This document shows, piece by piece, positions 1 through 64,000 of a stretch of 64,000 bases of DNA (position 1 is the stretch's first letter; each line of letters begins with the position of its first letter). A program made the position numbers and the translations under genes. Below the pieces are notes generated by a model that ran no database searches, was not told the DNA's origin, and saw nothing but the letters and a program-made list of their open reading frames with translations. Source of the DNA: an uncultured Planktomarina sp. (GTDB taxonomy: Bacteria > Pseudomonadota > Alphaproteobacteria > Rhodobacterales > Rhodobacteraceae); assembly GCA_905182425.1 (NCBI GenBank), contig CAJJBP010000013.1, positions 1 to 64,000 of the forward strand. The letters are read 5' to 3'.

Positions 1-70
1 CCAAAGTTGATGACACATTTGTCTCAAATCGAAAATGCAAAAATATTATGTCAAAATACTATTGGTCGCT

Positions 71-131
71 TATAATGAGGGAAATAGTCTTGTGATCCTC
101 TCCAATTGGTTATAAAAAATTACCAATTGGA
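71..131 (+). promoter_or_regulatory. glc operon promoter and palindromic operator
   Basis: A TATAAT box lies at 71-76; no convincing -35 box precedes it. Downstream is a perfect 10-bp inverted repeat, TCCAATTGGT (101-110) and ACCAATTGGA (122-131), with an 11-bp AT-rich spacer. Each arm contains the self-palindrome CCAATTGG. The right arm merges with the GGAGG ribosome binding site of the first gene, so a bound repressor could block both transcription and translation. The ATTGGT/ACCAAT half-sites resemble those of FadR-type GntR regulators such as PdhR, LldR and GlcC, although the spacing is longer than their usual 3 bp. That it is an operator is inferred. Confidence 0.5.
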
Positions 132-140
132 GGGTTTGCC

Positions 141-1592
141 ATGGAAATGCCACAGCCGAACCTAGATATATTGGCTAAAAAATCAGTTGTTGTTGCAGCT
201 TTGCTAAAAGTGATGGCGCGTGATGCGGTTATAGATGATCCGTCTGAGACACGCGTATATGAATGTGACGCGCTGACGGCTTATAAATGTGCCCCGATGA
301 TTGTGGTACTACCAACTAGCACTCAAGAAGTTTCGGATGTTTTGAAAATTTGTCAGAGAAAATATACCGGTGGTCCCCCGTGGCGCAGGAACCTCTTTGG
401 CCGGTGGAGCATTGCCAACTGCCGACTGTGTGATATTGGCATCGCAAAAATAAATAAGGTACTAGAAACAGATTATGACAATCGCCTGATCAAGGTCCAA
501 ACAGGACGAACTAATCTGAGCGTGTACGTGGCGCGGTTGAGGAGCGAGGTTTTTTTCTATGCCCCCTGACCCTTCGAGTCATACTGGCCTGTGCAATTGC
601 GGGCAACATATTGCCATGAATTCCGGGGGTGCCCACTGCCTTGAAGTACGGAGTGACGACCAATAACTTGCTGGGTGTGAAGTTGGTTCTGATGGACGGA
701 GACCATCGTACGGAGATTGGTGCGGGTCTTTTCGAGACGCTCCGTGCGTATGGACTTGCTTGGAGTCTGATTTGTGGCTCTGAGGGGCAGTTGGGTGTGG
801 TCACCGAAGCTACGCTTCGTATTCTTCCGAAAACCTGAAGGCTGCCCGGCCGGTTCTGATTGCTTTTGATTGCAAATCAGGTCGCCGGTGCTTGTGTTGC
901 GGATATTATTCAAGGCGGGTGTTCTGCCGGTGGCCATTGAGTTCATGGATCGCCCTATTATTGAGATATGTGAGAACTTTGCGAAGGCGGGATACCCTGA
1001 GTGTGAGGCGCTCTTGATTGTTGAGGTTGAAGGTTCTGAAACTGAAATACAGGATCAAATGGACCGGATTAATGTAATTGCACAAAAGCATAATCCGGTT
1101 GAAATTCGCCAAAGCCAATCGGCTGCTGAAAGTGAAGCCATTTGGCTTGGAAGAAAATCGGCTTTTGGTGCGGTCGGGCAGGTGGCTGACTATATGTGCC
1201 TTGATGGAACAATTCCAGTCTCTGCCTTGTCCGAGGTTTTACGCCGGATAGAAGAATTATCCCAGCAATATGGTTTGCGCGTAGGAAATGTTTTTCATGC
1301 AGGTGACGGGAATATGCATCCGTTGATTATGTATGATGCCAACAAAGACGGTGACCTTGCTTTGTGTGAAGCGATGGGCGCGGACGTATTGCGCCTTTGC
1401 GTTGAGGTCGGCGGTTGTCTCACGGGTGAACACGGTGTTGGCATTGAGAAAAGAGATTTGATGGAAAACCAATACTCAGCTGGCGACTTGGAAATCCAAA
1501 TGGCTATTAAAGATGTCTTTGACCCAAGTTGGCTGCTAAATCCGGCGAAGGTTTTTCCGTTGGCTGTGTCCCAATCTCGAACAGCTGCATAG
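141..1592 (+). pseudogene. glcD: glycolate oxidase FAD subunit GlcD, multiply frameshifted
   Basis: GlcD is the FAD-linked subunit that oxidises glycolate to glyoxylate with GlcE and GlcF. The region encodes recognisable GlcD pieces in order but in all three frames. An N-terminal piece starts at 141 behind a good GGAGG site. A middle piece in another frame (about 360-450) reads PRGAGTSLAGG, and the first frame then resumes with LETDYDN and VQTGRTNLSV. Other frames give MNSGGAHC (about 614) and YGVTTNNLLGV (about 645-680). The C-terminal half from about 900 is open, with FHAGDGNMHP and GEHGVGIEKRDL intact. At least six indels fall between 350 and 900. No full-length product is possible as written. 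Either the gene is decayed or this stretch is badly sequenced. The downstream genes glcE and glcF are open. Confidence 0.85.
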
Positions 1593-2752
1593 TGGAGATT
1601 CATCACCCCCAGAATGTAGCAGAACTATGCGATATTATTGCGGCGGCACCACAACCCCTGAGTGTCTTAGGTGGCGGGACGCGGCCTATTGGGCAAAGCT
1701 CCGCACGATGTGGCCTTAGTACTGACCTCATGTCTGGCATTGTGACCTATGAACCTGGCGCTATGACCTTAGTGGCCAAGAGCGGGACTTCAGTTGCGGA
1801 GATAGAAGCAGCTCTGGATCTAGAAAATCAATGCTTAGCATTTGAGCCGATGGACCACCGTGACCTTCTTGGTACGCAGGGAATACCTACCCTGGGCGGT
1901 ATTATAGCTGCTAACGTCTCGGGCCCGCGCCGCATTCAAGTTGGCGCTGCGCGCGATTTCACTTTGGGTGTTTCTTTTGTCGATGGAGCTGGACAGCTTT
2001 TGAAAAATGGTGGTCGGGTTATGAAAAATGTCACCGGATATGACTTAGTGAAATTACTGGTGGGATCTTGGGGGACACTTGGTGTTTTGACAGAGGTTTC
2101 TCTTAAAGTTCTGCCAAAAGCAGAAACAGAATCAACGCTTAGGATCGCAACCCAAGGTTGGGAGAAGGCAGTCGAATGTATGTCTGCAGTTCTGAGGACC
2201 CCTTATGATGTAAGTGGAGTAGGCACCGTCCTGAATGTAAATGGTGGCAAAGACGTTATGATACGGATTGAGGGTTTTGTTGCGTCAGTTCGCTACCGCG
2301 TTTCGCAATTGACCCAGAGGCTGGTACACTTCGGTGATATTACTGAGATTGAAAGTCCTTGGCATGAGATGCGAAACCTCACTGCTTGGAAAAGTATGGA
2401 TACCGTCTGGCGTGTGTCTTTACGCCCAACGAATTCGTTAAAGCTGTTGAAGGTATTGGAAGCCTCCGACATAAAGCTTCAGTATCAAATGGACTGGGGT
2501 GGGGGCTTGATTTGGCTTGGGCTTGATGATGAAAATAAGCAACGTGCTGAGAATACGGCAACGCTCCACGCAATTATCCAAGAGCAACTTACAGCGCTTG
2601 GTGGGCACGCAACATTGATGAAATCCGCCTCTCTGACTGACATGTTAGTTCCCAGTTTTCAGCCACAAACGCCAACCCTAAATAAACTGATGGTAGATCT
2701 ACGACACAAGTTTGACCCACGTGGAATTCTAAACCCGGGACGGATGTACTAA
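1592..2752 (+). CDS. glcE: glycolate oxidase FAD-binding subunit GlcE
   Basis: GlcE is a FAD-binding subunit of the membrane-associated glycolate oxidase, which makes glyoxylate and passes electrons to the respiratory chain. The proposed GTG start overlaps the TAG stop of glcD by one base and gives 386 aa, the usual size. An earlier in-frame start lies inside glcD and is less likely. A PCMH-type FAD-binding domain fills roughly the first 180 residues, with GGGTRPIG near residues 27-34 and TLGGIIAANVSGPRR following. The C-terminal NPGRMY is typical of the family. The gene overlaps glcF by one base, so the trio is translationally coupled, and its function may be void if glcD is really broken. 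Confidence 0.9.
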   Translation: MEIHHPQNVAELCDIIAAAPQPLSVLGGGTRPIGQSSARCGLSTDLMSGIVTYEPGAMTLVAKSGTSVAEIEAALDLENQCLAFEPMDHRDLLGTQGIPTLGGIIAANVSGPRRIQVGAARDFTLGVSFVDGAGQLLKNGGRVMKNVTGYDLVKLLVGSWGTLGVLTEVSLKVLPKAETESTLRIATQGWEKAVECMSAVLRTPYDVSGVGTVLNVNGGKDVMIRIEGFVASVRYRVSQLTQRLVHFGDITEIESPWHEMRNLTAWKSMDTVWRVSLRPTNSLKLLKVLEASDIKLQYQMDWGGGLIWLGLDDENKQRAENTATLHAIIQEQLTALGGHATLMKSASLTDMLVPSFQPQTPTLNKLMVDLRHKFDPRGILNPGRMY

Positions 2753-4068
2753 TGCAAACTCATTTTACTGAGGCGCAGCTTGAAGACCCAAAATTTAAGC
2801 GAGCCAATGATATCTTACGCAGCTGTATACACTGTGGCTTTTGTACAGCGACGTGCCCCACCTACCAAGTCTTGGGTGATGAATTGGATAGTCCCCGAGG
2901 GCGGATCTATTTGATAAAAGATATGCTTGAGAACGAGCGAGTTCCAGATGTAAAAACTGTTCAGCACATCGACCGATGTCTTTCTTGTTTGGCGTGCCTG
3001 ACCACCTGCCCATCAGGGGTGAATTACATGCATCTTATTGACCATGCCCGGGACTATATTGAGCAAAATTACAAACGCAGTTTTTCAGATCGTGCATTGC
3101 GCTGGGTCTTGGCCCGCATTCTGCCATATCCAAACCGTTTTCGCATGGCTTTGCTCGGGGCTAAAATAATGCGCCCCTTGCGGGCGATATTTCCAGATCC
3201 TCGCCTAAGAGCGATGCTTGACATGGCTCCACGGCAAATTCCTGCGAAAAGCCTTAATGACGACGCTCAGGTTTTCCCAGCCCAGGTGCCGGCGAAAATG
3301 CGAGTTGCATTGATGACAGGCTGTGCGCAGCGCGCACTGAATACTGATATCAACGATGCCACTATCCGCCTGTTAACGCGACTGGGGGCAGAGGTCGTTA
3401 TACTGACCCAAGGCTGCTGTGGAGCTCTAACGCATCATATGGGCAAAACTGATGAAAGTCTCAGGACGGCGACTGTGAACATTAAAGCGTTTGCCGAAGA
3501 AGATGCGGCAAAAGAGTTGGACGCAATCGTTATCAACACATCTGGTTGCGGTACTACAGTTAAAGATTATGCCCATATGTTTGCTGGTCACGCTTTAGAG
3601 CAGCAAGCAACTCGAGTGGCGCAGCTGGCCCGCGATGTCAGTGAGGTATTGATAGAACTTGATATGCCAGAGTTCCCAAAAAGTGATGTGCGGGTAACAT
3701 ATCATGCTGCATGTTCGTTACAGCATGGACAACAAATTAAAACCTACCCCAAAGACCTACTGCGCCGTGCAGGATTTAAAGTCTCAGAACCTGAAGATAG
3801 CCATTTGTGTTGTGGGTCAGCTGGGACATATAACTTGATGCAACCTGAAATTTCAGGGCAACTTAAGGCGCGCAAAGTGGAAACATTGAAGGCTAAGAAG
3901 CCAGATGTCATTTCAGCTGGAAACCTTGGTTGCATGATGCAAATTGGCAGCGCAACTGATATCCCAATCGTGCACACGGTTGAGCTTTTAGATTGGGCGA
4001 CAGGTGGCCCAAAGCCTGCTGCGATGTCAGAATCTTCTGGCGCAGGAAAGGTTCCAATATTGCGTTAA
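2752..4068 (+). CDS. glcF: glycolate oxidase iron-sulfur subunit GlcF
   Basis: GlcF carries electrons from the flavin subunits of glycolate oxidase. At 438 aa it is full length. Two 4Fe-4S binding sets are visible: C25-C28-C31-C35 (CIHCGFCTATCP) and C76-C79-C82-C86 (CLSCLACLTTCP). The C-terminal half has the two cysteine-rich CCG-type repeats, with TGCAQRALN and CCG near residues 185-225, and HAACSLQHG and CCGSAGTYN near 320-365. The start codon overlaps the glcE stop (TAATG). It is the last gene of the glc operon. Confidence 0.95.
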   Translation: MQTHFTEAQLEDPKFKRANDILRSCIHCGFCTATCPTYQVLGDELDSPRGRIYLIKDMLENERVPDVKTVQHIDRCLSCLACLTTCPSGVNYMHLIDHARDYIEQNYKRSFSDRALRWVLARILPYPNRFRMALLGAKIMRPLRAIFPDPRLRAMLDMAPRQIPAKSLNDDAQVFPAQVPAKMRVALMTGCAQRALNTDINDATIRLLTRLGAEVVILTQGCCGALTHHMGKTDESLRTATVNIKAFAEEDAAKELDAIVINTSGCGTTVKDYAHMFAGHALEQQATRVAQLARDVSEVLIELDMPEFPKSDVRVTYHAACSLQHGQQIKTYPKDLLRRAGFKVSEPEDSHLCCGSAGTYNLMQPEISGQLKARKVETLKAKKPDVISAGNLGCMMQIGSATDIPIVHTVELLDWATGGPKPAAMSESSGAGKVPILR

Positions 4069-4124
4069 GTTAGATTTACTGTGCATAGAGGGCTAGCAGA
4101 GTTTTGCAAATATAAGGTCTGAGG

Positions 4125-4856
4125 ATGCGAGTTTTCGTTGGTATTTTTTTTGCATGGTGTCTTTTGGTGCAAGGGGCCTGCTCGCAAAGTGCAGGGTCAT
4201 TGGTTAGTAAATTGGAGCGCGCAAAGATTTGGGCAGCTGTTGGGCGCCTTAATGTGGCGGATGGCGGTTTTTGCACTGCGACATTGATCAGTCCCCGCCA
4301 TGTTTTAACAGCTGCTCATTGTGTTTATGATGCTCAAACAGGAATGCCTGTAAGTTCTGACCGGTTTGAGTTTCGAGCGGGTTGGACGGATGGTCAGGCG
4401 GAGGCATACCGTAAAATTGGATCCATCAAGGCTTACCCGAACTATGAGTATAGTGGGCAGGTCGGTCTGGGGAGGGTCGCAAATGACTTGGCTATTCTAG
4501 AACTGGTAACCCCAATCAACCACCCAAGTATTACACCTGTGAGCATTGCGCCGATGCCAGCACGAAGAACAAAGGTTACAATTGTCTCATACGCCCACGA
4601 CCGAAGCGAAAAGCAGGGATTTCATGATCGGTGCGAGGTTTTGGGAGAGAAGCAGAATGCTCAAGTTTTTAGCTGTAAGATGGATTTTGGTTCATCTGGA
4701 GCGCCAGTTTTTCGACGAGATCTCGGCGCTCCAATGATTGTATCAGTTATTTCGGCAAAGTCGGAGATGTCAGGTGAACCCATATCGCTTGGTGCTCCGG
4801 TAGATAAAAACGTCCAAGTTTTGGCCGGGTCTGAAGCGAAGTTCTCAACGAGGTAA
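4125..4856 (+). CDS. secreted trypsin-like serine protease
   Basis: A 243-aa protein with an N-terminal hydrophobic signal peptide (about residues 1-20). It is followed by a chymotrypsin-fold domain with the catalytic triad in order: H65 (LTAAHC), D121 (NDLAILEL) and S191 (FGSSGAPVF). The oxyanion motif reads GSSG rather than the usual GDSG. It is presumably exported to the periplasm or medium. A cysteine at residue 19 might suggest a lipoprotein, but the preceding residues are a poor lipobox. The gene starts 56 bp after glcF, possibly read through from the glc operon. Its substrate cannot be told from the sequence. Confidence 0.85.
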   Translation: MRVFVGIFFAWCLLVQGACSQSAGSLVSKLERAKIWAAVGRLNVADGGFCTATLISPRHVLTAAHCVYDAQTGMPVSSDRFEFRAGWTDGQAEAYRKIGSIKAYPNYEYSGQVGLGRVANDLAILELVTPINHPSITPVSIAPMPARRTKVTIVSYAHDRSEKQGFHDRCEVLGEKQNAQVFSCKMDFGSSGAPVFRRDLGAPMIVSVISAKSEMSGEPISLGAPVDKNVQVLAGSEAKFSTR

Positions 4857-4923
4857 CACTCATTTTACTGCTAGTTTCAAACGACAAAGGTATGGAAGAA
4901 GTATATCTTTTGCCTCTATAAAG

Positions 4924-4939
4924 TTGGCATTTTTGCCAA
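4924..4939 (-). terminator. possible weak hairpin at the gabD 3' end
   Basis: TTGGCA and TGCCAA form a 6-bp stem with a 4-nt loop, 12 bases beyond the stop codon of the aldehyde dehydrogenase on the minus strand and 68 bases beyond the protease gene on the plus strand. It could serve both convergent genes. The stem is short and lacks a clean U tract on either side, so this is only a candidate. Confidence 0.3.
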
Positions 4940-4950
4940 ACAGTTGGCGC

Positions 4951-6426
4951 CTAAACTGCCATACAGATATACTTCATCTCCATATACTCATCCATTCCAT
5001 GATGGCTGCCTTCACGGCCCAGTCCAGATTGTTTGATACCACCGAAGGGTGCGACCTCGGTCGAAATAATGCCAGTGTTCACGCCGATAATTCCATATTC
5101 CAATGCCTCAGCAACCTTGTAAACGCGGCTGAGATCCTTGGCATAGAAATAAGCGGCGAGCCCAAAAATAGTGTCATTGGCCATGCTAATTACATCATCC
5201 ACATCATCAAATTTAAACAAGGGCGCCATCGGACCAAATGTTTCTTCTTTGCTGACCTTCATATCTTGGGTGACGCCGGTGAGAATTGTTGGTTCAAAGA
5301 ATGTCCCGCCCAAATCATGTGGCTTTCCACCTGTCACGATTTGTGCACCCCTTGAAAGTGCGTCAGAGATATGATCCTCAACTTTCTCTAAAGCTGCATG
5401 CGATATCAATGGGCCAAGATCAGCACCGTCGAAACCATCGCCAACTTTCATAGCCTCCACCGCCACTTTTAATTTAGCGGTGAACTCATCGTAGATTCCA
5501 GATTGAACATAAATACGATTAGCGCACACGCAGGTTTGGCCGTTGTTGCGGAATTTACAGGCCATAGCACCGATTATTGCTTCGTCAAGGTCGGCATCAT
5601 TAAACACGATGAATGGTGCGTTACCGCCCAGTTCCATGGAGCATTTTTTAACTTGCTCAGCTGCTTGTTTGAGCAAGATCCGACCAACCCGAGTTGAACC
5701 TGTGAAGGTAACTTTGCGGACCATTGGGTTCTCACAAAATTCTTTGCCAGAGGCTGAGGCGTCATTAGACGTTACAACCTGTAGTACACCTGCAGGCATA
5801 CCAGCGCGAATTGCCAGAACACCTAAAGCCAAAGCCGAGAAAGGTGTCAACTCTGATGGGCGAGCAACGAAAGAACAGCCAGCGGCCAAAGCAGGTGCCG
5901 CTTTGCGGGTGATCATCGCGTTGGGAAAGTTCCATGGCGTTATTGATGCGGCTACGCCAATTGGTTGTTTGATAACAGTAATACGCTTGTCGGTCTGATG
6001 GCCTGGTATTGTTTCGCCATAGTTCCTCTTGGCCTCTTCAGCGAAGAATTCAACAAATGAAGCGCCATATGCAATTTCGCCCATTGATTCAGCCAAGGGT
6101 TTGCCCATTTCGGCAGTTAAGATTTTGGCTAAGTCAGCTTGATTTTCCATCATCAAGTTGAACCATTTTCGCAGTATATTTGACCGCTCCTTGGCAGATA
6201 ATGCAGCCCATTTCTTTTGTGCAGCTTCAGCGCCTTTTATAGCGCCTGCAAGATCGGAGCGTGATAAATCTGCTACGGAGGCAATCACATCCTTGCGCGC
6301 AGGATTTATGACTTCAAATGTTGTACCATTTTCGGCATCAACCCATTCGTTGTTGATGAATGCCTGCGTTTGTAGCAGGCTAGGATCTGATAGGATAGAT
6401 TTCAGATTGGTGGTTTTATCAAGCAT
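4951..6426 (-). CDS. gabD: succinate-semialdehyde dehydrogenase (GabD family)
   Basis: A 491-aa aldehyde dehydrogenase that would oxidise succinate semialdehyde to succinate with NAD(P)+, feeding GABA-type amines into the TCA cycle. Visible are the PWNFP motif at about 164-168, E266 in MELGGN and the nucleophile C299 in GQTC. The cofactor-site lysine of the usual KP(A/S) motif is arginine here (ARPSELTP, R189). The start was placed at the ATG preceded by GGAG (minus strand); upstream in-frame starts lack a site. It is transcribed divergently from the hydrolase at 6492 with a short shared promoter region. A related semialdehyde substrate cannot be excluded. Confidence 0.85.
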   Translation of the reverse strand: MLDKTTNLKSILSDPSLLQTQAFINNEWVDAENGTTFEVINPARKDVIASVADLSRSDLAGAIKGAEAAQKKWAALSAKERSNILRKWFNLMMENQADLAKILTAEMGKPLAESMGEIAYGASFVEFFAEEAKRNYGETIPGHQTDKRITVIKQPIGVAASITPWNFPNAMITRKAAPALAAGCSFVARPSELTPFSALALGVLAIRAGMPAGVLQVVTSNDASASGKEFCENPMVRKVTFTGSTRVGRILLKQAAEQVKKCSMELGGNAPFIVFNDADLDEAIIGAMACKFRNNGQTCVCANRIYVQSGIYDEFTAKLKVAVEAMKVGDGFDGADLGPLISHAALEKVEDHISDALSRGAQIVTGGKPHDLGGTFFEPTILTGVTQDMKVSKEETFGPMAPLFKFDDVDDVISMANDTIFGLAAYFYAKDLSRVYKVAEALEYGIIGVNTGIISTEVAPFGGIKQSGLGREGSHHGMDEYMEMKYICMAV

Positions 6427-6491
6427 TTTAGTCTCCTTTAGTCGGAGATGTGAAATCATTCGAGCGCCTATTTGTCCAGAGGAGAAGCAGT

Positions 6492-7298
6492 ATGAGCTTT
6501 GATGATGATTATGCTAATGCAGCCTATATCCCGAATGCGGAGCAGTTTTTGCAAGATTGGGAACAATCTGCGCGGGAATATCGAGAGGTCGAGCATTCCT
6601 TTGGGCGGGCGCAGTTGAACCAGCATTACGGTGAGCAGCCTGGTCAAGCTTATGACCTTTTCTTTCCAGCTGGGCGTCCTGATGGTCTAATGGTCTTTGT
6701 TCATGGAGGCTATTGGATGCGGTTTGGTCGGAGGGATTTCTCACATTTAGCACAGGGTGCGACCCTTAAAGGATGGGCAGTCGCAATCCCTAGCTATCCT
6801 CTCGCACCAAGCGCGAGCATACTAGAAATTACGCATTCTGTTGCAACCGCGATCACCAAGGCTGCCGCGCATGTAGCTGGCCCAATTGTTTTGGCAGGCC
6901 ATTCTGCTGGCGGACATTTAGTGGCGCGTATGGGGCAAGCAGACATAGGCCTCACGGATGACATTCAAGGCAGAATCAAGCGGATTATGCCCATTTCACC
7001 TGTTGGAGATCTGCGGCCTTTGCTGCAAACAGAAATGAATGATCAGTTGCAAATGGATGATGCAATTGCGCAAGCGCAGAGCCCCAGTTTGCATTCGGGC
7101 CCAACACAATGTTCTGTGCATGTTTGGGTGGGCGCAAAAGAGCGTCCGGCGTTTTTAGGACAAGCAAAGCAGATGTCGGAGAATTGGAAGATACCCCTTA
7201 CGGTTGAGGATGATAGGCATCATTTTGATGTGATTGAGGGACTGGAAGATCCAGACAGCTTGATGATGCAGACTCTCCTTGCCGATACTGCTAGTTAG
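6492..7298 (+). CDS. alpha/beta hydrolase, kynurenine-formamidase-like
   Basis: A 268-aa cytoplasmic alpha/beta hydrolase. The HGGYW oxyanion motif (71-75), the nucleophile elbow GHSAGG (S138) and a late histidine (H243 or H244 in DDRHHFD) match the arylformamidase branch related to eukaryotic kynurenine formamidase. The true substrate is unknown and no tryptophan-catabolic genes are nearby. The start is the ATG preceded by GGAG at 6481; an earlier in-frame ATG at 6450 has no such site and lies in the divergent gabD promoter region. Confidence 0.75.
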   Translation: MSFDDDYANAAYIPNAEQFLQDWEQSAREYREVEHSFGRAQLNQHYGEQPGQAYDLFFPAGRPDGLMVFVHGGYWMRFGRRDFSHLAQGATLKGWAVAIPSYPLAPSASILEITHSVATAITKAAAHVAGPIVLAGHSAGGHLVARMGQADIGLTDDIQGRIKRIMPISPVGDLRPLLQTEMNDQLQMDDAIAQAQSPSLHSGPTQCSVHVWVGAKERPAFLGQAKQMSENWKIPLTVEDDRHHFDVIEGLEDPDSLMMQTLLADTAS

Positions 7299-7464
7299 TA
7301 TCTAAAGATCTTTTTAGAAGGAGAATTGCATCCTCCCAACAGGCATATTTAAATATGACGCATAAAACGCATGGCCTTTAGGTGAGCTCTGCGGTTAATT
7401 ATTCTACAGATAACAAGATACGCCCCGTTTTAGTGCGTTTTATTTAAACAGGAGGTAATCTCAC

Positions 7465-7764
7465 ATGCTTGAATTACTTGGTTTTCCTGTGCCGTTCTTC
7501 GTTGCAACTTTTTTGGGTATGCGCGCCGGAGCGCGTAATCCACAATCTGTAGCTGAATTTTGTAATGAAACGGTCATAGCATTGGCTTGGGCCGTGGCCT
7601 CAATTTTTCTATGGCATTGCTTGTGGATTACGTCGCTAATGCCCGGTCCATGGCAGAGTACGATAACCTCGGGTGGGCTTTGGACATTAGGCACTGGAGT
7701 GATTTGGTTACCAACCTTGATGATCACAAATGTTGTGCGTGCACTATATGCTAGAAGATCATGA
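7465..7764 (+). CDS. small membrane protein of unknown function
   Basis: A 99-aa hydrophobic protein with two or three predicted membrane segments (about 5-18, 35-58 and 68-90) and a positively charged C-terminus (RALYARRS). A strong AGGAGG site precedes the ATG. I do not recognise the family. It lies 3 bases upstream of another small membrane protein and shortly before a DUF1523 gene, forming a probable three-gene unit for an envelope function. The 166-bp gap before it shows no other gene. Confidence 0.6.
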   Translation: MLELLGFPVPFFVATFLGMRAGARNPQSVAEFCNETVIALAWAVASIFLWHCLWITSLMPGPWQSTITSGGLWTLGTGVIWLPTLMITNVVRALYARRS

Positions 7765-7767
7765 TCC

Positions 7768-8094
7768 ATGGGTGAGATCAGTATGCTACCAGACATTCTC
7801 GTACCTACCATCCTGTTGTGCTTGATATCTTTTGGTGTCCCAACTTTGTTAGGAAAGATCCTACCACATAATTTTTTGGGTCTGATAGTTAATGGATGTT
7901 TGTCCGTGGGCAGTATGATTGTTCTTTGCGCAGCCTACATGTGGGGGACCTGGAACTTGATCGATACCCAAGAGTTGTCTTCTGGGATGTTTCTATTGGC
8001 TCTTCAGAGAGGATTTTCTGCGTTTTTAATTTGGGGTCCGATATTGGTTTTGGCCTTGATCGTACAACCGCAAAAGTGGAAGCCTAAGTTGTGA
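7768..8094 (+). CDS. small membrane protein of unknown function
   Basis: Up to 108 aa with three hydrophobic segments (about 9-27, 35-58 and 80-98) and a basic end (QPQKWKPKL). The first ATG at 7768 follows the stop of the preceding gene by 3 bases; an ATG at 7786 is an alternative. I do not recognise a family. Its tight spacing with the preceding gene suggests the two proteins are made together, possibly as partners in the membrane. Confidence 0.55.
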   Translation: MGEISMLPDILVPTILLCLISFGVPTLLGKILPHNFLGLIVNGCLSVGSMIVLCAAYMWGTWNLIDTQELSSGMFLLALQRGFSAFLIWGPILVLALIVQPQKWKPKL

Positions 8095-8146
8095 GATTTT
8101 CTGTCCTGTAAGTTTTTGAAAATAAGTAAATTGAGGAACAGTTATT

Positions 8147-8764
8147 ATGCTGGCAAAATTAAAATTATTTTTTACGATTGGCCTCATTCTGTTTTCTATG
8201 GGGTTTCTTCATTATACGTTACCGCAGCACGATATTGTACGAGTCACGGGGACTGAGATATTGCGCAAGGACTTTTCGGGCTGGACGCGGATTTTTTACA
8301 CCAAAGCAGATAGTGGTGGCACTGAAGCGGTGAACAGAGATTTACGGTTGATCAATACAGTGCGTCCAAACGGGAACGTCAGTGTGTATCGCAATGAGGA
8401 CACTGGGCTTGGCTGGCCTCCATATTTTAAACTGGACAGCTCCAATCTGCAGGCAGAGGCGGAAGATGCCATTTCGAACCGTAAGGAACCTCAATGGTAT
8501 ATTATTCGTCACTATGGCTGGCGCAGTCCTTTCTTATCAATTTATCCAAATGCTGTCAGCGTAAAGGAAGCGGCTGGGCCAGACGTGCGATTGATCCCTT
8601 GGTTCAATATCGTATTCATCAGTTTTTTAGCCACATTTCTGTGGGCAATTTATGTACGTATAAGACGGATATGGAACCAAAAAGTTGAACCGATGCTTGA
8701 CAATATTGATGCGGCAGCTGATGAAACAAAAACAAAAATAGTGGGATGGTTCAAGCGTAAGTGA
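8147..8764 (+). CDS. DUF1523-family membrane protein
   Basis: A 205-aa protein with an N-terminal membrane segment (about 6-22), the HYTLPQHDIVR motif straight after it, a soluble domain, and a second membrane segment at about 150-168 before a charged tail. This arrangement, and the HYTLPQHDIVR and WTRIFYTK signatures, match what I recall of the DUF1523 family common in Rhodobacterales. The function is unknown. A GAGGA site precedes the ATG. It is the last gene of a group of three small membrane proteins. Confidence 0.7.
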   Translation: MLAKLKLFFTIGLILFSMGFLHYTLPQHDIVRVTGTEILRKDFSGWTRIFYTKADSGGTEAVNRDLRLINTVRPNGNVSVYRNEDTGLGWPPYFKLDSSNLQAEAEDAISNRKEPQWYIIRHYGWRSPFLSIYPNAVSVKEAAGPDVRLIPWFNIVFISFLATFLWAIYVRIRRIWNQKVEPMLDNIDAAADETKTKIVGWFKRK

Positions 8765-8881
8765 AATCGTTCCAAACGGATAGACCTACAGAAGATGGTC
8801 TGGACTCCCGGAGCGTGCAATCCCACGGAAGGCTTGGATGCGATTGGTGCATCATGGCCCTAGAGAATGGAACACAAGTGC

Positions 8882-11194
8882 CTATTCGCCATATGGAATC
8901 CAGATAGTTTTAATTTCTGTAGCGGCATCCAACCAGCTTTGATGGTCATCTAACAGAGCACCTTGCCAGCAACGTTTTACGTTACTGGAGGCTTTCTCCT
9001 TAACCATAAAAGTTATTTTAGCGGAAGACAGGCACCAAACACTTTCAATATCCATATGTGCACCCAAATGTGGAGCGAGGTCTTTTTGTGGGCCTGTTAA
9101 GATGTTGACTGCTCCTGCTGGGACATCTGAGGTTTCTAAGATGTGATAGAAATCTGTTGCAACAAGTGGAAATGTTTGGCTGACGCATAGCGTTATCGTA
9201 TTGCCTGCGCTTAGGGCGGCTGCCATTGGAGCTACCATTCCCAACAATGGCGTCTCGTCTGGGCAAAGGGCGGCAATCCGGCCGATGGGTTCGCGCATGG
9301 CCAAGGCGACCCCACGTATAGGTACTGACTTTGCGCGGCCTTCCAATTTGTCAGCCCAAGCTGCGTAGGAAAATAGGATATCAATGGCGTCTTCGACCTC
9401 TTGCGCGCCAGAGTCTCCACCCATTAATTGGTCGATCCTATTTGCAAACTCAGATGCACGCACTGATAGGTTTTCAGCTATATAATATAGGATTTGGGCT
9501 CTGAGGTGACCCGTTGTGTTTCCCCATTTACAGCCTGATTGTGCTTGCACCGCATTGCGAACATCCTTGCGGTTGGCAACCGGTGCGTGGCCCAAAAACT
9601 GCCCTGTGGGATCAAAAATTTCTTGGCTATAACCACCATCTGGCCGCACTTGTTTACCACCCACATACATCTTTGCAGTTCGGTCTACAGCGTCTTGGCT
9701 GGCTCCTGAACCTGGAAATGGAACGATATCCGGTAGGATCGTGCGCGTTTGGCTTGGCTTGGTATAAGCCTGCAGGCCTTCCCAGCCGCCTTCACGCCCA
9801 AACCCGCTTTCACGTACGCCTCCAAAACCAGCTGCTGCGTCAAACAAGTTCGTTGCATTAACCCAGACAACACCAGCAGCCAATTTGGGCGCAATATCCA
9901 GTGCAAGATTTATGTTCTCGGTCCAGAGGGTTGCTGCCAAACCGTAGCGTGTGTTGTTGGCAATCTCGATTGCCTCAGAAGGCGTGCGAAATGTTGTGGA
10001 GACCAGAACTGGCCCAAATATTTCTTCCTGCATCAAGGTATCGGCCGCATACAAACCGGTGATTAAAGTTGGAGGATAAAAACATCCCTCTGGTACTGGG
10101 GTCTGTGCATGATACGTTTCACCAGCTGTATTCTCACTCACCATTTTTTTAATCTGAGCGAGCTGAATTGGATCAACAATTGCACCAACATCGATGGATT
10201 TGTCGAGTGGGTTACCAATGCGCAGTTTGTCCATTCGAGCTTTGAGGCGTGTGTGGAAATCATTAGCGATTGCCTCGTGGACCAGAAGGCGTGAACCCGC
10301 ACAACACACTTGCCCCTGGTTAAACCATATTGCATCAACCAAACCTTCAATGGCGCTGTCGATATCTGCGTCATCAAATACTATATAAGGCGATTTTCCT
10401 CCTAACTCGAGCGTTAGAGACTTTGCGGAGGTTGCTGTTGCGTTTTGAATTATTCGGCCCACGTCAGTGGAGCCTGTAAATGCAATCTTATCGACGTCAG
10501 CTGCAACTAAAGCCTCGCCCGTGGTGCCGTCGCCGGTAACAATGTTAACAACGCCTGCAGGCACCCCCGCTTTTACACAGATATCAGCGAAGACCATGGC
10601 AGTCATAGGTGTAAATTCTGCGGGTTTTAATACAACTGTGTTTCCCATTGCGAGGGCAGGAGCAATCTTCCAAGCCAACATCAAAAGGGGGAAGTTCCAA
10701 GGGATGATCTGCCCGCAGACACCCAAAGGTATACGGTCTTTGAGAGCTGACGGCATTAATTGAGCGTGCCCTGCGTGATGGTAAAAATGTCTAATCGCTA
10801 GTGGAATATCAATGTCGCGGCTTTCCCTAATGGGCTTGCCATTGTCTAGAGTTTCCATCACTGCAAGGAGTCGGGCATTTTTTTGCATTAGACGCGCAAT
10901 TGCGTACAAAACGCGCGCGCGTGCAGGCCCCCCAAGAGCGGCCCAATCTGGTTGAGCTTTCCGTGCTGCACGAACAGCCGCTTTGACCTCACCTGGCGTA
11001 GCGATAGTCATATCCGCAAGTTTTTCTCCGGTCGCCGGATTATTGACCAACATATCACTGCGCTTTTTAGACCAACCACCAGCGATAAACGAACCAACAG
11101 CACCACCTTGGCCTGTGATCCAATTCAAGGCTTCACTGCTATCTTCTGGAGCAGTGCCGTAGTCCATCGTTTCAAAAATAGTTTCAATACTCAT
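8882..11194 (-). CDS. tandem aldehyde dehydrogenase, second domain degenerate
   Basis: A 770-aa protein with two aldehyde dehydrogenase domains. The first (about 30-490) is complete: PWNF at 165-168, FTGS at 239-242, E263 in LELGG and the nucleophile C297 in GQVCC. The second (about 505-765) keeps parts of the fold but lacks a GQxC catalytic cysteine and a LELGG motif, so it is probably structural or regulatory. The gene follows deoC with only a few bases between. It likely oxidises the acetaldehyde released by the aldolase to acetate or a similar product. ALDH proteins of this double length beside deoC are known in alphaproteobacteria. Confidence 0.85.
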   Translation of the reverse strand: MSIETIFETMDYGTAPEDSSEALNWITGQGGAVGSFIAGGWSKKRSDMLVNNPATGEKLADMTIATPGEVKAAVRAARKAQPDWAALGGPARARVLYAIARLMQKNARLLAVMETLDNGKPIRESRDIDIPLAIRHFYHHAGHAQLMPSALKDRIPLGVCGQIIPWNFPLLMLAWKIAPALAMGNTVVLKPAEFTPMTAMVFADICVKAGVPAGVVNIVTGDGTTGEALVAADVDKIAFTGSTDVGRIIQNATATSAKSLTLELGGKSPYIVFDDADIDSAIEGLVDAIWFNQGQVCCAGSRLLVHEAIANDFHTRLKARMDKLRIGNPLDKSIDVGAIVDPIQLAQIKKMVSENTAGETYHAQTPVPEGCFYPPTLITGLYAADTLMQEEIFGPVLVSTTFRTPSEAIEIANNTRYGLAATLWTENINLALDIAPKLAAGVVWVNATNLFDAAAGFGGVRESGFGREGGWEGLQAYTKPSQTRTILPDIVPFPGSGASQDAVDRTAKMYVGGKQVRPDGGYSQEIFDPTGQFLGHAPVANRKDVRNAVQAQSGCKWGNTTGHLRAQILYYIAENLSVRASEFANRIDQLMGGDSGAQEVEDAIDILFSYAAWADKLEGRAKSVPIRGVALAMREPIGRIAALCPDETPLLGMVAPMAAALSAGNTITLCVSQTFPLVATDFYHILETSDVPAGAVNILTGPQKDLAPHLGAHMDIESVWCLSSAKITFMVKEKASSNVKRCWQGALLDDHQSWLDAATEIKTIWIPYGE

Positions 11195-11198
11195 TGGA

Positions 11199-12200
11199 TT
11201 ATCCGATCGGGTGGCGGTGGTTGGCTGAATAGGCGCCGGTAAGGTGATGCTCTAATTGGCGTTCAATATCGCCCAAAAGAGAAGATGCGCCGAAACGGAA
11301 GAGATCTGGCCGAAGCCACCGGTCGCCTAATTCCTCCTTAACAAGTACAAGATAGGTAATAGCGTCTTTGGCTTTCGAAATGCCGCCTGCCGGTTTGTAA
11401 CCAACGCGATATCCTGTACGATTATAGTACTCCCTAATTGCACGCAGCATGACCAGTGTTACGGGCAGCGTCGCATTAACGCTTTCCTTGCCGGTGGATG
11501 TCTTTATGAAATCGGCACCTGCCATCATACAAATCATGCTAGCGCGGGCTACGTTGCGCAGGCTTCCTAGTTCACCGGTCGCAAGAATTGCTTTTACATG
11601 CGCATCACCGCACTCCAGACGAAAAGCGACCATCTCGTCATATAAAGCATGCCAATTTTGTGTTAGGACATGACGACGGGAAATAACAATATCAATCTCA
11701 GAAGCCCCAGCTTTTACACTTTCTTGAATTTCCTGGATACGTAGATGAAGAGGAGACAAGCCGGCTGGAAATCCTGTGCTCACGGCAGCTACAGGAATGC
11801 CACTGCCTTTTAGCGTAGAGACAGCAGTTGTGACCATATCATGATAAACGCAGACCGCACCGGTAGTTATGTCAGGTAGACCGATACGGTCCAAAATATC
11901 TTGGCGAGCTGGTTGCATCGCTTTCGCACACAATCGACGCACGCGCCCAGCTGTGTCATCGCCAGACAGCGTGGTGAGGTCGATGCAGGTTAAAGCCCGG
12001 GCCAACCAAGCTGCTTGGTGTGATTTTTTGACTGATCTACGCGCCGGTAAACTGGCGCAACGGCGTTCAATCGCAGAGGTGTTTGCTTGCGCTGACAAAG
12101 CCCAATCAAGATCGAGCTTGATTCCCGCGTTCCGTGGCTCTGAGGTTTGCGGTAAATTCGTAATTTCTGTTAAAAGCTTTTCCATCGTATTTGTTTGCAT
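11199..12200 (-). CDS. deoC: deoxyribose-phosphate aldolase DeoC
   Basis: DeoC splits 2-deoxyribose 5-phosphate into acetaldehyde and glyceraldehyde 3-phosphate in deoxynucleoside salvage. The protein is 333 aa from the chosen ATG. The Schiff-base lysine K233 lies in FIKTSTGK and the second lysine K269 in YKPAGGI. This is the longer DeoC type, with about 90 extra N-terminal residues. The reading frame is open further upstream, but those starts reach into the rpe promoter and have no ribosome site; an ATG at 12239 is the main alternative. It is transcribed divergently from rpe and followed by the aldehyde dehydrogenase. Confidence 0.9.
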   Translation of the reverse strand: MQTNTMEKLLTEITNLPQTSEPRNAGIKLDLDWALSAQANTSAIERRCASLPARRSVKKSHQAAWLARALTCIDLTTLSGDDTAGRVRRLCAKAMQPARQDILDRIGLPDITTGAVCVYHDMVTTAVSTLKGSGIPVAAVSTGFPAGLSPLHLRIQEIQESVKAGASEIDIVISRRHVLTQNWHALYDEMVAFRLECGDAHVKAILATGELGSLRNVARASMICMMAGADFIKTSTGKESVNATLPVTLVMLRAIREYYNRTGYRVGYKPAGGISKAKDAITYLVLVKEELGDRWLRPDLFRFGASSLLGDIERQLEHHLTGAYSANHRHPIG

Positions 12201-12288
12201 GGGATTCCCACACAATTCAAGCATACTAGTTCGTGACATTGCGTTCTGGTCACGATAATTGCGACTAAAGTGATGGAAAGGGAATAAA

Positions 12289-12957
12289 ATGTCTTTTGAC
12301 CGAACAGTAAAAATTGCACCTTCAATTTTAGCGGCTGATTTCGCAAATTTTGGTGCCGAAATTTGCGCGGTGGAGTCGCAAGGCGCAGACTGGATCCATG
12401 TTGATGTGATGGACGGGCATTTTGTTCCCAATGTTACATTCGGTCCAAGCACATGTGCAGCTATTCGACCTCACATCCAAACAGTGATGGATGTTCATTT
12501 AATGATATCCCCTGTTGATCAGTTTATTGAGGCATTCGCTGAGGCGGGTTCAGATGTGATCACCGCTCATGTTGAGGCGGGTCCGCATATTCACCGGACA
12601 CTACAAGCAATTCGCGCGAATGGGGCTAAGGCAGGAGTTGCACTTAATCCGGGAACGCCAGCCAGTGCAGTCGCGCATCTTTTGGATGTTGCGGATTTGG
12701 TTTGTGTGATGACGGTAAACCCAGGCTTTGGCGGTCAGTCTTTTATTCCATTGGAGAGCAAGGTTGCAGAACTTCTTGCTATGATTGGGGATCGGCCAAT
12801 TCATATAGAAATAGATGGCGGTGTAACGCCGGAGACAGCACCGGGATTAGTTGCAGCTGGAGCGGATGTCTTGGTGGCAGGTTCTGCAGTATTCGAGGGC
12901 GGATCAGTTGAAAACCCAGCACCCTATGGCCGAAATATTCGCAAAATCAGATCCTAA
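12289..12957 (+). CDS. rpe: ribulose-phosphate 3-epimerase
   Basis: Rpe interconverts ribulose 5-phosphate and xylulose 5-phosphate in the pentose phosphate pathway. The 222-aa protein is full length. Motifs seen are APSILAADF (10-18), HVDVMDGHFVPN with H37 and D39, DVHLM with H70, NPGFGGQSF (phosphate binding, 144-152) and IEIDGGV with D176. The AAAGGGA ribosome site precedes the ATG. It is divergent from deoC, a sensible pairing since both act on pentose phosphates. Confidence 0.95.
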   Translation: MSFDRTVKIAPSILAADFANFGAEICAVESQGADWIHVDVMDGHFVPNVTFGPSTCAAIRPHIQTVMDVHLMISPVDQFIEAFAEAGSDVITAHVEAGPHIHRTLQAIRANGAKAGVALNPGTPASAVAHLLDVADLVCVMTVNPGFGGQSFIPLESKVAELLAMIGDRPIHIEIDGGVTPETAPGLVAAGADVLVAGSAVFEGGSVENPAPYGRNIRKIRS

Positions 12958-13536
12958 TGTACTTAAATAGACACTCACTGTGATAGGCACACTGTTCACA
13001 CAGTAAAAAATGCAAGATCAACTGCCAATACAAATTAATATAAAAGGCGTATTTTGGGGCGATGCGCTCCAAGTTGGCGGTGCCAAGAGCTATGAGCTAC
13101 TTGGAGGCTTTTTAATCTCCATACAAAGTCTCAGTTGTCTTAGGTTTTTTATTTGCTCTGCAGGTAAAAGGAACAATAACTGCACTAAGTAATTCTGTGA
13201 TCACATTTTTAAAATACAAAATTAATTTATATTTTTAAGCCTAAGTTATCAGCTAAAAAGATAATAACTCTGTTTAAGTTATAAAATAATGGGCTTTTAT
13301 TTAATTTAATATGTGATCACTAAAAATTTTTAATTAATAAATTTACCAATTGAGATGCAAAATCTCCAAGGTTCTAGCAAACATTATCGCAAAAAATCTA
13401 AAAAGATGATGACATTAATTTTATCTTTCTAAAGTACGTTGCACTTGGATAATCGAAGGGAATAAACTTTATTTTGTAGCACTTGACCTCCTAGTTTTTT
13501 TTCGGCCTGTTTGCACCAGCAAAATAGGAGTTTAGC
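12958..13536 (+). promoter_or_regulatory. AT-rich intergenic region with two TGTGATCAC palindromes
   Basis: No credible gene lies in these 579 bases; the small reading frame at 13010-13192 has no family resemblance. The octamer GTGATCAC occurs twice, within TGTGATCACA (13196-13205) and TGTGATCACT (13312-13321), 116 bp apart in very AT-rich DNA upstream of the 5-oxoprolinase gene. The repetition suggests sites for a dimeric regulator. They contain TGTGA/TCACA halves but without the 6-bp spacer of CRP/FNR sites. The regulator is unknown. Confidence 0.4.
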
Positions 13537-16500
13537 ATGGGGTGGGAGTTTTGGGTGGATCGTGGCGGAACCTTCACGGATATTATCGCAAAAAACCCCA
13601 AAGGTACGCTTTATACCCACAAGCTTTTGTCGGAAAACCCTGAACGATATAAAGACGCTGCAGTGGCTGGCATTCAGACCATTCTTGGGGAAGTCTCACT
13701 CTCAGATGCTGATATTGACGCTGTGAAGATGGGCACGACTGTTGCAACAAATGCATTGCTTGAGCGCAAAGGTGCGCCCGTCTTGCTGTTGATCACCAAG
13801 GGCTACGGTGACCTTTTGAAAATTGGATATCAAACACGCCCAAAATTGTTTGAAATGGAGATAAAGCGTCCAGAATTACTCTATAAGCATGTTGCTGAAG
13901 TCCATGAACGTTTGACAGCTGAGGGCAACATCATAATCCCACTGGATTTGGTGAGTGCCCGTATGCAAATGGAGAAAGCTCGCGCAGACGGAGTACAATC
14001 CGTAGCAATCGCGCTATTACATGCCTATCTCAACCCCGCACATGAGCTGGCATTGGCGAAGCTCGCTCGTGATCTAGATTTTGAACAAATTTCAACATCG
14101 CATCAAGTTTCAGGGCTAGCCAAATTGGTTAGCCGCGGGGATACGACGGTTGTTGATGCGTATTTGTCTCCAATTTTAAAGCGTTATGTCACACAAGTTG
14201 CAGATGCTTTGAAGGTTGGTGATAATTGTAAATCTTTAATGTTTATGCAGTCAAATGGTGGCCTGACGGACGCTAAAAAATTTCAAGGTAAAGACGCGAT
14301 CCTTTCTGGTCCCGCAGGTGGAATCGTTGGAATGGTGCACACCGGTCAGGAAGCTGGATTTGAACAGATAATTGGATTTGATATGGGTGGAACATCTACG
14401 GATGTCAGCCATTTTTCTGGAAAATTTGAACGAAGTTTCGAAACAGAAGTCGCTGGTGTCCGCATGCGAGCCCCAATGATGGACATACACACAGTTGCGG
14501 CCGGTGGTGGTTCAATTTGTACCTTCAGGGATGGAAGGTTTCAGGTTGGCCCAGAAAGCGCAGGGGCTGATCCAGGCCCTGCTAGCTATCGTCGAGGTGG
14601 CCCTTTGACACTAACAGATTGCAATGTAATTTTGGGATCTCTTGCACCAGACCACTTCCCATCTGTGTTTGGGCCCAAGGGAGATCTGCCTTTGGACCAA
14701 GCAGCCGCTTATACGAGAATTAACGAACTAGCGGCTCACATTTCGACTAATTCTCGGTCAGAAAGACTGGCTGAAGGGTTCTTAGAGATTGCTGTCCAAA
14801 ACATGGCTAATGCGATCAAAAAAATCAGTGTTGAACGTGGCCATGATATTACCAATTATACCTTACAAAGCTTTGGTGGCGCCGGTGGACAGCACGCTTG
14901 CCTAGTTGCGCAATCTTTGGGTATGCGGCGCGTTATGGTGCACCCTTTTGCGGGGGTTTTATCGGCCTATGGGATGGGTCTGGCCGATGTACGTGCCTTG
15001 CGTGAAGGCCAGCTAGATTGTGATTTATATGATGTGAGCTCTGTAGATAAGGTTTTGACTGCATTGTCGCAAGCCGTTCGTGATGAGTTGAACGGGCAGG
15101 GCATTGATAGTCCATCTCTCGAGGTAAGGGCTCATCTTCGGTATGAGGGATCGCACCAAGCGTTGGAAGTTTCTTTTGGAAAGCCTGATGATATGGCAAG
15201 TGCATTTGAAGAGGCGCATTTTTTGCGCTTTGGATTTGCTTCTCCCGATCGAAAGCTGCAGTTTGAAATGTTGAGCGTGGAGGCCATTGGCGCGATAGGC
15301 CAATCTCCAAATATTGAGGTTACATTCGGTGATGGGCATGCCATCGGTCAAAGTAGATTGTACCGGGGTGGCTGGCACGACGCGCTGGTTTACGATCGAA
15401 CACATCTTCAAGAAGGCCAAAAAATTTCTGGGCCGGCAATCATTCTGGAAGCTACTGGTACAAATATAATTGAGCTGGGGTGGCAGGTGCAGGCTGATGA
15501 GTTGGGAAATTTGATATTAGAACATGTAGCCCAACCTAAAAGAGATCTTGTAAGTACGCGGGCTGACCCAATTTTACTTGAAGTCATGTCGAACCGTTTC
15601 ATGTCTATTGCGGATCAAATGGGTGCAACTTTGGCCAATACAAGTTGGTCTGTGAACATCAAGGAACGGTTAGATTTCTCTTGTGCTATTTTCGACGCTC
15701 AGGGTGATCTTGTCGCGAATGCGCCACATGTTCCGGTGCATTTAGGCTCGATGTCTGACAGTATAAAAACAGTAATGCTGCAAAATGAAAACTTAAATGA
15801 AGGCGATGCCTTCATGCTAAATTCACCTTATAACGGGGGGACGCACCTACCTGACGTAACAGTTGTTACCCCCGTATTCGTTGGCGGTGAAGCGGCTTAC
15901 TGGCTTGGATCCCGCGGGCATCATGCAGATATTGGAGGCCGGACGCCTGGCTCTGCTCCGCCTGATAGTACGCATATTGAACAGGAAGGTGTGTTGATCG
16001 ATAATGTTCAATTGGTGAGTGCTGGGATCTTTTGTGAGGCTGAAGCAATCGCAACGCTTTCGTCTGGTGTATACCCATGCCGGAATATTCCTCAAAATAT
16101 GGCAGATCTGAAGGCGCAGGTTGCAGCAAATGAAACGGGCCGTCGTGAGTTGTTTCGGATGGTGGAAACTTATGGGCAACCGGCTGTGACTTCTTATATG
16201 AGGCACGTCCAAGATAATGCTGAGGAAAGTGTTCGGGAGGTTATTGCAGGGCTAAGCGATGGGCACTATTCCTATCCGATGGACACTGGCCAGGTCATAA
16301 ATGTTTGTGTTCAAGTGGATAATATTACCCGGTCGGCTAAGATAGATTTCACGGGAACAAGCCCGCAACATCCTGGAAACTACAATGCCCCGTCTGCGGT
16401 GTGTCAGGCTGTGGTTTTGTATGTTTTTAGATTGATGGTCGGTAAAAACATCCCTTTGAATGAGGGATGTCTCAAGCCATTACAAATCGTCGTACCGCAG

Positions 16501-17085
16501 GATTCTATGTTAAACCCTCAGTTTCCCGCAGCGGTAATCGCAGGCAACACAGAGGTTAGCCAGGCGACTTGCAATGCGTTGATTGGTGCACTCGGGATTA
16601 TGGCTGCGAGCCAGGGTACCATGAATAATTTCGTTTGGGGCAATGATGATTTTCAAAACTATGAAACCATTGCCGGTGGTACAGGTGCTGGGCCAACTTT
16701 CGACGGTTGTGATGCAGTACAAACTCACATGACTAACACTAAAATGACTGACCCTGAAATATTGGAGAAACGGTTTCCTGTGCGCTTGCTTAATTTTTCA
16801 ATTCGTCAAGGCTCTGGTGGTCAGGGCGTATTCAAGGGTGGCAATGGTGCGTTGCGACGCTTGGAGTTTTTGACAGATGTAACCGTGACAACTTTATGTT
16901 CGCACCGCGAAGTTCAGCCGTTTGGTGTGAACGGTGGGCAAGGTGGAAAAACTGGCGAAAATTGGGCCGAGCTGCCAGATGGCACAAGGGTAGATCTTAA
17001 AGGAAATGATGAAATTGATCTGCCAGCAGGATCAGTATTTGGCTTGGGCTCCCCAGGTGGGGGTGGATGGGGAAGCCTTCCATAA
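13537..17085 (+). CDS. 5-oxoprolinase / N-methylhydantoinase A-B fusion
   Basis: A 1182-aa ATP-dependent amidohydrolase of the 5-oxoprolinase family, which opens 5-oxoproline to glutamate; related enzymes open hydantoins. The HyuA part includes the N-terminal DRGGTFTD nucleotide-binding motif (9-16), GGTSTDV near 287 and the HTVAAGGGS motif near 317-325. The HyuB part begins about residue 675 (DPILLEVMSNRF) and ends in the glycine-rich GLGSPGGGGWG. The length and the A-B fusion favour 5-oxoprolinase over separate hydantoinase subunits. An AGGAG site precedes the ATG. The gene converges on the aminotransferase with 17 bases between them. Confidence 0.85.
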   Translation: MGWEFWVDRGGTFTDIIAKNPKGTLYTHKLLSENPERYKDAAVAGIQTILGEVSLSDADIDAVKMGTTVATNALLERKGAPVLLLITKGYGDLLKIGYQTRPKLFEMEIKRPELLYKHVAEVHERLTAEGNIIIPLDLVSARMQMEKARADGVQSVAIALLHAYLNPAHELALAKLARDLDFEQISTSHQVSGLAKLVSRGDTTVVDAYLSPILKRYVTQVADALKVGDNCKSLMFMQSNGGLTDAKKFQGKDAILSGPAGGIVGMVHTGQEAGFEQIIGFDMGGTSTDVSHFSGKFERSFETEVAGVRMRAPMMDIHTVAAGGGSICTFRDGRFQVGPESAGADPGPASYRRGGPLTLTDCNVILGSLAPDHFPSVFGPKGDLPLDQAAAYTRINELAAHISTNSRSERLAEGFLEIAVQNMANAIKKISVERGHDITNYTLQSFGGAGGQHACLVAQSLGMRRVMVHPFAGVLSAYGMGLADVRALREGQLDCDLYDVSSVDKVLTALSQAVRDELNGQGIDSPSLEVRAHLRYEGSHQALEVSFGKPDDMASAFEEAHFLRFGFASPDRKLQFEMLSVEAIGAIGQSPNIEVTFGDGHAIGQSRLYRGGWHDALVYDRTHLQEGQKISGPAIILEATGTNIIELGWQVQADELGNLILEHVAQPKRDLVSTRADPILLEVMSNRFMSIADQMGATLANTSWSVNIKERLDFSCAIFDAQGDLVANAPHVPVHLGSMSDSIKTVMLQNENLNEGDAFMLNSPYNGGTHLPDVTVVTPVFVGGEAAYWLGSRGHHADIGGRTPGSAPPDSTHIEQEGVLIDNVQLVSAGIFCEAEAIATLSSGVYPCRNIPQNMADLKAQVAANETGRRELFRMVETYGQPAVTSYMRHVQDNAEESVREVIAGLSDGHYSYPMDTGQVINVCVQVDNITRSAKIDFTGTSPQHPGNYNAPSAVCQAVVLYVFRLMVGKNIPLNEGCLKPLQIVVPQDSMLNPQFPAAVIAGNTEVSQATCNALIGALGIMAASQGTMNNFVWGNDDFQNYETIAGGTGAGPTFDGCDAVQTHMTNTKMTDPEILEKRFPVRLLNFSIRQGSGGQGVFKGGNGALRRLEFLTDVTVTTLCSHREVQPFGVNGGQGGKTGENWAELPDGTRVDLKGNDEIDLPAGSVFGLGSPGGGGWGSLP

Positions 17086-17094
17086 AGGCCTCCC
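17070..17094. terminator. hairpin between convergent genes
   Basis: GGGAAGCCTT (17070-17079) and AAGGCCTCCC (17085-17094) form a 10-bp stem with one mismatch and a 5-nt loop. It spans the stop codon of the 5-oxoprolinase gene and ends 8 bases short of the aminotransferase stop on the other strand. No strong U run follows on either side, so it may be a bidirectional barrier or a chance structure. Confidence 0.4.
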
Positions 17095-17102
17095 AGATAA
17101 AT

Positions 17103-18455
17103 TTAAATAGATGCGAGACCAGTTCTCAAATCGGCTAGAATTTTTTGAACATCAGTTTCTGTGAGCGTCAGAGGGGGTGACATCAATAGGTTGTTGCCAC
17201 CTACGCGAACCATAGTTCCTGCCTCATAGGTTGCTTTATGCGCTCGTTTTACCGACGATATCTCCATAGGGGATTTGGTCACGCGGTCTGACACCAGCTC
17301 GACTGCGGACATCAATCCGTGACCACCGCGTACATCACCGATGATATCAAAATCTGCCTGTAAAACTTTGAGGCCGTCAAACAGCTGCGATCCGCGTGTG
17401 GCTGCATTGGTTTTTAGGTCCAACCGCACAGTTTCGCTTAGGCACGCATTGACGGCGGCCATGCCAACAGGATGTGCTGAATAGGTGTAGCCGTGATAGA
17501 TTGAGCCTTCACCTGATTGATCACTTTCAAAGGCCTCCGCTACCTTAGCGCTCACCAAAGTAGCACCCACTGGAAAATATGCTGACGTAATACCTTTTGC
17601 TAGTGTCATCATGTCAGGTTGCACGCCCCAGTGACGTGATCCTGACCAATCCCCGGTACGACCAAACCCTGTGATGACTTCATCGGCAATCATCAAAATG
17701 CCATGCTTGTCACATATATTTCGTGCGAGCTTCATGAATGAGGCATCTGGTACAATGACGCCGCCTGCGCCTTGAATGGGTTCCATGATGAAGGCCGCAA
17801 CAGTAGACGGATCTTGGAATATGATTTCATCTTCCATAGCCTGCGCCACCATCTGTGCGAGCTTGGCTGGGTCACTTTCATTGAAAGGATTACGATAGGT
17901 GTATGGAGATGGAAGGTGAAAGCAGCCTGGTAAGAGAGGTTCGTATGTTGTCCGAAACCGAGGATTTCCATTAACGGATGCACCGCCAAAATGAGTTCCA
18001 TGGTAGCCTTTCTTGAGGCTGAGATATTTGATGCGGTGTGGTTGTCCACGGAGCCTATGGTACTGACGGGCCATCCTCATCGCCGTTTCGACCGAATCTG
18101 AACCACCTGAAGTGAAGAATGCACGCTCCATTCCGTCAGGTTTAAAGAAATCAATAACTCGTTCAGCAGCCTCAATTGCGGGTGCGTTGCTTGTACCCGC
18201 AAATGCAGAATAATAGGGTAACTTGAACAGCTGATCTGAGATCGCCTGTTTTACGACATCATTTGAATATCCAAGGTTGGCGCACCAAAGGCCGCCAACG
18301 GCATCAATTGTCTCATGGCCATCAATATCAAAAATACGTACACCTTCGGCTCGATCAATGATTGTGGGGGCATTTGATTGCAGATCACCTGGATGTCCCA
18401 TGGGATGCCACAATTGTTTGGCGTTTAGAGCTTTAATGTCTTGAATGTCTTTCAT
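17103..18455 (-). CDS. class III (omega) aminotransferase
   Basis: A 450-aa PLP enzyme of aminotransferase class III, which typically moves an amino group from an omega-amino acid or amine to pyruvate or 2-oxoglutarate. The PLP lysine is K287 in LAKGIT and the cofactor aspartate D258 in IADEV; SGGSDSVE (116-123) binds the phosphate. The ATG follows a GGAG site, and the first four bases overlap the stop of the preceding ureidoglycolate lyase gene (ATGA), so the two are coupled. Beta-alanine, 4-aminobutyrate, putrescine and other amines are all possible substrates. It is clearly distinct from the Tpa protein in this window. Confidence 0.8.
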   Translation of the reverse strand: MKDIQDIKALNAKQLWHPMGHPGDLQSNAPTIIDRAEGVRIFDIDGHETIDAVGGLWCANLGYSNDVVKQAISDQLFKLPYYSAFAGTSNAPAIEAAERVIDFFKPDGMERAFFTSGGSDSVETAMRMARQYHRLRGQPHRIKYLSLKKGYHGTHFGGASVNGNPRFRTTYEPLLPGCFHLPSPYTYRNPFNESDPAKLAQMVAQAMEDEIIFQDPSTVAAFIMEPIQGAGGVIVPDASFMKLARNICDKHGILMIADEVITGFGRTGDWSGSRHWGVQPDMMTLAKGITSAYFPVGATLVSAKVAEAFESDQSGEGSIYHGYTYSAHPVGMAAVNACLSETVRLDLKTNAATRGSQLFDGLKVLQADFDIIGDVRGGHGLMSAVELVSDRVTKSPMEISSVKRAHKATYEAGTMVRVGGNNLLMSPPLTLTETDVQKILADLRTGLASI

Positions 18456-18946
18456 GATGCATCTCCTGATATTGTAATTGGAGTTTTAAACCAATATTCT
18501 TCTAAATTTTGAGAAGATCCTATCCTATCTATTACTGCAAACAACCCAGGCCTGAACAGAGGTGTCAAAACGCCATGCCAGGTATTTATATGATAGTTCA
18601 CACCTTCCCCAGGGGCGGTTTTAAAGGCCATGGGCGTTCCTGGCTTTCCGTCGTTGTCCGGTGCTACTATAACTAAAAATGGATTTTGTGACATTGGCAG
18701 AAAGGCCTGGCTACCCTCAGGATGCCGCTCCATCATGTCTAATTTATAAGGTAAGCTGCGCTGTTTAGCATCAAACAAACTTATGCCGGCGATGCCATTT
18801 AGGCCAAAGTCCATTCGTGCAAGATTGTGATGCCGGCCGCAAAGCCCCTGATTAATTATTTTGTCAGGTATATCACGCAGTGCAATCACATCGCCAAAGC
18901 TCTTGAATGTTTCTGCGGCTAGAGGGCTTATTTGAATATTTAACAT
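18452..18946 (-). CDS. ureidoglycolate lyase (AllA family)
   Basis: A 164-aa protein of the AllA cupin family, which splits ureidoglycolate to glyoxylate and urea at the end of allantoin degradation. The match rests on the overall pattern: FGDVI near the start, ERHPEGSQAFLPMS (the conserved cupin core, about 74-87) and NYHINTWHGVLTPL (about 117-130). No other allantoin-pathway gene lies nearby. The gene overlaps the following aminotransferase by 4 bases and comes 38 bp after the galactoside operon, so it may be read from that promoter or its own. Confidence 0.8.
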   Translation of the reverse strand: MLNIQISPLAAETFKSFGDVIALRDIPDKIINQGLCGRHHNLARMDFGLNGIAGISLFDAKQRSLPYKLDMMERHPEGSQAFLPMSQNPFLVIVAPDNDGKPGTPMAFKTAPGEGVNYHINTWHGVLTPLFRPGLFAVIDRIGSSQNLEEYWFKTPITISGDAS

Positions 18947-18984
18947 GTAAAGCCTTTCGAAAAAACTTGTCTTCAGCCTAGCGG

Positions 18985-19984
18985 TTATACTGTAAAGGTC
19001 CAGCTTGTACGCTGGTTATAGGTGTCTTCGGGTCTTAGGGTTATATCAGGAAAATGTGCATGTATTGTTGCTCCAGGCCAACTCTGCGCCTCAAGTGCTA
19101 AACCTGAATAGGGGGCATAAGGTACCCCATGGTGCGTTGTGAAACCTGGTGCGTTGATCGTTCCACAATCGTAAACTTGTAGCCCGCATTCTGTTGTTGC
19201 CATTTCCATACGTACACCCTGTGTACCAGTCAAAATTGCAACTTTACGAATAGGGTTCGCGCCGGTCAGAAAGGCACAGGTTCAGGTCAAAAAACTGCGA
19301 TTCATCACCTGCTATTAACTTGCCAGATTGGAAATCATAAGGAGATCCTTTGGTTGGAAGAAGAATCCCGGTCGGCATTAACTTTTCATCTGGTTCCGTG
19401 TAGCGATCTGCGTATACTTGAAACACTTGGGATTTAAACCCAAGGTCTGGATCTAGAGACCAATAAGAATGGTTTGCGGGGTTAAATAGGGTAGGTGAAT
19501 CAGTTCTTGCCTGAATGTCCATCGTTAAGGAGGAGCCAGAAACTCTATACTGAATTTTGACATTTCTGTTACCAGGAAATCCACCCAATCCATCTTCTAG
19601 ATGAAGCTCAAACGTTACAAATTCGGGACCATATTTTGTAATTGTCCATAGCTGTTTTTGCATTCCGGTATTCCCAGAATGCTGCGTTAGATTTCCAGAG
19701 TGATGTTTCTCAAATTCATACCGAACGCCATCAATTTTGGCGGAGCAACCTTTGATCCGATTAACGACCGGCCCCATCAATGAACCGAAACTGTTAAGTT
19801 TTCCCTCGTAAGCTGCCACTTCACTACTACCCAAAGTGAGGGGCCAATTAACGCTATCTAGGCGGACGTCGTTGATAATACCGCCCAGTGTCAGTATTTT
19901 GGCTGAAAGTGCTGAGGAGCCTATTGAGATAGCTTCCACCATGTCCCCGTTTTTTGTATAACCAAAGGGTGTGATTTGTGTCAT
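18985..19984 (-). pseudogene. galM: aldose 1-epimerase (mutarotase) with one frameshift
   Basis: GalM interconverts the anomers of galactose released by galactosidases. The N-terminal 245 or so codons are open from the ATG at 19984, with NRIKG, TQHSG, NPANHSYW and PNPxE-like DRYTEPDEKLMPTG all seen. The frame then breaks near 19265-19275 within CLSDRR. Shifting by one base there gives CLLTGANPIRKVAILTGT and reads on through the conserved C-terminus (TTHHGVPYAPYSGLALEAQ) to a stop at 18985. One extra T in CTTTCTGAC would explain it. The ATG overlaps the beta-galactosidase stop (ATGA), so the gene belongs to the same operon. It could be a true mutation or a sequence error. Confidence 0.85.
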
Positions 19985-21861
19985 AATTCTTCCCAATAAA
20001 CACCGGCTGGAGTTAAGGTCATGCTCCCGTAAGTAGTTACGCTTGGACCGTAGTTGAACCAAAATCTATGAGTGTCTGTGTCTCGAACTCGTAACCCTCG
20101 GGGTAGATCCAGTACGGTGAGGCTGATTTCAGACGCCAACTCTAAGAGAATTCTGTGCCATAAATTAGGATTGGGCCAACCTGCGAGGTAGATCAAATCA
20201 TTGGCCCGCACCGCAGCGGGACTGCCGTCCATTAAGCGTAGAATGATTGTATCATTTGTTTCGATCGACTCGCGCCATTTTTCAAAGGCTCCCCCACCTG
20301 CAATTGGCATGGGCGCAAAGGGTGGCAAACTTTCGACGTAGGTGACTTTTGTTTGAAGGCCACTAATCTCCGGCGCTAATCCGGCAGGAATATGAAATTC
20401 CTCAGTTTTTGAGCCGGTACGTGGCCCGGCTATAACCACGCCGCCTGCCAGGCTATCTGGAACCGTCAAAAGACCTGGGGCAAAAGTTAGCTTATAAGCT
20501 GCTGGGTCAACATCCTTTGATACAATATCAATTGACAAACCGGCACGCCTTAATGCGCGATAGCAGTCAAAGACTAATTGAAAATAGTCGAAATCAGCTC
20601 CTTGTGGCTGAGTTTCCCAAGCATAGGCGCTGTCATAATCAAAAACCAAAGCCACGGATGCGCGAGCACATCCAACGTCTGGCATACTTTCCAATTCTGA
20701 GGCCACTTGTGCGGCTTCGGCCAAAGCGGGGGCCGGTGTGCTGTCGGGTAGCAAAAGGCCAGCGTGCATTTGCTCTTGTGCAAAAGGCGCTTGACGCCAA
20801 CGAAAATAACATACGGTTTCTGCACCATGTGCAAAAGCTTCCCATGCCCACAGGCGGGGCATGCCAGGCAGTGGTGCAGGGTTCCAAGGTGCCCAATTGA
20901 CGGGTCCTGGCTGCTGCTCCATAACCCAACATCTTCCAGCTGATGTGGCGCGATATAAATCATGGTGGAAGGCCTGAAAATCTGGATCACCTTGGCGTAA
21001 ATAGTGCGCCTTATCGGTATCGTTTGCGCCGACACGGTCCAGCAAAAAGCCCATCGGGTAGCTGTCCCATGACGAAATATCTAGATCCGCCCCTACGTCA
21101 TAATGATCAAACGATGTAATTCTACCCATGAAGTTATGAATTATAGGTGCAGTTGAATATTTACGAATTTCATCACATTGGGCCTGGTTAAATAATACAA
21201 CTTGATCTGAACTAAATCGTCGAAAGGCCAGGACATGGCTTGGGTTTGCCTCAGTTACTGTTTGGTTTGGCAATTCAAGCTGACTGAAATCATCATACTC
21301 CATCGACCAAAATACATTTCCCCACGCTGCGTTTAATGCAGTTGGAGATTGATAGCGCTGGGCGCACCAATCTTGAAACGCTATAAGTGCGTGGTGCGAA
21401 TAACTTATAGCGGTATCATGACAGTCATATTCATTGTCTGTCTGCCAAGCTGCTAAGTGAGGTGATGCACCGTAGCGCTCGGCCATAAGTTTTGTGATCC
21501 TCCGCGCTTCGGCTCGGTAAGCCTGATGGCTGAAGCAATAATGGCGCCGAGAGCCAAACTTGCGCGCGCGACCTTCCGCATCATAGGCCAACATATCTGG
21601 GTATTTGTCCAGCATCCACCGAGGTGGCGTGGCAGTTGGAGTTCCCAAAATGATTTTCAAACCGGCGGATCCAAGCACCTCGATCGCACGATCTAACCAG
21701 TCCCACTCGAACTTCTCAGGCGCGGGTTCCATCCGGGACCATGCAAATTCTCCAATACGCACCCAAGTCAAACCTGTTTCAACCATCCGCTTGGCATCTG
21801 TGGCCCAAATTTCTTCAGACCAATGTTCTGGGTAATAGCAAACTCCAAGCGTTCTTTTCAT
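19981..21861 (-). CDS. beta-galactosidase, GH42 family
   Basis: A 626-aa GH42 enzyme hydrolysing beta-galactosides such as lactose or galacto-oligosaccharides. The (beta/alpha)8 catalytic domain fills the first 390 residues. The acid/base E144 lies in WQTDNEYD and the nucleophile E315 in WVMEQQPG; GVCYYPEHW starts the protein as usual. A trimerisation-type domain (about 395-560) and a C-terminal beta domain follow. No signal peptide is present, so the substrate must be imported first, consistent with the ABC importer upstream in the operon. The gene overlaps galM by 4 bases and follows the lactonase by 10. Confidence 0.93.
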   Translation of the reverse strand: MKRTLGVCYYPEHWSEEIWATDAKRMVETGLTWVRIGEFAWSRMEPAPEKFEWDWLDRAIEVLGSAGLKIILGTPTATPPRWMLDKYPDMLAYDAEGRARKFGSRRHYCFSHQAYRAEARRITKLMAERYGASPHLAAWQTDNEYDCHDTAISYSHHALIAFQDWCAQRYQSPTALNAAWGNVFWSMEYDDFSQLELPNQTVTEANPSHVLAFRRFSSDQVVLFNQAQCDEIRKYSTAPIIHNFMGRITSFDHYDVGADLDISSWDSYPMGFLLDRVGANDTDKAHYLRQGDPDFQAFHHDLYRATSAGRCWVMEQQPGPVNWAPWNPAPLPGMPRLWAWEAFAHGAETVCYFRWRQAPFAQEQMHAGLLLPDSTPAPALAEAAQVASELESMPDVGCARASVALVFDYDSAYAWETQPQGADFDYFQLVFDCYRALRRAGLSIDIVSKDVDPAAYKLTFAPGLLTVPDSLAGGVVIAGPRTGSKTEEFHIPAGLAPEISGLQTKVTYVESLPPFAPMPIAGGGAFEKWRESIETNDTIILRLMDGSPAAVRANDLIYLAGWPNPNLWHRILLELASEISLTVLDLPRGLRVRDTDTHRFWFNYGPSVTTYGSMTLTPAGVYWEEL

Positions 21862-21871
21862 AGCGTAACTC

Positions 21872-22709
21872 TCACAAAATAATTTGATGTTCTAATTGAC
21901 CAATTGTGGCTACTTGGGTTTCAAAAACTTGCCCGTCTGCATCAGTTTGATCGTTCGCCTGAAGGCCTTCTGTTGCACTTGTGCAAAATAACCGTCCAGT
22001 TTCACCGGCAAAGGCTGGGCAGGTGGCATGGCGTGCTGGAAGTTTTATGCAATGTAAGAAAACACCATTGGGACTGTAGCACGCAACACGAGAAGCGCCC
22101 CATTGTGCATTCCAAATATTACCATGCGCATCCACTACTGAACCATCTGGGTTTTCCCCAGTCGATGTTAAATCAATGACAATCCGAGGTGATGTATTTG
22201 GCCAGCCGTCTTGATTCTAAATCCACAGCCATGATTTTTCGGGTTGCCGTATCTGTGAAATATGCTGTATTCGAATGTGGTGAAAAGCAAATAGAATTTG
22301 GGATTGTGATGTTAGAAAATAGCTTACATAACTTGCCTTGATAATAGCGGTAAATTGCCCCGGCTTCAAATTCGGCAGACAATCCCATTGTTCCAATCCA
22401 GAATCCGCCTTTAGGGTCGGCACGTCCATCATTTGAACGAGTAATTGGGTTGTCTGCCTCCAAAAGACAAACTTCCTTTTGCGCACTTGTTTCTAAATGA
22501 AATGTGAAAAGTCGACTCTGGGAGGCGATCAGCAATTCATTGTGGCTTATCCAACCTGCTGCTGAGACATATTCTGGGAACTCCCATACGTGGGATCGAC
22601 AAATCAATTTGCGGGCCATGATATCAAACCAAAACAGGTCTTTGCGTTCTGGATGCCACAGGGGGCCCTCGCCTAAGATGCAAGGCCTTGAATCAAAAAC
22701 TTTGGTCAT
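21872..22709 (-). pseudogene. SMP-30/gluconolactonase-like sugar lactonase with one frameshift
   Basis: An SMP-30 family beta-propeller lactonase that would open galactono-lactone in this pathway. The first 170 or so codons are open from the ATG at 22709: GEGPLWHPE, the metal-site NDGRADPKGGFWIGTM and NITIPNSICFSPH. The frame is lost near 22200 and runs to a stop at 22173. In the next frame the expected continuation (GWPNTSPRIVIDL, then PDGSVVDAHGNIWNAQWG) runs on to a stop at 21872. One extra C near 22200 would account for it. The ATG overlaps the aldolase stop (ATGA). As with galM, decay and sequence error are both possible. Confidence 0.85.
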
Positions 22710-23305
22710 AGCGCGTCATACGCAATCACGACTGAGCGGGCTTTTTGAGATATAATCTCAGGGGTATCCCCTGATTTATAAATTGCGGAACCGATGCCAA
22801 AACCGTCTGCGCTCGCAGCTTGCCATTCTCTAAAATTATGTGGCCCTGCGCCGCCAACCGCGTAGACTTTTGTTCCCTTTGGTAGGATCGCTCTCATGGC
22901 CTTCAACCCTTTTGGCCCCGCGATATCACCAGGAAATAGCTTCAGACCTGTAGCTCCTGCTTGTAACGCCACGAAAGCCTCGGACGGCGTGAAAATACCA
23001 GGCCAGCTTTGCATGCCAGCAGCCACGGTGGCTGCGATCACGACAGGATCACAATTTGGGGAAACGACGATTTTTCCACCTGCTTTAGAGACTTTTTGTA
23101 CCTGATCCACAGTCAGAACAGTACCCGCCCCAATTAATGCACGATCGCCAAATGCTTTGGCAATTAAAGCAATGCTTTCGAATGGCTCAGGAGAATTCAA
23201 AGGCACTTCAATTGTTGTAATACCCGCATCCAAGATGGCTTGAGTGATGGGTATTGCTTCACTTGGCATAACGCCACGCAAAATTGCTATTATTGGGCGG
23301 GCCAT
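22706..23305 (-). CDS. dgoA: 2-dehydro-3-deoxy-6-phosphogalactonate aldolase
   Basis: A 199-aa class I aldolase of the KDPG/KDPGal family, splitting 2-keto-3-deoxy-6-phosphogalactonate to pyruvate and glyceraldehyde 3-phosphate. E33 lies in TIEVPLNSP (the SP instead of T supports the galactonate type), the phosphate-site motif is GAGTVL (59-64) and the Schiff-base lysine is K122 in GLKLFPGD. The start at 23305 has a GGAAGG site and overlaps the kinase gene by 16 bases. Its position next to the kinase fixes its role as the last step of the De Ley-Doudoroff galactose route. Confidence 0.92.
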   Translation of the reverse strand: MARPIIAILRGVMPSEAIPITQAILDAGITTIEVPLNSPEPFESIALIAKAFGDRALIGAGTVLTVDQVQKVSKAGGKIVVSPNCDPVVIAATVAAGMQSWPGIFTPSEAFVALQAGATGLKLFPGDIAGPKGLKAMRAILPKGTKVYAVGGAGPHNFREWQAASADGFGIGSAIYKSGDTPEIISQKARSVVIAYDAL

Positions 23306-24204
23306 TTTGGATCCTTCCACTGTGAATAGGCCGCATTTAGCCCGGCTAAAGTCATATGAACGGTGTCAGTTCGAATAATTGGTACGTGTTGGGCGGCTAG
23401 TGCTGCTGCATATCCATCACCCATTGCTTTAGGTCCAATCATTGCGATCGATTGTCCCAACCAATAGGGGCGCGCGGCGGCTAACTCTGCCCCGATGAGC
23501 AGCCCTGATAAACGGGCCTTGGCTGTCGCCTGGGGTAGGTCATTCAATAGGCTTTCTGCGCGTAGAGAAAACAGTCTTGCTGCCATTGCCTCAGGCCTAG
23601 AAATAGCATCCTCAACCGCGGTTCCAAACGCGTCTTGATCCCAACCTTTACCGGCGACACTGTAGCGTAAAACAGATGATGAACACATCAGATCAAATAT
23701 TTCACCGGTCATGAAGGTTTGAAAACTTACAATTTCACCGGCACTCATTTGTACCCATTTAGTATGTGTGCCTGGCAAACATATTACGCCATCCCAGTTA
23801 GGGTTTAGTTTTTGAAATCCGGCAATTTGGGTCTCTTCACCGCGCATAACATCGGCAGGTTGAGCTTGAGATACGCCCGATATGATTTGAACGTTCAGCC
23901 GGGGGTCTTTCGTTGGGGCTGTAATCATATTGGCCTGTGGACTGCATGGAGTACTGGCGTATGGAGCTTCAATCCATCCCTGCCTCGCGCCTACCATGCC
24001 GCACGCAATTATGTCTATTTTTTCATGACTAAGCCAAGGCTCTATCAACGACATAAGTGCGGCTTCAAAATCAGAAGGCTCTAATTTGGCCATTCCTTGG
24101 TCGGAGGTCTTACTGTCTAGATCTTGACCATCTGCGCCTATGGCCCATGCTCGAAGGGAAGATGTTCCCCAATCAACTGCAATCCATTCCACAGAGAGGC
24201 TCAT
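23290..24204 (-). CDS. dgoK: 2-dehydro-3-deoxygalactonokinase
   Basis: A 304-aa DgoK-family kinase phosphorylating 2-keto-3-deoxygalactonate at the 6 position with ATP. Visible are the N-terminal DWGTSSLRAW phosphate motif, CGMVGARQGW near 68-77 and the LPGTHTKWVQM motif near 143-153, all characteristic of DgoK. The ATG overlaps the stop of the upstream SDR gene by 4 bases and the 3' end overlaps dgoA, so the three are translationally coupled. Confidence 0.93.
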   Translation of the reverse strand: MSLSVEWIAVDWGTSSLRAWAIGADGQDLDSKTSDQGMAKLEPSDFEAALMSLIEPWLSHEKIDIIACGMVGARQGWIEAPYASTPCSPQANMITAPTKDPRLNVQIISGVSQAQPADVMRGEETQIAGFQKLNPNWDGVICLPGTHTKWVQMSAGEIVSFQTFMTGEIFDLMCSSSVLRYSVAGKGWDQDAFGTAVEDAISRPEAMAARLFSLRAESLLNDLPQATAKARLSGLLIGAELAAARPYWLGQSIAMIGPKAMGDGYAAALAAQHVPIIRTDTVHMTLAGLNAAYSQWKDPKWPAQ

Positions 24205-24968
24205 CCCGTTACCACCACGCCGCCATCAATAACCATCGCTTGGCCAGTCATCATCTTAGAACTTTGTGAGGCTAGAAATAAGCAACCTCCTACAATGTCT
24301 TCTGGATCGAGAGTGTCTTTCAAGCACTGGCGTGCGACATGAGCAGTCAGACCTTCTTCAGTCACCCAAAGGTCCTTCTGTTTCTGTGTGAGAACCCAAC
24401 CGGGAGCCAAAGCGTTCACGCGGATTTTATAGGGCCCAAATTCGCGGGCCAAGCTACGAGACAATCCGTTGATGGCAGAATTACAAGCTGTGTAGATAGG
24501 GTATCCCGCGTTTCCCATCATGTAACTTATTGAGCTGAAGTTAATAATTGAGCCAAAGCCGGCGTTTCGCATGTGGGGCAATATTGCCTGGCAGGTGAAA
24601 AAGTAGGCCTTTAGATTGACCTCAATCATCCAGTCCCAAAACTCGGTAGTGACCTCTTCAGCACTATGCCGTTTGTCATTTGCCGCGTTATTTATCAGCG
24701 TTGTGATGGGCCCATGGACTTTTGCCGCTTTATCGATACTTACTTTCAAAGCAGTTGTGTCGGTGATGTCACCTTGGAGAAATAAGGGGCGGTTACCGTA
24801 TTTTTTTTCCAACTCATCACAAAATGTTGTGGCATCAGAGCGACCAATGAATGCCACACGTGCGCCCTGAGCGACGAAGCCTTCTGTCAAAGCAGCGCCA
24901 ATACCTGAGCCGCCACCAGTGATATAAATCGACGCATCTTTAAGGTCATTGTATATTGCGTTAGGCAT
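24201..24968 (-). CDS. SDR sugar dehydrogenase (probable galactose dehydrogenase) lacking the catalytic lysine
   Basis: A 255-aa classical short-chain dehydrogenase. The nucleotide-binding TGGGSGIG motif is at 17-24, NNAA at 93-96, the catalytic serine near 145-146 (FSS) and the catalytic tyrosine at Y159. The lysine expected four residues later (YxxxK) is asparagine, N163 (YTACN), which should badly impair normal SDR catalysis. From its place in the operon it should oxidise galactose to galactonolactone. The start follows a CAGGAGC site. The Asn codon is AAT where AAA or AAG is expected, so a single base change is enough. The operon also holds two frameshifted genes. Confidence 0.8.
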   Translation of the reverse strand: MPNAIYNDLKDASIYITGGGSGIGAALTEGFVAQGARVAFIGRSDATTFCDELEKKYGNRPLFLQGDITDTTALKVSIDKAAKVHGPITTLINNAANDKRHSAEEVTTEFWDWMIEVNLKAYFFTCQAILPHMRNAGFGSIINFSSISYMMGNAGYPIYTACNSAINGLSRSLAREFGPYKIRVNALAPGWVLTQKQKDLWVTEEGLTAHVARQCLKDTLDPEDIVGGCLFLASQSSKMMTGQAMVIDGGVVVTG

Positions 24969-25020
24969 TGTTTGCTCCTGATTTCGTTTGTAGACCATAT
25001 AAGATATGCGGCCAGTAAAG

Positions 25021-27105
25021 CTAGATTTTTTCGCCCTCAACAACCCAAATTGTGCCAGGAAAAGCCCAAGGTAGATTTATTCCATGGAGCATCAACCAAG
25101 TTCCAGAAACCTCTAGTGGCTTGGTTTTAAGTAGTGGATTGCTGCGGGAAAGATGATTGACTTGATCGCGATCCCGGAGAATGAGTTTATAGCGTGCCAA
25201 GGGCTCTAATTGGGTAAGTCTCAAGGGCCTTCTATTAATCTGTGCCGATGTGTCGGCTTGATTGGAAAATATCACAAATTTATGGCCGTCGCGGGACAAT
25301 TGCATTTCAGCGATTACGGCAGGATCACTGCTGTCGAGGCGTAAGATATCTGCCTGGGCTAACCAGTTGCGATTATCTTTGTACCAGTTCGTAACTTCAA
25401 TCAAAATTTCAGCTTCAGCGTTGGTTAGTTCGCGTGGATCCATTTCAAAACCCATATGACGTTGAGCGGCGACCCATGCTCGGTAGCGAATATCAAAAAT
25501 CCGCCCAGACGTATGGCAAGATCGAGGGCCAATATGGCTCCCGGTGACCACGGATGGCAAAAATAAAGCTGCATTATGTTGGATGCGGCTGCGCTCTAAG
25601 GCGTCGTTACTGTCTGAAAGCCAGACACGTTGAGTGCGCTCAAGAATACCAAAATCAATCCGTCCTCCGCCCGAGGAACAAGACTCAATTTCCACATTTG
25701 GAAACGTAGCTTGAAGTCGGTCAAGAAGATCATAGGTCCCATGGGTTTGAGCCGCATCTGCCAATGGAAGCACGCGGTTATGATCCCATTTTATATAACC
25801 AATATTATAGTCATTCAAAAGCTGCGCAATGCAGTCATATAGATAATCCCTAACGTCTGGCAGCGCTAGATTAAGGACCATTTGATGTCGACCCAAAAGC
25901 TGATCTGACGCGCCGAGCACCCAATCAGAATGACGGTGGTAAAGTGCGCTATCTGGGTTAATCATCTCCGGTTCAAACCAGAGGCCAAACTGCATGCCCA
26001 GGCTGTTCACATGCGATACTAAAGGCTCAAGCCCTTCTGGGTACTTGTGAGGGTCGATTTGCCAATCCCCAAGGGAGCTGGTGTCATCGTTGCGCGAACC
26101 AAACCAGCCATCATCCAAGACAAAGCGCTCAGCACCTAAGCCGGCAGCTTTTTTAGCAATTTCTTTTAAGATTGAAATATCATGGTTAAAATATATTGCT
26201 TCCCAGCAATTGTAATGTACCGGTCGTGGCACTGCATTGATGGGGAATGCCACTAAGTTATCTCGTAAGTGTCGTTGAAAGGCTTTTGCGCAACCATTAA
26301 GTCCTACATCCGAGAATATAGCATAAAGCTTCGCGGTCTGAAAAGAAGTAGCAACGTCTGCTTGAATATCACTTGCGTGGCCAAATTGTACCTGACGCCG
26401 ACCATCAGGTAATTCTTCTGCGATCATTTTGTGTCCACCAGACCAACCATAGTGGAAGCCAAAAACGTGGCCTTTCGTATTTGTGGCACCAGTTTCTGGA
26501 ATTAAAAGACCTGGAAAATGTTCGTGTCCGGTGCGACCCGTTCGGTTTTCGCGCATGTGTGAACCCGCAGTCCACGGAACTCGGTTCATTTGGAATTCAC
26601 CAATCCAACGGCCTGAGAAGTCCAACATTTCATCACTGTGATGCGGTGCAGGAAGAACTGGTGCGGCTAGCCACTGCATATGCACAGGCATTTCAGAACT
26701 TAGTTCTGCCCAAATTGACATAAGGCCTGTGTCTAAATTCATTGCAAAATGTGCTTTATAAATAAGGCCTAGCACCGCATCAGAATAGGTCAGTGATAGT
26801 TGGTTTAAATGTTCTTCAGCCGTGACATATTTGAAGCAAGGGTGTACGGATTGACCTTGAGCATTTCTTAGGCGAATTCCAGGTTGGCCCGGGAATGTGT
26901 GATGTGCTTCGGGACAAATTGACATATCGGGGTTTGCATCTAGCATCCCACCGGTGACATCTTGTACATTTGCCTCAATCAAATTTTCGGTGATATCATC
27001 CACTGGCAGGGACCCACCCCAATAGATGACCTCGGGAAGAAAATCGCCTCTAGCGGCGAGAACGAGGGTTTGATGTCCGTCGTCTAATCTCCATGATCTC
27101 GTCAT
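25021..27105 (-). CDS. alpha-galactosidase, GH36 family
   Basis: A 694-aa GH36 enzyme releasing galactose from alpha-galactosides such as melibiose or raffinose. It has an N-terminal beta-supersandwich domain, then the catalytic barrel with FVLDDGWFG (about 319-327), the nucleophile aspartate near residue 438 in YIKWDHNR and the acid/base aspartate near residue 498 in SDSND, followed by a C-terminal beta domain. There is no signal peptide, so it acts in the cytoplasm on imported sugar. It lies between the ABC permease genes and the galactose-oxidation genes in the same operon. Confidence 0.93.
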   Translation of the reverse strand: MTRSWRLDDGHQTLVLAARGDFLPEVIYWGGSLPVDDITENLIEANVQDVTGGMLDANPDMSICPEAHHTFPGQPGIRLRNAQGQSVHPCFKYVTAEEHLNQLSLTYSDAVLGLIYKAHFAMNLDTGLMSIWAELSSEMPVHMQWLAAPVLPAPHHSDEMLDFSGRWIGEFQMNRVPWTAGSHMRENRTGRTGHEHFPGLLIPETGATNTKGHVFGFHYGWSGGHKMIAEELPDGRRQVQFGHASDIQADVATSFQTAKLYAIFSDVGLNGCAKAFQRHLRDNLVAFPINAVPRPVHYNCWEAIYFNHDISILKEIAKKAAGLGAERFVLDDGWFGSRNDDTSSLGDWQIDPHKYPEGLEPLVSHVNSLGMQFGLWFEPEMINPDSALYHRHSDWVLGASDQLLGRHQMVLNLALPDVRDYLYDCIAQLLNDYNIGYIKWDHNRVLPLADAAQTHGTYDLLDRLQATFPNVEIESCSSGGGRIDFGILERTQRVWLSDSNDALERSRIQHNAALFLPSVVTGSHIGPRSCHTSGRIFDIRYRAWVAAQRHMGFEMDPRELTNAEAEILIEVTNWYKDNRNWLAQADILRLDSSDPAVIAEMQLSRDGHKFVIFSNQADTSAQINRRPLRLTQLEPLARYKLILRDRDQVNHLSRSNPLLKTKPLEVSGTWLMLHGINLPWAFPGTIWVVEGEKI

Positions 27106-27128
27106 CTCAGTATCCTAGGCTTCAAGCC

Positions 27129-27974
27129 TTATTTTACCGCACCAAGGGTTAACCCGGCAATGAAATGTTTTTGCATTAAAAAAAACATCAAGACTGGTGG
27201 CAATGCTGCAATGATTGAGCCGGCGCTCATCAGGTGATACATTGCCCGATACTGTGCATTGAAACTGGTGATACCAGCAGTTACGGGCTGAGTATTTTCT
27301 CCCTGTGTGAGTACAATTGCCCAGAAGTAGTCATTCCAGATGAAGGTAAATATTAAGACTGAAAGGGCGGCAATTGCAGGTTTCATCAGGGGTAAAACCA
27401 CGTACCAGAATATCCGCCATTCTGCTATGCCTTCAACTCGGGCCGCTTCGATCAGCTCATAGGGCAGTGCCTTGATGAAATTGCGCATAAATAGGGTACA
27501 AAATCCAGTTTGAAATGCGATATGAAACAGCACTAAGCCCGTTTTGGTGTTATAAAGGCCCAGGTCCAGCGTCAGGTCACGAACTGGTACCATCAGGATT
27601 TGGAAGGGTACAAAATTGCCCGCAATGAACATGAAAAAGATAAGCAAATTTCCGCGGAATCTGTAAACACCAAGGGCAAAGCCCGTCATACAGCTCAATG
27701 CTACGGCGCCTATCACTGTGGGGATAGTGATCATAAATGAATTCATAATGTAGCGGGGCATCGCGGAGCCGAACACCATACCGTAATTTTTGATCATCTC
27801 AAATGATGACGGCCAACCCCAGTAATTGCCAATTATAAAATCTGAGTCCGGTCTTATCGAGAACAGCGCCACAGCCAGTAACGGCGCTAGCCACAGCAAC
27901 ATCACGAGGGGTAAGATCGCCTGATAACCAAGCTGCCAAGCGCGCGATGATTTTTCGATAGGTCGTGGAAACAT
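27129..27974 (-). CDS. sugar ABC transporter permease (MalG type)
   Basis: A 281-aa inner-membrane permease with six predicted membrane segments and the cytoplasmic EAA loop (EAARVEGIAEWRIFWYVVLPLMKPA, near 190-213) that docks with the ATPase. It matches the MalG/UgpE class of carbohydrate uptake (CUT1) permeases. A GGAG site precedes the ATG. It pairs with the MalF-type permease 32 bases upstream and the binding protein further upstream. Confidence 0.92.
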   Translation of the reverse strand: MFPRPIEKSSRAWQLGYQAILPLVMLLWLAPLLAVALFSIRPDSDFIIGNYWGWPSSFEMIKNYGMVFGSAMPRYIMNSFMITIPTVIGAVALSCMTGFALGVYRFRGNLLIFFMFIAGNFVPFQILMVPVRDLTLDLGLYNTKTGLVLFHIAFQTGFCTLFMRNFIKALPYELIEAARVEGIAEWRIFWYVVLPLMKPAIAALSVLIFTFIWNDYFWAIVLTQGENTQPVTAGITSFNAQYRAMYHLMSAGSIIAALPPVLMFFLMQKHFIAGLTLGAVK

Positions 27975-28006
27975 TGGTTATGGCTCCAAAGATGTGAGGC
28001 TGAGCT

Positions 28007-28951
28007 TCATTGGTTCGCGGCTTTCTCATCTTGATAGGTCCGCCAAAGAAAATACCCAATGAAAATCATCATGATCAGAAATAAGATAACTGCAATTGCG
28101 GCCCCGTAACCCATCTTAAAACCATATTCCGAAAGTGATTTTTCAAACATGTAAAAGCCGAGTACACGTGATGACCCAAAGGGGCCACCATTGGTCATGA
28201 TGGCGATTAAATCAAAGGACCGTAAGGACCCAATGACTGTTACTACAAAGGCAATAAACGTAGCGGGGCGTAGTTGTGGCAAAATTACATACCAGAGCAT
28301 TTTCATGCCTTTGGCGCCATCCAAGCGTGCGGCCTCGACTTGCTCAGTGTCTACGGAGTTTAGTCCTGTGAGGTAAAGGATCATGCAAAAGGCTGTCTGT
28401 GGCCAAACTCCCGCGGCAATGACCCCATAGGTCGCTAGGCCAGGGTCACCTAAAACATTGATTGGCTCAAAGCCTACGAATCCAATGATGCCATTGAAAA
28501 GGCCATATTGTGGATCATAAAACCAGGTAAAAACTAAGCCAACAACTATCTGGGAAATTACGAATGGGAAGAAAAAAAGTGACTTGTAAAGCCGAATACC
28601 TCGCACAGCTTGATTGAGAAAAAGGGCGATAAGAAGACCGGCTGGGATAGAGACAAGGTAGAAGATTAACCACTTGAGATTGTTCCATAATGAAATATTG
28701 AATGACCTATCACGGGTTAATAATTTTTCATAATTTGCTAACCCGACATATTCGCCATGAGTACCTAGCTTCCCCAGTCCGTCCCACTTAAACAAAGATA
28801 TCTGAAAACTCTGAAATATTGGAAAAACTACGTACATCGTGAACATCACAATGCCTGGAATCAAAAATAGCCATGGAGTAAGAGCAATTTCATTTCGCTT
28901 ATACCAGCCTTGTTTGGCCAGCGTTATGTTCCATGCGGATTTGGTGGTCAT
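28007..28951 (-). CDS. sugar ABC transporter permease (MalF type)
   Basis: A 314-aa inner-membrane permease of the MalF/UgpA CUT1 class, with six main membrane segments and an EAA loop (EAARLDGAKGMKMLWYVILP, about 214-233). It forms the channel with the MalG-type partner for the putative galactoside importer. It is the first permease gene after the binding protein, from which it is separated by two strong hairpins. Confidence 0.92.
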   Translation of the reverse strand: MTTKSAWNITLAKQGWYKRNEIALTPWLFLIPGIVMFTMYVVFPIFQSFQISLFKWDGLGKLGTHGEYVGLANYEKLLTRDRSFNISLWNNLKWLIFYLVSIPAGLLIALFLNQAVRGIRLYKSLFFFPFVISQIVVGLVFTWFYDPQYGLFNGIIGFVGFEPINVLGDPGLATYGVIAAGVWPQTAFCMILYLTGLNSVDTEQVEAARLDGAKGMKMLWYVILPQLRPATFIAFVVTVIGSLRSFDLIAIMTNGGPFGSSRVLGFYMFEKSLSEYGFKMGYGAAIAVILFLIMMIFIGYFLWRTYQDEKAANQ

Positions 28952-28987
28952 CGTGACGCCTCGGCGAGAAGTTAAGTGCTAAAAAAA

Positions 28988-29063
28988 CCAATACTGAAAA
29001 ACGAAGAATCGGTTTTCAGTATTGATTATGATGCCGGATGCGCCACCTTTAGCTGCGCATCCG
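28988..29063 (-). terminator. two tandem hairpins between binding-protein and permease genes
   Basis: Reading the minus strand, a first stem-loop has 9-bp arms CGGATGCGC (29035-29043 on plus) and GCGCATCCG (29055-29063). A second follows with 12-bp arms CAATACTGAAAA (28989-29000) and TTTTCAGTATTG (29013-29024), followed by G and a run of T residues (28987 downward). The second has the form of a rho-independent terminator. Placed between the binding protein and permease genes, the pair would stabilise the upstream message and let only part of transcription through, the usual way binding protein is made in excess. Confidence 0.7.
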
Positions 29064-29094
29064 ATAGTAGTTTAGCTCTCCCTTAAGCTATGGC

Positions 29095-30348
29095 CTAGTA
29101 TGAGTCTTCGCGTACTGCTTCGATACGCTCAAGCACATCATCTAAGTTATCTGGGAATACCATGAACTCCTGCATGCCTTCCATGGCTGCTTGTGCGATT
29201 TCAGCTGGGAAGTCACGATCAAAGAACTGTGAAACACCGCCAGGACTGTTGGTTGAAAGCATTTCAAAGCCTTGCTTCAGGAACTTGTCATCATCGACTG
29301 CAGCAGCCGAATTCACCGGTAATTGGGTCAAATTAGCCCCATTGTTTATAATTGTTTGTTCTGCTGGTGAAACAAGATAACGTAAAAACGCTCGTGCGTT
29401 TTCTTTATTCTGTGCATTCGCTGCTATGTGAAATGAATCTGTTGGTGCAGCTTCGGACAGAGCAACACCAGGTGTGATTGGTGGAAACTGGTGGAAGTCC
29501 AATTGATCATCTGTCAGGCCAGCTTCACGCAGAGGTGAAACTGTAAAGTTACCAAGTAGAATCGCGCCAGCTTCGCCGTTTACAACGAAGGGCAGAGATT
29601 GCTGCCAGTCTTTGTTTTGGTGGTCATCAATGAAGGCACCCATGCGGACCAATTTGCCCCAATTTTCGAATGTTTCATAAACTCGCGGATCAGTCCACTT
29701 AACTTCGCCCCGTGCCATTTCCATTTGGAAGTCAAAGCCATGTGTACGCATATTTATGTAATCGAACCAAGCGGCAGCGGTCCATAACCATTTGGTTCCA
29801 ATAGTGTAGCATTTACGACCTGATGCAATCATAGCTTCACAGTTTGCAAGCATTTCGTTAAAGTCTGCAGGCTCGGAGAGGCCTAGCTCTTCATATATGT
29901 CTTGGCGGTAATATACACCTATTTGGTAATAAGAGTACGGAACACCCCATTGCTTACCGTCCAGGGTCAGGGCGCCTTTAGTGGACGCCAGGCTGCCGGC
30001 AATAGCAGGCTCTGCCCATAGGTCAGACACATCTTCAAATAGGCCAGCCTCAACATAAGGCTTCATTCGATTGGCAGCATACCATGTCAGAACGTCAGGA
30101 GCGTCTGCAGACAGAAAGTTACGGATCTGTGTTTTATAAGCTTCACGGTCAATCACAGTAGTTGTAATATTCAATTCTGGGTTCAGAGCTTGAAACCTAG
30201 AGATCATCGCTTCCATTGTGGCGCGTGGCGCCGGATTGGACGTGTCCAGGTTGATTTTCAATTCGCCAGTAAGCTCAGCGGATGCTGGAGCAGATAACGC
30301 AACAATAGTTGCTAGCGACGCTGCCGTCGCTTTCATTATAAAATTCAT
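29095..30348 (-). CDS. sugar ABC transporter substrate-binding protein
   Basis: A 417-aa periplasmic binding protein of the CUT1 type (SBP bacterial 1). It has a signal peptide of about 24 residues ending SAPASA. The mature part has the typical LxAxDAPDVLTWYAANRMKPYVEAG region near residues 80-105 and a C-terminal LVSPAEQTIINN region. A GGAGG site precedes the ATG. It is the first gene of the galactoside operon, directly downstream of the promoter and operator shared with the IclR gene. The bound sugar is inferred as an alpha- or beta-galactoside from the enzymes downstream. Confidence 0.92.
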   Translation of the reverse strand: MNFIMKATAASLATIVALSAPASAELTGELKINLDTSNPAPRATMEAMISRFQALNPELNITTTVIDREAYKTQIRNFLSADAPDVLTWYAANRMKPYVEAGLFEDVSDLWAEPAIAGSLASTKGALTLDGKQWGVPYSYYQIGVYYRQDIYEELGLSEPADFNEMLANCEAMIASGRKCYTIGTKWLWTAAAWFDYINMRTHGFDFQMEMARGEVKWTDPRVYETFENWGKLVRMGAFIDDHQNKDWQQSLPFVVNGEAGAILLGNFTVSPLREAGLTDDQLDFHQFPPITPGVALSEAAPTDSFHIAANAQNKENARAFLRYLVSPAEQTIINNGANLTQLPVNSAAAVDDDKFLKQGFEMLSTNSPGGVSQFFDRDFPAEIAQAAMEGMQEFMVFPDNLDDVLERIEAVREDSY

Positions 30349-30379
30349 AGTTTCCTCCCAAGGTTTTCAAATAAAAAAC

Positions 30380-30398
30380 AGTTTCAAATAATGAAACT
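30380..30398. promoter_or_regulatory. probable IclR operator in the divergent promoter
   Basis: AGTTTCA (30380-30386) and TGAAACT (30392-30398) form a 7-bp perfect inverted repeat with a 5-bp spacer. It lies just downstream of the -10 box of the binding-protein gene on the minus strand, where a bound protein would block transcription. The shape suits IclR-type repressors, and the gene for one starts 140 bp away on the plus strand. A further TTTTCAAATAA resembling one arm lies at 30364-30374. Confidence 0.5.
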
Positions 30399-30415
30399 TA
30401 GTTTTATATATTGAT

Positions 30416-30446
30416 ATTCTAATCTCGAATCGGTTATACTTGTCAA
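30416..30446 (-). promoter_or_regulatory. sigma-70-type promoter for the galactoside operon
   Basis: On the minus strand TTGACA (30446-30441) is followed after 19 bp by TAGAAT (30421-30416). This is a near-consensus pair placed about 70 bp upstream of the binding-protein start codon, with the palindromic operator just inside the transcribed region. The spacer is 2 bp longer than ideal. Confidence 0.5.
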
Positions 30447-30537
30447 CAGTTCATCCAGCTAGTTGTGGGTTGTTTAGCATATTCTTTGGTGGCTTTGTGT
30501 AATCACAGCACAATAAAAATACGAGACTGGAGTGTAG

Positions 30538-31323
30538 ATGTTAGAAGCGCAAAAATCAGATGGAACTGTTGGAAAGGCGCTGCATGTATTGGACCAAGTG
30601 GCCGAATTTTGTAGGCCAGTTCGGTTCTCGGAGCTTTTAGAGAATAGTCCATTTCCCAAGCCCACCTTGTATCGCTTTGTGCAAACTCTCACGAACCAAG
30701 GAATGTTATCATATGATCCTGATCGGCAGACCTACGCGATGGGTGTTCGCCTTGTGCGACTTGCGCACTCAGCATGGCGCCACAGCTCGCTTGCTCGAGT
30801 TGCTCGGCCCCATATTGAAACCCTCGCGACGCAATGTGGTGAAGCAGTTCACCTCGCGCAACTTGATAATGGCCACGTACTTTTCGTGGATAAGTGCAAA
30901 ATTTCAGATCACTTCGATACTTTGGCTCAAGCGGGTAAAATTGCTCCAGGATATTGTACGGGGCTCGGAAAAGCAATTTTGGCATTCATGTCGTTTGAGC
31001 AGCAGCAACGTGCTATTAGTCATCAATCTTTCGTGCCTTACACGCCCTCAACTCTGACGTCCTCTGAGGAACTGAAGCGGGAGTTGAACACAATTCGAGA
31101 AAGCGGTGTAGCGTATGATCGCGAAGAGCATGAGCAGGGTATTGTGTCGATAGCTTGCCCAATCAGAACTAGCCAAGGTAGTATCGTGGGGGCAGTTTCG
31201 ATCGCCACTTCAACTCGTCGGTATTCGATAAGCGATCTAGAAGAGTATCGTCCTGCGCTTCTCGCTGTAGCGGAAAATATTGGTATTGAAGCTGAAGTTT
31301 GGCAGGTGCCATCATGGAATTGA
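30538..31323 (+). CDS. IclR-family transcriptional regulator
   Basis: A 261-aa regulator with an N-terminal winged helix-turn-helix (about 10-70, containing KPTLYRFVQTL as the recognition region) and a C-terminal IclR effector domain (about 85-250, with GKAILAF and the DREEHEQGIVSIACPI signature). It is transcribed away from the galactoside operon and directly upstream of the ABC ATPase gene. It most likely senses a galactose-pathway intermediate and controls both directions. Repression is inferred from the operator position. Confidence 0.9.
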   Translation: MLEAQKSDGTVGKALHVLDQVAEFCRPVRFSELLENSPFPKPTLYRFVQTLTNQGMLSYDPDRQTYAMGVRLVRLAHSAWRHSSLARVARPHIETLATQCGEAVHLAQLDNGHVLFVDKCKISDHFDTLAQAGKIAPGYCTGLGKAILAFMSFEQQQRAISHQSFVPYTPSTLTSSEELKRELNTIRESGVAYDREEHEQGIVSIACPIRTSQGSIVGAVSIATSTRRYSISDLEEYRPALLAVAENIGIEAEVWQVPSWN

Positions 31324-31343
31324 ACATGCGGGGAGTAGAATAA

Positions 31344-32402
31344 ATGTCAGGTGTTGAGCTTTCAAATATTGTAAAGAAATATGGAGATGTGCAGGTCATA
31401 CATGGAGTAGATCTTGAGATCCAAGATGGCGAATTCTGCGTTTTTGTTGGTCCATCAGGCTGTGGTAAGTCAACATTGCTTCGTATGGTTGCCGGGCTTG
31501 AGGAAACTACCAGTGGCTCGATTTCCATTGGGGATCGCGATGTAACAACAGAGGACCCTGCCCGCCGAGGGGTGGCGATGGTATTCCAAACATATGCGCT
31601 TTATCCGCACATGACAGTCCAAGAAAACATGGGCTTTGGACTTCGGATGAATGGGTATCCAAAGGCTGAGATTTCCTCAAAGGTTGCTGAAGCTAGTCGA
31701 ATTTTGAAGCTGGACGAGTATCTAAAGCGCAAGCCTGCAGCCCTGTCTGGTGGTCAGCGCCAGAGGGTATCTATCGGCCGCGCTATTGTCCGGGGACCCG
31801 AAGTATTCTTGTTTGATGAGCCTTTATCTAACCTAGATGCAGAGTTGCGCGTTGAAATGCGTGTTGAGATTGCTCGGTTGCATAAGGAAATTGGCGCAAC
31901 AATGATTTATGTTACTCATGATCAGGTCGAAGCTATGACACTTGCAGATAAGATTGTAGTTTTGAGGGCCGGTGTGATTGAGCAAGTCGGCTCTCCAATG
32001 GATTTATACAGAGACCCAGACAATAAATTTGTCGGGGGTTTCATTGGAAGCCCTGCGATGAACTTTCTTAAGGGTAAAGTGTCTAACGGAGCTGTTGATG
32101 TGCCTGCGTTGAAAACAAGTGTGAAGCTAGATGTTACGCTACCGGCTGATGGTACTGAGGTAGACCTAGGCATGCGACCTGAACATTTAAAAATTGATGC
32201 CCGTGGGCATACTCACTGCATTGATCTCACGGAAAGTCTGGGTGGAGTGTCTTTTGCTTATTTGGTCAGCGATACAGGTGAAAAAATTGTGGTAGAAGAG
32301 CGCGGTGAAAATCGCTCAAAAGAAAATCTTACGGTTGGTCTCAAAATTGATCTTAATGCCGCAAGGTTATTTGATCGGTCGTCCGGAATACGCATTCGGT
32401 AA
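31344..32402 (+). CDS. sugar ABC transporter ATPase (UgpC/MalK type)
   Basis: A 352-aa ATPase of the CUT1 family. Walker A GPSGCGKST is at 36-44, the signature LSGGQ near 133-137, Walker B VFLFDEP near 153-159, and an H-loop ends THDQ. A TOBE-type C-terminal domain (about 240-350) follows. It starts 20 bases after the IclR gene in the same direction and should energise the two permeases encoded on the opposite strand. Such ATPases can serve several sugar importers. Confidence 0.92.
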   Translation: MSGVELSNIVKKYGDVQVIHGVDLEIQDGEFCVFVGPSGCGKSTLLRMVAGLEETTSGSISIGDRDVTTEDPARRGVAMVFQTYALYPHMTVQENMGFGLRMNGYPKAEISSKVAEASRILKLDEYLKRKPAALSGGQRQRVSIGRAIVRGPEVFLFDEPLSNLDAELRVEMRVEIARLHKEIGATMIYVTHDQVEAMTLADKIVVLRAGVIEQVGSPMDLYRDPDNKFVGGFIGSPAMNFLKGKVSNGAVDVPALKTSVKLDVTLPADGTEVDLGMRPEHLKIDARGHTHCIDLTESLGGVSFAYLVSDTGEKIVVEERGENRSKENLTVGLKIDLNAARLFDRSSGIRIR

Positions 32403-32411
32403 TGGATTTTT

Positions 32412-33182
32412 TTAAACCCAAAAGTCATAAGTTAATTTAGCCAAACCAATTGTAGACAGGCTAATCAGCAAGCTAAGGCAAAATGGGCGATAAAACTGCT
32501 CCATTTTGGGGCGGAATAAGGTTTTTCCTAAAATGACTCCAAGTATTGTGGGTGCTGCTAAAATCAGGCCCCGAGATCCACTTGTGGCGTTCATTATTCC
32601 AAAAAAGTGGAAGCTAATCAGAGACGGGACCGAGTTAATAAATAGAAATACTACCAGTGAGGCCCGCATTTCACGGGCTGGAGCTTGCCTTGCAAGAACA
32701 TACAAAGCTACCACCATTCCACCGACACTGGCTAGTCCTGAAGCAAATCCAGCAAAAAACCCAGATCCATAAAGACCCCCATTGGTCACCAGAAACGCTA
32801 TTCGCACCTGTATGAGGGTTATGGCTGAAAGACATAAAATTAGTGTAAGGGCAATTAGTTTGGAGATTTCTATTGGCACGCTTGTGATAAGTGCGAGGCC
32901 AAAAGGTAAGCCAATTGTAGAGCCCACCACTAACCTAAACACGACTGCCTTGTTTGCATCATGCCACCCGGTACGGAGCATTAAGGTGGAAGCTGCTATT
33001 TCCAAGCAAAAGCAAATAGGAATTAACTGAATTGGTGAGATAAGAAAAGTAGCTGAACTCATGATCACTGCAGATAAGGCGAACCCGGTAAAGCCGCGAA
33101 CTATGCCTGCAACTAGGCAGATCAAGCCAAGCAAGAACAACTCGCTATGCGTCAGTGTAGCGAACTCCAAAAGAAAGTGCAT
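32412..33182 (-). CDS. tauE: TauE/SafE-family sulfite or anion exporter
   Basis: A 256-aa inner-membrane protein with about eight hydrophobic segments and the TauE/SafE pattern: GIVRGFTGFALSAVIM near 26-41, and GLYGSGFFAGFASGLASVGG near 136-155 in the second repeat. The family exports sulfite or organosulfonates. Its ATG overlaps the stop of the tauR-like regulator (TAATG) and it lies close to tpa, so export of sulfite made during taurine degradation is the natural reading. The name is assigned by context. Confidence 0.75.
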   Translation of the reverse strand: MHFLLEFATLTHSELFLLGLICLVAGIVRGFTGFALSAVIMSSATFLISPIQLIPICFCLEIAASTLMLRTGWHDANKAVVFRLVVGSTIGLPFGLALITSVPIEISKLIALTLILCLSAITLIQVRIAFLVTNGGLYGSGFFAGFASGLASVGGMVVALYVLARQAPAREMRASLVVFLFINSVPSLISFHFFGIMNATSGSRGLILAAPTILGVILGKTLFRPKMEQFYRPFCLSLLISLSTIGLAKLTYDFWV

Positions 33183-34636
33183 TAAAGCTTCATTTCCTGA
33201 GCAATTAAGGCTACGCCCTCAGCTATTTTATGGGTTGAGATAGAGCTATAAGCTAAGCGATAAAATGAATTTGACGCCTCCTCAGTTGTAAAAAACGGCA
33301 TCCCAGGCTCAATCAAAACGCCTTTGTCACGAAGGCGCTCAGCCACCTGTCCCGTATCCACACTGTCGCTTGCACGCATCCAAAAAGAGCTTCCACCGAA
33401 TGCACCCTGCCCCGCCACGGTCAGTCCGTTTGCACTTAATGCCGTCTCCATAGCTTTTCGACGTTCATGGAAAACATGACCCATTTTCCGTATTAGTGCA
33501 TCGTAGTGCCCAAGGGATAAAAAATACGAAGCAGTGCGTTGAATATGCCCCGGTGGATGTCGTAAAACGGTAGATCGAAGCGCACGCGCCTCACGAATAA
33601 AGTGCTTTGAGCCGACCAAATACCCCAAACGCAGGCCGGGGAATAAGGATTTTGAAAAGCTACCAACGTAAATTACCCTACCCTCCCGATCGAGCGATTT
33701 CAGTGCTGGTGATGGAGCTTTGAGGAAGGACATCTCAAATTCATAATCATCTTCAACGATCAAAAAGTCTTGCTCTGACGCTTTTCTTAATAGCTCCTTG
33801 CGACGATCAATTGGCATGGTCGTTGCAGTTGGGCATTGGTGGGACGGAGTTGTAAACACCACATCCACATCGTCTGGTAAAGCATCGGGTGGAAGTCCAC
33901 CGGAATCCACCTCGACTGACGCCACCTGACACCGTGACTGTGTAAGAATATCACGCAAGGACGGGTAACAAGGGTTTTCAAGAACGGCAGTTCTGCGTTG
34001 GTTAAGTAAAACATTTGCTGAAAGCCAAAGAGCGTTTTGGGCGCCCATAGTCACTAAAACTTCATTGGGTTCGGCCGTTATCCCGCGTCGGGGTAACGTG
34101 TGACGTAGGATGAATTCAATTAACTTTGGATCATCACGGTCAAAATAATCTGAAGTCAGAGAGTCATAGTCTTTGGACCCAAGTGCCTGCAATGCGCAGA
34201 GTCGCCAATTTGAGCGATCAAAAAGCGTCTCATCAGCTTGTCCATAAATGAATGGGTATTTGTATTTGCCCCAATCTTGGGGTTTGGTCAGTGATACTCC
34301 ACCAGAAAACTTCTGGCCAATGGCACGATTCCAATCCACTTTATCTTCGCGCGGCGTGATAGCAAATTTTGGTTGCTGTGGTGCGTTTTTACTAATGTAG
34401 TAGCCACTGCGGCCTAAGCTGGTCAGGTAGTCATCAGCCAGTAGCTCTGTATAGGCTAAAGTTACGGTGATCCGGCTGACCGATAAATGCTTGGCCAGCT
34501 TGCGGCTGGAAGGCATCTTTTCACCGGGCCGAAACCGCCCGCTTAGGATGGCTTCTGCCACTAGCTGTTGGATCTGCTTTTGGAGCGTACCTTCTGAATC
34601 TTGGGGTAGAAAAAATGTCTCTTCTGAAATTGCCAT
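33182..34636 (-). CDS. tauR: MocR-type GntR regulator, probable TauR
   Basis: A 484-aa MocR-type protein with an N-terminal GntR winged helix (about 15-80, with PSSRKLAKHLSVSRITVT) fused to an inactive-looking aminotransferase class I domain (about 115-480). The PLP lysine is kept in GSFSKSLFPGLR. TauR of this class activates taurine genes in Rhodobacter relatives. Here it lies just after tpa and overlaps the exporter gene, so the assignment is by context plus architecture. The upstream region carries TGGACT repeats discussed separately. The ribosome site is weak. Confidence 0.8.
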   Translation of the reverse strand: MAISEETFFLPQDSEGTLQKQIQQLVAEAILSGRFRPGEKMPSSRKLAKHLSVSRITVTLAYTELLADDYLTSLGRSGYYISKNAPQQPKFAITPREDKVDWNRAIGQKFSGGVSLTKPQDWGKYKYPFIYGQADETLFDRSNWRLCALQALGSKDYDSLTSDYFDRDDPKLIEFILRHTLPRRGITAEPNEVLVTMGAQNALWLSANVLLNQRRTAVLENPCYPSLRDILTQSRCQVASVEVDSGGLPPDALPDDVDVVFTTPSHQCPTATTMPIDRRKELLRKASEQDFLIVEDDYEFEMSFLKAPSPALKSLDREGRVIYVGSFSKSLFPGLRLGYLVGSKHFIREARALRSTVLRHPPGHIQRTASYFLSLGHYDALIRKMGHVFHERRKAMETALSANGLTVAGQGAFGGSSFWMRASDSVDTGQVAERLRDKGVLIEPGMPFFTTEEASNSFYRLAYSSISTHKIAEGVALIAQEMKL

Positions 34637-34637
34637 T

Positions 34638-34699
34638 TTGGACTGAAGCCTATGTGGGTTCTGGACTTATTCTTGCCCAGATCTAGACCCGCTGTCTAG
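34638..34699 (-). promoter_or_regulatory. tauR upstream region with TGGACT repeats and CTAGAC palindrome
   Basis: TTGGACTGAA (34638-34647) and CTGGACTTAT (34661-34670) are direct repeats 23 bp apart just upstream of tauR, and CTAGAC (34683-34688) with GTCTAG (34694-34699) forms an inverted repeat beside them. The second repeat resembles the CTGGAC(C/T)TAA direct repeats that I recall for TauR in Rhodobacter. A further TTGGACTTA lies upstream of xsc. Binding is inferred. Confidence 0.4.
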
Positions 34700-34791
34700 G
34701 GGGAGCCGCTAGTCTGCCGGTCTGGTAAGGTTAAGCAGTGAAAGGTTGGGTTGGCACTTTGCCTAAAACCACTAACCGCTCAAAGTGAAAG

Positions 34792-34811
34792 GGCAGAGCC
34801 GAAGCCCTGCC
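34792..34811 (-). terminator. UUCG hairpin terminator after tpa
   Basis: On the minus strand GGCAGGGC-TTCG-GCTCTGCC forms an 8-bp stem (one G-U pair) capped by a UUCG tetraloop, 28 bases past the stop of tpa. The tail is CTTTCACTTTG, only moderately U-rich. It separates tpa from tauR, which is transcribed in the same direction. Confidence 0.7.
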
Positions 34812-34839
34812 TTTATTTATCTGTGGGGTGTTTGCAGCC

Positions 34840-36228
34840 CTAGCCAAAGACGCGGGTGAGCGCTTGGTCGATCGATTCTGTAATCAGATCAATGTCCTCT
34901 GATGTACATATAAGTGCAGGTGAGAGGCACAGAGTATTATTGAGGCCTGGAACCGAACGGTTGGTGGCGCCAATTATGACGCCCTGCGCCATGCAATCTT
35001 TCACTACGGCCATCACTTTACTTTCCTCCGCAGGCTCACGGGTTTCACGGTTTACGACCAGCTCTGCGCCACAAAACAGGCCCTTGCCTCGGACTTGTCC
35101 GATGCACATGTGCCTTTCTGCCAACGCATTCAGGTTGCCCATTAGCTGCTCGCCGCGGGCAATGCAGTTTTCCAGAAGGTGTTCATCTTCGATGATCCGC
35201 ATATTTTCCAATGCCGCAGCTGGGCCCGCCGTGCAGCCACCAAATGTGGAGATATCGCGGAAGTAACCCATTGGGTCTGTCGTATCTTTAAAGAGATTAA
35301 ACACTTCTTCGGTAGTGACGGTTAAGGAGATAGCTGCATAGCCAGACGCCACGCCCTTTGCCATTGTTACGATGTCGGGTTTGACATCGTAATGCTGATA
35401 GCCAAACCAGGTGCCGGTGCGGCCAAGGCCACAGACGACTTCGTCTATCATCAACAATACATCGTATTTCTTGCAGATTTCCTGAACTCGCTGCCAATAG
35501 CCCTCTGGTGGCACAATCACGCCGCCACCGGCTGTGATTGGCTCAAGGATCAAGCCGCCTACGGTGTCAGCGCCTTCACGTAGTATTACATCCTCAATCG
35601 CATTGGCAGCTCGAAGGCCGTAGGTTTCGCCTTGGCCCAAATTGTCTTGCGCAGCTTCTCGGTATTCCAAGCAATGTGGAACTGAGATGAAGCCCTCAGG
35701 AAAGGGGCCGTATTGAGCATTGCGCTCATGTTGACCACCCGCGGCGAGCGTCGCGATAGTTGTACCGTGGTAGTCGCGCTCTCGGAACAAGATTTTGTTT
35801 TTCTTACCACCATATTTTTTATGGGCAATCTGGCGGATCATTTTGAAGCCTTTTTCATTGGCTTCGGATCCTGAGTTGGAGAAGTAAACACGGCTCATGC
35901 CAGGCATTTTGTCAATCAAGCGTTTTGAAAAATTCGCAGCAGGAATCGAACCTGCCGCACCTGCGAAAAAATGCATTTTAACGAGCTGGTCGCGTACCGC
36001 ATCTGCCATGCTTTCGCGGCCATAGCCAACATTTACAGTCCAAACGCCACCGGATACAGCATCTATATGCTCTTTGCCAGCCTGGTTCCAAACTCGCATA
36101 CCCTTGCCTTCAACAATAATATTAGGATCCACTGTCTCAAATGGTTTGTGAGGAATAAGGTGATGCCAAACATGTGCTTTGTCATTTGCGACAACTTCAC
36201 TCAAGTCATTTGGTAGATTGCCGTCCAT
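34840..36228 (-). CDS. tpa: taurine-pyruvate aminotransferase
   Basis: A 462-aa class III PLP aminotransferase moving the amino group of taurine to pyruvate, giving sulfoacetaldehyde and alanine. Diagnostic are the N-terminal VWHHLIPHKPFE, SNSGSEANEKGFKM (cofactor phosphate), IDEVVCGLGRTG with the cofactor aspartate and the PLP lysine in MAKGVASGYA. These match the Tpa of Rhodobacterales. The start is the ATG with GGAG nine bases upstream; 42 more open codons upstream look like untranslated DNA. Its product is used by Xsc, encoded 12 kb away in this window. A UUCG terminator follows. Confidence 0.92.
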   Translation of the reverse strand: MDGNLPNDLSEVVANDKAHVWHHLIPHKPFETVDPNIIVEGKGMRVWNQAGKEHIDAVSGGVWTVNVGYGRESMADAVRDQLVKMHFFAGAAGSIPAANFSKRLIDKMPGMSRVYFSNSGSEANEKGFKMIRQIAHKKYGGKKNKILFRERDYHGTTIATLAAGGQHERNAQYGPFPEGFISVPHCLEYREAAQDNLGQGETYGLRAANAIEDVILREGADTVGGLILEPITAGGGVIVPPEGYWQRVQEICKKYDVLLMIDEVVCGLGRTGTWFGYQHYDVKPDIVTMAKGVASGYAAISLTVTTEEVFNLFKDTTDPMGYFRDISTFGGCTAGPAAALENMRIIEDEHLLENCIARGEQLMGNLNALAERHMCIGQVRGKGLFCGAELVVNRETREPAEESKVMAVVKDCMAQGVIIGATNRSVPGLNNTLCLSPALICTSEDIDLITESIDQALTRVFG

Positions 36229-36650
36229 GGAACAAACTCCTTCATCTGGCTGTGGCTGATCAGATTCGTAAAATACTATGCTTCTACTATAAGAATGCAG
36301 AATTTCAATTTTTAAAATAGGGCCAGTTGAATTATCTATATAAGGCCAAATCACGTAAAAGCTTGCTGCGTCGTTTCGCTATTTGCAGTAACTCTGCCTT
36401 ATAGTTCAAGTTTAAAACAATATGATGCCACATTATTATTTAAGCAAACATAAAGGGTTTTGTTTTTAAAGATTAAAACCAAAAAAGTTGAAAATACATA
36501 TCCAGCCACTAAAGCGTTGATATTGTGACTTAAAGTTTTCAGTTTAGCTTGTCTCAAATACACTTTTTTTGGAAATTTACTGGTTATTTTTTATGGTTCG
36601 TTTTGTTGTTTAAGGTTGTGGATACAGTGCATGCAAAAATGTGTAAATTT
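36229..36650 (-). other. intergenic region upstream of tpa, AT-rich
   Basis: About 420 bases without a gene. The part next to tpa must hold its promoter, but I cannot name convincing -35 and -10 boxes or TGGACT repeats here. From about 36380 the DNA becomes very AT-rich, which marks the start of the block with unusual composition that extends to about 43.0 kb. Confidence 0.5.
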
Positions 36651-36652
36651 GA

Positions 36653-37048
36653 TCCACAATTGATTTTATCAAAGCTGACCCATTAACGGCATTTGAAGCT
36701 ACACCTCAAATAACTGCACTTGGAGGCGATGACTAAGTCGCTGTTGACTTTACTGCCGCTGCTGATCCTGTTGGTGCTGAAATTAGTAACTGCCAATATA
36801 GCCTTGACGGGGGCTGGATTTGGTTAGCTTTCAACCCAGCTATTACCGGCGGTCCAGCCGTAATCAGCGGCCTAACCAATGGAGTTGAATACTCAATTGA
36901 ATTACGCCCAGTTAACTACGTTGGCCCTGGAGCTATTTCACAATCAGCAAAAGTCACCCCAATCGCTATGCCAAATGCACCGACAAACTTAAGCGCAACC
37001 ACAAACACCTTTTATGTTCCTAAGCTTAGGGTTGTAAGAGATGTTTAA
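36653..37048 (+). pseudogene. remnant of a fibronectin type III repeat protein
   Basis: Reading the frame that ends at the stop 37046-37048 gives about 130 codons interrupted by one TAA at 36734-36736 and lacking a start. The part after the stop has the pattern of a bacterial fibronectin type III repeat: VAVDFTAAADP, then YSLDGG, VISGLTNGVEYSIELRPVN (the GLTNGVEY core) and VGPGAISQS, with the linker PNAPTNLSA typical of the start of the next repeat. Such repeats occur in secreted or surface proteins. No signal, start codon or neighbouring piece was found, so this is a fragment left from a larger gene. It lies at the edge of the AT-rich block. Confidence 0.75.
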
Positions 37049-37101
37049 CTGTTTATGTTTGAAAAAATACCCATGCTGGCGAAAACAAATTAGGACCCGT
37101 T

Positions 37102-38073
37102 ATGAGCCGTGATGTCGATCCCTTTTTTCAACCTATTTCCGCAATGGAACTTGCTCGTTTTGCCGGAGTGCCGACTTTCATGCGGCTTCCTCATATGACC
37201 CCAGATCACCCTCGCTTTGACGATATAAATATAGGTTTATTGGGCGTGCCTTGGGATGGGGGTACAACAAACAGACCGGGCGCGCGACACGGACCGCGCC
37301 AAATGCGTGATCTTTCTACCATGATCCGGGCAATGAACCCGGTTACCAACATTTCACCCTTTGCCAGCGTTAATTGTGCCGACCTGGGTGATGTGCCACC
37401 AAATCCAGTAGATATTCAAGATAGCCTCAATCGTGTGACAGACTTTATTTCAATCATGAAGAAAAAAAATATTGTGCCAATGACAGCAGGTGGAGATCAT
37501 TTGGTTACACTCCCTATTCTACGGGCACTCGCAATTGACGGACCGCTGGGTCTGATTCAATTTGACAGTCATACAGATTTATTTGACAGCTACTTTGGCG
37601 GTCATAAATTTACCCATGGCACTCCATTTCGCCGAGCAATAGAAGAAGGTTTGGTAGATCCAAAACGCTTTGTTCAGGTCGGAATTCGTGGTACCGCATA
37701 TAATCTAGATGACATCGAGTGGGGCATGGACCAGGGTGTCAGAATCATCCGCATTGAGGAGTTATTTGAACGAGGTGTGCCTGACGTTATGGCCGAAGTT
37801 CGCGAGATTGTTGGAACTCTACCAACGTATTGTACCTATGATATTGACTTTGTTGACCCAACCTTCGCATCCGGAACTGGAACACCGGAAATTGGTGGAC
37901 CAAACAGTTTTCAAGCCCAACAGGTTGTACGCGAATTAGCGGGCGTAAACCTGGTAGGTGCCGACTTAGTCGAAGTTTCTCCGCCACTAGATTCTGCTGG
38001 TGGCACTGCATGGTTAGGGGTATCTCTAATTTTCGAATTAATGTGCATTTTGTCGCAATCTATTGAAAAATAG
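37102..38073 (+). CDS. ureohydrolase (agmatinase / guanidino-acid hydrolase family)
   Basis: A 323-aa enzyme of the arginase superfamily, hydrolysing a guanidino compound to an amine and urea. All dinuclear metal ligands are present: H133 (GGDH), D155, H157 and D159 (DSHTD), D247 and D249 (YDIDFVDP). GTGTPEIGG (258-266) and DLVEVSPPLD are also conserved. The N-terminal RFAGVPTFMRLP and the general length recall guanidinobutyrase and guanidinopropionase rather than agmatinase or arginase, but substrate cannot be read off. A polyamine-type ABC importer follows, and tpa and xsc lie on either side of the block. A guanidino compound is therefore the likely import. Confidence 0.85.
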   Translation: MSRDVDPFFQPISAMELARFAGVPTFMRLPHMTPDHPRFDDINIGLLGVPWDGGTTNRPGARHGPRQMRDLSTMIRAMNPVTNISPFASVNCADLGDVPPNPVDIQDSLNRVTDFISIMKKKNIVPMTAGGDHLVTLPILRALAIDGPLGLIQFDSHTDLFDSYFGGHKFTHGTPFRRAIEEGLVDPKRFVQVGIRGTAYNLDDIEWGMDQGVRIIRIEELFERGVPDVMAEVREIVGTLPTYCTYDIDFVDPTFASGTGTPEIGGPNSFQAQQVVRELAGVNLVGADLVEVSPPLDSAGGTAWLGVSLIFELMCILSQSIEK

Positions 38074-38384
38074 ATGAATTTTTAAAAATATACTAAGATT
38101 AAATTTTATGACAGAAGTACTGGCTAAGCTTTTTCATTGTCCCTGACAACGGTAACACATGCCAAGCTTACAGCTGTAATTGATTCTACAATGCAGTTAT
38201 AAAAAATCATACTGAGCTTTGTGAACGACTATTAATCGCCTATTTGCTTTGTTGTTAAAAAATAAACACTTTCCAGCCCAACCGTTAGATAGCAAAGAGT
38301 ATAAAAATAGTAAGTTTAACTATTTTAGTTGTTGTTCAAAGCATTGTGTGGTGACATCGCTTTATATGAAACTAGGAGGGAACT
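38074..38384 (+). other. AT-rich intergenic region before the importer genes
   Basis: 311 bases with no gene seen. It must hold the promoter of the binding-protein gene, but no clear promoter pair or palindromic operator stood out. A good AGGAGGGA ribosome site ends the region. Confidence 0.4.
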
Positions 38385-39554
38385 ATGACCGACGTTAAAA
38401 AACCCACTCATAAGACTGCAGAGGCGGTTAAGAAATTTAACCGCCGCACACTTTTAGCGAGCGGTGCGGCCTTGGCTGCATTTACACCAGTCGCACCAAT
38501 GTTTGTGAGAAACGCATTTGCCGCAACAAGTGGTGAAGTAAACGTCCTGATGTGGGGCGAGTATTTGCCTGACTCAGTGATTGCTGATTTCAAAGCAAAA
38601 ACCGGTATTGTAGTTAATCACACAAAAATTGGTGATAACGGAGAGATCATTTCAAAAATGAAAGCTGGCGGCGGTGCCGGCTACGATCTCGCAAGTCCAA
38701 CAAATATGAGAGCCCTTCAATGGGAAAACCTTGGCGTGCTTCAGCCATTTGACATGAACAAAGTAACCAATATTGGAAATGTTAATCCCGGCATGGTCGC
38801 CGTTGGAGAGCGTGATTGGAACTTTGGCAATAAGGGATCACACTGGCTGCCACAGCTTTGGGGTACAGAATCAATCTCGTGGCGAACAGACAAATGGACC
38901 CCTGACGGGTTGCCAAGTTTTGGCGATATATGGGAGCCAAATCCAGGTATAAACGGTGCGTTTATGATGGGTCGAACATACTCAATGATGACTGGTTGTG
39001 GTATTTGGATGCATCATGAGGGTAAAATGGACTTCTGGTCTTCTTACAAAGACGAAGAGACTATGAGAAAAAACTGGGAGATAATTACTGCTTATTGTAT
39101 CTCTAAAAAGTCCAACTTAGTAAAATTTTGGTCGGGTGCAGATCCACAAAAGCAAGGCTTCACTTCAGATGGTGTTGTCGTGGGCCAAACATGGGACGGA
39201 CCAATTGTATCTATGATGAAATCAGGCGAGCCTGTTGCATACCAAACTACCAAGGAAGGTGCGCTTGCTTGGGTTGACGGAATAACAATGTCGGCTAAAG
39301 CAGAAAACAGAGACGAAGCTTACGAACTTATTAACTATAGCTTCACGCCAGAAGTTGGTGGTCTAACGATCAACGAGATTGGATATAATTCAGCTGTTAT
39401 TGGTGCTTCGGATCATTATACTGCTGAGACAAAGGCTATTTCGCAGGCAGTATATCCTGGGGATACCGCGTCTAAGTTGAACCCATGGCCTCCTGAGCCG
39501 CCCTGGTTTGCAGATGCGCGTGCTGAATATGCAAACAAATTTGAAACTGCCTAA
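38385..39554 (+). CDS. PotD/PotF-like ABC substrate-binding protein with Tat signal
   Basis: A 389-aa binding protein. The N-terminus carries a twin-arginine signal, NRRTLLASGAAL with R20 and R21, and likely cleavage after AFA near residue 46, so it is exported folded. The mature part begins EVNVLMWGEYLPDSVI, the usual start of spermidine/putrescine-type binding proteins, and includes GDNGEIISKMKAGGGAGYD near 82-100. It is the first gene of a four-gene importer operon and is followed by a terminator that would make it more abundant than the other components. Ligand unknown; a cationic amine or guanidine is plausible. Confidence 0.85.
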   Translation: MTDVKKPTHKTAEAVKKFNRRTLLASGAALAAFTPVAPMFVRNAFAATSGEVNVLMWGEYLPDSVIADFKAKTGIVVNHTKIGDNGEIISKMKAGGGAGYDLASPTNMRALQWENLGVLQPFDMNKVTNIGNVNPGMVAVGERDWNFGNKGSHWLPQLWGTESISWRTDKWTPDGLPSFGDIWEPNPGINGAFMMGRTYSMMTGCGIWMHHEGKMDFWSSYKDEETMRKNWEIITAYCISKKSNLVKFWSGADPQKQGFTSDGVVVGQTWDGPIVSMMKSGEPVAYQTTKEGALAWVDGITMSAKAENRDEAYELINYSFTPEVGGLTINEIGYNSAVIGASDHYTAETKAISQAVYPGDTASKLNPWPPEPPWFADARAEYANKFETA

Positions 39555-39576
39555 AAATTTCAATTTGTAAAAATTG

Positions 39577-39612
39577 GAGCGCCTTGAATTTTGTCAGGGC
39601 GCTCTTTTTTTT
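39577..39612 (+). terminator. rho-independent terminator after the binding-protein gene
   Basis: GAGCGCC (39577-39583) and GGCGCTC (39598-39604) form a 7-bp GC-rich stem followed by eight T residues (39605-39612). It sits 23 bases past the binding-protein stop and before the ATPase gene in the same direction, so it probably acts as a partial terminator within the operon. Confidence 0.85.
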
Positions 39613-39663
39613 CCATTAGTTTTGGTTTATAGCGAGGCAGATTGTTTTTTAAGGAATTGACCT

Positions 39664-40776
39664 ATGAGTGCTGATGTAGAACTGCAAAACGTTTCTGTTT
39701 CTTTTGGAAACTTTTATGCGGCAAAAAATGTTAGTGTCAAAATAGAAAAAGGAGAGTTCTTTAGCTTCCTTGGACCCTCTGGCTGTGGAAAGACCACTTT
39801 GCTACGCGCAATATCTGGATTCTCCGAGCCATCTGATGGAAAAATTCTAATCGGAAACCAGGATATGGCTGGCATTGGACCAAACAACAGGCCAACATCT
39901 CTAATATTTCAAAACCTTGCTCTGTTCCCACTAATGTCTGTAGCAGATAATATAGCATTTTCTTTGGAGGTCAGGGGAACTGGGAAGGTCCAAAGAAGAA
40001 AACGAGCTGACGAACTTTTAGAATTAGTCGCTTTAAGTGGCCAGGGTGATAAAAAAGTTCATGAACTATCTGGTGGACAGCGACAGCGAGTGGCAATTGC
40101 ACGTGCGCTGGCAATCGAGCCAGAGGTTCTGCTTTTAGACGAACCGTTGTCAGCATTAGATTTAAAATTACGCCAGAAAATGAGAACAGAACTGAGAGAG
40201 ATCCAGAAGAGAGTTGGTATCACCTTCATTTATATTACTCATGACCAAGGTGAAGCATTAACGATGTCAGACCGAATTGCAGTCATGAACCAAGGCGAGT
40301 TGGAACAAATTGGCTCGTGTCACAACGTATACGAATCGCCGCGCACTCCATTTGTAGCAACATTTGTTGGTGAGAATAACTCGTTCTATGGAACCGTTAG
40401 TGCAGTTGATGGTGATATGGTGAATGTATCGGCTGATGGTAATAATTTTTTGGCGAAGGCTGGTGATTTGGGTGAGGGTAAAAAGTATACCTTTAAAAAG
40501 GATGACAAGGTAATAATGTTTGTAAGGCCTGAATCTATTTTCCTTAAAGACCAAAATAATCAGGCGGACAATATTTTTACCGCGGGCTTCAAAGCAATCG
40601 AATTCGAAGGAAACTTAAAAAATATTTATATGAGTATCGATGGGAAACAAAATGTTCGCTGTAGTGTTTCCAATGCCGTTGATACTACGGACCTACCAAA
40701 TTCAAAAAAAGTCGAATTAAAATTTTCCTCACGAGATGCAGTTGTCCTTCCCGTGGGACCGTTAGCGGTTGATTAG
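39664..40776 (+). CDS. PotA-like ABC transporter ATPase
   Basis: A 370-aa ATPase of the polyamine/opine/amine uptake family. Walker A GPSGCGKTT is at 37-45, the LSGGQRQR signature near 135-142, Walker B VLLLDEPLSALD near 155-166 and the H-loop THDQGEAL thereafter. A TOBE domain follows from about 285. AAGGAA precedes the ATG. It energises the permeases encoded immediately downstream. Confidence 0.9.
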   Translation: MSADVELQNVSVSFGNFYAAKNVSVKIEKGEFFSFLGPSGCGKTTLLRAISGFSEPSDGKILIGNQDMAGIGPNNRPTSLIFQNLALFPLMSVADNIAFSLEVRGTGKVQRRKRADELLELVALSGQGDKKVHELSGGQRQRVAIARALAIEPEVLLLDEPLSALDLKLRQKMRTELREIQKRVGITFIYITHDQGEALTMSDRIAVMNQGELEQIGSCHNVYESPRTPFVATFVGENNSFYGTVSAVDGDMVNVSADGNNFLAKAGDLGEGKKYTFKKDDKVIMFVRPESIFLKDQNNQADNIFTAGFKAIEFEGNLKNIYMSIDGKQNVRCSVSNAVDTTDLPNSKKVELKFSSRDAVVLPVGPLAVD

Positions 40777-40787
40777 AGAGAACAAGA

Positions 40788-41699
40788 ATGAAGTATTTCT
40801 TTAATAAAAACGGTCCTCTGATATCAACCTATTTAATAATTGCTATTGGGTTCTGGTTAGTTTTTCTTATTATTATTCCACAATTATATATGGTTGACCT
40901 TTCATTCCGTCCTAACATACCGCCACTATTAAGGGGCGGTCCAGACGACGTATATACGCTAACTCATTACAAACATTTCCTTTTTGGTTCTGAGACAAGT
41001 GGAGAAAGTTATAATTATGTAGATGTGGGCGTTTTCAGAGACACACTTTTAATCGCTGTTCTAATTACGCTTATTAATCTTTGCTTTTGTTATCCCATCG
41101 CCTTTTATATTGCGAAAGTTGCCTCCCCCAATACTGCAAGATTATTGATTGTTTCTTTAATTATTCCTTTCTGGATTAATGAGCTTCTCCGCTCTTTTGC
41201 ACTCCGCATTTTATTTGCTGGTGAGGGATTTATAAATAATGTCCTTCTCAAATTGGGTCTAATAGACAGCGGCATAAATTTTATAGCTATGGATGTCGCT
41301 CTCTATACTGGCCTAAACTATGCCTATATTCTTTTAATGATTTTTCCTCTTTATAATGCCATGGACACTCTGGACAGAAATCAGCTTGAAGCAGCAGAAG
41401 ATTTGGGTTCATCAATGTTAAAAACTCACTTTCGGATCGTTATCCCACATGCCAAGGCTGGGATTGCGTCTGGGTGCACCATGGTTTTCATGCTAACCGC
41501 AGGTGCTTTAGCAACACCAGTAGTCCTTAGTAGCCCTAATACATTTTGGTTTACTCAATTAATTTATCAGTGGTTTAATATGAACGACAATTGGCCAAGA
41601 GGGGCCGCCTATTCAGTTGTCTTGCTGTCTGTATCGGTTGTTTTTGTACTTCTAATGATGAAAATCTTTAAAGTGAAAATTGGTGAGATTGTACGATGA
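40788..41699 (+). CDS. PotB-like ABC transporter permease
   Basis: A 303-aa permease with six membrane segments and the EAA loop EAAEDLGSSMLKTHFRIVIP (about 203-222). Its class is the spermidine/putrescine permease PotB. The periplasmic loop after the first segment (about 40-80) is long and polar. The codons are strikingly AT-rich compared with flanking genes. It overlaps the next permease gene by four bases (ATGA). Confidence 0.9.
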   Translation: MKYFFNKNGPLISTYLIIAIGFWLVFLIIIPQLYMVDLSFRPNIPPLLRGGPDDVYTLTHYKHFLFGSETSGESYNYVDVGVFRDTLLIAVLITLINLCFCYPIAFYIAKVASPNTARLLIVSLIIPFWINELLRSFALRILFAGEGFINNVLLKLGLIDSGINFIAMDVALYTGLNYAYILLMIFPLYNAMDTLDRNQLEAAEDLGSSMLKTHFRIVIPHAKAGIASGCTMVFMLTAGALATPVVLSSPNTFWFTQLIYQWFNMNDNWPRGAAYSVVLLSVSVVFVLLMMKIFKVKIGEIVR

Positions 41700-42910
41700 A
41701 ATCTCAACAAGCTCTAAATATATTATTAGGCATTTATATTTTTATATTTTTTACCTACCTTTTTGGCCCTCTTGTTATAATGAGCATCACAGCTTTTAAC
41801 TCAGCCGAATTTCCATCCGTAACACCTTGGGAGTGCTTCAGTCTTCGATGGTTCAACGAAGGCAAAATTGCCTATGATGGACAACACCTTGCAGGGTTAG
41901 CTACGGATTGGAGGCTGCACGAAGGCTTAATTACGTCACTAAAAATTGGACTGGGAGTTGTTCTTCTTGCAGTTCCCATAGGGTTGTCAGCGGCTCTAGT
42001 CTTGACACAAGTTCACAGTCGGTTGCGTACAGCATTTTATTCCATATCTATTATGCCAGTATTATTTCCAGGCGTCATTATTGGAATTTCAACGGTAGTC
42101 CTTTGGGACCGGATTGCCACTATGGGCGGTGGCGGCCTTGCCACACAACTAGGAAGAAATGGTGTTTTCTTAACTATATTGGCTCAGACCTGTTTCATCT
42201 CTACATACTGTTTTTTAATTTTTGTCGCCAGATTACAGAGGTTCGATCAAACACAGGAAGAGGCAGCTTTAGATCTTGGAGCAAACCAGACCCAAGTTTT
42301 TTTCAAAATATTAATACCGTATATGATGCCCGCGATTGCTTCGTCCTGCGTGATAGCATTCCTGGCGTCCTTTGAGAATTACAACACTACGGTCTTCAGT
42401 ATTTTATCTGATCAAACTCTTACAACTGTTATTGCGTCCAAAGTTCGCCTTGGAATAAGCCCTGCAATCAGCTCTCTTGCACTGGTAATCATCTTAATAA
42501 CCCTAACAGTAACGATAATATATGAAGTCCTCAAAAGGCGAGAGGACAAAAAGAAAAAGGAACTTGAAGCTGAAGCCTTGTTTGCACAAACTCTAGATTC
42601 GCGCCTGAAAAAAGTGAAAACAAATGGCCTCAAAATCCCAAAATCTATATTTGTTATATTATTTTTCGTCGTAGTATGCATTTTTGGATTTAATAAAATG
42701 GTAGAGAAAGGGATGTATGGATCCACCTGTATTGCTGCCACAGAAAAAGAAAAGAAGTCCAATTTTGCTGATCAGCTAAAGCTATTACAAAATAACGCTG
42801 AAATAGCTAATCAGCGATCGTCAGAAAATGGTGACGTAGGCGAGAAAAAAGAATTTGATAGTATTTTTGGAGATCCAAATTTATTCAAAGACTTTGGTGG
42901 GTTTGATTAA
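41696..42910 (+). CDS. PotC-like ABC permease with an unusual C-terminal extension
   Basis: A 404-aa protein. Residues 1-280 form a normal PotC-type permease with six membrane segments and an EAA loop (EEAALDLGANQTQVFFKILIP, about 188-208). PotC proteins normally end near here. Instead a lysine- and glutamate-rich linker (281-312) leads to a seventh hydrophobic segment (about 315-332). After that comes a polar tail rich in K, E, N and D that ends in phenylalanine and aspartate (FKDFGGFD). The extension reads as one open frame with no stop or shift, so it is probably genuine. Its role is unknown; tethering the ATPase or a second membrane protein is a guess. Confidence 0.85.
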   Translation: MKSQQALNILLGIYIFIFFTYLFGPLVIMSITAFNSAEFPSVTPWECFSLRWFNEGKIAYDGQHLAGLATDWRLHEGLITSLKIGLGVVLLAVPIGLSAALVLTQVHSRLRTAFYSISIMPVLFPGVIIGISTVVLWDRIATMGGGGLATQLGRNGVFLTILAQTCFISTYCFLIFVARLQRFDQTQEEAALDLGANQTQVFFKILIPYMMPAIASSCVIAFLASFENYNTTVFSILSDQTLTTVIASKVRLGISPAISSLALVIILITLTVTIIYEVLKRREDKKKKELEAEALFAQTLDSRLKKVKTNGLKIPKSIFVILFFVVVCIFGFNKMVEKGMYGSTCIAATEKEKKSNFADQLKLLQNNAEIANQRSSENGDVGEKKEFDSIFGDPNLFKDFGGFD

Positions 42911-43052
42911 AAGATACAGGACCAAGACTATCCCTAAGCACTTTGTTCAAATTCTTCAGCTGCTAGCAGTTCTAACAGAGATTAACTATCAGGCTGTTTT
43001 CTGTTTTCCAGAGCAAGATGAGGTGCGCGCACGGCCAACAAGTTTACAGTAA
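42911..43052 (+). other. intergenic region after the importer operon
   Basis: No recognisable gene. The AT-rich composition of the importer block fades here and GC content rises towards the remnants that follow, suggesting the right boundary of the insertion lies near 42.9-43.0 kb. Confidence 0.4.
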
Positions 43053-43217
43053 GCTTTGACACCGATCTTTCACTTTGCGAATTATGAGTTCAAGAAATCG
43101 GATGGGGTGATCGTTACACATCTGAATGGGCATGCCGTTTCACCAGGAGAAGAGATTGCGTTGAATGACGGTCGCTTGGGGCTCACCGACAAAGGCACCC
43201 CTTCTTTGAACCGGTAA
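43053..43217 (+). pseudogene. coding fragment of unrecognised origin
   Basis: Fifty-four codons without a start, ending at the TAA 43215-43217, that read like real protein: FHFANYEFKKSDGVIVTH, GHAVSPGEEIALNDGRLG, LTDKGTP. The base composition matches the core genome and not the AT-rich block. It is followed by other broken pieces, the last of which is a TauC/SsuC-type permease remnant. I do not recognise the family. Confidence 0.45.
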
Positions 43218-43300
43218 GTGGGTTCCACATGGCACGGTTGTATTTGCAAGCGCCAGAGATGGCCTCAGACCATTTTTTGACGCTGAACAAAGAGGTTTAT

Positions 43301-43673
43301 CGTAATTTCATACTCCTACAGCATACATGGGCTTCACTGTCGCGGGGGGGTCGACGGTTTTCTGTTTGGGTGCCTTGCTGGGCATTATTCCCGTGGGCTT
43401 CCGAATTGATCTTATGGCCGGTTTGATCCGATTGTTGAGTTTATGAGACCTGTGCCATCCTTGACCCTGATTCCCTTGATGATCATCTGGTTTGGAATTG
43501 GTAAAACCTCCAAGATTATCACACTGTTCCTAGTGGCGCTTTTGATCATGGTCGCGGCCAAGTTTTAGCTGACTGATACTGTGACCGCTGGGATAATTCT
43601 GATTGGCTTTTTGATTAATATCTGCATTCGCCAACTCGAAAGTTGGTTGGTGTCTTGGAAGGGCAAACCTTAA
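43301..43673 (+). pseudogene. remnant of a TauC/SsuC-type ABC permease
   Basis: Three pieces in different frames follow each other as they would in a TauC/SsuC permease. LLQHTWASLSR lies at about 43316-43348 and GALLGIIPVGF at about 43370-43402. DPIVEFMRPVPSLTLIP with IIWFGIGKTSKII follows from 43425. After VALLIMVAA the conserved EAA region is missing, a stop (43566-43568) follows, and the C-terminal GIILIGFLINICIRQLESWLVSWKGK remains to the end at 43673. Frameshifts, a deletion and a stop make it non-functional. In Rhodobacterales tauABC commonly lies near tpa and xsc, so this is most likely a dead tauC. Confidence 0.75.
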
Positions 43674-43718
43674 AAGCTTTTAAAACGAGTCCCACTGGGG
43701 CCTATTTTTGTTAAAAAC

Positions 43719-46019
43719 CTATTCGATTTCAGCACCAGATAGCATGGCAGTGATCCAGCGCTTTGTGTCCGGTGTTTTTGCCAAGCGCAGAAAGGCTGCG
43801 CGTTCGCGGTCAAACATATCTTGCTCAGTGACCTCAAGGGGGGCATCTGAGGCTGTGTTGACAACGATTGTCGCGATTTCCATCGCAGTGGTTTTATTGT
43901 GGGGCTTGAACCAGCCCTTGGCCAGGCCATCGGCCATGAATACCTCCATTTTGCCAAATACAGCTTTTCCGGGCAGGGTCAATTTTAGTGGTGTGGGCGG
44001 GGTATATCCTGGGGCCATGTCAGCAAGGAGTGCAGTGGCCCGTGTGATTAGCTTATCGCGGTTCATCACAGTTTCATCGTGATCAGGGATGAAATAGCGC
44101 AGTTTTGCAGCCTGTTCGGGGCTCTGACCGGTTTTACCGTAGCCTACTTGCATCCACGTTTCCCAGGCTGCAACTTCAGGATCCTGAGTTGCGGAAAGCC
44201 AGCGTTGGTAGGTAGTTTTCACACCACCACCACCTGGCACGACCCCCACACCACTTTCGACTAATCCAAGAACTGAATTTGCATGCGTAATCAATTTATC
44301 ACAATGTAGTAACACCTCAAATCCGCCGCCGAGTGAAAGGCCGGAAGGTGCACCAACCACTGGCACAGGGCAGTATTTCAAAGCGACCACGGCTTGCTGG
44401 AAGTCATTTAAAAAAGTATCCATTTCGTCCCAAGCTTTGCGTGCAATAAAATCAGCGAAACGGTTAAGGTCAACGCCGGCACTAAAGTGTTGTGCATCAT
44501 TGTGAATAAGGATGCCTGCACCATGATCTTCAGCGGCTTGTTTCACAATTGCCATACTGTCGGCCGTAAGTGCATTGGCTTTGGAGTGAAATTCGACCAG
44601 TCGTAAATTGTTGGGCAGTGCCCAAAGGCTTGCGGCGCGATTGGTGGCAATGGGCGTCATGGTCCTGCGAGTCAAGCTGAACCGTTGCGTCCCTAAAGGC
44701 AAGTCTACCGGTTTCAACATAGGCTTTTCGCTAAAGTTGCGTACATTCAGAACGCCGTTTTCTGAGACGTAGAAGGGACCTATCTCTGCTGATACGGCCA
44801 AAGCCATTGGAATATCACATCCAGCTTGGTGGGCGAGTTCAATCACTATGTCAGCACCAAGCGCGTCTATCATTTCGAACGGCCCACGGATCCAATTAAA
44901 GCCCATTTTCATGGCGTCATCTATATCTTGGGGCGTGGCCGTTACTTCTGGGATTAATGCTGCTGCATAGGACAAAACCCGTCCTAAAAAGTTTCTACAA
45001 AAGCGTGTGTGTGCATCGTTGCCTGCTATCATCAGAGGAAGTGTTTCGCAGCTTTGTTGTTGTGCCAAAGCGGCGGCTTGGGCCATCGCTGGCAATTCTA
45101 TTGAACGGGGTCTCATACTTCCTGAGTTAAGGTCTATGACCTCGCCTGCGCGGTAGAAGCCACCTTTACCAGATTTTAAGCCTGTAAATCCTCCTTGGAT
45201 CATGGTGTTGATTAAATCGTTGGCGGGATTATTAGACTTACCTACAGCGTGAAAAACGTCCTTTTTCGGAAGGATATCGCCTAAAGTTTTTACAACATCT
45301 GACATTAAATCAACACCGATCATGTCATATAGACCAAAGACGCCGGTTTTGGGAATACCCATTGGGCGCCCCATTAGGGCGTCAGCGTCTTCAATACTAA
45401 GACGCTGTTTGAAGGCCTCGTCCATGCCGACTTGAAGTGCAAACACTCCAACACGGTTACCTAGAAACCCGGGGGTATCCTTGCAAGGTACAACGCCTTT
45501 TCCAAGGACTTCATCATTGAAATCTGAGAGTTTTTCCATGACGTCGGATCGGGTTTTCTCACCGCGTACCAGTTCTAAAAGGCGCATGTACCGAACTGGA
45601 TTGAAATAATGTGTGATAGCGAACCGCTCCTGAAAAGCGGTGGGCATTTCTGCCACGAGGAGTTTGATTGGGATGGTTGAAGTATTTGAAGTTACGATAC
45701 AGTTTTTGCTGATGACGTCATCCAACCGCCTATAAAGGTTGCGTTTGACATCCAGCTGTTCGACGATAGCTTCCACAATCCAGTCACATTCGGCCAGTTT
45801 GTCAAAATCGTCCTCGATAGTACCTGTTTTTATCAAATCCACATTGCAGCGTTGGTGCAGTGGAGCGGGTTCAGATTTCTTCAAGCGTTGAAGTGCGTAG
45901 TCTGTTGCCTCAGTATTGAGGTCTAGCAGTAAAACTTTATGGCCTGCGTTGGCGATTTGGCCTGCTATACCGGAGCCCATCGTGCCGGCACCGATAACTG
46001 CAATGCATTTGAATGACAT
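43719..46019 (-). CDS. 3-hydroxyacyl-CoA dehydrogenase / enoyl-CoA hydratase (FadB-like)
   Basis: A 766-aa bifunctional protein of beta-oxidation type. The order is reversed from E. coli FadB: the NAD-binding 3-hydroxyacyl-CoA dehydrogenase part comes first (GAGTMGSGIAG at 10-20, TSNTSTIPI near 108-116, HYFNPVRYMRLLE near 134-146), then a second dehydrogenase C-terminal region (about 310-430). An enoyl-CoA hydratase/isomerase domain follows (about 465-660, with FSAGVDLNRF and LSLGGGFEVLL). Such dehydrogenase-first proteins are common in alphaproteobacteria. It ends the minus-strand group metY-hydrolase-fadB. Confidence 0.88.
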   Translation of the reverse strand: MSFKCIAVIGAGTMGSGIAGQIANAGHKVLLLDLNTEATDYALQRLKKSEPAPLHQRCNVDLIKTGTIEDDFDKLAECDWIVEAIVEQLDVKRNLYRRLDDVISKNCIVTSNTSTIPIKLLVAEMPTAFQERFAITHYFNPVRYMRLLELVRGEKTRSDVMEKLSDFNDEVLGKGVVPCKDTPGFLGNRVGVFALQVGMDEAFKQRLSIEDADALMGRPMGIPKTGVFGLYDMIGVDLMSDVVKTLGDILPKKDVFHAVGKSNNPANDLINTMIQGGFTGLKSGKGGFYRAGEVIDLNSGSMRPRSIELPAMAQAAALAQQQSCETLPLMIAGNDAHTRFCRNFLGRVLSYAAALIPEVTATPQDIDDAMKMGFNWIRGPFEMIDALGADIVIELAHQAGCDIPMALAVSAEIGPFYVSENGVLNVRNFSEKPMLKPVDLPLGTQRFSLTRRTMTPIATNRAASLWALPNNLRLVEFHSKANALTADSMAIVKQAAEDHGAGILIHNDAQHFSAGVDLNRFADFIARKAWDEMDTFLNDFQQAVVALKYCPVPVVGAPSGLSLGGGFEVLLHCDKLITHANSVLGLVESGVGVVPGGGGVKTTYQRWLSATQDPEVAAWETWMQVGYGKTGQSPEQAAKLRYFIPDHDETVMNRDKLITRATALLADMAPGYTPPTPLKLTLPGKAVFGKMEVFMADGLAKGWFKPHNKTTAMEIATIVVNTASDAPLEVTEQDMFDRERAAFLRLAKTPDTKRWITAMLSGAEIE

Positions 46020-46038
46020 TTGAAAACTTTCGATCTTT

Positions 46039-46824
46039 TTACAAAAATGCTCTGAGCGCTTTGTTCACGTCAAAGTGTTGTTCTGTGATTGACATATGCC
46101 CAGAATGTGGAATCTCAACCAGAATACCCCCTAACGCGTCGTACAAAGCTAATCCAGTTTTACGGGGCGTCATGCGGTCTTGCCCACATACAATGGTCAG
46201 AGTGTGGCACTTGGTTTGAGCTGCGGCAGCCGGGCCATTTATATACAAGTTGCAAGCTTTGAGATCTGAATGTAGGGCGCCCACGGCATTACCCGCCATA
46301 AGCCGGCTACCGTAGAGCATGTGCGATGTTCCAGGTAGGGTATGTTCATGAACATGACCTGTTGGGCCGTGCCCCCAGTCCATCATTGCCGCAATCGCGG
46401 CACTTTCTTTAGTCGCCGCCAGATCGACCAGTGTATCAGCTACTGGAATAGATAATGCCGTACTTATAAAGGCGGCTTTTGAAACCGAGTCTGGATAACG
46501 AGAAGCCAGCTCAAGTTCGATCAATCCACCCATTGAATGCCCAACAAGAGTCGCAGTAGAAATATCAGCGGCCTTCATAAATGCGATATACCAATCGGCC
46601 ATTTCCTCAATTGTTTGTAAAGGATCACCTTGAGATAGGCCGTGACCGGGCATGTCAGGGGTAACACATTGCCATCCGCGATTGGCAAAGAAGCGGTGCT
46701 GCAACATAAACCCAAGATGAGATTGGCCTGAACCATGGATGAATAGGACAACATCGCCGCTTGGATCAAAAGCTCGTCCACCAGTTGAGGCAAAAGTTTC
46801 CTCGCAATTGACTTTTAATTTCAC
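46039..46824 (-). CDS. alpha/beta hydrolase
   Basis: A 261-aa alpha/beta hydrolase. HGSG (30-33) supplies the oxyanion hole, the nucleophile S97 lies in GHSMGG, and the late SGHM carries the likely histidine. It belongs to the broad haloperoxidase/esterase family; substrate unknown. Its ATG overlaps the metY stop by 4 bases, so the two are translated together. A role in hydrolysing a sulfur-containing ester is conceivable but not shown. Confidence 0.75.
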   Translation of the reverse strand: MKLKVNCEETFASTGGRAFDPSGDVVLFIHGSGQSHLGFMLQHRFFANRGWQCVTPDMPGHGLSQGDPLQTIEEMADWYIAFMKAADISTATLVGHSMGGLIELELASRYPDSVSKAAFISTALSIPVADTLVDLAATKESAAIAAMMDWGHGPTGHVHEHTLPGTSHMLYGSRLMAGNAVGALHSDLKACNLYINGPAAAAQTKCHTLTIVCGQDRMTPRKTGLALYDALGGILVEIPHSGHMSITEQHFDVNKALRAFL

Positions 46825-48128
46825 GACTTTGCTCCCGCCGCGGCAACTTTACCTGCGATGCGCAAGGCTTGTTTAAAGTCGGCTGTGAGGTCTTTTATAT
46901 CTTCCAAACCAACTGAAATTCGGATTAGGTCATCTGTAAGCCCGGCCGCGGTCATAGCGTCTGCTGTAAGATGTGAGTGCGTGGTTGAGCCAGGATGAAT
47001 AACCAAAGTTTTTGCGTCACCTACATTAGCCAAATGACTAGCTAATTTGACATTTTCGATAAATGCTCGACCTGCATTGCGTCCGCCTTTGATGCCACAG
47101 GCTATAATTGAGCCCTGACCTTTGGGCATCAAGCGCATGGCTGTGGCATGGTCTGGATGATCTGGCAAACTTGGGTGTTTTACCCAATCAATTTGATCCT
47201 GAGTGTTCAAGAACTCTAACATTGCTGTGGTGTTAGAAATATGTTTCTCCATCCGCAGGCTTAAAGTTTCAAGACCCTGCAAAATGTAGAATGCATTTTG
47301 TGGGGAAAGACATGGACCGACATTCATCATGCCCTCTGTTCGAATCCTAACTGACAATGCAGCAGGGCCAAACTCTTCCCACAAAATAGCTCCTTGGTAG
47401 CCGAAATGTGGAGTTGTGAGAGTTGGGAACTTGTCGTTTTGTCCCCAGTTGAAGTTCCCACCGTCAATCACTGCTCCACCGAGTGCAACACCATGTCCAC
47501 CCATCCATTTTGTCAGTGAGTGGATCACAACGTTCGCTCCCAACTCGATTGGTTTGATCATCCAAGGTGTATTAAATGTGGCGTCAATTACTAAAGGAAT
47601 ACCTGCATTATTGGTAACCTCAGCTACTGCTGGCACATCCATGATGTCCATGCCTGGATTACCAATGATTTCGCCAAAAACCATTTTGGTATTTTCTTGG
47701 ATAGCCGCTGCGATAGCAGATGTGTCATTTGGCGCAACAAAAGTTGTGGTTATCCCGTAACGCTTAAGGGTGTGTTCAAAAAGATTGATGTTGGCTCCAT
47801 ACATCTGTGAAGAGCTTACGATGTGATCTCCCGTGGAACACAACGCCAGAACTGTAACGAAGAGAGCGGACATGCCAGACGCTGTTGCTACGGCTGCAAC
47901 GCCTCTATCCAGGGCTGCTAGACGCTGTTCAAGTACGGCTACGGTTGGATTTGTCAGCCGAGAGTACACGTGTCCACCGACTTCCATGTTGAATAAGGCA
48001 GCCGCGTGTTCGGTACTGTCGAAAACATAGCTTGTTGTTTGATGAATTGGGACGGCACGGCTGCCAAACCGAGCATCAGGACTTTGGCCTGCATGCAGGG
48101 TAAGCGTATCGAACTTGTAGTCAGCCAT
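46821..48128 (-). CDS. metY: O-acetylhomoserine sulfhydrylase
   Basis: A 435-aa PLP enzyme of the Cys/Met metabolism family making homocysteine from O-acetylhomoserine and sulfide. The PLP lysine is K207 in SLTKWMGG, with YSRLTNPTV (55-63) and ATASGMSAL (81-89) for cofactor binding; length and HYGQ-like N-terminus LHAGQSPD fit MetY rather than MetB or MetZ. It could reassimilate sulfur near a sulfite-producing pathway, but the methionine pathway is its usual setting. It is divergent from xsc. Confidence 0.92.
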   Translation of the reverse strand: MADYKFDTLTLHAGQSPDARFGSRAVPIHQTTSYVFDSTEHAAALFNMEVGGHVYSRLTNPTVAVLEQRLAALDRGVAAVATASGMSALFVTVLALCSTGDHIVSSSQMYGANINLFEHTLKRYGITTTFVAPNDTSAIAAAIQENTKMVFGEIIGNPGMDIMDVPAVAEVTNNAGIPLVIDATFNTPWMIKPIELGANVVIHSLTKWMGGHGVALGGAVIDGGNFNWGQNDKFPTLTTPHFGYQGAILWEEFGPAALSVRIRTEGMMNVGPCLSPQNAFYILQGLETLSLRMEKHISNTTAMLEFLNTQDQIDWVKHPSLPDHPDHATAMRLMPKGQGSIIACGIKGGRNAGRAFIENVKLASHLANVGDAKTLVIHPGSTTHSHLTADAMTAAGLTDDLIRISVGLEDIKDLTADFKQALRIAGKVAAAGAKS

Positions 48129-48721
48129 GATGGATCTCCAGATTTAAAAAGTGTTAGATCCCTCGTAAACCGCAAATGAAGGCATCTCAAGCGCTAGCCG
48201 CTAAGAAACGTTCCTAAGGTTCCAAAACTACAGGGGCTACCGAGTGACATCGATAATGTAAAAGGCCCATATCAGAAAGGTATGAGGATTTTCTACGACA
48301 GGCTTGGAACTCAAATATTCCACCTTATTGCCCCTTGCAGTGTTTAATTGATTCCGTAAAGATGAGTTTTAACCCAGTCGAAAACCTGAATGAAAAAAGA
48401 TAGCCTTGAAGTTGCAAATAGAACGAGTTTTATAATAATTGCTTGAGTTGTCGAAATCCTTGTTTAATTACTGCAATAATGGTGTCCTTTTGATGCGAAA
48501 AGCGTCAGGTTATTTTTTATGACCTACTTTGCAGAACTTTTAGCTTGAAAGATTTCACATAATTAGGTTCCAAAAATTGACTAACTTTATCAAATTGTAT
48601 TTTTGGACTTACCAGACTATCCTAACTGGCATTAAAAATGCCATTGGTAATGTCTAAGCATTCTCCTAAGTTAGTCATTGAGGATTCTAGATATTTTAAT
48701 ACGCTTGTAAGGAGACAGATG
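48129..48721 (+). promoter_or_regulatory. xsc upstream region with palindrome and TTGGACTTA
   Basis: 593 bases without a credible gene between metY and xsc. TTGGACTTA (48603-48611) matches the repeat seen upstream of tauR, suggesting TauR control. TGGCATT-AAA-AATGCCA (48627-48643) is a perfect 17-bp palindrome closer to the gene. The frame of xsc is open upstream to 48638 but the start was placed at the ATG with an AGGAG site. Confidence 0.45.
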
Positions 48722-50491
48722 ATGAAAATGACCACTGAAGAGGCATTCGTAAAAACGCTGCAAATGCATGGTATTCGCCATGCTTTTGGGATCATTGGTT
48801 CTGCCATGATGCCTATTTCTGATATTTTTCCCAAAGCAGGTATCATGTTTTGGGATTGTGCCCACGAAGGCTCCGCAGGGATGATGGCAGACGGATACAC
48901 TCGTGCCACGGGCGAAATGTCAATGATGATTGCTCAAAATGGGCCGGGTATTACCAACTTTGTGACAGCAGTTAAGACTGCTTACTGGAACCATACTCCA
49001 TTATTGCTTGTAACGCCGCAAGCGGCTAACAAAACAATCGGCCAGGGCGGATTCCAAGAAGTCGAGCAAATGAAATTGTTTGAAGACATGGTTGCGTACC
49101 AAGAAGAAGTTCGTGATCCATCACGTGTCGCTGAGGTGCTCAGCCGAGTTATTATGCAAGCGCACCGCGCCTCTGCTCCTGCGCAGATCAATATCCCGCG
49201 CGATATGTGGACCCAGGTTGTCGACATTGAATTGCCAAAAATTGTTGACTTTGAACGTCCTCAAGGTGGTGAAAGTGCCGTTGCAAGAGCTGCTGAATTA
49301 GTGTCCAACGCCAAGTTTCCAGTGATCCTGAATGGAGCAGGCGTTGTATTGGCTGATGCATTTGATGATGTTACAGCGTTGGCGGAGCGTTTGGATGCAC
49401 CAGTTTGCGTGGGTTACCAGCACAATGATGCATTCCCAGGTTCGCACCCATTGTTTGCAGGCCCATTGGGGTATAACGGCTCAAAAGCTGGCATGGAGTT
49501 GATTGCGAAAGCAGACGTTATCGTTGCTCTGGGTACACGTTTGAACCCATTCTCAACTTTGCCAGGTTACGGCATCGATTACTGGCCAAAAGACGCAAAG
49601 ATCATCCAAGTTGATATTAATGCCGATCGTATTGGTTTGACCAAACCGGTTGCTGTTGGAATTGTTGGTGACGCAAAGAAAGTGGCGCAGGGAATCTTAG
49701 CAGGTCTTTCTGATACGGCGGGTGATGCTGGCCGTGAGGACCGCAAAAACTTAATAGCAACAACTAAATCAGCTTGGGCTCAAGAGTTGACGTCTATGGA
49801 TCACGAAGATGATGATCCAGGTACAACCTGGAACCAACGTGCGCGTGATGCGAAACCTGATTGGATGTCCCCACGTATGGCTTGGCGTGCTATCCAAAGT
49901 GCGCTGCCAAAAAACGCGATTATTTCATCAGACATTGGCAACAACTGCGCAATCGGTAATGCCTACCCCTCTTTTGATGAAGGTCGCAAATATTTGGCAC
50001 CAGGGTTGTTTGGCCCATGTGGTTACGGCTTACCGTCAATTGTTGGCGCAAAAATTGGTCAACCAACTGTTCCAGTTGTGGGCTTTGCTGGTGACGGCGC
50101 ATTCGGTATTTCCGTGAATGAATTGACCGCAATTGGTCGCGATGAATGGCCTGCCATTACGCAAATTGTTTTCCGCAACTACCAATGGGGTGCTGAAAAG
50201 CGTAACTCTACACTTTGGTTTGATGACAACTTTGTTGGCACTGAGTTGGATACGAAAGTATCTTATGCCGGTATTGCGCAAGCTTGTGGCCTCAAGGGCG
50301 TTCAAGCAACTACTATGGATCAACTGACAGAACTGTTGAATCACGCGATCAAGGATCAAATGGAAAACAATGTTACCACACTGATCGAAGTTATTTTGAA
50401 CCAAGAACTTGGTGAGCCTTTCCGTCGTGATGCAATGAAAAAACCTGTGCAGGTTGCTGGGGTTATTGCTTCGGATATGGCTGCAGAATAG
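48722..50491 (+). CDS. xsc: sulfoacetaldehyde acetyltransferase
   Basis: Xsc is a TPP enzyme that converts sulfoacetaldehyde plus phosphate to acetyl phosphate and sulfite, the desulfonation step for taurine. The 589-aa protein has the TPP-activating E49 ([10 protein letters not shown]), the central domain at about 190-320, and the TPP/Mg motif [11 protein letters not shown] near 457 ending NYQWGAEK. Length and sequence fit Xsc rather than acetolactate synthase. The ATG is preceded by AGGAG; an ATG three bases earlier is also possible. The gene overlaps pta by one base. Confidence 0.95.
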
Positions 50492-51504
50492 TGGGTGCGG
50501 ACGTGAAGGCATTTAGAGAAATACTTGCCGTCTCGTCTGACGTAAAACGCACCATAGTATTAAGTGAGGGCTCAGACTCCCGCGTTGCAGAGGCCGCAGT
50601 TTCGGCCTCTGTTTCCAATTTAGCCAAAATTATCTGTGTCGGCGAGCGATCCGCAGTCGCGGCTGCTTTGAATGCTGCGGGTGGACAGGGGGATATCGTA
50701 ATCGAAGACCCTACGCATAGCGTGGATATGGCACGATATGTCGCTGACTACACACAGAAGCGTGAGTCAAAAGGTATGATGCCAGAAAGAGCTTTAACAG
50801 AGTTATCTCAACCAAATTTCTTTGCTGCAGCAATGGTTGCATCTGGCGATGCAGACGGCACAATCGGTGGTGCAGTTTATGCTACGCCTGACATCATTCG
50901 TGCCGCTTTGAAAGTGATTGGTACGGCGCCAGGAACCCAGCTTTTATCCTCATTTTTCTTCATGATTTTTGAAAACCGCCCTGATCTTGTCAGCCAGGTG
51001 GACGTGTTTGCAGATTGCGGATTGGTGATCAATCCCAATGCAGAAGAGCTTGCAGATATCGCTATTGCTTCTGCAAATTCTATGCGCAGCCTTACGGGCA
51101 TTGAGCCTAAAGTTGCGATGCTGTCGTTTTCTACTAAGGGTAGTGCAAAGCACCCAAGTGTTTCCAAAGTTGCCGAAGCAACGGCGATTGTGCGTGATTT
51201 GTGCCCAGAACTGGACGTTGATGGCGAGTTGCAATTCGACGCGGCAATGGTCCCGTCTATTGCAGCATCCAAAGCCCCTGGTTCGCCTGTTGCGGGCCAA
51301 GCAAATGTGTTCGTATTTCCAAATTTGGATGCGGGGAATATTGGATACAAGATCGCACAACGTTTTGGCAAAGCCAAAGCAATTGGACCGATATTACAAG
51401 GCCTTGCCAAGCCTGCCAATGACTTATCCCGTGGCTGTACTGCTAGTGATATCATCGATATGATTGCTGTGACAGTTGCACAAGCAGCTAATAAGAAAAC
51501 CTAA
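50491..51504 (+). CDS. pta: phosphate acetyltransferase
   Basis: A 337-aa phosphotransacetylase converting the acetyl phosphate from Xsc to acetyl-CoA. It is of the short Pta type without the extra N-terminal domains. Seen are VLSEGSDSR near the N-terminus, [13 protein letters not shown] (130-142) and [12 protein letters not shown] near 210-221. The GTG start overlaps the xsc stop (TAGTG); an in-frame GTG 12 bases later is an alternative. Confidence 0.92.
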
Positions 51505-51529
51505 CCCAATAATTCATAGGGGGTCCTTC

Positions 51530-54340
51530 ATGGGATTTGAGCAGCCAGAGTTGAACTTGTCACCCAAAGTAAGTGATGAGATCCGGAAGACCACCTGCTA
51601 CATGTGTGCGTGTCGCTGTGGAATTAACGTACATATGAAAAAAGGCAAAGTTGCCTACATCGAAGGCAACCGTGATCACCCGGTGAACAAAGGCGTCCTT
51701 TGCGCCAAAGGTTCTGCCGGTATTATGCAAGTAAATGCACCGTCGCGTTTGCGCGCGCCTCTTAAACGTGTTGGAGAGCGGGGGTCTGGTGAGTTTGAAG
51801 AAATATCTTGGGATGAAGCCCTGCAATTGGCGCAGGATTGGCTTGAGCCTGTTCACAAAAAAAACCCTGAAAAACTGGCGTTCTTTACGGGTCGCGACCA
51901 ATCTCAGTCCTTCACATCTTTCTGGGCGCAAGGTTTTGGCACCCCTAATTATGCGGCACATGGCGGTTTCTGTTCGGTCAATATGGCGGCTGGTGGCATC
52001 TATACGATGGGCGGTGCATTTTGGGAGTTTGGTCAACCTGATTGGGATCGTACAAAACTATTCATGCTGTTCGGTGTTGCCGAAGACCACGATAGTAACC
52101 CGATTAAAATGGGGCTGGGCAAGCTGAAAGAGCGTGGAGCAAAAGTGATTGGCGTGAACCCAATCCGTACTGGCTATAACGCGATCGCCGACGAATGGGT
52201 AGGTATTACACCTGGCACCGATGGTTTATTCATATTGTCGATGGTTCACTTGCTGCTCAAAGCGGGTAAAGTGGACCTCAATTATCTGGCACAACTCACG
52301 AATGCTCCGGCTTTGGTGGACAGCGCTGAAGGCCCCAACAAGGGTCTTCTGTTGCGAGATGCAGACGGCAAGCTGCTCGTAATCGAACGCAAAACTGGTA
52401 AGTTGGTTGCGTTTGACACCAAAGGTATCAACCCTGATCTGGCTGCCATCCATGAGGGCCACCGCACTGTATTTCAGCATCTGGCTGATCGTTATATGTC
52501 AGATGAATATGCACCCGAAAATGTGTCTGAGCGATGTGGTATTCCTGCCGAACGTATTCGCGCTATTGCTGCTGATTTGGCGCGTGTTGCGTTTGATGAA
52601 GCCTTTGAACTGGATCAGCCTTGGATTGATTTCCGCGGTAACAAGCATGAAAAGATGACGGGTCGCCCCGTCAGCTTTCATTCCATGCGTGGCGTTTCAG
52701 CCCACTCGAACGGGTTTCAAACCTGTCGCAGTTTGCACCTTTTGCAAATTATCTTGGGTACAGTCGAAGTCCCGGGTGGCTTTCGCTTTAAACCGCCGTA
52801 TCCAAAGCCGGTGTCAGCGCACCCAAAGCCACACTGCAAAGTGACACCGGGTGCCGCGCTTGATGGACCGCACTTGGGCTATGTACAGGGTCCGGATGAC
52901 CTTTGCCTGAAAGAAGATGGGAGCCCTGCACGGATTGACAAAGCCTACACATGGGAAAACCCAATGTCAGCACATGGTTTAATGCATATGGTCATCTCTA
53001 ATGCGCATGCCGGTGATCCCTACAAGATCGACGTGCTGTTTATGTATATGGCGAATATGAGCTGGAACAGCTCGATGAACACCGGCGGTGTTGTGAAAAT
53101 GCTGACAGATAAAAATGAGAATGGTGATTATGTTATTCCTAAAATCATATATTCTGATGCGTACTCCTCTGAGATGGTTGCCTATGCTGATTTAATTTTG
53201 CCTGATACAACATACCTCGAACGTCACGATTGTATCTCTCTTTTAGACCGTCCTATTTGTGAAGCTGACGGTGCTGCTGATAGTATCCGCTGGCCTGTAG
53301 TCGAACCGGATCGGGATGTGCGTGGCTTTCAATCTGTTCTTGTTGATCTTGGTGCCCGAATGGGCCTAAAGGGCTTTGTGAATGAAGATGGTTCTGCGAA
53401 ATACCAGGATTATGCAGATTACATCGTGAACCATGAACGCCGCCCGGGTGTTGGGCCTTTGATAGGGTTCCGTGGTGAAGATGGTAAAGAGGAAGGGCGC
53501 GGCAAACCTAATTCTGATCAGATGAAATCTTATATCAAAAATGGCGGATTTTATGAGATTCCCGTCCCTGATGGTGCAAACTTCTACAAGCCATGGAACC
53601 AAGCTTATCAAGATTGGGCCGTAAAAATCGGTATTTTTGATGCGCCGCAGCCATATTTGTTTGATATCTACTCTGAGCCGCTGCGGAAATTCCAGTTGGC
53701 TGCAGAGGGTTATGGAGACCGGCAACCGCCAGAGCATCTGCGTGAGAGGATCAGAAAAACTTTAGATCCGTTGCCAATTTGGTATGCGCCGTTTGAAGAT
53801 GATAATGTTGATACCTCTGAGTTTAACGTGCATGCGCTGACGCAACGCCCAATGGCTATGTATCACAGCTGGGGCTCTCAAAATGCGTGGTTACGTCAAA
53901 TTCATGGTCAAAACCCTTTGTTTGTTCCAACTAAAATTTGGAAAGAAAATGGTTTTTCTGAAGGTGATTGGGCACGGGTCACATCGGTGCATGGAGCGAT
54001 TGTTGTTCCTGTGGCACATATGGCTGCATTAAATGAAAACACAGTTTGGACATGGAATGCGATTGGCAAACGCAAGGGGGCTTGGGCGTTAGATGAGAAA
54101 GCACCAGAGGCCACAAAAGGATTCTTATTGAACCACTTGATTCATGAACTAATGCCAGAAAAAGGAGACGGCATGCGCTGGTCCAACTCAGACCCGGTAA
54201 CAGGGCAAGCTGCATGGTTTGATCTACGGGTTAAAATTGAAGCCTGTGAGGCGCCTAATGAATGTTATCCAGAATTGCCGCCAATCAAATCACCGGTTGG
54301 TAAGGGTCCAACCAACCTGGAATGGAAAGTCGGTAAATGA
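51530..54340 (+). CDS. soeA: sulfite dehydrogenase molybdopterin subunit SoeA
   Basis: The 936-aa catalytic subunit of a membrane-bound, cytoplasm-facing sulfite-oxidising complex (SoeABC), a DMSO-reductase-family molybdoenzyme. The 4Fe-4S site is C23, C26, C30 and C58 (CYMCACRCG and GVLCAKG). C148 in HGGFCSVN is at the place of the molybdenum ligand. The C-terminal molybdopterin-guanine-dinucleotide domain is seen from about 770. No Tat signal is present, in line with a cytoplasmic site. It follows pta by 25 bp, so sulfite from Xsc is oxidised in the same operon. Related polysulfide reductases are possible by sequence alone. Confidence 0.88.
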   Translation: MGFEQPELNLSPKVSDEIRKTTCYMCACRCGINVHMKKGKVAYIEGNRDHPVNKGVLCAKGSAGIMQVNAPSRLRAPLKRVGERGSGEFEEISWDEALQLAQDWLEPVHKKNPEKLAFFTGRDQSQSFTSFWAQGFGTPNYAAHGGFCSVNMAAGGIYTMGGAFWEFGQPDWDRTKLFMLFGVAEDHDSNPIKMGLGKLKERGAKVIGVNPIRTGYNAIADEWVGITPGTDGLFILSMVHLLLKAGKVDLNYLAQLTNAPALVDSAEGPNKGLLLRDADGKLLVIERKTGKLVAFDTKGINPDLAAIHEGHRTVFQHLADRYMSDEYAPENVSERCGIPAERIRAIAADLARVAFDEAFELDQPWIDFRGNKHEKMTGRPVSFHSMRGVSAHSNGFQTCRSLHLLQIILGTVEVPGGFRFKPPYPKPVSAHPKPHCKVTPGAALDGPHLGYVQGPDDLCLKEDGSPARIDKAYTWENPMSAHGLMHMVISNAHAGDPYKIDVLFMYMANMSWNSSMNTGGVVKMLTDKNENGDYVIPKIIYSDAYSSEMVAYADLILPDTTYLERHDCISLLDRPICEADGAADSIRWPVVEPDRDVRGFQSVLVDLGARMGLKGFVNEDGSAKYQDYADYIVNHERRPGVGPLIGFRGEDGKEEGRGKPNSDQMKSYIKNGGFYEIPVPDGANFYKPWNQAYQDWAVKIGIFDAPQPYLFDIYSEPLRKFQLAAEGYGDRQPPEHLRERIRKTLDPLPIWYAPFEDDNVDTSEFNVHALTQRPMAMYHSWGSQNAWLRQIHGQNPLFVPTKIWKENGFSEGDWARVTSVHGAIVVPVAHMAALNENTVWTWNAIGKRKGAWALDEKAPEATKGFLLNHLIHELMPEKGDGMRWSNSDPVTGQAAWFDLRVKIEACEAPNECYPELPPIKSPVGKGPTNLEWKVGK

Positions 54341-54383
54341 CCTTTGCATTCTTTATTAAATACTTGGGATACGAGGCAGTGTT

Positions 54384-55235
54384 ATGAGCCGAAGCCATTG
54401 GATAAAAGGATACGGCGGTGTCCAGCTGAGGGTGCAAGATCTCGGTGCAGAAGATGCGCCTGTGATTATCTTGATCCATGGTTGGTCTCAATGTCATTTG
54501 TCATTTGAACGCCAAGCCGTTCTTGCTGAAAATTTTCGAATTATTCTACCAGACCTGCGCGGACATGGCCAATCTGACAAGCCATTGGATTCTGCGCTTT
54601 ATGATAACAGTAAGCCATGGGCAGAAGATGTGCACTCAATCATTGAAACTTTGAAGTTAAAGAATCCTGTGTTGCTGGGTTGGTCGATGGGTGGCTGGGT
54701 TGTCATGGATTATTTGGAGCATTTTGGTGACGCTGCATTGGCGGGTATTAGCTTAGTGGGATCATCTATCACTACCGGAAAGTATTTGCCGGCAGCGGCA
54801 TTTAAAGTGCGTAATGATGCTGCTGCTAAAGCGGTGGGGATGTACGGAGATGACTTGGCTGAAAACTTAGCCTCGGTTGTTGCCTTTATCGATGTATGCT
54901 TTCACCAGCAGCCGGATGAACTGGCCAAGACCAAAGCAGTTGGATACAATATGCTGGTCCCTCCACAAGTAAGAGCTGCGTCGCGCATGCGCCAAGAAGA
55001 TCGGCGAGCAGTTGCGCAAGCTACAACCAAACCTTGTTTGGTTGTATGGGGTAATCATGAACGCTTGGCGCCGGCAGATATGGGTATACAAGCTTTGGAG
55101 AATTTTCCAAACGCAACCGGACTTACATTCGAACATTCGGGTCATTCCCCTTTTTGGGAGGAAGCCGAAAAATTTAATGCTGAACTGACGGTTTTTGCGA
55201 CTGCATGTTTTGCCAAAGCGAAGGAGGCCGAATGA
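54384..55235 (+). CDS. alpha/beta hydrolase inside the soe operon
   Basis: A 283-aa alpha/beta hydrolase with HGWSQC (32-37) at the oxyanion site, the nucleophile S101 in GWSMGG and a late histidine in HSGHSPF. It lies between soeA and soeB in the same direction: 43 bp after soeA and overlapping soeB by 4 bases (ATGA), so it is cotranslated with the iron-sulfur subunit. SoeABC operons usually have the three subunit genes together, and no hydrolase function is part of the known reaction. It could be an accessory factor or a second activity linked to sulfonates. Substrate unknown. Confidence 0.85.
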   Translation: MSRSHWIKGYGGVQLRVQDLGAEDAPVIILIHGWSQCHLSFERQAVLAENFRIILPDLRGHGQSDKPLDSALYDNSKPWAEDVHSIIETLKLKNPVLLGWSMGGWVVMDYLEHFGDAALAGISLVGSSITTGKYLPAAAFKVRNDAAAKAVGMYGDDLAENLASVVAFIDVCFHQQPDELAKTKAVGYNMLVPPQVRAASRMRQEDRRAVAQATTKPCLVVWGNHERLAPADMGIQALENFPNATGLTFEHSGHSPFWEEAEKFNAELTVFATACFAKAKEAE

Positions 55236-55978
55236 CAACTCTGCCACAAACAACAGATAAAAAGCTGGGTCTGGTAATTGATCTTGATACTTGCGTTGGC
55301 TGTCACGCCTGCGTGGTGTCTTGCAAAGGTTGGAATACTGAGAATTATGGTGCGCCGCTTTCTGATCAAGATGCCTATGGTGCTGATCCTTCAGGCACAT
55401 TCCTAAATAGGGTCCACAGCTATGAGGTTACGCCCGAAGTAGGTCCTGCCCAATTAATTCATTTTCCAAAATCTTGCCTGCATTGTGATGATGCCCCTTG
55501 TGTAACGGTGTGTCCGACCGGTGCGAGTTACAAACGCCAAGAAGACGGTATTGTATTGGTTAATGAAGACGCCTGCATAGGTTGTGGCCTTTGTGCTTGG
55601 GCTTGTCCTTATGGCGCCCGTGAGATGGATCAGGCTGCTGGCGTCATGAAAAAATGTACTCTCTGTGTGGACCGTATTTATAACGAGAACCTGCCTGAAG
55701 AAGATCGTGTACCATCTTGCGTGCGCACGTGCCCGTCAGGTGCGCGGCATTTTGGTGATTTGGGTGACGAGAACTCTGACGTATCTAAATTGGTAGTTGA
55801 ACGCGGCGGTATGGATTTGATGCCCGAGCAGGGTACAAAGCCGGTTAATAAGTATCTTCCCCCTCGGCCCAAAGATGTTGTGCCTGAGTTTGATATATTG
55901 GCCCCCTACCTTGAGCCTGTTGCAAGTAGTCAAAAAGGCTTCCTAAGCTGGCTCGATAAAGCACTGGAGAAAATCTAA
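55232..55978 (+). CDS. soeB: sulfite dehydrogenase iron-sulfur subunit SoeB
   Basis: A 248-aa ferredoxin-like subunit passing electrons from SoeA to the membrane subunit. Four 4Fe-4S motifs are visible: C21-C24-C27-C31 (CVGCHACVVSC), CLHCDDAPCVTVCP, CIGCGLCAWACP, and the split CTLC...CVRTCP. It belongs to the DmsB/NrfC family. The ATG lies in the ATGA overlap with the hydrolase; a frame open further upstream is not used. It overlaps soeC by one base. Confidence 0.9.
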   Translation: MTTLPQTTDKKLGLVIDLDTCVGCHACVVSCKGWNTENYGAPLSDQDAYGADPSGTFLNRVHSYEVTPEVGPAQLIHFPKSCLHCDDAPCVTVCPTGASYKRQEDGIVLVNEDACIGCGLCAWACPYGAREMDQAAGVMKKCTLCVDRIYNENLPEEDRVPSCVRTCPSGARHFGDLGDENSDVSKLVVERGGMDLMPEQGTKPVNKYLPPRPKDVVPEFDILAPYLEPVASSQKGFLSWLDKALEKI

Positions 55979-56850
55979 TGCATCCTGCTGGTTCTGTAAT
56001 TGTTTTCACTGTGGCCTCTGGCCTTGGATTTGGTCTTCTAACTTGGTTGGGAATTGGTGTGCCTACACTAAAAGGCTGGCATGCATTTTGGTATTATGCT
56101 GTAGCTTTTGGCTTAGCGGGTGGTGGTTTATTGGCCTCCACTTTTCACTTGGGGAACCCACAAAGATTCTTGAAAGCATTCTCGCAATGGCGCAGTAGCT
56201 GGCTTAGCCGTGAAGGATGTTTGGCTGTTGCTTCAATGGCAGTCATGGGTGTCTTTGCCATTTGTTCAATTTTTATGGGTTCGATTTGGCAGCCGTTAGG
56301 CTACATAGGAGCGGCGCTCTCGGTATTAACGATATTTGCTACTTCGATGATTTATGCTCAACTTAAAACGGTTCCACGTTGGAACCATTGGACAACACCG
56401 TGCTTGTTCTTACTGCTATCTTTGGGTGGTGGTGCTTTGTTGGCATTGCAAACATGGTCAGCGGGTATCTTAATTGGGCTGGCAGGTGTAGTGCAGCTTC
56501 TTGCTTGGTATCTTGGTGATAACCAATTTAAACGCAGGGGGTCTAATACTGGAACCGCAACTGGTCTAGGTTTTAGAGGAACTGTGCGGTCATTTGAGTC
56601 TCCTCATACTGGGAATAACTACCTGCTCAAAGAGATGGTTCACAAAGTTGGACGTAAACATGCGCAGAAATTGCGCGTTATTGCTTTCGCCTTAATGATT
56701 GTTTCACCACTGATTTGCTTGTTCATCTCATTTTCAATTCCAGTGGTCGCTGTTGCTTTAGTATTGCATATTTTGGGGATATTTACACAGCGCTGGTTGT
56801 TCTTTGCCGAAGCAGAGCATGTTGTTGGCCTTTACTATGGTAAACGCTAA
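55978..56850 (+). CDS. soeC: sulfite dehydrogenase membrane anchor SoeC
   Basis: A 290-aa membrane protein of the DmsC family with eight hydrophobic segments. It should anchor SoeAB at the inner membrane and hand electrons to quinone. Visible are STFHLGNPQRFLKAFSQWRSSWLSRE near 48-73, the signature of DmsC-type anchors, and AEAEHVVGLYYG at the end. It is the last gene of the xsc-pta-soe operon and is convergent with tdk. Confidence 0.9.
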   Translation: MHPAGSVIVFTVASGLGFGLLTWLGIGVPTLKGWHAFWYYAVAFGLAGGGLLASTFHLGNPQRFLKAFSQWRSSWLSREGCLAVASMAVMGVFAICSIFMGSIWQPLGYIGAALSVLTIFATSMIYAQLKTVPRWNHWTTPCLFLLLSLGGGALLALQTWSAGILIGLAGVVQLLAWYLGDNQFKRRGSNTGTATGLGFRGTVRSFESPHTGNNYLLKEMVHKVGRKHAQKLRVIAFALMIVSPLICLFISFSIPVVAVALVLHILGIFTQRWLFFAEAEHVVGLYYGKR

Positions 56851-56904
56851 CGGGTCAGATATTTGTATTTGTGAATCATATTATGTCTCTAGGGGTTACG
56901 TAAG

Positions 56905-57507
56905 CTAAATTGGTAGAGGAGGCGCGGAGTGATCCTCGACTGCCTCGCAATAATGTCGCCTACACAGAGACAGGTATGTTTCATTGCCGCCAATCTGGAC
57001 CTGATCCCCAGCAGTTACCGCTTTACCGGTACTGTCTAAGCGAACCACCATGGTCGCTTTTTTACCACAATGACAAATCGTCCGCACTTCGCGCATTTCA
57101 TCAGCTAACGCCAAAAGTGCAGCTGATCCTGGAAATAGCTCTCCAAGAAAATCCACTCGAAGGCCATAACACATGATGGGTACTTCAAGGTTATCTACCG
57201 CCCGAGCCAAAGCCCATACCTGATCCCTTGTTAAAAATTGTGCCTCATCAATAAATATACAGGCAACTGGCTCTTCTTCCAGACGTGCCTTTACCTTTTT
57301 GAAAAGGTCTTCATTGGGATGAAACGTATCTGCTTCCTCTCCAATTCCAATGCGCGATGCAATCTTGCCTTTCCCTGCACGTGTATCCATCTGTGCTGTC
57401 ATGAGATAAGTTTTCATGCCTCGTTCACGATAGTTATGGGCAGCTTGAAGCAGCAATGTGGATTTGCCAGCATTCATGGTGGAATAGTTGAAATACAGTT
57501 TAGCCAT
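56905..57507 (-). CDS. tdk: thymidine kinase
   Basis: A 200-aa type II thymidine kinase making dTMP from thymidine and ATP. The P-loop STMNAGKST is at 9-17, the catalytic DEAQF at 87-91 with E88, and the structural zinc site C145, C147, C182 and C187. The thymidine-binding lasso (VQIGGNETY) is complete. Full length. Confidence 0.95.
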   Translation of the reverse strand: MAKLYFNYSTMNAGKSTLLLQAAHNYRERGMKTYLMTAQMDTRAGKGKIASRIGIGEEADTFHPNEDLFKKVKARLEEEPVACIFIDEAQFLTRDQVWALARAVDNLEVPIMCYGLRVDFLGELFPGSAALLALADEMREVRTICHCGKKATMVVRLDSTGKAVTAGDQVQIGGNETYLSLCRRHYCEAVEDHSAPPLPI

Positions 57508-57649
57508 GTCGATTTATGCCCCGCACCATTGGGGCGATGCAAGTGATTTGCTAACGCAATGATGCGGCATTTCTGAGAGAACTTTCAGCGCAACTGTTTT
57601 CAATAAATTTAGTATTTGAAAATACTTCATTTCAATTCATTCAGAAGCC

Positions 57650-60600
57650 TTAGCCCTGTAATGCTTTGACTCCGATATCCCCTTCAGAATGTGCTTTTAT
57701 CGCGAAGGCGGCTGCATGACTGGCAGCGAGGGTTGTGTAATAGGGTACCTTATCCATCAATGCGGAGTTGCGCATGCCACGGCTATCTTCAATAGCCTGA
57801 GATCCTTCGGTTGTATTGAGGATCAGATCGATGCCACCGTCTTTGATTTGGTCCACAATATTGGGTCGGCCTTCATAGACCTTATTTACCACAGCACTTT
57901 CTATGCCTGCCTCTGCAAGGTATTTGGCTGTGCCGCGGGTAGCGGTTAAATTGAAACCCATGTCTCGCAAGCATTTTGCTGCTTCTAAAAGCTTTACGCC
58001 TTTATCATCTTCCTTAATCGACAAGAAGACCGTGCCAGACGTGGGTAGTGTTGTACCCGCGCCAAGCTGAGCTTTATAAAAAGCGCGGTGGAACTTACTG
58101 TCGAATCCCATCACCTCGCCGGTTGAGCGCATTTCTGGGCCAAGCAGGGTATCAACACCTGGGAACCGTGCGAATGGAAGAACAGCCTCTTTTACAGCGA
58201 ATCCTTTGATAGTGGACGGATCAATAAGGTCAAAATTATTTAAAGGCTCACCCGCCATAATCCGAGCCGCGATGCTGGCAATTGGGCTGCGGACGGCTTT
58301 TGCGACAAACGGAACTGTCCGACTGGCGCGAGGGTTAACCTCGATAAGGTAGATGTCCTGATCCTTAATTGCAAATTGGATGTTCATAAGACCCACAACA
58401 TTTAAAGCGAGAGCCAAAGCTTCAGTTTGTTTTTTGAGCTCATCAATGACTTCGTCTGACAATGAATACGGAGGCAATGAGCAAGCACTATCACCAGAGT
58501 GAACTCCGGCTTCTTCAATGTGCTGCATGATGCCAGCGATATGAACATTTTTACCGTCACATAGTGCATCCACATCAATTTCTATGGCGCCAGACAGATA
58601 ACTATCAAGTAAAACAGGACTGTCACCGGAAACGACAACCGCTTCTGATATATAGCGTTCCAAATTGGTTTGATCACGCACGATTTCCATCGCTCGCCCA
58701 CCCAAAACGTACGAGGGGCGAATAACCAAAGGAAAGCCAATCTTTGAAGCAATCTCAAAAGCTTCAGCATCTGATCGTGCAATGCCGTTAGTTGGTTGCT
58801 TGAGATCAAGCTTAGTTACTAGATCTTGAAACCTTTCTCGATCCTCTGCCAAATCGATAGCATCCGGACTTGTGCCTAAAATCGGAATACCCGCTTCTTC
58901 AAGTGCTTTTGCCAATTTCAAAGGAGTTTGACCTCCAAATTGAACAATAACTCCGTGCAACGTACCATTCTCTTGCTCAACGCGCAGGATTTCCATCACA
59001 TGCTCATAGGTAAGAGGTTCAAAATATAAACGATCTGAGGTGTCATAATCCGTGCTAACTGTTTCTGGATTGCAGTTGATCATGATGGTTTCATAGCCCT
59101 GATCCGTCAGAGAATAACAGGCATGACAGCAGCAGTAATCAAACTCAATACCCTGCCCAATACGATTTGGGCCACCGCCAAGAATGACAACCTTTTTACG
59201 ATCTGATGGGCGTGCTTCGCACTCTGTTGTGCCCATAGCTGGGGCTTCATACGTAGAATACATGTATGGTGTCTGTGCTTCAAACTCAGCGGCGCAAGTG
59301 TCTATCCGCTTGAAAACAGATACTACGCCAACTGCATAGCGTGATTTACGGACGTCGTCTTCGCTTCGACCTGTCAAGATTGCAAGCCGACCGTCGGTAA
59401 AGCCCATCATTTTGAGGCGACGCAAACCTAGCTCATCTTGTGGCAGCCCATTAGTTCTCACAAACCCTTCAGCATCAATAATTTCTCGAATACGCGCAAG
59501 AAACCAAGGGTCAAAACTTGTAATATCAAACAGTTCATCATCCGAAAATCCGAAACGCATTGCGTGAGCAATAACGCGAATGCGATCGGGAGATTGGATA
59601 GCCAATTCTCGTGTGAGCGCCTTGTCGATGACATGTTGGGATTCTGAATTAGCGCCGACCAAAATACTGTTCTTTAGAACAATTTGGTCGTCTGGCGGCA
59701 TATCGTTGATTGTGACTTCGTCAAAGCCTGTAAGGCCCGTTTCCATGGATGCCAAAGCTTTTTGTACAGATTCGTGGAATGTTCGACCAATGGCCATAGC
59801 CTCACCCACGGATTTCATTGCAGTTGAAAGCACGGCTTCCGAGCCAGGGAATTTCTCAAATGCAAAACGGGGAATCTTTGTAACAATATAGTCAATTGAA
59901 GGCTCAAAGCTTGCAGGGGTAACTTTGGTGATATCGTTATCCAACTCATCGAGTGTATAGCCAACGGCTAATTTTGCCGCTATTTTTGCGATTGGAAATC
60001 CTGTCGCTTTTGAAGCCAAGGCGGATGAGCGAGACACCCTTGGGTTCATTTCAATGACAACCATGCGACCATCTTTGGGATTAACCGCCCATTGAACATT
60101 TGAGCCACCAGTTTCAACACCAATTTCGCGCAGGACAGCGATGCTAGCATTTCGCATGATTTGATATTCTTTATCAGTGAGGGTCAGGGCTGGCGCCACA
60201 GTGATGCTATCCCCTGTGTGAACGCCCATCGGGTCAATGTTCTCGATAGCACATACGATGATGGCATTATCCGCCTCGTCACGAACAACTTCCATTTCGA
60301 ATTCTTTCCAGCCGAGCAAGCTCTCATCAATGAGAATTTGATTCACTGGTGAGGCATCAAGGCCAGTCTTGCAGAAGTGCTCATAATCTTCACGATTATA
60401 TGCTACACCGCCTCCTGTACCACCCAGAGTAAACGCAGGACGTATAATTGCAGGAAGACCAATACCTTCCAGGGCATCCATGCATTCTTCCATTGTTTCT
60501 GCAATCGCCGCCCGTGGATTTTCTAATCCTAAGCGGTCCATAGCCTCACGGAACAATTTGCGATCTTCAGCCATTTCGATGGCTGGGCGCTTGGCGCCAA

Positions 60601-60946
60601 TCATCTCGACGCCAAATTTTTTAAGAATGCCCATCTCATCTAGTGCTAGTGAGGTGTTCAATCCGGTCTGTCCCCCCATCGTCGGCAAAAGTGCATCAGG
60701 GCGTTCAATCTCAATGATTTTAGCTACAGTTTCTGGTGTGATTGGCTCGATGTATGTGGCATCAGCCATATCAGGGTCTGTCATGATCGTTGCTGGATTG
60801 GAGTTCACTAAGATAACTCTGTAGCCTTCTTCGCGAAGTGCCTTACAAGCTTGTGCTCCGGAGTAGTCGAACTCACACGCTTGGCCAATGATAATTGGTC
60901 CGGCTCCAATGATCATGATCGAATTAATGTCTGTTCTCTTTGGCAT
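57650..60946 (-). CDS. carB: carbamoyl-phosphate synthase large subunit
   Basis: CarB makes carbamoyl phosphate from bicarbonate, ammonia (from CarA) and two ATP for arginine and pyrimidine synthesis. The 1098-aa protein has the two homologous ATP-grasp halves, starting [22 protein letters not shown] and [22 protein letters not shown], plus a C-terminal allosteric MGS domain (about 960-1090). The start was placed at the ATG with GAGGA; nine upstream codons are unlikely. It is divergent from aspS. Confidence 0.97.
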
Positions 60947-61302
60947 CACTATGTCCTCATAGTAGGCGTGCAAATTGGCCTGCCTTATAGATATCAGGGG
61001 GTCAGGTGCAAGGGTATTTAGGTATATCTAGCTGGTTTTTATCTTCTTTAATGCGCCAAGTTAAGCTCTGGAGCTTTCAAAATTTGGTGATGCTTAAAAT
61101 CAGCTCACTTTTTAGCTCATCTTTCTAGTCAGCTTGTGTTGTATCATGATAAATGTGGTCAAAAGTAATCTGTAAAAAAATCTGTGTTTCTTGCGTATCC
61201 AATACTATTTTTTATTTCTGTTTCAGCTGTAAAATGGCAGATTGCCTTGACTTTATGTTCGTGCCGGGCTGTATCAGCGCGACTGCTTGAAGGAGCCTGA
61301 CC
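60947..61302 (+). other. divergent promoter region between carB and aspS
   Basis: 356 bases with no gene seen. It must contain both promoters. No clear operator, riboswitch or attenuator was recognised. Confidence 0.4.
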
Positions 61303-63078
61303 ATGCACGCCTATCGTAGCCACACTTGTGCCGATCTTACTAAAGCTAACGTTGGAGAAGCAATTCGTCTCTCTGGCTGGGTTCACCGAGTTCGTGATCA
61401 TGGTGGCATCTTGTTTATAGATTTGCGCGACCACTACGGAATGACTCAGGTGCTTTGTGATCCGGATAGTCCAGTTTTCGCCGAAATCGAAAAAGTGCGC
61501 AGCGAATGGTGTATCCGAATTGATGGCACAGTGAAAGCGCGTGATGAAGGTCTGATAAATCCTAAAATTCCAACGGGTGAAATTGAGGTTTTTATCCGTG
61601 ATATGGAAGTTCTGGGCGCCTCAGAAGAATTGCCTTTGATGGTATTTGGCGAGCAGGAATATCCTGAAGAGACACGTTTGAAATACCGTTATCTGGATTT
61701 GCGCCGTGAAAAGTTGCAGAATAATATGAAGATGCGGTCTGATGTTGTTGCTTCGATGCGAAAACGCATGTGGGACAAAGGTTTCCGTGAGTTTCAAACC
61801 CCAATCATCACAGCTTCAAGCCCTGAAGGCGCGCGGGATTTTCTAGTGCCGTCCCGGCTTCACCCGGGTAAGTTCTATGCCCTACCGCAGGCCCCTCAGC
61901 AATTTAAACAGCTGATCATGGTTTCTGGTTATGATAAATACTTTCAGATAGCACCGTGTTTTCGTGATGAAGACCCTCGTGCTGATCGCTCACCGACTGA
62001 TTTTTACCAGCTGGACCTTGAGATGTCTTTCGTTGAACAGCAGGATATATTTGATACAATCCAACCTGTTATTGTGGGTGTATTTGAGGAGTTTGGCGGC
62101 GGCCGTAAAGTCGACAAAACTTGGGAGCAAATTAGTTACCGTGACGCGGCACTTTGGTATGGTAGCGATAAACCAGATTTGCGTAACCCGATTAAAATGC
62201 AGGTTGTTTCTGATCACTTCAGTGGTTCTGGTTTTGCTATTTTTGCGAAACTTTTGGAACAAAAAGGTACAGAAATTCGTGCGATTCCAGCGCAAACTGG
62301 TGGCAGTCGAAAATTTTGTGATCGGATGAACGCATTTGCGCAAAAGGAAGGTCTGCCTGGAATGGGGTACATCTTCTGGCGCGATCAAGGCGAAGGCATG
62401 GAGGCCGCAGGGCCTTTGGCTAAGAACATTGGGCCTGAGCGCACAGAGGCAATTAGGCAGCAATTAGGCTTGGGTGTTGGCGATGCTGCATTCTTCCTGG
62501 GCGGAAAGCCAAAAGTATTTGAAGCTGTGGCTGGGCGTGCGCGCAACGAAATAGGCGATGAGCTAGGGCTAACTGATAAAGACCGTTTTGCATTTGCATG
62601 GATTGTAGATTTCCCAATTTATGAGAAAGATGCTGAAACAGGCAAAGTAGACTTTGAGCATAACCCGTTTTCCATGCCACAAGGTGGAATGGAAGCACTT
62701 CACGGAGATCCCTTAAAAGTGCTGGGATATCAATATGATTTGGCTTGTAATGGTTATGAATTGGTCAGTGGTGCGATCCGAAATCACCGGCCTGAGATTA
62801 TGTTTAAGGCTTTTGAAATTGCGGGTTACGGTAAAGAAGAAGTTGAAAAGCGGTTTGGTGGCATGGTTAATGCGTTCCAATATGGTGCTCCGCCTCACGG
62901 GGGGTGTGCCGCTGGTATTGACCGGATCGTTATGCTGTTAGCAGATGAAGCAAACATCCGCGAAGTGATTATGTTTCCAATGAACCAACGTGGCGAAGAT
63001 TTGATGATGTCCGCGCCCTCGGAACCAATGAATGAACAGCTGCGCGAGTTGTCTTTGCGGGTCATTGAACCTGACTAA
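61303..63078 (+). CDS. aspS: aspartyl-tRNA synthetase, probably non-discriminating
   Basis: A 591-aa bacterial-type AspRS with an N-terminal anticodon-binding OB domain (1-105), a class II core (motif 2 near 210-230, [19 protein letters not shown]), the bacterial GAD insertion (about 285-420) and motif 3 (GIDRIVMLL). In the OB domain H33 occurs in RDHGG; in bacterial AspRS a histidine here is linked to charging both tRNA-Asp and tRNA-Asn, while discriminating enzymes have leucine. That is from memory of the family. An AAGGAG site precedes the ATG. Confidence 0.95.
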
Positions 63079-63336
63079 ATATATTTTATACTGATGCCTT
63101 GTGAGTAGAATAGTGTTGTGGGTCACTATGGGGAGATGTTGTCTGCTTTTCAGTGATCTAAATAAACTACACTTCAACTTATGCTTGAGCGACGCATACC
63201 AACGGCATAGTTGTGCACCCGCCCCTATTCGGATTTAAGGTTATAATAATTTTGCAAGAGAGGCTCAAAAAGCGGCTTTAACCCCCTTGCGTTGGTTGTC
63301 TGGTGGCGCCTAAAGCAAAGAAATTTGGAGAAAAGT

Positions 63337-63744
63337 ATGATCGGTCGACTGAACCATGTAGCGATTGCCGTGCCCGATTTGGACGCTGCGTCTGCGCAAT
63401 ACGCAAATACACTCGGTGCCAAAGTTGGCTTAGCAAAAGACGAGCCTGATCATGGTGTGACAGTCGTTTTTATCGAATTGCCCAATACGAAAATAGAACT
63501 CTTATTTCCGTTGGGTGAAGATTCCCCAATCCAAAATTTCCTGGATAAAAATCCTTCAGGGGGCATTCACCATATGTGTTATGAAGTTGATGATATCCTT
63601 GCTGCACGAGATCAGCTTCAGGTACAAGGAGCTCGAGTTTTAGGAAGTGGTGAGCCAAAAATTGGAGCCCACGGTAAACCTGTGCTATTTCTCCACCCCA
63701 AAGACTTTAACGGATGTTTAATCGAGCTAGAACAATCTAAATAG
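63337..63744 (+). CDS. mce: methylmalonyl-CoA epimerase
   Basis: A 135-aa vicinal-oxygen-chelate enzyme that epimerises methylmalonyl-CoA in propionate metabolism. Metal ligands expected are H7 (LNHVAIAV), the second histidine in GGIHHMCYEV (about 82) and the terminal glutamate in CLIELEQ; DEPDHGVTVVFIELPNTKIELL is characteristic. The start follows a GGAG site. The 258 bp upstream of it show no other gene. Confidence 0.93.
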   Translation: MIGRLNHVAIAVPDLDAASAQYANTLGAKVGLAKDEPDHGVTVVFIELPNTKIELLFPLGEDSPIQNFLDKNPSGGIHHMCYEVDDILAARDQLQVQGARVLGSGEPKIGAHGKPVLFLHPKDFNGCLIELEQSK

Positions 63745-63763
63745 AACTCAAGGAAAATTTTTA

Positions 63764-64000
63764 ATGGGTATTACATCTGCCATCGTTCTCTACGCCGTCA
63801 TATGGTTTCTGACCCTGTTAGTCGTGCTACCGTTGCGCCTCCAAACGCAAGGCGATTTAGGTAAAGTGGTTCCAGGCACCCATGCGGGTAGCCCAGAAAA
63901 CCCACAAATGAAGAAACGCTTTTTAGTTACGACGGTTTTTGCAGCTTTTGTATGGGTCATCGTCGCAGGAAGCATTGTGAGTGGCATTTTTACTGTGCGT
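63764..64000 (+). CDS. DUF1467-family membrane protein, cut by the window end
   Basis: Seventy-nine codons are visible, open to the end of the window. The N-terminal membrane segment (about 5-24), the charged stretch RLQTQGDLGKVVPGTHAGSP (26-45) and the second segment (about 53-74) fit the DUF1467 family, which often follows mce in alphaproteobacteria. AAGGA precedes the ATG. The missing part is probably only a few codons. Function unknown. Confidence 0.75.
   Translation, partial: MGITSAIVLYAVIWFLTLLVVLPLRLQTQGDLGKVVPGTHAGSPENPQMKKRFLVTTVFAAFVWVIVAGSIVSGIFTVR

Follow-up and report, generated by a model that had tools for sequence, protein, structure and literature searches.

A Pot-type importer and a predicted guanidino-acid hydrolase at the tauABC site of an uncultured Planktomarina species

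The taurine locus

The window analysed here, a 64,000-nucleotide stretch of DNA from an uncultured Planktomarina sp. (GenBank assembly GCA_905182425.1, contig CAJJBP010000013.1, positions 1 to 64,000), carries genes for taurine dissimilation together with a hydrolase gene and a complete importer. The features are as follows.

32412..33182, minus strand: TauE/SafE-family permease, candidate sulfite exporter (PF01925, 71.4 bits; cut-off 32.6)
33182..34636, minus strand: MocR-type regulator, candidate TauR (GntR and class I/II aminotransferase domains; NF052282, 345 bits; cut-off 320)
34840..36354, minus strand: tpa, candidate taurine:pyruvate aminotransferase (PF00202)
37102..38073, plus strand: guanidino-acid hydrolase, predicted 3-guanidinopropionase (GpuA) type (PF00491, 281.8 bits; intact frame)
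38385..39554, plus strand: substrate-binding protein of the Pot-type importer, twin-arginine signal R20 R21 (PF13416; intact frame)
39664..40776, plus strand: importer ATPase (PF00005; intact; PotA and PhnT2 models under their cut-offs)
40788..41699, plus strand: importer permease 1 (PF00528; intact frame)
41696..42910, plus strand: importer permease 2, with C-terminal extension (PF00528; intact frame)
43074..43667, plus strand: tauC remnant, pseudogene (tblastn with TauC of sister genome G045; frames broken)
43719..46019, minus strand: FadJ-like 3-hydroxyacyl-CoA dehydrogenase, right edge of the replaced site (profile annotation and relatives' contexts)
46821..48128, minus strand: O-acetylhomoserine sulfhydrylase (TIGR01326, 576.1 bits; cut-off 495.1)
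48638..50491, plus strand: xsc, sulfoacetaldehyde acetyltransferase (TIGR03457, 921.7 bits; cut-off 676.4)
50491..51504, plus strand: pta, phosphate acetyltransferase (TIGR00651, 358.7 bits; cut-off 311.2)
51476..54340, plus strand: molybdopterin oxidoreductase, candidate SoeA of sulfite dehydrogenase (named by position)
55978..56850, plus strand: DmsC-type membrane anchor, candidate SoeC (PF04976; named by position)

Xsc and Pta, both above curated cut-offs, represent taurine dissimilation via sulfoacetaldehyde; no curated model scores above its cut-off for the SoeA candidate. The best NCBIfam model for the Tpa candidate (PRK07678) is under its cut-off, and the protein is 70-71% identical to the product of the gene preceding xsc in Kiloniella; its real start is probably later than that of the listed frame, the protein having 462 aa in many relatives. 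The MocR-type regulator, a candidate TauR, is encoded next to tpa in relatives also. A role was sought for a MetE-like gene and none was found.

A preliminary description of this DNA placed an AT-rich block holding a hydrolase and a full importer between tpa and xsc. Both are there, with intact frames (37102-42910), and the block does lie between the two genes, but FadJ-like, alpha/beta-hydrolase and O-acetylhomoserine sulfhydrylase genes (43719-48128) separate it from xsc. Its low G+C is modest, 41.5% against 46.7% for the whole window, stemming mainly from the ATPase and permease genes, and it does not extend to the hydrolase (46.9%). Sliding stretches of equal length are as low in 23 of 1164 cases, block-overlapping ones counted, which makes AT-richness a weak proof of foreign origin; the claim of transfer made below rests on synonymous differences instead.

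The tauABC site in the genus

Twelve members of the genus, the window included, have tpa and xsc on the same contig. At the intervening site four have tauABC, exactly where the block lies in the window, four have a Pot-type importer (the window, G198, G199 and G212, in all of which the block sits between tpa and the xsc arm) and four have no transporter. (These last four are counted against the reading that is favoured below.) The dead TauC/SsuC-type permease of the preliminary description is confirmed by tblastn with TauC of G045, which matches 43074-43559 (E = 1.9e-41), with more pieces in other frames to 43667; the same search finds the remnant in G198 and G212 but nothing in G199, where the gap is short. 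At this site tauABC has been replaced by a Pot-type importer. G198 has, besides the importer, an intact TauA on a different contig; in G212 the hydrolase is reduced to a C-terminal remnant and the importer genes are still open.

The TauABC-Tpa-Xsc system of Rhodobacterales, known from Silicibacter pomeroyi, has its transporter at this site, and its neighbourhood likewise holds tpa, xsc, pta, candidate soe, MocR and TauE-type genes; the present locus differs from it in its Pot-type (spermidine/putrescine) transporter, its added guanidino-acid hydrolase and its tauC pseudogene.

The proportion of synonymous differences (pS) for the block genes is 0.07-0.25 against G199, 0.11-0.26 against G198 (whose genes contain runs of N) and 0.18-0.24 against G212. 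For flanking genes of at least 60% identity, which leaves out the TauE gene, it is 0.61-0.88, with the sole exception of tpa of G212 at 0.19. Because synonymous differences are so much lower in the block than in its flanks, they indicate recent transfer of the block between species; tpa of G212 moved together with the importer. Values of dN/dS for the block genes, 0.03-0.12, support purifying selection. The block, or the hydrolase alone, is located elsewhere in G203 (locus L028), G200, G201, L024, L025 and L026, so that an unlinked block in relatives, which the preliminary description held to speak against its proposal, is in part what is seen (L028, L024, L025 and L026).

The hydrolase

The translation contains the metal motifs of the arginase fold (GGDH, DSHTD and DID). 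Its best solved relative is GpuA of Pseudomonas aeruginosa (3nip; 388.6 bits, against 299.1 for GbuA), with 55% identity, compared with 44% to GbuA and 40% to SpeB, and the Tyr157 and substrate-binding Arg positions of GpuA are retained. In alignment, R76 corresponds to R72 of GbuA and Y164 to Y157 of GpuA, where GbuA has M161. R72 of GbuA and R105 of human GDAH are described as the acid-side arginine (PMC9772407). The hydrolase is thereby predicted to be of guanidinopropionase (GpuA) type, and the earlier assignment to the guanidino-acid hydrolases stands.

Agmatinase models are missed (TIGR01230, 165.7 bits, threshold 174.3; PRK02190, 265 against 302), and the counterpart of R76 is missing from two aligned agmatinases and from the genome's own SpeB-like protein. 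That protein (50% identity to SpeB) and a GbuA-like one (62% to GbuA), which has the Met of the M161 position, are separately encoded on another contig of the same genome (C9). On residues and paralogues together we reject agmatinase and guanidinobutyrase as identities of the hydrolase, and they disfavour guanidinobutyrate or polyamine use, which had been put forward as the simpler alternative. No urease was found in the draft genomes of the window's organism, G198 and G199.

In P. aeruginosa the GpuA gene is part of a gpu cluster that includes a permease gene; the window hydrolase, in contrast, has a taurine locus around it and an ABC importer beside it. Human AGMAT/GDAH has the acid-side arginine in common with it but is closer to GbuA (60%) than to GpuA (45%). 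In the R105 form the human enzyme hydrolysed taurocyamine best of the substrates tried, with a Km above 50 mM (PMC9772407).

The importer

The binding protein has the PotD/PotF fold, and R20 R21 of its signal are invariant in 35 aligned sequences, a chosen subset of loci that also served for the pocket survey. The positions of PotD D168 and E171, the acids that bind the distal amine of the ligand, are Y199 and M202 here, and hold an acid in none of the 35. Conserved are R197 (35/35) and R109 (33/35), along with W34, W229 and W255 (35/35) and Y37 and D257 (34/35). The designation PotABCD-like thus holds for the fold and the full gene set but not for these acids or for the curated equivalog scores (PotD 99.9 against a cut-off of 582, PotA 335.8 against 482, PotB 148.2 against 348, PotC 93 against 326). 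With PotABCD and PotFGHI the system shares fold and gene set, and its binding protein keeps their aromatic residues and proximal acids; apart from scores and pocket, including the conserved arginines, it is set off from them by taurine or omega-amino-acid genes as neighbours, here and in several lineages. Nor does it belong with TauABC/SsuABC (NitT/TauT): the binding protein is PF13416, with PotD as best NCBIfam model, and TauC is matched in the remnant only.

The best-scoring model for the ATPase is PhnT2 (350.5 bits; cut-off 457.7), but there are two separate permeases in place of the 546-position PhnU2 model, which is related to AepXVW. Permease 2 has 404 aa, against 295 in Kiloniella (L068). 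The 2-aminoethylphosphonate transporters AepXVW, AepP and AepSTU are alike in the likely kind of ligand, a C2 omega-amino acid (PMC8316502).

The two components in other genomes

Among 385 alphaproteobacterial genomes, xsc occurs in 12 of the 24 with the importer and in 35 of the 361 others (p = 2.5e-6, relatedness ignored), and in seven of those 12 the importer lies within 10 kb of xsc, judged from coordinates (four families, that of Kiloniella among them). Contexts were read for 20 of the 23 importer genomes other than the window's own (G252, G286 and G477 left out, G252 and G477 being placed by coordinates only); 10 of these 20 loci have an omega-aminotransferase or Tpa, plus MocR, within 4 kb. 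The wider survey comprises 98 importer loci, some contigs entering twice, to judge by their lengths (L164 and L030, L165 and L070), and the Xsc of L183, merely Xsc-like by identity yet above the TIGR03457 cut-off, is counted as xsc. On a quick tree, with 11 loci of short flanks unlabelled, linkage of importer and xsc changes at least four times.

Kiloniella has the importer with tpa and xsc, and no hydrolase in the stretch examined. Close relatives of the binding protein (82-90% identity) occur in SAR11 and SAR116. The SAR11 importer loci have xsc and Ald in 25 of 29 cases, the remaining four being on contigs that end too soon, and 24 of them have a ureohydrolase that carries both the Arg and the Tyr, the other five ending before its position. 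SAR11 strain HTCC1062 is reported to have tauABC and to take up taurine (PMC3090418), and SAR11 may therefore not need this importer for taurine. Ruegeria and its close relatives contribute 25 importer loci (L072-L096, about 50% identity); xsc, tpa and MocR are absent from the stretches examined at all of these, and sugar genes surround those inspected; a GlnA-like gene is found instead at SAR116 loci L029-L031 and at four Rhodobacteraceae importer loci.

The hydrolase follows a different course. Within 5 kb of it, MocR, xsc or this binding protein was found at none of 52 other loci (several contigs end sooner), and a weak aminotransferase match at two; at L173 the distance to the importer is 8.6 kb. 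Linkage to tpa or xsc in other genomes, which the preliminary description named as a check, is seen for the importer, in Kiloniella, SAR11 and the class sample, and does not need the hydrolase. TauB/TauC-type genes lie within 5 kb of the hydrolase at five of the 52 loci, in three families (L187, L190, L191, L210 and L237; L187 has an SsuA-like binding protein that scores 157.1 bits, with the cut-off at 163.5), making a general link of hydrolase and sulfonate importer a lead rather than a rule.

What is imported and hydrolysed?

The substrates of importer and hydrolase alike are ones that we infer. To the reading that the importer replaces the decayed TauABC for taurine or short omega-amino acids, with the hydrolase freeing urea from the guanidino form, we give about an even chance. 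A horizontally spread cassette would have supplied the taurine locus with a new front end: the Pot-type importer would take in taurine or, more broadly, short omega-amino acids that combine a terminal amine or guanidinium with a sulfonate, phosphonate or carboxylate at the opposite end, and the hydrolase would remove urea from the guanidino form. At this locus taurocyamine would yield taurine and urea, and Tpa, Xsc, Pta and Soe would follow. Conversion of taurocyamine into taurine would be the most coherent hydrolase reaction here. The tauABC site, the hydrolase residues, the tie of the importer family to taurine genes elsewhere and purifying selection favour the proposal of the preliminary description, but the tie of importer to taurine needs no hydrolase: since the importers of Kiloniella and G212 do without a full one, the importer more probably serves taurine-type omega-amino acids, with the hydrolase extending the range to guanidino acids. 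Several further observations count against the favoured reading: the intact TauA of G198, the other locations of block or hydrolase, the 52 hydrolase loci without xsc or this importer within 5 kb, the Ruegeria-type importers without taurine genes nearby, the GlnA-like gene at other importer loci, the tauABC reported for HTCC1062, the lack of a urease in the three drafts and the high Km of human GDAH for taurocyamine. The fullest version would be an undescribed entry to taurine dissimilation, in which a Pot-type importer for taurocyamine and taurine and GpuA-type hydrolysis to taurine and urea lead into the Tpa-Xsc-Soe route, with an importer family that is general for C2 omega-amino acids (taurine, 2-aminoethylphosphonate and beta-alanine, together with their guanidino forms) and shared horizontally among planktonic Rhodobacterales, SAR116 and SAR11; we put it forward tentatively, as somewhat unlikely in all its parts.

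The main rival substrate is 3-guanidinopropionate, hydrolysed to urea and beta-alanine, with the position at the taurine locus due to use of beta-alanine by the omega-aminotransferase, or to chance. The closest solved enzyme is, after all, a 3-guanidinopropionase; AptA-type omega-aminotransferases lie near the importer at nine of the 20 class-sample loci, seven of the nine without xsc in the stretch; and hydrolase and importer stay together at L024, L025, L026 and L028, with neither tpa nor xsc in the available flanks. Occupation of the sisters' tauABC site in four genomes, and the Kiloniella importer with tpa and xsc but no hydrolase, make this explanation unlikely. Insertion by chance of an unrelated amine importer cassette, tauABC already decaying, would suit the four genus members with no transporter at the site and the block's other locations, but is improbable in the face of the proximity of importer and xsc in four families, and in SAR11, and of the repeated changes of linkage on the tree.

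A polyamine/agmatine system, PotABCD with agmatinase, is how potABCD and speB of SAR11 have been described in print (PMC8437039). The Pot fold, the matches of PotD, PotF and YdcS models (below cut-off) and the GlnA-like genes near some importers are in its favour; it is made quite improbable by R76 and by the distal positions without acid in all 35 sequences, the more so as another Pot-type system of SAR11 does carry acids at three distal positions, albeit with no proximal acids. That the importer serves 2-aminoethylphosphonate, with the hydrolase a passenger, is very improbable, phn context being confined, among the loci read, to L097 (phnW, phnA and phnY adjoining the importer, equivalogs above cut-off) and L024 (a PhnW-like gene, 58%, and PbfA, above cut-off, near importer and hydrolase), with no phn gene in the annotated 33-57 kb stretch of the window.

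Implications

A full-text search of a limited library (titles and the beginnings of abstracts) returned no Pot-type taurine importer and no bacterial use of taurocyamine by such a block. A survey of the RCA cluster, which cites the TauABC-Tpa-Xsc system, reports taurine enzymes in almost all members but tauABC in no more than five species, from which it concludes that taurine cycling involves a limited number of members (PMC10675870). One Planktomarina-labelled relative in our survey (L022) is an RCA-cluster member by name. If the importer carries taurine, that conclusion would need revision, and so would counts of 'polyamine transporters' in marine omics, because SAR11 and SAR116 have close relatives of the binding protein. 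Activity of the hydrolase on taurocyamine would make this compound, which is related to phosphagens and found in marine animals, a source of carbon, nitrogen and sulfur with a known gene set. Some open-ocean bacteria, in which a different importer and a predicted urea-releasing hydrolase sit in the place of the decayed usual taurine importer, may thus remain able to import taurine, and perhaps taurocyamine, although they lack the genes that surveys target.

The tpa-xsc site

In the window, a hydrolase of the arginase family is encoded together with a full Pot-type ABC importer (a binding protein with a twin-arginine signal, an ATPase and two permeases) in a block between tpa and xsc:

34840-36354, minus strand: tpa, on one side of the block
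37102-42910: the block, hydrolase and importer
48638-50491: xsc, on the other side of the block

Genes for a FadJ-like protein, an alpha/beta-hydrolase and an O-acetylhomoserine sulfhydrylase lie between the block and xsc. The dead TauC/SsuC-type permease that the preliminary description placed after the importer is indeed there: a broken tauC lies behind permease 2 (tblastn with the TauC of a sister genome, E 1.9e-41). Permease 2 itself (41696-42910) has a C-terminal extension of ~110 residues; its counterparts in SAR11, SAR116 and Ruegeria loci are of similar length and that of Kiloniella has 295 residues. The tpa-hydrolase interval (36355-37101), translated by eye, holds what looks like part of a fibronectin-like surface protein and is without a match in the reference set.

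At the thresholds used, tpa is found in 18 and xsc in all 20 of the genus genomes. The site could be compared in the 12 genomes, the window's (G000) included, that have both genes on one contig: four have tauABC there (G045, G210, G211, G215), four the Pot-type importer (G000, G198, G199, G212) and four no transporter (G200, G201, G203, G214). TauABC genes also adjoin tpa in G205 and G206, with xsc on a different contig. TauA occurs in 10 of the 20 genomes (the G204 match being only 44%) and, among the five importer genomes, in G198 alone, on another contig. This distribution places the block where tauABC formerly stood, as had been proposed. The replacement of TauABC by the Pot-type importer has good support at the genomic level and reasonable support as a replacement in function.

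Four sister loci (L145:6348-10426, L146, L147, L152) have two extra genes between tauABC and the FadJ gene, for a sarcosine/dimethylglycine-dehydrogenase-like protein and an MttB-like methyltransferase (325.9 bits, under the cut-off of 525); use of N-methylated taurine is possible.

Exchange and selection

Synonymous differences (pS) between the window and G199 are 0.07-0.25 in the five block genes and 0.61-0.88 in eight flanking genes; for G198 the corresponding ranges are 0.11-0.26 and 0.68-0.86. Against G212, pS is 0.18-0.24 in the four importer genes, 0.19 in tpa and 0.72-0.83 in seven other flanking genes. For the blocks sited elsewhere, in G203, L024 and L026, pS is 0.46-0.71. Low pS in the block beside high pS in its flanks shows that the block, once together with tpa, has been recently exchanged between species that have it at the tpa-xsc site. 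The dN/dS of its genes (0.03-0.12, window against G199, G198 and G212) shows purifying selection. In G212 only a C-terminal remnant of the hydrolase persists (residues 246-316, 86-90% identical) beside open importer frames; thus, the importer is useful without the hydrolase.

The importer in other lineages

A scan of species genomes yielded 78 importer loci. The Kiloniella importer (51% identity) lies between the MocR/Soe arm and tpa-xsc in the four long loci (L068, L069, L070, L098). Of the 29 SAR11 loci (importer 82% identical), 25 have xsc and an alanine dehydrogenase gene upstream, and four are on contigs that stop too early to show them. In L097 the importer is adjoined by phnW, phnA and phnY, with xsc 6 kb off; in L024 a PhnW-like gene and PbfA lie close to the hydrolase-importer block.

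Among 385 genomes sampled evenly across the class (importer at E 1e-85, hydrolase at E 1e-100), the importer is present in 24, xsc in 47 (46 above the curated cut-off) and the hydrolase in 53. With relatedness ignored, importer and xsc coincide in 12 genomes (p 2.5e-6; 1.0e-5 minus the window's own genome), hydrolase and xsc in 18 (p 4.8e-6) and importer and hydrolase in 10 (p 4.6e-4). By coordinates, importer and xsc are <10 kb apart in seven of those 12 (families f1, f34, f37 and f155, the last that of Kiloniella). When the gene neighbours were read at 20 sample loci, 10 showed a MocR together with Tpa or an omega-aminotransferase less than 4 kb from the importer. Five (L164, L166, L168, L171, L180) have no taurine marker; L164 has a GlnA-like gene, as does the importer stretch of L072. 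Linkage to tpa or xsc in other genomes, which the preliminary description proposed to look for, is seen in part: for the importer, as in Kiloniella, SAR11 and L097, but not in Ruegeria and near kin (L072-L096), where xsc, tpa and MocR are absent from all 25 stretches, nor for the hydrolase at 52 further alphaproteobacterial loci, none of which has xsc, a strong tpa match or an importer of the same family within 5 kb (some contigs being short). In a quick tree built from 50 binding proteins, at least four changes, be they gains or losses, are needed to explain the xsc linkage.

A short MetE-like methyltransferase (PF01717, closest solved structure 3rpd) adjoins the importer in 39 of the 78 loci, in several gene orders, perhaps reflecting a methylated substrate; it is seen at L054:8683-9729 (minus), L024:7466-8536 (plus), L167, L169 and L170, and none was seen in the window block. 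In L047 (2661-5105, plus) a DAO+GCV_T protein immediately precedes xsc, and its cluster occurs in 13 of 29 SAR11 loci.

The binding-protein pocket

Thirty-five chosen family members were aligned with PotD and compared at its ligand-contacting residues. W34, W229 and W255 are kept in all 35, Y37 and D257 in 34 and Y293 in 33; the E36 position is acidic in 34, the D168 and E171 positions in none. All 35 have R197, and 33 have R109. The predicted structure (mean pLDDT 85) adopts the PotD/PotF fold, with a weaker match to GABA-binding Atu4243. Pocket and model together point to a ligand whose two ends are an acid and an amine or guanidinium.

A further distant match occurs in 10 of 12 SAR11 genomes searched. 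In the three loci read (L241, L242, L243) this second Pot-type system has acids at three distal positions, lacks the two proximal acids and has a GlnA-like neighbour (27-28%); it is a candidate polyamine importer. The SAR11 potABCD referred to in PMC8437039 could be either system.

The hydrolase and its substrate

The closest solved relative of the window hydrolase is 3-guanidinopropionase (GpuA, 388.6 bits), followed by guanidinobutyrase (GbuA, 299.1). According to enzyme handbooks, GpuA acts on taurocyamine too. The window enzyme shares the GpuA tyrosine (Y164, aligned with Y157), whereas GbuA has Met there; a separate Met-containing GbuA-like gene and a SpeB-like gene lie on contig C9 of the same genome. 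The SAR11 hydrolase adjoining the importer is only 37-39% identical to it, with Arg and Tyr both present in all 24 loci long enough to include the gene. The arginine, R76 of the window enzyme, aligns with GbuA R72 and human GDAH R105, described in PMC9772407 as close to the acid group of the substrate; of the substrates tried there, taurocyamine is the one that GDAH in its R105 form hydrolyses best, but the Km exceeds 50 mM.

The hydrolase lies ~5 kb from urease genes in G200, and in three other families its relatives are near TauB/TauC-type importer genes (L187, L190, L191, L210, L237).

Assignment of the enzyme to the guanidino-acid hydrolases is well supported as to class. Taurocyamine, hydrolysed to taurine and urea as first suggested, would be the most coherent substrate at this place, but not more than that. 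A published survey of the RCA cluster concluded from the absence of tauABC that taurine cycling involves a limited number of its species (PMC10675870); the block makes that inference directly testable.
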